A stretch of 23,479 nt of DNA, taken from IMG/VR virus record IMGVR_UViG_3300034093_002271, positions 1-23,479 of that record; one strand, written 5' to 3'. Every line of letters begins with the position of its first letter. Positions within the stretch are counted from its first letter, which is position 1. The position numbers and the translations under genes were made by a program. The notes under the pieces were generated by a model that worked only from the letters and a program-made list of their open reading frames with translations, was not told the DNA's origin and did no database searches. The stretch is from a virus. This document shows, in pieces, positions 1 through 23,479 of this stretch.

Positions 1-787
1 GCGCTAGCGGTAAAGCAAATAGCTTAGGCCATTGAGCAGCTCCTAGCCCTGATGTTTTAAAGTTATGTAGTTCTTGATAATTTTCAAGAGTAACTTTATC
101 CCAAATTTGATAAAATGGATCTTTTTCTACTAAATCAGAATGCCCAATATTATGTATTTTTTGATGTAGATCTTCTTTTGATCTACATAGACTCCAATGC
201 AACGCAATTAAAGGTGTTTGAATTCTGTTAGCCCCAGAAGCGCTTTTATCAGTCCATCTAGCATAAGTAAAAGTACTACTTTTATGAGTTACTACGCCTT
301 GGTTTTCTCCGTAGAAAGGAGTATTATCCATATTAGCAATTACTAGTACTGTATCATCAATTATTTTATAAGGAGTAGCCCAAGTCATACATAAGTCAAC
401 ACTATCAGCATATCTCTCAACAATAGGGCAGAAATTATAGAAAAACTCTTTTGCATTTAATAGCTGTTCATCGGCATCAAAACTGAAAATCCAGTCATTA
501 GTACACTGAGCTTTTAAAAAATTACGCTCATAGTTATCATTTTCAATAGCTACAGTAGACTGATGAAAATTTTCTTCTATTATAGAAATTTTATTTTCTT
601 TATCTAGCTCTGCTAGTTGTGAAAATAATAAATCAGAGTTAAACGTAAATTTATTACCACTCCAACTTATTCTATCTTTATCTAGCCCTAAAACAATTTC
701 ATCTACGTAGTCATAGTAGCTAGCTATGCTCTTTGGTAGATAGCTAGCATCATAACTTATTAAACTAATAGCACTTTTCTTAAGCAT
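1..787 (-). CDS. Glycosyltransferase-like protein (GT2/GT-A type), 3' end outside window
   Basis: An open frame runs leftward from an ATG at 787 and leaves the window without a stop, giving 262 visible residues. The N-terminus (ISLISYDASYLPKSI) followed by YYDYVDEIVLGLD looks like the first strands of a GT-A fold. The segment around residues 90-107 (NFLKAQCTNDWIFSFDADE) fits the family pattern in which a DxD-like acidic motif (here DADE) binds metal and the nucleotide-sugar. Its start overlaps the stop of the upstream methyltransferase gene by 8 nt (ATGCTTAA), so the two are probably translationally coupled at the end of the sugar cassette. Donor and acceptor are unknown, and the missing C-terminus prevents finer assignment. 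Confidence 0.72.
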   Translation of the reverse strand, partial: MLKKSAISLISYDASYLPKSIASYYDYVDEIVLGLDKDRISWSGNKFTFNSDLLFSQLAELDKENKISIIEENFHQSTVAIENDNYERNFLKAQCTNDWIFSFDADEQLLNAKEFFYNFCPIVERYADSVDLCMTWATPYKIIDDTVLVIANMDNTPFYGENQGVVTHKSSTFTYARWTDKSASGANRIQTPLIALHWSLCRSKEDLHQKIHNIGHSDLVEKDPFYQIWDKVTLENYQELHNFKTSGLGAAQWPKLFALPLA

Positions 788-1538
788 CAGTTACCTGTGT
801 CTTTACTGCAGTTTTAGGCGCTGGTTTAATAACAGGCTTTATTACTTTTTTCTTGATTCCGTATATAGCTACACCGGAGAAATAGGCGTTACTATTACTT
901 GTACTACTATGAGTTCTTTTTTCTTTCCAAGTAACATCTAATTTATCTGCATGTCTTAAGAGTGCTTCTTCTAGTTGCGTAGCATGTAGTGAATTAGAGT
1001 ATTGCGAAAACATAAGTACTGCTTCTGGATTCATAGATAATAATACTTTATCAAAAAATTCATCATATAGAGCTGTATTAATAGGAGTTACATCAAAGAA
1101 ACATACATCAAATTTCTCTTGTTTAGCCCAGTCTACATCTTCAAAATTACTTTCAATAATAGTAATATTATCTAAGTTAACTCCATTATCACCTACTTTA
1201 TAGCGCTGTAGAGTAGCTTCCATTTGGCTTTTCATATTATCCCAAATAAAACCTTCTGGAGCCCACTTTAAGGGTTCTCTATCATCATACTTATAGTTCT
1301 CTACACCTACTACTTTGGTAGTTTTATTACCAAAAGCGGCAGCTACAATAGTAGATCCTCTGTATACGCCAATTTCTAAATATCTTGTATTATCTGGAGC
1401 ACATACGTTATTAATTAATGCTCGCAATCTAGTAGAGCTTAAACCAAATAGTTCACGCTCTCTTTCTGTTAGTTTAGCTTGTCCTTGGTCAGCTAGCTCT
1501 AATGCTGCCTGTACCCATTCTTTTGTAATTTTTCCCAT
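780..1538 (-). CDS. Class I SAM-dependent methyltransferase
   Basis: This 252-aa protein has a Rossmann-type SAM-binding signature near residues 53-80: YLEIGVYRGSTIVAAAF is motif I with acidic E and Gly residues, and VVGVENY ends strand 2 with an acidic residue. Further on, IESNFED and FDVCFFDVTP (about residues 129-153) look like motifs II/III. Small phage and polysaccharide-cluster methyltransferases of this kind often modify sugars or other small substrates, so O- or N-methylation of a cassette sugar is plausible but inferred. The C-terminus from about residue 228 is a Lys/Pro/Val-rich low-complexity tail. A Shine-Dalgarno-like AAGGATAGG lies just before the ATG, formed by the end of the upstream small gene. 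Confidence 0.75.
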   Translation of the reverse strand: MGKITKEWVQAALELADQGQAKLTERERELFGLSSTRLRALINNVCAPDNTRYLEIGVYRGSTIVAAAFGNKTTKVVGVENYKYDDREPLKWAPEGFIWDNMKSQMEATLQRYKVGDNGVNLDNITIIESNFEDVDWAKQEKFDVCFFDVTPINTALYDEFFDKVLLSMNPEAVLMFSQYSNSLHATQLEEALLRHADKLDVTWKEKRTHSSTSNSNAYFSGVAIYGIKKKVIKPVIKPAPKTAVKTQVTDA

Positions 1539-1541
1539 AAC

Positions 1542-1739
1542 CTATCCTTTATTAAATAATTTTTCTAAAAGTATATCAAATAGTATAAAAGGTATATATA
1601 TTATCAGTACTAGTGCACCTAGTATTAGACTTACCACTATAGATAAGCTAATTATCAATACAGTTAATAGTATCCATAGGCTAACAAAAGCAGTTAATAC
1701 CGGTTTTACTTTTCTATTAACCTTTAGAGTTCCTAGCAT
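1542..1739 (-). CDS. Small membrane protein with two predicted transmembrane segments
   Basis: The 65-residue product has a basic N-terminus (about residues 6-12), then two nearly continuous hydrophobic stretches at about residues 15-36 and 39-56, and ends with a charged tail (LLEKLFNKG). It should be an integral inner-membrane protein with both ends on the cytoplasmic side. Its stop lies 3 nt from the methyltransferase start, and its end supplies that gene's ribosome-binding sequence, so it belongs to the same leftward operon. No family is recognised. A membrane anchor for the glycosyltransferases is possible, but nothing in the sequence shows it. Confidence 0.6.
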   Translation of the reverse strand: MLGTLKVNRKVKPVLTAFVSLWILLTVLIISLSIVVSLILGALVLIIYIPFILFDILLEKLFNKG

Positions 1740-1770
1740 ACCAGCTAGTTCTTCTTTAGCTATATATATC

Positions 1771-2514
1771 TTATCTATTTTTAATCTCCGTGTCCAGCGT
1801 TTTATAAAATATTGAGTTTGCCCATTTCGTCTGTAATCTAGCTAGGTTTCTCATTTCCATAGCTACCTTACTACTATCTAGTTGCTTAACTATTTTGTTA
1901 TCTCTAGACTCGTGATGTATTAATCTTACAGGTATTTGATATATTTTTTCTCCACGGTCTCTAGCAGTAAGACAATAGTCAACGTCTCTGTTATATGTCC
2001 ATTCATACTCTGGGGAAAAATCTCCAACGGCATTGATGAAACTTCGTCTAATATAGCAACCTCCGAACGTAGTCCATGCAACTTCTCTTACAGAGTTATA
2101 TTGACCAGTATCACACTCTAACGATTGTTTAAATAACTGTTTGTTTTCAATAATTAAACCACTTCCATAGTGATCTGGTCTATCATCCGTAAATTTTCCT
2201 CCAGCAGATTGTATGATAAAATTATCCTGCACATCCTTTGCAGGGTATAGTAACAAACAACCAAACATTCCTGCTTCTGGATATTTTTCGACGTAGGTTA
2301 AAACCTCTTCAAACCAACCATCATGGTGCGGCGTCATATCTGCATGTAGAATAAATATATCATCATTAGGAAATTTACTCCACATTTTTTGAAACATAAG
2401 ATCTGATCCAATACCTGCATCATCTCTTTCATAGTAAACATCATATTCCCAGAATGTCTGTTTATGTATTTTTATTTCGTGTTCGTTTACATAAGGAGTA
2501 ATTATTTTAACCAT
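1771..2514 (-). CDS. Glycosyltransferase family 2-like protein
   Basis: The 247-aa protein starts directly with a GT-A beta-strand (KIITPYVNEHEI). It has an acidic donor-binding region with FILHADM (residues 54-60) in the place of the DxD motif. The C-terminal half has the usual GT2 acceptor-side signature: FGGCYIRRSFINAVGDFSPE followed by a DVDYCLTARDRG segment containing the D/ED-like catalytic acid. HHESRDN near residue 210 matches the His-rich end of many rhamnosyltransferase-type GT2 enzymes. The ATG at 2514 lies inside the last codons of the upstream 51-aa gene, so the two are overlapped. It probably adds one sugar to a surface or virion glycan; donor and linkage cannot be told. Confidence 0.82.
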   Translation of the reverse strand: MVKIITPYVNEHEIKIHKQTFWEYDVYYERDDAGIGSDLMFQKMWSKFPNDDIFILHADMTPHHDGWFEEVLTYVEKYPEAGMFGCLLLYPAKDVQDNFIIQSAGGKFTDDRPDHYGSGLIIENKQLFKQSLECDTGQYNSVREVAWTTFGGCYIRRSFINAVGDFSPEYEWTYNRDVDYCLTARDRGEKIYQIPVRLIHHESRDNKIVKQLDSSKVAMEMRNLARLQTKWANSIFYKTLDTEIKNR

Positions 2515-2657
2515 GTACCGGATTCCTCAATTTCTGCAATTCTACGCTTTAACCAAGCAATTACTTCTTTATTATCACTTGAAATGTGATCTAATTCATA
2601 CTGTAGACCGGTAAGTATACTACGTTGAAAACTGCTTATAATTTTTCTATTTTCCAT
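2502..2657 (-). CDS. Small charged helical protein, 51 aa, unknown function
   Basis: A 51-codon frame fills the otherwise empty gap between the neighbouring genes. It begins at ATG 2657, 6 nt after the upstream stop, and has GGATAGGATAAC in front as a ribosome-binding sequence. Its TAA overlaps the start of the glycosyltransferase gene. The product begins MENRKIISSFQRSILTGLQY and ends in a long amphipathic, charged segment (EVIAWLKRRIAEIEESGTWLK), so it is probably two helices. Tight packing and operon position support it as a real gene. Similar short proteins occur beside phage enzymes, but I recognise no family. Confidence 0.6.
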   Translation of the reverse strand: MENRKIISSFQRSILTGLQYELDHISSDNKEVIAWLKRRIAEIEESGTWLK

Positions 2658-2663
2658 GTTATC

Positions 2664-3086
2664 CTATCCATGAAGCATATAGCTAGTATCAGAAGTTATT
2701 AAACTACTAAATTTTATATATCTATCACTATTTTTATCCATAAGATCATTAAATCCGTATAAGTCTAGATGTTTAACTTTCATAGATACGCAAAAGGCTA
2801 TAGCTAGTAATCCTGAGCTAACTCCAGCTATATGATACCATTTATATTCATCAAAAAATAACACTCTATGATTATTTTTATACCTTTTATAGTTATCATA
2901 TGTAGTTATAATTGGTTGATAATTATAATTATCTAAATTACCTCTAGTCATAGGATCTAACACACTGGTATCCATAGATACTAATAAATTAGCTTTTTTA
3001 TAGTGAAAGTTAGTTCCTAACACTAGCTGCTTAGTGTTAACTTCACTTATATACGTTCCACCACCTACTATAGAGACGCTACTCAT
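2664..3086 (-). CDS. Short DUF115/GT42-like protein
   Basis: The 140-residue product opens with a Gly-rich nucleotide-binding-like strand (VSIVGGGTYI). Near residues 84-114 it carries WYHIAGVSSGLLAIAFCVSM followed by KVKHLDLYGFND. The order 'Gly-rich strand, then (T/S)SG, then Ala-rich helix, then strand ending G(I/F)D' is shared by DUF115/6-hydroxymethylpterin-pyrophosphokinase-like proteins and CAZy GT42 sialyltransferases. Those are usually over 200 residues, so this one is short. It starts one nucleotide inside the stop of the epimerase-like gene (TAATG) and is part of the sugar cassette. A role in transferring or activating an acidic sugar is an inference, and the assignment is fold-level only. 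Confidence 0.5.
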   Translation of the reverse strand: MSSVSIVGGGTYISEVNTKQLVLGTNFHYKKANLLVSMDTSVLDPMTRGNLDNYNYQPIITTYDNYKRYKNNHRVLFFDEYKWYHIAGVSSGLLAIAFCVSMKVKHLDLYGFNDLMDKNSDRYIKFSSLITSDTSYMLHG

Positions 3087-4093
3087 TAAATTAGTTTATC
3101 TGTCCAAGTTTTAGGAGTTTGATCAGTAATTAACTCAATAGGTAAATGATACTCAAAGTCACGTACCCTTGGTTTTATCCAGTTAACCATTTCTTGTATA
3201 GTTTTATCTGCTGAAATAGCTGCTACGTAGTTAAACTCATTTTTAATTTTAGCACTTGAGCAATATGCATTCTTAACCTCATTAGGTCTATCAGGAAAAT
3301 GCTGTAATGCTGGATACACTTCTGCAAAATGTCCAATTCTATAGGCAAGTTGTTTAATACTCATCTCATTATCGTCTGGGCCAATATTATATACTTGCCC
3401 ACACAGATCTTTACCGCTAATCATTATCTGTTCTACTGCTTTAATACAGTCTAGTACGTTTGAGAAAGATCGTTTTTGTTCTCCATCACCGTATATAATA
3501 ATAGATTTATTCTGACAAATTCTATTTATCATGATTCCTACTACATTTCTAAATGGGTCAAAATACCTCTGCCCTATTCCAATAACATTGTGAGGAACAA
3601 CTGTTACATAGTTTAACCCGTGAATTTTAGATAATAGCTCTAAATGTTGTTCAGCTTGAACTTTAGCTAAGCCATAAGGATCTACAGGCTTTGTAGGCAT
3701 ATCTTCAGTAAATGGAGGAATTTGATCTCCATACCTAGCCATAGAACTACAATTTATAACTAACCTAACTTTACAATGTAATGCTGCTACCGCTACTGCT
3801 AAAGTACCTGATACGATGCTAGTAGCTGTAACTGTTGGAGAAAATACGCTTAAACCCTCATAGGGTAGAGAAGCTGTATGAAATACTGTATCTACGCCTT
3901 CCATATGTTTTTTCAAAAGCTCTATATCTAGTATATCACCTTTAATATATGTAGCTTTTTCAGGAACGTTTTCATCTATCCCACCAATACCATTATCAAT
4001 ACCGATTACCTCATAACCGCCTTGATTAATTAAATATCTAGCAAAGGTACTTCCTAGTAGTCCTGCTATTCCTGTAATAAATACTTTAGTCAT
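3086..4093 (-). CDS. NAD-dependent sugar epimerase/dehydratase (extended SDR)
   Basis: The chosen start is the ATG at 4093, which overlaps the upstream stop as TAATG; a TTG two codons earlier is less likely. The 335-aa product has the Rossmann NAD motif GxxGxxG at residues 8-14 (GIAGLLG), the acidic strand-2 end (IGIDNG), the SSMARYGD substrate region, and the catalytic Tyr-x-x-x-Lys as YGLAK (Tyr140, Lys144). The length fits the UDP-glucose 4-epimerase / NDP-sugar dehydratase family. NVLDCIKAVEQI and YNIGPDD are family-typical C-terminal landmarks. It probably epimerises or reduces the 4-keto sugar made by the adjacent RmlB-like enzyme; exact chemistry is unknown. Confidence 0.88.
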   Translation of the reverse strand: MTKVFITGIAGLLGSTFARYLINQGGYEVIGIDNGIGGIDENVPEKATYIKGDILDIELLKKHMEGVDTVFHTASLPYEGLSVFSPTVTATSIVSGTLAVAVAALHCKVRLVINCSSMARYGDQIPPFTEDMPTKPVDPYGLAKVQAEQHLELLSKIHGLNYVTVVPHNVIGIGQRYFDPFRNVVGIMINRICQNKSIIIYGDGEQKRSFSNVLDCIKAVEQIMISGKDLCGQVYNIGPDDNEMSIKQLAYRIGHFAEVYPALQHFPDRPNEVKNAYCSSAKIKNEFNYVAAISADKTIQEMVNWIKPRVRDFEYHLPIELITDQTPKTWTDKLI

Positions 4094-5070
4094 TACCAAA
4101 CAAATCTTTCTTTAAAATACTTAACAAGTCCAACAATCTCTTTATCAAACTCTTTTCTAGGCAGCCAGCCTAAATCTCTTAATGGTTTACACGAAATAGC
4201 GTACCTTACATCTTGTCCTGGTCTACTATATGTAAAATCTATATGCTCATTATAGTTGGGAATAGAAATATCTACTCTACCCATAAAATAACTATTGATA
4301 ACTTTATATACTGTATCTATATTTTTTTGTTCAAACTCAGACGATATGTTATAAATACGATTACGCTCTGCTACCTCAGAGAGTAACATTATAGCATCAC
4401 ACGTATCTTCTACATGTGTCCAAGTTCTGATAGGGTTTCCGTTATTATGTAACTTAATTTTCTTACCTCTAGAAAGTCTTTTGACTGATAGAGGTATTAG
4501 CTTTTCTGGATATTGATTAGTACCGTAGTTATTAGAAGGCCTAGCAATAATATACTCTAACCCGTTGGTTCTAGCCCAACTTTTAATTAGTAAGTCAGCG
4601 GACGCTTTAGTAGCAGCATAAGGATTACTAGGATTAATAGGCGAGTTTTCATCAAAAATACCAGATATAGTATCTCCATATACTTCATCTGTAGACATCT
4701 GAAAGAATAATGGTTTATCAGCTCTTATAACAATTCTATTACTTACTATATCTAGTAAATTTCTTACGCCTTCTATATTAGACTTAATGAAACTATAGCA
4801 ATTAGCATTACCATTATCTACATCACTCTCAGCCGCTAGATTAAATATAACATCACACTCTGGTAGCCACTTAATATCTTCTATAGCTTCTTCTACAAAC
4901 TTAAAACGTGCAGGAAATCTTGCTAGCATCGTACTAACGTAATCTTTATTAGCTACATAAGTTAACTTATCTATACCATATACGTGCCAGCCATGACTAA
5001 GTAATTTATAAGTTAAGTTAGACCCTATAAAACTAGCACATCCAGTAACTACTGCTATTTTATTAGCCAT
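4093..5070 (-). CDS. rmlB: dTDP-glucose 4,6-dehydratase-like enzyme (RmlB family)
   Basis: This 325-aa protein matches RmlB in length and motifs. It has NAD-binding GCASFIG at residues 10-16, FNLAAESDVD near 76-85, the catalytic triad motif STDEVYG with Thr127-Asp128-Glu129, and Tyr151/Lys155 in YAATK. RPSNNYGTNQYPEKLIP and WTHVEDTCDAI follow. RmlB removes water from dTDP-glucose to give dTDP-4-keto-6-deoxyglucose, the entry point to many deoxy and amino sugars. The middle Gly of the NAD loop is Ser here. The ATG at 5070 overlaps the end of the aminotransferase gene by 8 nt, with AGAGGT as ribosome-binding site. No RmlA thymidylyltransferase is in the window, so the host or another phage region must supply the nucleotide-sugar. 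Confidence 0.9.
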   Translation of the reverse strand: MANKIAVVTGCASFIGSNLTYKLLSHGWHVYGIDKLTYVANKDYVSTMLARFPARFKFVEEAIEDIKWLPECDVIFNLAAESDVDNGNANCYSFIKSNIEGVRNLLDIVSNRIVIRADKPLFFQMSTDEVYGDTISGIFDENSPINPSNPYAATKASADLLIKSWARTNGLEYIIARPSNNYGTNQYPEKLIPLSVKRLSRGKKIKLHNNGNPIRTWTHVEDTCDAIMLLSEVAERNRIYNISSEFEQKNIDTVYKVINSYFMGRVDISIPNYNEHIDFTYSRPGQDVRYAISCKPLRDLGWLPRKEFDKEIVGLVKYFKERFVW

Positions 5071-6052
5071 TTATACCTCTTGTTATAGGAAAACAAATAA
5101 TTCTATCGTATACATATTTAGAATTAGCAAAGCCTCTAAGCGGGTAATAGTACTTTTTAACGTCTCTATCTGCGTAATCAGATATGTTTACCGGCTCTTT
5201 GTGTATTAAAGGTAAGCAGTTTGGAAAAAAGATTTCTGTGTTTTCAGCTAAATGAGGAAATACAGAACAATCTATATCTCTTAATGTATACAGTTCTTTA
5301 TAATAGTTATCTAAATACTGTTTTTGAAGTGAATCTATATCAAAACTACCCCACCATTGCAAGATGCCAGCAGCAGCTAACTCACTCATTTTAAAGTTTC
5401 CACCGCGCTCATTAAAAGCACCGTTTACTAAGCCAAAGTTACAAGCTATTCTTACAGATTCTTCATACTCTTTATCAATAATAACTAAACCTCCTTCACC
5501 AAAACCAATTGGTTTTGTATGATGTAGAGATATAAAAGATGCATTACCTAGATTACAGCTATTAGTACCATTCCAAAAAGAATATGGACTAGCAGCGTTA
5601 TCAAATATGACTTTTTTACCTTTAGTATTATCAAGAATATAGTCTAAGTTTTGTAAATGCCCAAAGCAATTAGTAACTATTACCATGTCAGCGTACTGAC
5701 TTAAATACTGGTCATTTAGATCAATTTGAATATTAGAATCTACGTCTACTACTATAGGACCCTCTGCTGGTCCTTGAGAATTACATGGAAAGGTAAAATC
5801 TTGTGTAGCTACTCTATAGCTTTTATTATCCTGTCTAGACATAGCGTATATAATAGCATGTAAAGCAGTACTACCATTGTTAGTAGCTATAATAGCTTTA
5901 CTATCATCAATTTTTAACATTCGTCTAGCTTCTTCTTCTAAAAACTGAACAGCCATACCATAATTTGTAAACTGATTAGTTTCTTTAGCAGCTATTAGAT
6001 AGCTATCAAAAGATTGTAAATTAAAGGATTTTTTAAGAATAAAATTATTCAT
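5063..6052 (-). CDS. DegT/DnrJ/EryC1/StrS-family PLP aminotransferase
   Basis: The 329-aa product from ATG 6052 (a GTG lies three codons upstream at 6061) has the sugar-aminotransferase features. These are a phosphate-binding TNNGSTALHA segment near residues 57-66, the cofactor Asp in VIFDNAASP (Asp151), and the PLP lysine in SLHHTKPIGFGEGG (Lys180), the family S/T-x-H-x-x-K pattern. Such enzymes aminate 3- or 4-keto nucleotide sugars. With RmlB directly downstream and a NeuD-like acyltransferase upstream, this suggests a dTDP-amino-dideoxy sugar that is N-acylated. It is the first gene after the promoter at 6077-6105, with GAGTGAGAG as ribosome-binding region. It is somewhat short for the family at the C-terminus. 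Confidence 0.88.
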   Translation of the reverse strand: MNNFILKKSFNLQSFDSYLIAAKETNQFTNYGMAVQFLEEEARRMLKIDDSKAIIATNNGSTALHAIIYAMSRQDNKSYRVATQDFTFPCNSQGPAEGPIVVDVDSNIQIDLNDQYLSQYADMVIVTNCFGHLQNLDYILDNTKGKKVIFDNAASPYSFWNGTNSCNLGNASFISLHHTKPIGFGEGGLVIIDKEYEESVRIACNFGLVNGAFNERGGNFKMSELAAAGILQWWGSFDIDSLQKQYLDNYYKELYTLRDIDCSVFPHLAENTEIFFPNCLPLIHKEPVNISDYADRDVKKYYYPLRGFANSKYVYDRIICFPITRGING

Positions 6053-6076
6053 TGCTCTCACTCATTTGTATACTTT

Positions 6077-6105
6077 ATTATAGCAACATTTAATATGCTA
6101 TACAA
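6077..6105 (-). promoter_or_regulatory. Sigma70-type promoter for the leftward sugar operon
   Basis: On the minus strand a TTGTAT -35 box (6105-6100) is followed after exactly 17 bp by a perfect TATAAT -10 box (6082-6077). The predicted transcript starts near 6070, just before the aminotransferase gene. It lies in the only clear gap of the left cassette, so it should drive 6052 down through the left edge. Confidence 0.75.
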
Positions 6106-6125
6106 GCTTTTTATAAAGGCAAGTA

Positions 6126-6893
6126 TTATAGGATTATAGATTCATATACAGCTGACCAGTCGATATATGGAGTAATGCAATGATCTTGTAAATGCGTAGC
6201 CTGTCCTGGTACTGGACATAGTGCGTTTGTTTGCATAAAAGCTTTCCAAGTCCATGAGTCATCGGCAAATACCCCTGCTCTGAGTATCTCAAATTTAAAC
6301 TGTAACCAAGTTCTACCTAGTGCCGCTATAGTTAGAGTTGCACTTGGAATAGTTCTTAGATGCCCGTATGGACCTGCAAATAACTGGCAGCGGCTAGTAA
6401 TATCTATAGTATATCTATCAGGGTAATCATAAGGAACATAAAAACCACTAAATCCATTAACATATAGCTGTTTCATAGCTATAATAGCATTAGATGTGTG
6501 TAAATAATCATCTTCACATACATATATTAGCTCATTTGGATTAGTTTCAGCTATATTTATAATAGCTTCTGTTAAATCTTGAGCAGAGTTAACTACTACA
6601 GGATGATAGTTAGGATATGCATGATTAGCTCTAAGCTCTGGTAAAGGCGTTATAGGTAATACACTAAATTGAGCTACAGTATTATCTCTCATCCAATCAA
6701 GAGTTTCTTGACTAGTCCTATCATCAATAATAATGATTCTATCTTCAGCAGTTAAGCCATTCTGTATAGATTTATAACATTTACGTAAGATCTCTAATTT
6801 ATACTTACCATTCCAACGAGGTATATTTTGGGTACCATCACCTAGTGATCCAGCTGATAAATTAGCCTCACAACTTCTAAACAGAATAATCAT
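6126..6893 (-). CDS. Glycosyltransferase-like protein with GT-A fold
   Basis: The 255-aa protein contains IIIIDDRTSQE at about residues 53-63, the GT2-type strand ending in a nucleotide-binding Asp pair, and LIYVCEDDYLHT near 122-133. In the latter, Glu127-Asp128-Asp129 sits in the position of the metal-binding DxD. The C-terminal part is Trp- and aromatic-rich and holds a possible catalytic acid in GVFADDSWTWKAF. Its start overlaps the acyltransferase stop by 4 nt (ATGA), so the two are translated together. A gap with a new promoter follows it, so it forms the end of an upstream unit. Sugar donor and acceptor are unknown. Confidence 0.65.
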   Translation of the reverse strand: MIILFRSCEANLSAGSLGDGTQNIPRWNGKYKLEILRKCYKSIQNGLTAEDRIIIIDDRTSQETLDWMRDNTVAQFSVLPITPLPELRANHAYPNYHPVVVNSAQDLTEAIINIAETNPNELIYVCEDDYLHTSNAIIAMKQLYVNGFSGFYVPYDYPDRYTIDITSRCQLFAGPYGHLRTIPSATLTIAALGRTWLQFKFEILRAGVFADDSWTWKAFMQTNALCPVPGQATHLQDHCITPYIDWSAVYESIIL

Positions 6894-7510
6894 GGTTTTT
6901 TCCTAATAATTCCTGATTGGAAAAATTCTCTGTCGTTCATATTATCAAATACACACTCACCTGCACTAATAGTATTATCATTACCTATTAGTACTTTAGG
7001 AGTTATAGTAACATTAGCTCCTAAGAAGTTATCATCTCCTATTTTAGCAAAACCCATAATACCACAATAAGGACTAATAATATTGTTATTACCTATACTA
7101 TTATCGTGAGTACTACTAGAGTATACATTAAATATATTAAAGTTACCTATAACAGAATTAGCATTAACCGAAGCAAAACAATTAAATACATTACCTATAC
7201 CCATCTGCGAGGATAAAGATATATAAGCATTAGTAGCTATAGCATTAGGCCAATGAGTTATTGTTTTAGGATAATATTTTAAAAAATGCTCTATAAATAA
7301 CTGTCTCCAAGCTTTATTACCTGTTCCAAGTATGAAAGCAGATTCTTTAGGATAGGTAAAAGGTGCTACTCCTTCGTCACCAATAAGAAAGGCTTTATTA
7401 TCCTTTAAGATAATAAAGCCCCCAAAGTTACTGATTACGTTTCTTAAAAATATTTGTTCAAATACTTCTTGAGCGTATCCACCATTACCTAATATATATG
7501 TTTTTTTCAT
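6890..7510 (-). CDS. NeuD/PglD-like sugar O/N-acyltransferase (left-handed beta-helix)
   Basis: This 206-aa protein follows the NeuD/PglD plan. An N-terminal Rossmann-like nucleotide-sugar-binding domain opens with TYILGNGGYAQEV. A hexapeptide-repeat beta-helix follows from about residue 95 to 190 (IGNVFN, IGNFNI, IGNNNI, IGDDNFLGANV, IGNDNTISAG). His135 in STHDNSIG matches the conserved catalytic histidine of PglD-type N-acetyltransferases. Such enzymes acetylate amino groups of UDP- or dTDP-4-amino-dideoxy sugars, which fits the DegT aminotransferase and RmlB downstream. The start has a weak AAGAG ribosome-binding site. Acetyl-CoA as donor is family knowledge; the specific sugar is inference. 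Confidence 0.85.
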   Translation of the reverse strand: MKKTYILGNGGYAQEVFEQIFLRNVISNFGGFIILKDNKAFLIGDEGVAPFTYPKESAFILGTGNKAWRQLFIEHFLKYYPKTITHWPNAIATNAYISLSSQMGIGNVFNCFASVNANSVIGNFNIFNVYSSSTHDNSIGNNNIISPYCGIMGFAKIGDDNFLGANVTITPKVLIGNDNTISAGECVFDNMNDREFFQSGIIRKKP

Positions 7511-7537
7511 TTAAATCTCTTATATTAGATAACTATT

Positions 7538-7558
7538 ACTTAGTATTAGAAACTAAGT
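7538..7558. repeat. 7-bp inverted repeat spanning the OMP-like gene stop codon
   Basis: ACTTAGT and ACTAAGT form a perfect 7-bp stem with a 7-nt loop that includes the stop codon of the small OMP-like gene. No U-tract follows on the minus strand, so it is not a standard terminator. It may stabilise the mRNA end or weakly separate the two genes. Confidence 0.4.
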
Positions 7559-7920
7559 GTTGCTGATAAAGTCATTTCACTGCGTGTATCAGCTTCTAGA
7601 TCATATGATGTTTCAAGCATAAATTCTAGATTCTTTTGTGTAGCAATAACTGCTTCAAAATCAATAGTTGGATAAACTTTAAAGGTATCATCACCTACCC
7701 AACCATTGTTCCATACTGACAAGTCAGAAGAAACAGTCACAGTTAGCATATCTAGATTATAGCTAATTTTTGGAGTTACGACAGTAGTCATGTCCTCAGC
7801 ATCTACAGTATAAGAAGTTTTTACTTCACCTCCCGCTGAGAAACCGTTTCCTAAAGTAATAGCAGAAGCTGATGAAGCAAGTGCCATAACGGCAGCAGCA
7901 GTAATTAATAGGTTTTTCAT
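7546..7920 (-). CDS. Small secreted outer-membrane beta-barrel-like protein
   Basis: The start is placed at ATG 7920, where AAAGGAA lies upstream and the product begins with a clean Sec signal peptide (MKNLLITAAAVMALASSASA, then Ile). The longer frame to 7980 reads back into the tmRNA and is rejected. The mature part of about 104 residues is rich in alternating polar/hydrophobic beta-strands with Thr, Ser, Val and aromatic residues (KTSYTVDA, TVVTPKISYNL, LTVTVSSDLSVW, KVYPTIDFEAVI). It ends MTLSATLSF with a terminal Phe, the usual C-terminal signature recognised by the BAM machinery. It is too short for a classical 16-stranded porin, and six to eight strands is a rough guess. A phage-made outer-membrane protein could change receptor access or permeability. 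Confidence 0.6.
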   Translation of the reverse strand: MKNLLITAAAVMALASSASAITLGNGFSAGGEVKTSYTVDAEDMTTVVTPKISYNLDMLTVTVSSDLSVWNNGWVGDDTFKVYPTIDFEAVIATQKNLEFMLETSYDLEADTRSEMTLSATLSF

Positions 7921-7985
7921 TTTACATATTCCTTTGTAATATAAACGGCCCGTTCTGTTTCTAGGTGGAGCCATACCCACAGTAC

Positions 7986-8030
7986 TTATGCTGCTAGAGC
8001 GTAAGCCTTAGGTGCGAAATTTTCATTTGC
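7986..8030 (-). other. tmRNA proteolysis-tag reading frame
   Basis: The resume codon GCA at 8030 opens a frame encoding ANENFAPKAYALAA followed by TAA. The AN(D/E)N start and the hydrophobic ALAA end are the features recognised in known alphaproteobacterial tags (for example AND- or ANE-starting, -AA ending) by SspB/ClpXP-type proteolysis. The charged Lys in the middle is a difference from the usual acidic residues. Confidence 0.92.
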
Positions 8031-8108
8031 ATTTAGTTTAGTAGCCGATACGAGGCCATCCGGTAAACTCCACGTCATCTTCACACCTGTCGATCCTATT
8101 TCGACCCC

Positions 8109-8186
8109 ATCAAAGATACACTGAGTTTATCCTTTAGCGTCGCTAAGCGCTTAGCGTGGATATAACGAGTTATCGCAGTGTATCTA
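8109..8186 (-). other. Internal spacer of the tmRNA precursor with closing stem
   Basis: The spacer between the CCA end and the GGGG start is removed during maturation in known two-piece tmRNAs. Here AGATACACTG (8185-8176) and CAGTGTATCT (8123-8114) pair perfectly over 10 bp and bring the acceptor and coding pieces together next to the acceptor stem. Inside lies the 16-nt palindrome CGCTAAGCGCTTAGCG (8141-8156), and TTAGCG is repeated so that alternative hairpins are possible. Confidence 0.8.
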
Positions 8187-8258
8187 TGGTGGAGTCGTCG
8201 GGTACCGCCCCCGAGTCCAGAATGTGTCCACGTTGCTTCAACGTTTACAATCTATATT

Positions 8259-8280
8259 ACAACTACTTATAGCTAGTTGT
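8259..8280 (-). repeat. 7-bp hairpin just upstream of the tmRNA
   Basis: ACAACTA and TAGTTGT form a perfect 7-bp stem around an 8-nt loop about 10 nt before the first acceptor-piece sequence. It may be a leader element for 5' processing. It lacks a U-tract, so I do not call it a terminator. Confidence 0.4.
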
Positions 8281-8306
8281 AAATTACTTAGTTATTTTTT
8301 TAACAT

Positions 8307-8328
8307 AGTGTTGCAAAAATACAACACT
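8307..8328. repeat. 7-bp inverted repeat at the end of the 46-aa gene
   Basis: AGTGTTG and CAACACT form a perfect stem with an 8-nt loop, touching the stop codon of the upstream minus-strand gene. On the minus strand it is followed by an A-rich run instead of a U-run, so termination would be weak; it may mark an RNA processing point before the tmRNA. Confidence 0.35.
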
Positions 8329-8468
8329 TATTCTTCTTTATAGTCTGTTACGTCTATAGTTACGTTTGAATTTGCTATTTTATATTCCTCAACAGCTTTA
8401 CGCAAGCTATTAAAATCTATATCATCTGTCTCTACTAGTACGTAGCTATCAGTTAAAGTAACTCTCAT
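8328..8468 (-). CDS. Small acidic protein, 46 aa, unknown function
   Basis: An ATG at 8468 opens a 46-codon frame that overlaps the end of the WYL_2-like gene by 20 nt and ends at 8328. The product (start MRVTLTDSYVLVETDDIDFN, end VTIDVTDYKEE) is acidic and looks like a small alpha/beta unit: strand, strand, helix (SLRKAVEEY), strand. The packed arrangement with its neighbour and the lack of any other gene here support it. No family is recognised. Confidence 0.5.
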   Translation of the reverse strand: MRVTLTDSYVLVETDDIDFNSLRKAVEEYKIANSNVTIDVTDYKEE

Positions 8469-8697
8469 CTATATTTACTTCCTTTACAGGCTTGCCTGCT
8501 GTATTGAAATTAAATACTCTAAAGTTATCAGCTTCTAGATCCCATACTAATTCCATGCCGCTTGGATAATTTTGTTCAGATCCTGCTCCGAGAACCCTTG
8601 TTTCTAGAAAAGATTTAGGTAAGTCTGCAATATGAGCAAATACCATCTCTCTAGTTTCGCCATTTTTCTTTTTAAATGAGCCTTTATAAGCTTTCAT
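8449..8697 (-). CDS. WYL_2-like (Sm/SH3 beta-barrel) phage protein
   Basis: The 82-residue protein reads as one small beta-barrel: SFKKKNGETREMVFAHIADLP at the N-terminus, then a turn, then MELVWDLEADNFRVFNFNTA. The pattern 'FxKxxGxxRxMxFxxxxDLP ... vWDlExxxFRxFNf' is what I know from the WYL_2 / DUF2693 family (Sm-like SH3 fold), common in T4-like and jumbo phages with no clear function. The start has AAGGA four or five bases upstream. It probably binds nucleic acid or protein, but this is a guess from the fold. It heads a small unit that runs into the tmRNA. Confidence 0.65.
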   Translation of the reverse strand: MKAYKGSFKKKNGETREMVFAHIADLPKSFLETRVLGAGSEQNYPSGMELVWDLEADNFRVFNFNTAGKPVKEVNIDESYFN

Positions 8698-8745
8698 AGA
8701 TAGATTCCTTATGTTACTTATAAAGTATAACTCTAATAAAGACTA

Positions 8746-9060
8746 CTAAGCAAGATTGTTTTTAACTAACGCAGCAGCAAACATAGCTCTTAAATTAATC
8801 CAATCTTCATATGAGAACCTAAAATGCTCATCTCTATCTACCGTCTTGAAAAATAGCTTATGGTGATTCTTTAGTTTCTTATACCACCAGGTACCACTAC
8901 CACAAGCAATAGTTAATTCGTCTGTTTTAGGATTAAATAGTTTAGCAGCGGCATCTAAACTTATTACATAATTTTGAACATAGTTTTCCGAAATACGAAA
9001 ACCTATATGAGCATGCCTAGTTTCTGGGTTTATTTGTATTTTGAACTTGTGTTGAAACAT
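8746..9060 (-). CDS. Phage hypothetical protein, 104 aa
   Basis: The open frame extends back to 9144, but only through a TTG inside the bS21 gene, so I start it at ATG 9060 (MFQHKFKIQINPETRHAHIG), which overlaps bS21 by 44 nt. Visible features are a beta-rich N-terminal half (FKIQINPETRHAHIGFRIS, YVISLDAAAKLF), the segment TIACGSGTWWYKKLKNH near residues 49-65, and a helical end (DWINLRAMFAAALVKNN). Cys and paired Trp near GSGTWWY are striking, but no known active site is evident. No family is recognised. Position between bS21 and a WYL_2-like gene suggests an early or middle phage gene. Confidence 0.55.
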   Translation of the reverse strand: MFQHKFKIQINPETRHAHIGFRISENYVQNYVISLDAAAKLFNPKTDELTIACGSGTWWYKKLKNHHKLFFKTVDRDEHFRFSYEDWINLRAMFAAALVKNNLA

Positions 9061-9325
9061 TAGTTCTATTATTTCTATTTTGATTGTTTTTAGAACGTCT
9101 AGCTTTTTCCATATCACGCTCTTTGCGTTCACGATTTTTTTCAATAAGAATCTGCTTTTTAGCCCAACGTTTTTTACCAGCTTTTACCGCAATACGTTTT
9201 TCTTCGCCTTTAGATACAAAAAATTGACGAGCGCGAAACTCCTTAGTATCACCTTCTTCTAGCATTTTTTTCTTTAAAATGCGTAAAGCTTTAGTTATAT
9301 CGTTATTTCTTACAAAAATCTTCAT
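9017..9325 (-). CDS. rpsU: Phage-encoded ribosomal protein bS21-like
   Basis: The first 75 or so residues follow bS21. MKIFVRNNDITKALRILKKK matches the IKVRENE..DVALRRFKR start. EFRARQFF corresponds to (V)RRREFYEKP. RIAVKAGKKRWAKKQ matches the basic ERKRAKASAVKRHAKK helix. Bacterial bS21 is about 65-75 aa; here an extra Asn/Arg/Thr-rich tail of about 27 residues follows (KNNQNRNNRTNVSTQ and on). bS21 binds the small subunit near the anti-Shine-Dalgarno sequence and helps initiation. Phage copies are known from several marine and T4-like phages, including some infecting SAR11. Its start overlaps the end of the SDR gene by 23 nt. Confidence 0.88.
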   Translation of the reverse strand: MKIFVRNNDITKALRILKKKMLEEGDTKEFRARQFFVSKGEEKRIAVKAGKKRWAKKQILIEKNRERKERDMEKARRSKNNQNRNNRTNVSTQVQNTNKPRN

Positions 9326-10235
9326 ATTTCTTATAATAATCTTCTATGGTTGCTAGATAGTCTTTATACATAAAGTCTAACTTAAAGGTGTTTACAAGTT
9401 TGTCAGAGTTTAACAAACCCCTAGGCTTTCCTGTTGGACCTAGTTTTTCTATAATTTCAAAGTCTGTTGGATACGTTTTTTTAATATCCTGACTATTTCT
9501 GGTAAAGTTATAAGATATATTGTATATTCCTGGAATCCATTTGTCTATAATATTTTTTACTGCTAAAACAAAATCGTCTATATAGATGCAACCAGCCTTC
9601 TCTATTTGAAAAGGTTTATTTATTGATAACTGTCTTTCTATGTTCATCCAAATAGAGAATTTTCCATCACCCATACCGTATACGTGTATAGGCCTAAGCA
9701 CTACATCTGTTTTGCTACAGATAGTTTCTGCCTTTGTTTTCATAGCACCGTAATGGTCTACAGCTCCTAAAGAGTACTGCTCGTCAATTCGTTCTTCCCA
9801 AGTGCCGTAAACCATGCTACTACTTAGGTGTAGAACATCCGTTCTGAAATAGGTTTTCTTGATATTACTGATTCCATCTAATATTGACTGAGTAGTAAAC
9901 TCTGGAAAATGTTGAGACAGTATAGCTTCTGATAATGCTCCACAATTTATAATTAGATCATAATTATTATTAGGTAACTGCTCAAAACTCCAAGACCTAT
10001 ACAGGTTACGATATTTATTTAAAATTAATGAATCTCTATATCGTTTATTCAGTTCTCTATGTTTTTTCTCAATATCATTTGTTTCTTGTAACCCTTTAGA
10101 CCCTCTATGTATATATTTATTACCTACATAGTTATCATCATAAGCATCTAGTATGTCTATAGTATGATCAGTTCCTAAAGCACTTACTATATTAGCTCCA
10201 ATAAATCCTAAACCACCTGTTATTAATATATTCAT
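9303..10235 (-). CDS. NAD-dependent sugar epimerase/dehydratase (extended SDR)
   Basis: The 310-aa protein has a canonical NAD motif GGLGFIG (residues 7-13), a Ser-rich substrate region LSSSMVYG (137-144) and the catalytic YxxxK as HYGAMK (Tyr162, Lys166). RPIHVYGMGDGKFSIW and YIDDFVLAV are family-typical later segments. An unusual insert of basic and aromatic residues lies at about 38-82 (KYIHRGSKGLQETND and following), where other SDRs have a short loop. The start overlaps the aminotransferase stop by 4 nt (ATGA), and the two probably act in sequence on one sugar. The reaction could be epimerisation, dehydration or reduction; the sequence does not decide. Confidence 0.85.
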   Translation of the reverse strand: MNILITGGLGFIGANIVSALGTDHTIDILDAYDDNYVGNKYIHRGSKGLQETNDIEKKHRELNKRYRDSLILNKYRNLYRSWSFEQLPNNNYDLIINCGALSEAILSQHFPEFTTQSILDGISNIKKTYFRTDVLHLSSSMVYGTWEERIDEQYSLGAVDHYGAMKTKAETICSKTDVVLRPIHVYGMGDGKFSIWMNIERQLSINKPFQIEKAGCIYIDDFVLAVKNIIDKWIPGIYNISYNFTRNSQDIKKTYPTDFEIIEKLGPTGKPRGLLNSDKLVNTFKLDFMYKDYLATIEDYYKKYEDFCKK

Positions 10236-11278
10236 AATAATACTTTAAGTCTTTCTTGTAAGTCATCAATATCTATAAAATGATGACAAGGTAACTCTAC
10301 TGCTGTTTCTGAGAATTTTGTAGCCATCATACAACTTTTAGTATTAGCTTCAAATACCGACTTAGCCAATATTTTTTTTGAGTTAAATAAATTTAATACC
10401 TGTTGTTTATCTTTCGGAAAAATTACAAATCTATGATGTATATAGTTAGTACCTTCTAACGTCTCAAAAGGTAGATTATTTTTATAAAATTCAGCTACAG
10501 CACGTCTTTTTGCTCTATAATGATTAGTTTCTATTAGTTCCATATCTTTTAATAATACTGCAGCCGAAGTAGTATCTAAATATGACTTAGTGCCTATTAG
10601 ATTACCATCTGTAGTATGAGAACATATAGTTTTTATACGTTTAGCTATAACACTATTATTAGTAGCTATAGCCCCTCCAGCTCCTAAGCACCCAGGACTC
10701 TTAGTAAAATCAAAAGAAAAACATACTATATCTGATAAACTTCCAAGTTTATAACTATAAGGCTCATTCATAGTAAAAGAGGGAGCAGCATCTTCTATAA
10801 TACTAACCCCAAAATGTCTACAGGTAGGAGCTATTTCGCTAAAGTTAACAATCGCACCGAAATTATGAACTATTAAAATAGCTTTTGGCTGGTGCTGCTT
10901 AATCATTTCCTGCAATTGATTTAAATCAATATTGCCTGTAGAGTCAATATCACAAAATAATACATTCATACCCACAAACCATGGAGCATTTACTATAGCT
11001 CTCCAACCATAAGCAGGTACAATAACAGTATCTCCTATATTACATAGAGTATGAAAAGCTATTTGTAAAGCATCAGTACAGCAATTAGTAAATTGCCAAT
11101 GATTAATACCTGTATATTCTCGGCATTTGCTTTCTAGCTGTTTATGAAATGTAGAAGGTTCTCTACCGTCTTCACTTTGAAAAGGATAATCAATAGCCTC
11201 ATTAATTGTTCTGATATAGTCTATTCTATGTGTATCGACACGTATTTGATGTGGTATACTAGCTATAGCCTTAACCAT
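10232..11278 (-). CDS. DegT/DnrJ/EryC1/StrS-family aminotransferase (second copy)
   Basis: A second sugar aminotransferase of 348 aa, close to the family's usual length. It shows FTNCCTDALQIAFHTL (the phosphate-binding region, residues 63-78), VIVPAYGWRAIVNA, the cofactor Asp163 in IIEDAAPSF, and the PLP lysine Lys193 in CFSFDFTKSPGCLGAGG. The Gly-rich segment after the lysine is typical. It starts at ATG 11278 with GAGGATA upstream, 2 nt after the previous stop. The sequence differs clearly from the copy at 5063-6052, so this is a separate enzyme for another sugar or position and not a recent duplicate. It is paired with the SDR downstream. Confidence 0.88.
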   Translation of the reverse strand: MVKAIASIPHQIRVDTHRIDYIRTINEAIDYPFQSEDGREPSTFHKQLESKCREYTGINHWQFTNCCTDALQIAFHTLCNIGDTVIVPAYGWRAIVNAPWFVGMNVLFCDIDSTGNIDLNQLQEMIKQHQPKAILIVHNFGAIVNFSEIAPTCRHFGVSIIEDAAPSFTMNEPYSYKLGSLSDIVCFSFDFTKSPGCLGAGGAIATNNSVIAKRIKTICSHTTDGNLIGTKSYLDTTSAAVLLKDMELIETNHYRAKRRAVAEFYKNNLPFETLEGTNYIHHRFVIFPKDKQQVLNLFNSKKILAKSVFEANTKSCMMATKFSETAVELPCHHFIDIDDLQERLKVLL

Positions 11279-11279
11279 A

Positions 11280-11549
11280 TTATCCTCGTTTTGCTACGAA
11301 CCAGTTATATGCCTCGTCATTTGATAATTTAGCGTGTATATAGCTCTTAGCTACGCCATTTTTAACTAATATTAAACAAGGAAATCTATCAGGAGTATTA
11401 CTGTATTTAAGCAATACTTCATTATTTTCATTTCCTAACTCTATTTCTAGATCAGGATGTTGAATTAATATTGCGTTAAGCTGTTCTTCTACATACTGTG
11501 TAAGAACAGTATCTGAAGAATGAGCAAATCCATAAAGTTTATGACTCAT
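11280..11549 (-). CDS. Small thioredoxin-fold-like protein lacking CxxC
   Basis: The 89-residue product has a C-terminal part RFPCLILVKNGVAKSYIHAK that resembles the thioredoxin end: the cis-Pro loop, then two beta-strands with a KNG turn, then a helix. The N-terminus (KLYGFAHSSDTVLTQYV) could be the first strand and helix, but no CxxC is present, so it should not act as a disulfide reductase. It is encoded between a small coiled-coil gene and the aminotransferase, overlapping the former by 11 nt. Similar redox-fold proteins without active cysteines occur in phages as binding modules. Assignment is fold-level only. Confidence 0.4.
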   Translation of the reverse strand: MSHKLYGFAHSSDTVLTQYVEEQLNAILIQHPDLEIELGNENNEVLLKYSNTPDRFPCLILVKNGVAKSYIHAKLSNDEAYNWFVAKRG

Positions 11550-11706
11550 TATCTAATCTTTCTTTAATTTGATCTAATTGTTCTTGTAACCCCTGCATAA
11601 GGGAAAACAAATATTTTATATCAGCTCCTAAATCAGAAGATGATTCATTTACTAAACTACGAAGTTCTCTGACTTCATGTCGAACATATTTTTCACTTGC
11701 ATACAT
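11539..11706 (-). CDS. Small coiled-coil protein, 55 aa, probably leaderless
   Basis: The start is taken at ATG 11706 (MYASEKYVRHEVREL); a TTG at 11733 lies inside the promoter and is rejected. The protein is predicted to be almost entirely helical with heptad-like hydrophobic spacing and many charged residues (VRELRSLVNESSSD, LFSLMQGLQEQLDQIKERLD), so it probably forms a coiled coil. The ATG falls where transcription from the promoter at 11713-11741 should begin, so no ribosome-binding site is available. It overlaps the thioredoxin-like gene by 11 nt. Function is unknown. Confidence 0.55.
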   Translation of the reverse strand: MYASEKYVRHEVRELRSLVNESSSDLGADIKYLFSLMQGLQEQLDQIKERLDNES

Positions 11707-11725
11707 GTTATAATTATAGTATGAT
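11697..11725 (+). promoter_or_regulatory. Candidate rightward sigma70-type promoter, overlapping the leftward one
   Basis: On the plus strand TTGCAT (11697-11702) is followed after 17 bp by TATGAT (11720-11725), giving a predicted start near 11732 and a leader of about 50 nt before the ATG at 11783. It occupies the same DNA as the leftward promoter, so use of one should hinder the other. Confidence 0.5.
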
Positions 11726-11741
11726 AGTATCAATTAGTCAA
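11713..11741 (-). promoter_or_regulatory. Sigma70-type promoter for the leftward operon 11706-9017
   Basis: On the minus strand TTGACT (11741-11736) is followed after 17 bp by a perfect TATAAT (11718-11713). The expected start point is at about 11706, the A of the ATG of the coiled-coil gene. This is among the best promoter matches in the window. Confidence 0.8.
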
Positions 11742-11760
11742 TAAAAAGTTTACTTTTTAT
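11741..11760. promoter_or_regulatory. 9-bp inverted repeat in the divergent intergenic region
   Basis: ATAAAAAGT and ACTTTTTAT are perfect inverted copies separated by 2 nt. The repeat touches the -35 box of the leftward promoter and lies in the leader of the rightward transcript. It could be an operator or a leader hairpin; no protein is known to bind it. Confidence 0.45.
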
Positions 11761-11782
11761 CAATCAATCCATTAAGGAGTTT

Positions 11783-12586
11783 ATGCTACTAATGCAGTGG
11801 ATAGAAGAACAAATACAAGATAAGCATATTGAACAAATTAAGTATATATCTACACGTAAAAATGCAGACCAATATCTAGAAAAAATGTTAGATAGTGTTT
11901 TATTTTCTCCACAATTTAAAAATAAAGTTTTTCCTATATTTTTTGATCCTGGGTTGCGAGGAAATAGTTTTTGTAATATAATGCAAGCACATAAAGAAGT
12001 TTATTACTTACCAGATAACTTAGAATATAAAAGTGATTCTTATTTTAAAGCTAGTCAATATGATTCCTTAGCTACAGAAGATGAGCTATGCCGCATAACT
12101 GGATTAGGTCGTTATGAGGATATGTATAGATATGCAGCTTTTACTAACTTTAGAAATAAAATGCATATCTTAGAAACTACTGCTTTATTGCCGTATATTA
12201 GAGAAAAACACTATCAGGACAAACTATTGTTTTTAGTAAGTCACTATACTCCTGAAAAAACACATAGACCGCATATAGATAGAATCATACAAAAATTATA
12301 CAATAATGATAAAACGTTTGTATTTATGTATGGTACGCTCAATAGACCTTTATTTGACTCTACTTATATAGAACCTCTTAGTATACCTGCAGCTTTTAAC
12401 GTTAATATAGATATGCTGTATTCTGAAAATTATGATAATTTTGAATCAGAATATATTAAAGTAATAAAATACTTTAATTTAACATCTCAAATAGATAGAG
12501 TATGGGTATATATAAAAAAAACATTAGAAATACAAGAATCTTTACGTAAATTTCATTATTATGATCCTAGCTTTTTTGATAAGTAA
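11783..12586 (+). CDS. Sulfotransferase-fold-like paralog 1
   Basis: The 267-aa product carries, near residues 50-75, a strand-loop-helix IFFDPGLRGNSFCNIMQAHKEVYY. It occupies the position of the sulfotransferase 5'-PSB loop (normally GxPRSGTT, then a helix, then AHPxV). Its C-terminal region (AFNVNIDMLYSENYDNFESEYIKVIKYF) matches paralogs at 12598 and 13867. The Lys/Arg-Ser-Gly-Thr loop needed for PAPS binding is replaced by GLRGNS, so activity is uncertain. An extra N-terminal helix of about 45 residues is specific to this copy. AAGGAG lies only 3 nt before the ATG; an ATG three codons later is possible. This gene begins the rightward transcription unit. Confidence 0.55.
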   Translation: MLLMQWIEEQIQDKHIEQIKYISTRKNADQYLEKMLDSVLFSPQFKNKVFPIFFDPGLRGNSFCNIMQAHKEVYYLPDNLEYKSDSYFKASQYDSLATEDELCRITGLGRYEDMYRYAAFTNFRNKMHILETTALLPYIREKHYQDKLLFLVSHYTPEKTHRPHIDRIIQKLYNNDKTFVFMYGTLNRPLFDSTYIEPLSIPAAFNVNIDMLYSENYDNFESEYIKVIKYFNLTSQIDRVWVYIKKTLEIQESLRKFHYYDPSFFDK

Positions 12587-12597
12587 GTATTTATAAT

Positions 12598-13269
12598 ATG
12601 GATATAGACTATAATAAGATAATTAAAAAAAAAGCTATTATTATATGGTATTGGCCGGCTATGCGGGGTAACTCTGTATACCGCATACTATCAGCGCATC
12701 CTGAGGTGTATTGGAATTATAAACTTCAACAATCATCCCACGAAATATTACAACATCCTTTAGACTTACCAGAATCTGTGGCAGGCTTTAATTCTCCAGA
12801 TGCTAGTAAAAATGTAACAGGTCGTATAGAGAATATTAATTACTTACAGTTTGCATACACAACTTATCATACTACTGGTCGTATAGATATAGATAATGTT
12901 AACACCTATAAAGCAATTAAAGCGTGGATTGCGTCTAAGTCTTATTTAGATAAAAAATTATTTGTAATGAGTCATCCAGCTGAGATGTATAAAGATAGTA
13001 GTTTACTAACTTTAGATGATAAGCCTCATATATGGCTTTATGGTACTATAGACAGGTTAGGTGTAGATAAACACTACATCAATTTAAGTTATAATTCCTT
13101 AGCTTATAATCTTAATGTAGACGCTTTATACTCTACAGACTATACTACCTTTGAGACAGAGTACTATAAGTTAATTGCTCATTTTAATTTTACTAGCTGC
13201 ATAAACCGTGTTCGTGCGTTTATATTGTTAACTCTAGAACGAGAAGCATATATATCAAAGTTTTACTAA
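12598..13269 (+). CDS. Sulfotransferase-fold-like paralog 2
   Basis: The 223-aa protein shares with paralogs 1 and 3 the loop-helix WYWPAMRGNSVYRILSAHPEVYW (about residues 17-39), which is close to the helix after the sulfotransferase P-loop (RSGTT-LYRLL-AHPEV). A central HIWLYGTIDRL lies where sulfotransferases have the LYRDPR 3'-phosphate region. A long C-terminal stretch (NVDALYSTDY through EREAYISKFY) is almost identical to paralog 3. The changed catalytic loops suggest a new activity or a binding role. No good ribosome-binding site precedes the ATG, and the gene follows paralog 1 after 11 nt, so coupling or an SD-independent start is likely. Confidence 0.6.
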   Translation: MDIDYNKIIKKKAIIIWYWPAMRGNSVYRILSAHPEVYWNYKLQQSSHEILQHPLDLPESVAGFNSPDASKNVTGRIENINYLQFAYTTYHTTGRIDIDNVNTYKAIKAWIASKSYLDKKLFVMSHPAEMYKDSSLLTLDDKPHIWLYGTIDRLGVDKHYINLSYNSLAYNLNVDALYSTDYTTFETEYYKLIAHFNFTSCINRVRAFILLTLEREAYISKFY

Positions 13270-13356
13270 AGCTATCATGATAATTAACTTACTGCTTGCT
13301 AAATAGACTAAATATCAACTATTATAAGTAATGTATACAAATAATAAAGGTTAATA

Positions 13357-13557
13357 ATGCATAAACGCCCTAAACTACAAGAAGCTATTGACGTACTACA
13401 GAATCTATCTGCTAAGAATGAAGACTGTTACTCAGCGCTAACAGACTACTATGAGATGGTAAATAAAGGCGAAGAATTCTTTGCCGCTCGCATGGTTGTA
13501 GATATTGTAGATCATTATTACCACATCTTAGATACTAAAGGAATTGCTCATGGCTAA
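13357..13557 (+). CDS. Small phage protein, 66 aa, unknown function
   Basis: This frame has AAAGG seven nt before its ATG. The acidic, helical product (MHKRPKLQEAIDVLQNLSAK; EDCYSALTDYYEMVNKGEEF; MVVDIVDHYYHILDTKGIAH) looks like two or three amphipathic helices with many Tyr and Asp residues. It overlaps the next small gene by 8 nt and lies between paralogs 2 and 3. No family is recognised. The 86-nt gap before it holds a weak TTGCTA-18-TATTAT match (about 13300-13330) that could be a promoter. Confidence 0.55.
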   Translation: MHKRPKLQEAIDVLQNLSAKNEDCYSALTDYYEMVNKGEEFFAARMVVDIVDHYYHILDTKGIAHG

Positions 13558-13855
13558 AAAACAAAGTCTACCTAATAAATACACAGCTCCAGGATACGTT
13601 GTTTGGAGTTTTGGTCGCACTATTCGTGAAGCAGAAAATGTCTCTCGTTGGAATCCTTGGCTTGCCCATGCATGGATGGAAGAAGCAAGAGATATGCTTT
13701 CTCTAGATCGTCCATTTTTTACTGAATATAATGCTTGTGTAGACCGCATTAATTATTATTGGTCTCGTCTACCTATGTTTCGTTGGTATAATGAGCACAC
13801 CTTTTGGGCAAATGATGGTTTTGATTATCCTCCTACATTCTTGACTCATATATAA
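13550..13855 (+). CDS. Trp/Tyr-rich phage protein, 101 aa, unknown function
   Basis: The ATG at 13550 has AAAGGA 9 nt upstream, which is preferred to the TTG at 13544. The product is rich in aromatic residues, especially Trp (YVVWSFGRTIREAENVSRW, WLAHAWMEEARDM, NYYWSRLPMFRWYNEHTFW), with a short basic N-terminus. The dense aromatics suggest a compact protein-binding surface or a small enzyme fold, but no motif is known to me. It overlaps the 66-aa gene before it, and paralog 3 starts 11 nt after it. Confidence 0.55.
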   Translation: MAKKQSLPNKYTAPGYVVWSFGRTIREAENVSRWNPWLAHAWMEEARDMLSLDRPFFTEYNACVDRINYYWSRLPMFRWYNEHTFWANDGFDYPPTFLTHI

Positions 13856-13866
13856 AGATTAGTAGT

Positions 13867-14499
13867 ATGCTAGATAAGCTTATGGTTCTATGGTATAGTC
13901 CAGGTATGCGTGGTAGTGCTATATATCGTATACTAGCAGCGCATCCTGAAGTGTACTGGAATCCTAACTTTCAACAAATGACTCCAGAATTTATAGCTCA
14001 TCCTTTAGATTTACCAGAACTACAAACTGTATTTAATATAGACGCTTATGCTCATAGAAGAAATAAACTAAATAACTGGAAATTTAGCTATTGCTCTTAC
14101 CATACTGTAGGATATTTTCGTAATCCTAGTGTTAAACTATTAATAAATGAATGGATTAGCTCCAAAGCTTATATAAATAAGTATATGTTCATATATAACC
14201 ATGGTAAGCACGCAAATCCTACTGATGATAATCTATTAATGTTAGATAGTAAGCCTCATATATGGCTATATGGAACTAGGAATAGATTGAATATGCCTAA
14301 AGAATACTATAAACCAAGTCCCAGCCCGCTAGCTTATAATATTAATGTAGACGCTTTATACTCTACAGACTATAGCGTTTTTGAAACTGAGTACTACAAG
14401 TTAGTTGCTCACCTCAATCTTACTAGCTGTATAAATCGTGTTCGTGCGTTTATACTGTTATCTCTAGAGCGAGAAGCATATATCTCAAAGTTTTACTGA
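13867..14499 (+). CDS. Sulfotransferase-fold-like paralog 3
   Basis: The 210-residue product is the most compact member of the trio. Its N-terminus goes almost at once into LWYSPGMRGSAIYRILAAHPEVYW, matching the helix and AHPEV region of sulfotransferases but with GMRGSA in place of GxPRSGTT. The middle contains HIWLYGTRNRL in the 3'-phosphate-binding position. The last 50 residues (NVDALYSTDY through EREAYISKFY) are nearly identical to those of paralog 2, and many of the nucleotide differences are silent, so the proteins are under selection. The final AYISKFY is shared. It may modify glycan or protein in the same pathway, but catalysis is unproven. Confidence 0.6.
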   Translation: MLDKLMVLWYSPGMRGSAIYRILAAHPEVYWNPNFQQMTPEFIAHPLDLPELQTVFNIDAYAHRRNKLNNWKFSYCSYHTVGYFRNPSVKLLINEWISSKAYINKYMFIYNHGKHANPTDDNLLMLDSKPHIWLYGTRNRLNMPKEYYKPSPSPLAYNINVDALYSTDYSVFETEYYKLVAHLNLTSCINRVRAFILLSLEREAYISKFY

Positions 14500-14581
14500 G
14501 ATAGAATAATTCTTGCTTAGTGCTATAAAATACGTTACATTTAACTCACTGTTTAATTAACTCTAATAAAAGAATCAAGTA

Positions 14582-14737
14582 ATGAAACATAGATCCCCTT
14601 TCGAACGTGCTTTAACTGATCTAGATGAATTACACTCTAGACTAATCACAGAAGAGGATGATAAACTCAATCTATTTGCTGAGTTTAGGCGAATTCTAGA
14701 ACGTCTATATTCTAGTACAATTAAAATGAAAAAATAA
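14582..14737 (+). CDS. Small helical charged protein, 51 aa
   Basis: An ATG at 14582 opens a 51-codon frame with stop at 14735, filling a gap of 280 bases. The product starts MKHRSPFERALTDLDELHSR and ends ...FRRILERLYSSTIKMKK. It should be two amphipathic helices with a basic end. Only a weak AATCAAGTA precedes the start. Codon use fits its neighbours. No family is recognised, and the moderate confidence rests on position and composition. Confidence 0.5.
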   Translation: MKHRSPFERALTDLDELHSRLITEEDDKLNLFAEFRRILERLYSSTIKMKK

Positions 14738-14782
14738 TTGACCAATCCCACCAATTCATGCTATTAATAAGAGGAAGAAAAA

Positions 14783-15160
14783 ATGTTTTTCAAGCTTACT
14801 GCACGTAATGCCTATCGTGATCTAGTACGTAACGCTCGTCGAGTAGCTGTTTCACAGTTGAGTGACAGCGAGAAAAGCGTAGCTTTTAAAGAGCTATATA
14901 CAATGTTGCAACCTAAGTTGCACGAAAATGAACTCACACTCTGCACAAGTCCAGCTTTTTCCAAGCGTTGTGAACACTGGAACCAGCGAGATGTCGGCTC
15001 GATCAAGCCAGTAACATCGTTACGTAATCCTTGGCTGCTATTCAAACGTGAGTTTGAACAGGCTTTGCAGCAGCCTCAAGAACTACAGGCTACACTTATG
15101 TCCAAAGCTATCATGTGGTTTTACAATCGTGATCATCGTGATGACTGGTTGGCCGACTAA
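14783..15160 (+). CDS. Phage hypothetical protein, 125 aa
   Basis: GAGGAAG lies eight nt before the ATG, the clearest ribosome-binding site in this part. The protein has a basic helical N-terminus (NAYRDLVRNARRVAVSQL), a central Cys/Trp-containing part (LCTSPAFSKRCEHWNQRDV), and a C-terminal helix with aromatic residues (IMWFYNRDHRDDWLAD). The basic first third could bind nucleic acid, but no motif proves it. It sits between small phage genes and the candidate DsbA gene, so it may be an early or middle regulatory protein. No family is recognised. Confidence 0.55.
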   Translation: MFFKLTARNAYRDLVRNARRVAVSQLSDSEKSVAFKELYTMLQPKLHENELTLCTSPAFSKRCEHWNQRDVGSIKPVTSLRNPWLLFKREFEQALQQPQELQATLMSKAIMWFYNRDHRDDWLAD

Positions 15161-15179
15161 CAACCTTAGGATTATTCTA

Positions 15180-15536
15180 TTGAAACCGTATAACATTGAT
15201 GAACTAGTTCAAATAGTATGGAAAGTTTTACGTGGAATGCCTATCGAGGTATTTGATGATGAAAACTATAGTGTTTGGGAAAATTGTGTGTGGGAGCTAG
15301 TAGATAGCAGACTTGAAGGTGACTTCAAGGGTAGCAGAGTAATTGGCTCTGCTAACGTAGTAGCTGCTTTGAACATTCTACACCAAAAGATACTAGTTCG
15401 TTATACAGAAGCAGAAGAAGACACTACTAAAATTAGTATGAGCCTTTTCAAAAACATACTAGAAGCTCTATCTGAACAAAAATTAATTAGACGTAAACCT
15501 GAGAAACTAAGACAAACTTTTAAAATAGTAAAATAG
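15180..15536 (+). CDS. Phage hypothetical protein, 118 aa, TTG start
   Basis: The open frame can be extended back to 15048, but that part overlaps the upstream gene. The best start is TTG at 15180, with TTAGGA ending 8 nt before it. The product then begins (M)KPYNIDELVQIVWKVLRG and is mainly helical and acidic (ENCVWELVDSRLEGDFKGSR, ILEALSEQKLIRRKPEKL), with a basic C-terminus. Helical segments and positive end suggest an interaction or nucleic-acid-binding protein, but no family is recognised. It directly precedes the DsbA-like gene, with AGGAAAATAC before the latter's start. Confidence 0.55.
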   Translation: MKPYNIDELVQIVWKVLRGMPIEVFDDENYSVWENCVWELVDSRLEGDFKGSRVIGSANVVAALNILHQKILVRYTEAEEDTTKISMSLFKNILEALSEQKLIRRKPEKLRQTFKIVK

Positions 15537-15544
15537 GAAAATAC

Positions 15545-15784
15545 ATGGACGACGCAATTAAAAAAGAAATTAAGAACGAAATTAACCGAATTGTAGACTT
15601 GATTATTCAAGCTGACTCAATCCGCGAAGCTATTGCTGCACTAAAAAAAGATATCAAAGAACAGTATGATATCCCAGTCACTACTATTACTAAAGTAGCT
15701 AATCTAGTGCGTAAACAGAATCTAGAAGATGAAGATGCTAAGTGGGAAGAAATTAAAGAGTTTGCTGAGTTTTGTTCACGATAA
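15545..15784 (+). CDS. dsbA: Phage DsbA-like double-stranded DNA-binding late transcription protein
   Basis: The 79-aa protein has the length and helix layout I know from phage DsbA (T4 dsDNA-binding protein, Pfam Phage_DsbA). It is a single charged helical domain with ADSIREAIAALKKDIKEQYDI in the middle, followed by an ITKVANLVRKQN helix and an acidic tail. Phage DsbA binds late promoter regions and helps activate late transcription. Its presence is the main sign here that this is a T4-like phage. Its 3' end overlaps the convergent SGNH gene by 32 nt. The match is by eye to a family pattern, not a search. Confidence 0.6.
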   Translation: MDDAIKKEIKNEINRIVDLIIQADSIREAIAALKKDIKEQYDIPVTTITKVANLVRKQNLEDEDAKWEEIKEFAEFCSR

Positions 15785-16412
15785 GTTTAGCTAATTTTAA
15801 ATGACTCATAAACCCTGCATGAGAGTTATCTGGTGCAGGGTCTTTTCTTTTTTCAATATCTAAGTGAAAAGTTACAAAATCATCTGTTAGCTGTACTAGC
15901 TCTGGTTGTAGATGAGGAAAACAACAATGATGTACTACAGGTACGCCAGCTCTTGCGCATAGTAGTATTTGCTTAGATACTGCACCACTCCATAAACGAG
16001 TAACTAACTCTTCATCAGAGAAATATAACATACCAGCAGCATGCCAAGCAGCTCTATGCTCTTTGGTATTTTTACGCTTATTAGACAGTAATTGCTCTGA
16101 TAGAACCCAATTTCTATAATATTTTTCATTCTCTAATACATGATTAGCTACTAAAAATCCTTGCCATTGATCGTTTCTAAAATCCCATGTTTGCCATCTA
16201 TACTCGCTAGTATGCCCTATAACAATTAAATCAGGTTTTAACTTGACAGCTTGCTCTATTTGTGATGTAATAAGATATTCAGAAGCGCCACTTTGCGCAA
16301 GATTTTTAACTTCAGCTTTTAACTGATTAGCTACTATATAAGGATACGCTTGCTCTTGCTTTTCAAGACCTTCGCCTTGTGTAAAGCTATCACCACAGGA
16401 AATAATGAGCAT
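15753..16412 (-). CDS. SGNH/GDSL-family hydrolase-like protein
   Basis: The only minus-strand gene in the right half. The 219-aa product has SGNH block I at the very start (CGDSFTQGEG, nucleophile Ser9), block II as LAQSGASEYLI (Gly near 42), block III as IVIGHTSEYRW, and block V DNSH (Asp195, His198). The invariant Asn of block III is replaced by a Thr/Ser-containing loop. Such enzymes are esterases, often removing or adding acetyl groups on polysaccharides, which fits the sugar cassette. The GDS motif so near the N-terminus fixes the start at ATG 16412, which overlaps the ATG of the divergent gene. Substrate unknown. Confidence 0.75.
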   Translation of the reverse strand: MLIISCGDSFTQGEGLEKQEQAYPYIVANQLKAEVKNLAQSGASEYLITSQIEQAVKLKPDLIVIGHTSEYRWQTWDFRNDQWQGFLVANHVLENEKYYRNWVLSEQLLSNKRKNTKEHRAAWHAAGMLYFSDEELVTRLWSGAVSKQILLCARAGVPVVHHCCFPHLQPELVQLTDDFVTFHLDIEKRKDPAPDNSHAGFMSHLKLAKLIVNKTQQTL

Positions 16413-16998
16413 TAATCAAGATATCTTTGTAGTTGGTAATTCATGGTCTATACCTTCATTAGAAGCACCTAGACCCGCATTTGACATGTTAGGTTTAAAA
16501 AACCGTGAAGAACATATGGGAATTTCACTAGACGCACAAGCTGAGTATATACTATCTAATGATCTTGTCAATAGATTTAAAGTTATTTGGTTAATTGGGC
16601 ACCATCATCGTGCCGATCCTATGGGAAATGGTAACTACCTGCTGCCTTATCCTTGGGGTGAGGGAGATGTGTGGGGTGATCTTACTAGAGATCTTTGGTT
16701 TAAAAAGATGACTCGTATGGCTTGGTATGAGCGTACAGCTGCACTTTTTATAAAAGCTGTATTAGGGGAAGCTAATGCCAGTAACTTGATGATGATACCT
16801 ATTTATAGACCTAATATGCTTGATCATCCATTAATTGAGGATAGTCCTTGTATATGGCGCTATTATATGAGAGATCTTACAAAGAGATTCCCTGATGGTA
16901 GAGGGCATATGAGTCAGGCAGGTCATCAAGTATTTGCTCCTTTATTGGCAGCGGAGGTATATGATAGATGGAAGATTACATTGACCCAAACTGGGTAG
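16405..16998 (+). CDS. Divergent SGNH-hydrolase-like protein
   Basis: The 197-aa product resembles a diverged SGNH protein. VVGNSWSIPS lies at the block I position (Ser13, with GNS instead of GDS), WLIGHHHRAD (residues 62-71) at block III, and DGRGHMSQAGHQVF (164-177) at block V, with Asp164 and His168 in the catalytic positions. The long Trp-rich central part (YPWGEGDVWGDLTRDLW) is unusual. It starts at ATG 16405 with an AGGAAAT ribosome-binding site, head-to-head with the other SGNH gene. It may be an inactive or altered partner of that enzyme or act on a different ester. Its 3' end overlaps the oxygenase gene. Confidence 0.55.
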   Translation: MSINQDIFVVGNSWSIPSLEAPRPAFDMLGLKNREEHMGISLDAQAEYILSNDLVNRFKVIWLIGHHHRADPMGNGNYLLPYPWGEGDVWGDLTRDLWFKKMTRMAWYERTAALFIKAVLGEANASNLMMIPIYRPNMLDHPLIEDSPCIWRYYMRDLTKRFPDGRGHMSQAGHQVFAPLLAAEVYDRWKITLTQTG

Positions 16999-17540
16999 AT
17001 ATTATAGAAATTGGCTTTAATGATACTGTAGCTAAAGCTGCTAATAAGATCGTAGCACATTGTGAAAATAATATTCAGTATTTTGGACATCAATGGTATT
17101 CTGATATTGGTAGTAAAAAAGCTATATTACTTAGGCCTGGAGAAGGCTATGAATGGCACTTTGATAATTTAGATTATGCAGATAAACGATTAACAACTGC
17201 TAGAGCCAAAAGATTTTGGACCCATATTATATATCTTACAGATGGTCAACCACTTGAGATTGGTTCTTGGAGTCCTGATGGGGATAGAGTTGAACAAACA
17301 GATTTTTCAGCTCCTGAGCCCAACATAATTTTAGCTAGAATATATCCTAAACCTGGAAAATCTGTATTATTTCCTTGTTTTATGGTACACAGAATTCAGC
17401 CCTTAGTACAGAAAAATAGATGGGCACTAGTAGATTTTGTAGCAAGCCCTGACTATAATACAAAAACTAAAAAACATTTAAAAATAGCATTTAATAGGTA
17501 CTTTGATGAGAACACTAGGAGTAAGTTGCTATCATCATGA
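16968..17540 (+). CDS. 2-oxoglutarate/Fe(II)-dependent oxygenase-like protein
   Basis: The 190-aa product carries the facial triad of the 2OG-Fe(II) superfamily. YEWHFDN holds the HxD pair (His64, Asp66). The distal His141 lies in CFMVHRIQPL, 10 residues before Arg151 in NRWALVDF, which is in the usual 2OG-binding place. Such enzymes hydroxylate or oxidise small molecules, proteins or sugars using oxygen and 2-oxoglutarate. GGAGG lies before ATG 16968, which overlaps the SGNH-like gene by 31 nt, and the carbamoyltransferase overlaps its end by 35 nt. Substrate is unknown; oxidation of a glycan or a virion protein is possible. Confidence 0.75.
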   Translation: MEDYIDPNWVDIIEIGFNDTVAKAANKIVAHCENNIQYFGHQWYSDIGSKKAILLRPGEGYEWHFDNLDYADKRLTTARAKRFWTHIIYLTDGQPLEIGSWSPDGDRVEQTDFSAPEPNIILARIYPKPGKSVLFPCFMVHRIQPLVQKNRWALVDFVASPDYNTKTKKHLKIAFNRYFDENTRSKLLSS

Positions 17541-18864
17541 TAGTGCTGCAGCTTATATAAGAGACGGTAAGATTATAGCGGCTTCTCATGAGGAGCGTTT
17601 TTCCCGTAAAAAATATGACAATAGCTTTCCTAAGAATACTATTTCTTGGTTACGCGAAGCTCATGACGACTTTGATCATGCTGTATTTTATGAAGAAACT
17701 ACTTATAAACAGTTTAAAACAGATATAAAAAAATATACTAAAGCCACACCAGTACTAGTAGATCATCACAAAGCTCATGCTATGAGTTCTATACTTACTA
17801 CTGACTGGGATAAGTGTGCAGTAATGGTAGTAGATACTGTAGGTGGTAAGTTTTCTACTTCTTTAGGAGTGTATGAGAATGGATATATTACTTGGATAAA
17901 GCAATTCAGATATCCTAACTCTCTGGGGCTATTCTATTCTACAGCTACTAAATTTTTGGGATTAACTCCTTTAACTGATGAATCACAAGTAATGGCTGCC
18001 GCTGCTTATGGAACTCCTAAATGGGCTGACTATATTAAAGAGCGTGTAATAAATACTAAACTAGGCGAATATACTGTACTACCAGATTTAACTAGAGGTA
18101 TAGGTTCAGGAGTTTTAGATTGGGATATAGCTGCTAGCGTACAAACAGTATTAGAAGAGTGTTTAATTAATTTAGCTAAATGGTTATTTAAAGAAACTGG
18201 CTTTACTAACCTAGCCTATGCAGGTGGTGTAGCTTTAAATTGTGTAGCAAATACTAAGTTACTTACTAATACTCCTTTTTGTGATATAGCTATTCAACCA
18301 GCTGCTGGAGATGCTGGATGTGCTTTAGGAGCTGCTGCTCTGATTGATAGACCGCTTTGGGAAAACGCCTACCTAGGTATTCATGCTAATAACACTATGA
18401 CTACTGAAGAATGTGCTTTTAAGTTGTTAAGAGGTGAGGTAGTTGCTATAGTTAATGGTAGAGCAGAGTTTGGGCCACGAGCTTTAGGTAATAGAAGTTT
18501 TCTAACTGTACCTTTTAAAAATAACTATAGTAAGTTAGATACTATAAAACAACGAACTACTGATAGTTGGCGACCTTATGCTCCTGTATGTTTAGAAAAA
18601 GATGCAGATTTATATTTTGATATACCTAAAAAATCTTATGAAATGCTATATGTAGCTAAATCTAAAAATAAACATTTTACTACTAATGATGGAAGTGCTA
18701 GACTACAGATAACAAATTATACAAAGAATGCCTATCTTAGCAGAGTTTTAGAATTAACTAGAGAAGAAGGATATCCAATATTAATTAATACTAGCTTAAA
18801 TGCAAAAGGAAAACCTATTGTCAACACTATGGACGACTTCAAAGAAATTCAATTATGTAACTGA
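17506..18864 (+). CDS. Carbamoyltransferase (NodU/TobZ/HypF-type), short form
   Basis: The start is ATG 17506 (MRTLGVSCYHHDSAAA); an in-frame TTG one codon earlier is less likely. The 452-aa product has a Kae1-like N-terminal domain with HHDSAAA (His10-His11) and VDHHKAHAMSS (residues 85-95) as likely metal and phosphate ligands, then AGGVALNCVANTKL. The C-terminal carbamoyltransferase domain has GRAEFGPRALGNRS near 319-332 and ILINTSLNAKGKPIV. The family transfers a carbamoyl group from carbamoyl phosphate (via carbamoyl-adenylate) to a sugar hydroxyl. Typical members are about 550-600 aa, so this is shorter. It probably carbamoylates the cassette sugar. Its end overlaps the nuclease gene. 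Confidence 0.85.
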   Translation: MRTLGVSCYHHDSAAAYIRDGKIIAASHEERFSRKKYDNSFPKNTISWLREAHDDFDHAVFYEETTYKQFKTDIKKYTKATPVLVDHHKAHAMSSILTTDWDKCAVMVVDTVGGKFSTSLGVYENGYITWIKQFRYPNSLGLFYSTATKFLGLTPLTDESQVMAAAAYGTPKWADYIKERVINTKLGEYTVLPDLTRGIGSGVLDWDIAASVQTVLEECLINLAKWLFKETGFTNLAYAGGVALNCVANTKLLTNTPFCDIAIQPAAGDAGCALGAAALIDRPLWENAYLGIHANNTMTTEECAFKLLRGEVVAIVNGRAEFGPRALGNRSFLTVPFKNNYSKLDTIKQRTTDSWRPYAPVCLEKDADLYFDIPKKSYEMLYVAKSKNKHFTTNDGSARLQITNYTKNAYLSRVLELTREEGYPILINTSLNAKGKPIVNTMDDFKEIQLCN

Positions 18865-19516
18865 GGTAGATACTGATACTCTACCTACAGGTAGAACCTA
18901 TCACACTCCTGACGGATCTTATCCATCTATTACCACAATACTAGGCAAGACAGCTAATAATGCTTGGCTACAGGCATGGAAAGATCGCGTAGGAGAAGAA
19001 GAAGCTGCTCGCGTATCTAAAGAAGCTACTGATAGAGGTACTTGGGTTCATGAAATTGCAGAACGTCATTTTAATGGTGAAAATGTATTAAATACATTAC
19101 ACAATGTACCTTCTGATGTATGTCAAATGAGTCGTGATTTAATTGATATAGTAAGCACGGGCGTAGAAGAGATATGGGGACAAGAACAAGTACTTTGGAG
19201 TAATAAAATTAAGTATGCAGGACGTACAGATATGGTAGGAATCTGGAAAGGTAGACCTGCTATTATTGATTTTAAAACTTCTAAAAAGCCAAAACAATCT
19301 ACTCAGATTAAAGATTATTATTTACAAGGTTGCGCGTATGCTGTAGCTCATAATGAGATGTACGGTACAGGTATTCAAGATATTGTTATAGCTATATGTA
19401 TAGATGGAAAACCTCCACAGCTATTTGAGAAAAGTGCTGTACCTTTCTTATCTGAGTTAAAGTATAGGAGACAGCAGTTTGACATATTGCAAACAAATTC
19501 CGTTGCCACTTCTTGA
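18818..19516 (+). CDS. PD-(D/E)XK-family nuclease (RecB/Cas4-like)
   Basis: The start is set at TTG 18818, with AAAGGA seven nt before it, inside the end of the carbamoyltransferase gene; an ATG at 18800 has no ribosome-binding site. The product of about 232 aa has the family motifs: RGTWVHEIAE (residues 73-82, His near 78) as motif I, then YAGRTDMVGIW (Asp138), IIDFKTSKK (Asp151 and Lys153, the D-x-K core), and YLQGCAYAV (Gln170, Tyr174). These are typical of phage exonucleases used in recombination or DNA degradation. It overlaps the next gene, which also starts at TTG. Confidence 0.8.
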   Translation: MSTLWTTSKKFNYVTEVDTDTLPTGRTYHTPDGSYPSITTILGKTANNAWLQAWKDRVGEEEAARVSKEATDRGTWVHEIAERHFNGENVLNTLHNVPSDVCQMSRDLIDIVSTGVEEIWGQEQVLWSNKIKYAGRTDMVGIWKGRPAIIDFKTSKKPKQSTQIKDYYLQGCAYAVAHNEMYGTGIQDIVIAICIDGKPPQLFEKSAVPFLSELKYRRQQFDILQTNSVATS

Positions 19517-19970
19517 TAATGTTAATATAGCTAAGATACATTTTATTTATCAAAATGCTGGCAAACTATGGAGTACTAGGTACAACCATGAACCTTGGAA
19601 GAGTATAGACTTAATAACTGATAGTAAAAATACTCGTTGGCTATCACAATTTCCAGAAATAAACTTATGGATACAATCCCTATACAAGTTTACAGGCATT
19701 AAAGAAATAAATAATATGTATATATCTGTGTTAGCTCCTAAAAATCAAGTACCTTGGCACTCAGACTTAACTACCGATGTATTTGCTTCTACTATACTAA
19801 CATCAATACAAACAGAAAATAGTTTTTTAGAGTTTGAAAATAACAAGTATGCATATAAGCATGGATATAGCTACCTATTACGAACATATAATAAACATAG
19901 AATAATGAATTTAAGTGATAAACCAAGAATTACGCTGTGCACTACGCCAAAGGAGAATCCGTATGTATAA
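19479..19970 (+). CDS. HxD-type hydroxylase-like (Asp/Asn beta-hydroxylase or 2OG family)
   Basis: The only sensible start is TTG 19479, with AGGAG eight nt upstream; no ATG exists nearby in frame. The 163-aa product has VPWHSDLT (His94, Asp96) and YNKHRIMNLSDKPRITL with a distal His140 and a basic Arg150. The spacing 'H-x-D ... H ... N-x-S ... R' resembles aspartyl/asparaginyl beta-hydroxylases and other 2OG-Fe(II) enzymes. The first 80 residues have no obvious motif. It may hydroxylate a phage or host protein or a small molecule. The gene is embedded in the overlapping chain with the nuclease and a 43-aa gene. Confidence 0.65.
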   Translation: MTYCKQIPLPLLDNVNIAKIHFIYQNAGKLWSTRYNHEPWKSIDLITDSKNTRWLSQFPEINLWIQSLYKFTGIKEINNMYISVLAPKNQVPWHSDLTTDVFASTILTSIQTENSFLEFENNKYAYKHGYSYLLRTYNKHRIMNLSDKPRITLCTTPKENPYV

Positions 19971-20094
19971 ATGGCTACTTGAAAAATACTATGACTGGAA
20001 GTTTGAAAAAGAATTTCAAAAAAAGAAAAAAGAACTTATTAAGTTAGACCCGTTTATATATGATCTACCTAATAAAGATGAAAATAATAAGTAA
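19963..20094 (+). CDS. Basic small protein, 43 aa, conserved-looking phage peptide
   Basis: The ATG at 19963 has a strong AAGGAG seven nt upstream and overlaps the previous stop by 8 nt. The 43-aa product begins with an amphipathic basic helix (WLLEKYYDWKFEKEFQKKKK) and continues KLDPFIYDLPN, then an Asn/Lys/Asp-rich tail. I think small proteins with a 'WK(F/Y)...(K/R)KKxxxxxDPFIY' pattern occur in other T4-like marine phages, but I cannot verify it. The stop overlaps the next ATG as TAATG. Confidence 0.6.
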   Translation: MYKWLLEKYYDWKFEKEFQKKKKELIKLDPFIYDLPNKDENNK

Positions 20095-20978
20095 TGTCTA
20101 CTTATTTACCTAAATTAAAGAAAATTTTAATTTTAACACCAAATTTTGTCGGTAGTGCTTTTTTTCAAAGGTCTATTACTTTATATTTAAATATGCAAGG
20201 TATAACTACTAAAAATTACGATGATTTAGCTAGGTTTGGTCCAGATCTAAACTCTTTAATAGGTACTTTAAATACAAGTAATAACTCAGTAGTAGCTAGG
20301 GTGTCTCCTAATACAGTAAAAAAGTTTGAAAAATATAAAGATAGTTATCTAAAGTTTTGTAATACGTTTTTTACAGATATTTATGTAATTAATAGATGTT
20401 TTTTTGAATCAGCTATTAGCTATTGTAATACTACTCTCAACGATGGTAAATTAAATGTTTATAGTAAAAAAGAATACTTAGCAAATACAACTATGCCATA
20501 CGCTATATCTAAAAATAAGTTCATAGCATCTTTAAAATACTTTGAATATTTTTACATATGGGTAGATACTTACTTCCCTGTACATAAAAAACTTAATCAT
20601 GAAGACATAGTATATAATACAGATAATACTTATAAAGATATATTTAATCTACCTGATAATAAATATTCCATAACAGACTATAATAAAATTAATTTCTCAC
20701 ATGTAAGAGATAAAGATTTAGGTAATTACTCTAAAAGCAGTTTAACTAACTATATTAACATAAATTATTATATACAAGACCTAGTAGATAATAGCTTATT
20801 ACTTCCAGATGCTTTTCCTATAAAAAAACTTACTTTAAAAGAAAAAACAGATAATATATTAAATTTTAAAGAATTATTAGATATATATAATAATTATCCG
20901 TCTAATCATTTTAATAAATTAACTGAGAGTCAAATAACTAATAGAATAGAAAAAGAACAGATATTTTGGACTACTTAA
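20094..20978 (+). CDS. Sulfotransferase-like protein, diverged (type 2)
   Basis: The 294-residue product begins KILILTPNFVGSAFFQRSITLYLNMQGI, a beta-strand, loop and helix at the usual sulfotransferase 5'-PSB site, though the loop is TPNFVGSA instead of SxxRSGTT. IYVINRCFFESAISYCN near residues 95-112 matches the 'L(K/R)RDxxxqxxSy' region in which Arg and Ser bind the 3' phosphate (Arg and Ser are kept here). The remainder is Asn/Lys/Tyr-rich helices. It is not closely related to the trio at 11783-14499. Starts at TAATG after the 43-aa gene. It may transfer sulfate to a glycan, or be a binding protein of the same fold. Confidence 0.5.
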   Translation: MSTYLPKLKKILILTPNFVGSAFFQRSITLYLNMQGITTKNYDDLARFGPDLNSLIGTLNTSNNSVVARVSPNTVKKFEKYKDSYLKFCNTFFTDIYVINRCFFESAISYCNTTLNDGKLNVYSKKEYLANTTMPYAISKNKFIASLKYFEYFYIWVDTYFPVHKKLNHEDIVYNTDNTYKDIFNLPDNKYSITDYNKINFSHVRDKDLGNYSKSSLTNYININYYIQDLVDNSLLLPDAFPIKKLTLKEKTDNILNFKELLDIYNNYPSNHFNKLTESQITNRIEKEQIFWTT

Positions 20979-20995
20979 TATAGAAAGAAAACTCA

Positions 20996-21190
20996 ATGAG
21001 AAGAATTAAGAAACAGCTAAAAGAATTTTTTGATAATAATCCTTTGACTGATAAAGAAAAAGCCTTTATTATGGGTTGTATGAAAGCACAAGTTAAGCAC
21101 CCACAGCTTACCCAATCTCAATGGGATGTGCTTATGGGTATAGAGGAGAGATATAAAAATGGAAAAACCAGGAGTGAGACGCTTACCTAG
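20996..21190 (+). CDS. Small helical phage protein, 64 aa
   Basis: The ATG at 20996 follows AGAAAG-type purine-rich bases. The product (MRRIKKQLKEFFDNNPLTDK; EKAFIMGCMKAQVKHPQLTQ; SQWDVLMGIEERYKNGKT) is a basic two- or three-helix protein with a conserved-looking TQSQWDVL segment. The last 32 nt overlap the next gene. No family is recognised; the arrangement suggests one transcription unit with the following conserved phage protein. Confidence 0.55.
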   Translation: MRRIKKQLKEFFDNNPLTDKEKAFIMGCMKAQVKHPQLTQSQWDVLMGIEERYKNGKTRSETLT

Positions 21191-21476
21191 CGGTAAAATT
21201 GAATATCGCGGTAAAACTTTTGATGGTTATAATAAACCACGCAGATCAGATCGTGAAGAGAAAAAAGGTATGGTCTTAGCTAAAGATGGAGATAAAGTAA
21301 AACTTATTCACTTTGGAGATTCTTCTATGGGGCATAATTATTCTCCAGAAGCCAGAGCTAGTTTTAAAGCAAGACATGGTAAAAATATTGCTAAAGGCAA
21401 AATGAGTGCTGCTTATTGGGCAGATAAAGTATTATGGGCAGGTCCAAAAGGTTCTGTAAAACAACCACCTAAATAA
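21159..21476 (+). CDS. Conserved phage protein with FKARHxxNIAKGKMSAAYWADKV motif
   Basis: The 105-aa product is basic and shows a distinct pattern: RLPSGKIEYRGKTFDGYNKPRR near the start, VLAKDGDKVKLIHFGDSSMG in the middle, and ARASFKARHGKNIAKGKMSA followed by AYWADKVLWAGPKG near the end. I recognise this arrangement as one that recurs in many tailed-phage genomes as a protein of unknown function, but cannot name a Pfam entry with certainty. The basic, Gly-rich composition suggests nucleic-acid binding or a head-associated protein. GGAGAG lies upstream of the ATG, which is inside the 64-aa gene. Confidence 0.6.
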   Translation: MEKPGVRRLPSGKIEYRGKTFDGYNKPRRSDREEKKGMVLAKDGDKVKLIHFGDSSMGHNYSPEARASFKARHGKNIAKGKMSAAYWADKVLWAGPKGSVKQPPK

Positions 21477-21490
21477 CATGTAGGCTATTT

Positions 21491-22216
21491 ATGAAAAAAG
21501 TTATAGAATTTCACCTTATACATGACTTTAAACATCAGTATATAGTACCTCCTATGCCATCTAAGAAGCTGTTACCTGAGTGGCTAAAAAAGATGCCTAC
21601 TCATAACACGAGTAAAAATAATAAAATAGATCCTACTATTAAAAAATGCATACCAGTACTTGACGCTATGACTGCTGGGTATACTATATTAACGCACATG
21701 GACATTGTGTTAAGTCTACGAGAAGATAGACAGCTTGATGTTATATACCTAGACGAAAATCATAAAGAAGATATGCTCAAGCATCCTCCTATAGAACAGC
21801 ATGGTACTTGGCAAGTTCCAGGTTCTCCTTTTGAACATATGAATATACTTAAATATATGAATCCTTGGAGAATATCTACTCCTCCCAACTACTCTTTATT
21901 ATTTTTACCCCCATTAAACAGATTTGAACTACCTATTATATCACTAGCAGGACTAGTAGATACTGATAGCTTTAAAAATGTAGTTAATATTCCCTTTTTA
22001 CATACTGAGTTAACTCCTGGCGGTGAACCTATATTACTTCCAGCAGGTACTCCTATGTGTCAAGTTATACCAATACAGAGAGCTGATTGGGTTGAAAACG
22101 TTACTAATTTAGACGCGTCTGAATTACGAAATGTAAAAAATTATAGAACTATGATGGATGCTGATAGGACTGATTGGTATAAACGTAAAGTTCATACTAA
22201 AAAGAATTTTAATTAA
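21491..22216 (+). CDS. Phage protein resembling DUF6065, 241 aa
   Basis: The protein starts KKVIEFHLIHDFKHQYIVPPMPSKKLLPEWLKKMP and continues with IPVLDAMTAGYTILTHMDI, then KYMNPWRISTPPNYSLLFLPPLNR (residues 121-144), LAGLVDTDSF, NIPFL and PAGTPMCQVIPI. A 'PW-x-I-x-TPPGYSLLF-x-P-x-NR...VDTD-x...N-(F/I)PF' pattern is, to my knowledge, shared by a family of cyanophage and other T4-like phage proteins (DUF6065-like) of unknown function. The segment looks like one double-stranded beta-helix or small-molecule-binding barrel, suggested by LLPAGTPMCQVIP. No catalytic residues can be named. A gap with a palindrome and promoter follows. Confidence 0.55.
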   Translation: MKKVIEFHLIHDFKHQYIVPPMPSKKLLPEWLKKMPTHNTSKNNKIDPTIKKCIPVLDAMTAGYTILTHMDIVLSLREDRQLDVIYLDENHKEDMLKHPPIEQHGTWQVPGSPFEHMNILKYMNPWRISTPPNYSLLFLPPLNRFELPIISLAGLVDTDSFKNVVNIPFLHTELTPGGEPILLPAGTPMCQVIPIQRADWVENVTNLDASELRNVKNYRTMMDADRTDWYKRKVHTKKNFN

Positions 22217-22256
22217 CACTTTACTATTGTTAATAGTTACTTAGAAGTCCTATTGG

Positions 22257-22272
22257 TCTCAAAATTTTGAGA
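22257..22272. repeat. 16-nt perfect palindrome upstream of the lysis-like cassette promoter
   Basis: TCTCAAAATTTTGAGA is its own reverse complement and lies 12 nt before the -35 box of the promoter at 22284-22312. It may be an operator, or with the A-rich run after it a weak terminator for the gene ending at 22216. Confidence 0.4.
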
Positions 22273-22283
22273 AATAAAAAATA

Positions 22284-22312
22284 TTGGTAAAGTAATCTAA
22301 AAAGTATATAAT
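22284..22312 (+). promoter_or_regulatory. Sigma70-type promoter of the right-edge cassette, leaderless arrangement
   Basis: TTGGTA (22284-22289), a 17-bp spacer, and perfect TATAAT (22307-22312). The -10 box ends 6 nt before the ATG at 22319, so the predicted mRNA would begin at or beside the start codon. Confidence 0.75.
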
Positions 22313-22318
22313 ATACTT

Positions 22319-22693
22319 ATGTGGATGAAAATATCAATGATACTAATAGCTTTATTAATAAGCACTACTGTGGCTTCTTCGTGGTACTATAAGTATTCAC
22401 AAGGAGTAATAAGAACGCTTACCGAAAATAATGCAAAACTTGAAATAGCTATAGAGACTCAAAAAGCTACTATGGAAGCTATGCAGAAAAGTTTTGAACT
22501 ACAGGCAGCAGCTTTAACAAGTCTTTCTGCTAGTAACCAGACTTTAAGTGTTGAAAAAGAAGCTTTATCTACTAAATTAATGAAACATGATTTAGAAGAA
22601 TTAAGTAAGCGTAAACCAGGATTAATAGAGACTAGGATAAATAATGGCACAAAAGATCTTTTTACTAGTTTTATCGACCTTTCTGCTCAGTAG
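22319..22693 (+). CDS. Membrane-anchored coiled-coil protein, inner-membrane spanin candidate
   Basis: The 124-aa protein has one N-terminal transmembrane segment (IALLISTTVASSWYYKY, about residues 10-26), then a long periplasmic helical coiled-coil region (NAKLEIAIETQKATMEAMQK; SASNQTLSVEKEAL; LEELSKRKPGLI). This is the plan of i-spanins (Rz). Its last 50 nt overlap the start of a lipoprotein gene in another frame, as in Rz/Rz1 pairs. Spanins fuse inner and outer membranes in lysis. No endolysin or holin is seen in the window, so the role is inferred. ATG 22319 sits at the predicted transcript start; a second ATG at 22325 is possible. Confidence 0.55.
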   Translation: MWMKISMILIALLISTTVASSWYYKYSQGVIRTLTENNAKLEIAIETQKATMEAMQKSFELQAAALTSLSASNQTLSVEKEALSTKLMKHDLEELSKRKPGLIETRINNGTKDLFTSFIDLSAQ

Positions 22694-23000
22694 TTGCAGC
22701 AACGCCGTTAAACCTATAGAGATATTCAGTAAGCCTATAGAGATAGCTATTGCTCAGCCCCCTGCGCCAGCACCTATAAAACTTACTAATATAACGTGGA
22801 AAGTATTAAATATAGATGACACCATATACTATGGACTTCGAGTAAAAGATTATGAATTACTTTCTACTAATATGTTAGAATTAAAAAGATATATAGCCGC
22901 ACAACAGAATAATTTAAAATACTATAAAGAAGTTACGGGGGGTAATAAGGAGAGCTTAAATGCGACTGATACCCCTATTGCTGATAGCACTACTAAGTAG
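22644..23000 (+). CDS. Secreted lipoprotein, outer-membrane spanin (Rz1)-like candidate
   Basis: The 118-aa product has a lipoprotein signal (FLLVLSTFLLSSC, lipobox LSSC with Cys near residue 18), then a Pro/Ala-rich stretch (AQPPAPAPIKL), then an ITWKVLNIDDTIYYGLRVKD domain and a helical end (LSTNMLELKRYIAAQQNNL). Rz1-type o-spanins are short, Pro-rich lipoproteins overlapping Rz; this is longer and has an added folded domain. The pair with the upstream coiled-coil protein fits. A purine-rich AGGATAAATA precedes the start. Its last 41 nt overlap the next gene. Confidence 0.55.
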   Translation: MAQKIFLLVLSTFLLSSCSNAVKPIEIFSKPIEIAIAQPPAPAPIKLTNITWKVLNIDDTIYYGLRVKDYELLSTNMLELKRYIAAQQNNLKYYKEVTGGNKESLNATDTPIADSTTK

Positions 23001-23479
23001 TTTAACGCCTGCAACAGCTCAAGGCATAAACGATACTATTTTTACTGATTCTACTAGCGATAGTAATATTACTTCACAAGGTAATATGAACACCACTATA
23101 ACACAACCTCCTCCTTCAGCTATCTCACCTCAATTTAGTGCAGGTAGTAATTCTGACTCGTGTACTATAGGTGTTGCAGGAGCTGTTCAAACACAAATAC
23201 TCGGAATTTCTGCAGGTACTACATATACTGAAGATAATTGTATTCGTCTTAAAAATGCAAAAGTTATGTACGATATGGGTATGAAAGTAGCTGCTGTATC
23301 TATTATGTGTCAAGACTCAAAAGTGTTTGATGCTATGCTACATGCGGGTACTCCGTGTCCCTATAATGGACAAATTGGAGATGCTGCTAGACTAGGATGG
23401 GAGTCTCACGTAGATATTACTAGAGAAGAACTAGAACAGTCGGAGAAAATAGATGTTAAGAAAACTACTACTTATGGCT
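22960..23479 (+). CDS. Secreted cysteine-containing phage protein, 3' end outside window
   Basis: The ATG at 22960 follows AAGGAG with a 7-nt spacer and overlaps the lipoprotein gene. The frame runs off the right edge; 173 residues are visible. A Sec signal peptide (MRLIPLLLIALLSSLTPATA) is followed by a Thr/Asn/Ser-rich linker (ITSQGNMNTTITQPPPSAIS). A domain then follows with four spaced cysteines: CTIGVAGAVQTQILG, NCIRLKNAKV, IMCQDSKVFDAM and GTPCPYNGQIGDAA. I recall very similar secreted proteins ('GAVQTQILG...YDMGMKVAAVS...GTPCPY') from T4-like marine phages, of unknown function. Periplasmic disulfides are likely. A role in lysis or entry exclusion is only a guess. Confidence 0.65.
   Translation, partial: MRLIPLLLIALLSSLTPATAQGINDTIFTDSTSDSNITSQGNMNTTITQPPPSAISPQFSAGSNSDSCTIGVAGAVQTQILGISAGTTYTEDNCIRLKNAKVMYDMGMKVAAVSIMCQDSKVFDAMLHAGTPCPYNGQIGDAARLGWESHVDITREELEQSEKIDVKKTTTYG

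Follow-up and report, generated by a model that had tools for sequence, protein, structure and literature searches.

The stretch of DNA analysed here (the window, a 23,479-base IMG/VR virus contig with 33% G+C that is a fragment of a genome and probably comes from a T4-like phage) encodes a complete alpha-type circularly permuted two-piece tmRNA, a new member of an already-known kind of phage tmRNA. We read it as a working phage gene, with a probability of roughly 0.9. In many of its relatives, the intervening segment (IVS) that separates the two pieces holds a small protein gene; the window copy is an ORF-less form within this phage class.

Anatomy of the window gene

Two Rfam models match the gene over their full length: RF01849 (alpha_tmRNA) at window positions 8298-7944 (-), with 111.5 bits (E 5e-30; curated cut-off 50 bits), and RF04321 (tmRNA_permuted) at the same gene, with 101.7 bits (E 4e-19; curated cut-off 47 bits). 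The first of these is the covariance-model search that an earlier note, made from the letters alone, had named as a check on its proposal of a permuted two-piece tmRNA on the minus strand, and both models and ARAGORN bear the proposal out. A tmRNA does lie in the interval 7950-8250 given there, although its true extent is slightly wider. ARAGORN also finds this gene, with ANENFAPKAYALAA as its tag and a span of 8281-7895 at default ends. Sequence reading, ARAGORN and Rfam agree on the minus-strand order, in which the 3' acceptor piece is followed by the IVS and then by the 5' coding piece (Table 1). The acceptor stem formed across the two pieces, already noticed for its G-U third pair and ACCA, is paired at 7/7 positions, with G-U at pair 3 (G3-U70) and an encoded CCA. 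The tag frame had likewise been read correctly as ending in ALAA and a stop: in ARAGORN and Rfam it runs from the resume codon to ALAA and TAA, and the tag is ordinary, with an AN(D/E)N... start and an ...ALAA end. The gene thus shares with RF01849 and RF04321 the permuted order, the G-U at pair 3, the T arm, the D loop, the resume codon and the ALAA tag; it differs in being phage-encoded and in having an IVS precursor hairpin, which is absent from the Rfam structure.

Table 1. Features of the tmRNA locus and its flanks (window coordinates)
Feature	Position	Strand	Basis
9-bp perfect inverted repeat, TTACAACTA-N8-TAGTTGTAA	8257..8282	-	sequence reading
TATAAGTA, overlapping the spacer of the inverted repeat	8271-8264	-	computed position
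Acceptor (3') piece: P2 strand, GGAC, T arm, acceptor strand, ACCA	8187..8248	-	sequence, ARAGORN, Rfam, pair counts
T arm, TCGGG-GGCGGTA-CCCGA	8214-8198	-	sequence reading
Acceptor strand, CGACTCC	8197-8191	-	sequence reading
Encoded ACCA	8190-8187	-	sequence reading
Intervening segment (IVS), 78 nt	8109..8186	-	fold and pair counts
IVS hairpin arms, AGATACACTG and CAGTGTATCT	8185-8176 and 8123-8114	-	fold
TTGAT between IVS hairpin and mature 5' end		-	sequence, fold
5' (mRNA-like) piece: acceptor strand, D loop, P2 strand, tag frame, 3' conserved region	7944..8108	-	sequence, Rfam
Acceptor strand, GGGGTCG	8108-8102	-	sequence reading
D loop, GAAATAGGATCGAC, directly after GGGGTCG		-	sequence, Rfam
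Tag frame, ANENFAPKAYALAA-stop, resume codon GCA	7986..8030	-	ARAGORN, Rfam; tag recurs in other viral contigs
Downstream gene, 124 aa, predicted secreted beta-barrel outer-membrane-like protein	7546..7920	-	homologues, structure model
Upstream neighbour, 82 aa, conserved	8449..8697	-	synteny
Second bracketing flank gene	6890-7510		synteny

Covariation and the IVS hairpin

The window gene was aligned with 17 other phage permuted tmRNAs (n = 18) and 28 named pairs were counted. In this alignment, 97.0% of the cells are paired and 19 of the 28 pairs change on both sides, the tested structure being derived from one of the 18 aligned sequences. Covariation scores 0.566 for the structure in place; shuffles score 0.191, and sliding the structure along the alignment never gives more than 0.10 (maximum 0.098). 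Every acceptor-stem and T-stem pair forms in each of the 18 copies (100%), and G3-U70 is kept in all 18, a G-U at pair 3 being the alanine identity pair of tRNA-like domains; the CCA, the D loop, the resume codon and the ALAA end are all retained among the phage relatives.

The IVS forms a helix of its own, in a region that the Rfam structure leaves unpaired. Its eight outer pairs are standard in 18/18 copies and seven of the eight change on both sides, so that covariation supports the precursor hairpin along with the acceptor stem, the T stem and G3-U70. In most viral copies the helix begins 0-1 nt after the CCA and ends 4-5 nt before the mature 5' end, and a helix of at least 7 bp is found in 97 of the 108 viral IVSs of at least 24 nt. 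It is not phage-specific, since the small set of bacterial copies compared, from Sinorhizobium, Shinella and Methylobacterium (L224, L225 and L227), shows a helix like it.

Proposed function and alternatives

The gene would be transcribed as a single precursor, for which many relatives have a promoter a short way ahead of the gene. In this precursor the two pieces would come together in the acceptor stem, with the IVS hairpin extending that stem. By analogy with bacterial two-piece tmRNA, the IVS would be removed by tRNA-processing enzymes. The resulting two-piece RNA would then be charged with alanine via G3-U70 and, together with SmpB from the host, rescue ribosomes that stall in infected cells, adding ANENFAPKAYALAA to unfinished proteins and thereby sending them to host proteolysis, to the presumed benefit of the phage. 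The SmpB is assumed to come from the host, as none of the window ORFs looked at was recognisable as smpB.

It is improbable that the main role lies instead in tagging a special set of host or phage proteins for selective degradation: tmRNA acts on stalled ribosomes, is not known to select particular proteins, and no sign of selectivity appeared in this analysis. The -ALAA end of the tag is nevertheless kept, as that role would have it, and selective degradation has been suggested for the tmRNA of phage Melnitz (PMC9004378). Somewhat less probable again is a decoy, an RNA that ties up SmpB or alanyl-tRNA synthetase and so blocks host rescue instead of tagging. This idea draws on phage DS6A, whose tag-less tmRNA consists of the tRNA-like domain only and has been reported as inhibitory (PMC4131195, PMC11915505), whereas the tag frame of the window gene is complete and its position and ending are conserved here and in relatives. 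Tagging in the course of ribosome rescue is the reading that we retain.

Inheritance within a phage clade

Homologues of the two flank genes at 6890-7510 and 8449-8697 bracket the tmRNA in nine other loci (L130, L155, L166, L168, L175, L178, L188, L212 and L083). Relative records were defined by homologues of the window exonuclease (67-100% identical); a permuted tmRNA is present in 15 of these 23 records, many of which are short fragments. In one of the 15, an 87%-identical relative (G004), the permuted tmRNA has the tag ANNNFAPSGYALAA and is followed by a porin-like gene. As the tmRNA is syntenic in the phage clade, it is an inherited phage gene, kept vertically, and not host contamination; that independent phage contigs keep it at one place among phage genes upholds the earlier view that it is phage-encoded. 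Tags differ between relatives, so the tag changes over time although the RNA keeps its fold. That a host tmRNA gene or fragment was carried by accident, at an integration site or in transduced DNA, is highly improbable and by synteny largely refuted, for although tmRNA genes are common integration sites and the RNA type resembles alphaproteobacterial tmRNA, the window gene is whole, has the same phage neighbours in many relatives and varies among them by compensatory changes, and exact and loose patterns of its tag gave no match in genome contigs of 84,980 species (a weak scan, run with no positive control).

Tags, frequency and host

The internal Lys-Ala-Tyr, pointed out earlier in the tag, is nothing special: the pattern AN(D/E)NFAPKAYALAA matched 15 viral contigs, and -YALAA endings also occur on other phage tags. 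For L166, L168, L175 and L178, ARAGORN gives possible long tag frames such as ARQQTNANDNFAPVSLALAA, where the true tag is more likely the inner ANDNFAPVSLALAA. Nor can the gene be called a rare phage tmRNA, as had been supposed, since one alpha D-loop pattern finds at least 120 matching stretches in IMG/VR and 53 two-piece tmRNA structures, 50 of them from marine or aquatic samples, have been described in phages (PMC9004378). The permuted form had also been taken to point to an alphaproteobacterial host. The alpha type itself stands, but it is an insecure pointer to the host, because an alpha-type permuted tmRNA is also present in phage Melnitz, whose host belongs to the OM43 clade (PMC9004378); an alphaproteobacterial host is likely for the window phage.

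Melnitz (MZ577097, a Methylophilales phage) offers a close comparison. Its ssrA is likewise an alpha-type two-piece gene with a hairpin IVS and a -YALAA tag, and a 38%-identical PDDEXK nuclease lies near the tmRNA; it differs in its tag, ANDNYVPVDYALAA, and in a strong TTGACA-N17-TATAAATA promoter. No Rfam match to a glutamine riboswitch, as in Melnitz, was found near the window tmRNA gene. Permuted alpha-type tmRNAs are also carried by other cultured phages, namely the roseophages DSS3_MAL1, DSS3P8 and RpoS-V10 and Rhodobacter phage RcXuper, most of them unannotated in their records; their tags end in MEMAIAA or MEMRLAA and their phage backgrounds are different.

Upstream region and neighbouring genes

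A survey of 200 distinct tmRNA copies with 120 nt upstream, biased towards aquatic phages and made up of related copies, found TATAAATA in 119 upstream regions where 4.7 were expected; the motif almost always lies 33-49 nt ahead of the T-arm GGAC. TTGAC and a 17-nt spacer stand ahead of TATAA[ATG] in 87 copies, about half of the relatives. From its sequence, TTGAC-N17-TATAAATA looks like a sigma-70 promoter, the -10 of which we take to be a T4-type late motif as well. The window has only TATAAGTA, within the 9-bp inverted repeat and without a good -35, and is a poor match to the consensus of its relatives; repeat and TATAAGTA together may serve as a promoter/operator or else fold as a hairpin at the 5' end of the precursor.

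Directly after the window tmRNA lies the gene for the predicted signal-peptide beta-barrel protein, homologues of which follow or lie near the tmRNA in L131, L139, L128 and L257; in L346 another porin-like gene follows or lies near it. The 124-aa window protein had no Pfam or PHROG match, its 8-strand model has a pLDDT of 68 (36 for a single-sequence model), and comparison with the PDB gave weak porin-like matches only. Elsewhere in the window, a big block of sugar-nucleotide epimerase, aminotransferase and glycosyltransferase-like genes (780-11278, -) and a carbamoyltransferase gene (17503-18864, +) are likely surface-glycan modification genes. An overlapping pair at 22319-23000 (+), encoding a membrane-anchored coiled-coil protein and, in a shifted frame, a lipoprotein-like protein, resembles an i-spanin/o-spanin lysis pair. 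Phage-collection matches of the protein encoded at 21491-22216 (+) are all to haloarchaeal tailed viruses, at about 30% identity.

Protein genes nested in the IVSs of relatives

No ORF was found in the window's own 78-nt IVS. For relatives with longer segments, an ORF was counted as IVS-filling if its start fell no later than nt 45 of the IVS and its end lay near the IVS end or beyond it (no more than 16 nt away). By this definition 82 of the 107 distinct IVSs with a length of 120 nt or more hold one, where 8.0 would be expected from Markov shuffles; a first scan, in which IVS length had not been selected for, gave 22/28 for IVSs of at least 120 nt. Carriers are L083, L042, L045, L048, L071, L076, L092, L101, L103, many of L229-L340, and L341. 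At the window's own syntenic position, L083 has a 65-codon IVS ORF and a precursor fold with z = -3.97. In Melnitz (L341), a 142-nt IVS holds an unannotated 54-codon ORF (about 3305-3470; product beginning MFKWLSKTRL) that by eye resembles the ORF of L329.

The IVS ORFs fall into many unrelated families and evolve under purifying selection at the protein level. For 10 of the 12 motif-defined families pN/pS was obtained, with values of 0.09-0.26 in eight and of 0.38 and 0.52 in two that have one pair each, the copies being phylogenetically related and the pair counts not independent. The contrast between frames is the robust part of the evidence: in the three largest families pN/pS is 0.09, 0.09 and 0.24 in the coding frame and 1.4-4.6 in the other two frames, which also contain stops. 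One gene family, nested in the IVS of L042 and L101, is not nested in Melnitz, where it is the gene immediately before ssrA (CDS 85), an indication that genes can enter and leave the IVS. Searches of open-licence papers turned up no report of protein genes in tmRNA IVSs; in the tmRNA database paper, the passages covered mention only one tRNA gene and one repeat within an IVS.

In 54 of 74 copies, the predicted fold leaves no base of the SD-like motif unpaired; the commonest forms have AAGGA(G) as this motif, at IVS position 2, inside the hairpin arm next to the CCA. The stop codon falls at or just past the mature 5' end and is in most cases supplied either by the conserved TTGAT (TGA) or by the D loop GAAATAG (TAG). 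We tentatively propose that the tmRNA precursor might be a double-purpose RNA, with the IVS hairpin as a gene cassette, which could serve as mRNA before the hairpin closes or as tmRNA after it has closed. In the ORF-bearing relatives, a ribosome could bind while the right hairpin arm is still to be transcribed, and the hairpin would afterwards close over the SD and maturation go on.

Conclusions

Two-piece tmRNAs are ordinary equipment of some aquatic T4-like phages, and the window gene adds to them a well-supported, vertically kept member. The wider result, which outweighs the window gene, is that protein genes are nested in a spacer which a non-coding RNA precursor would discard, their ribosome-binding sites often lying within the spacer hairpin. 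Melnitz is an isolated phage with a cultured host, so that the idea of nested genes is testable there; if it is true, ribosome rescue and the expression of small proteins would be linked on one transcript.
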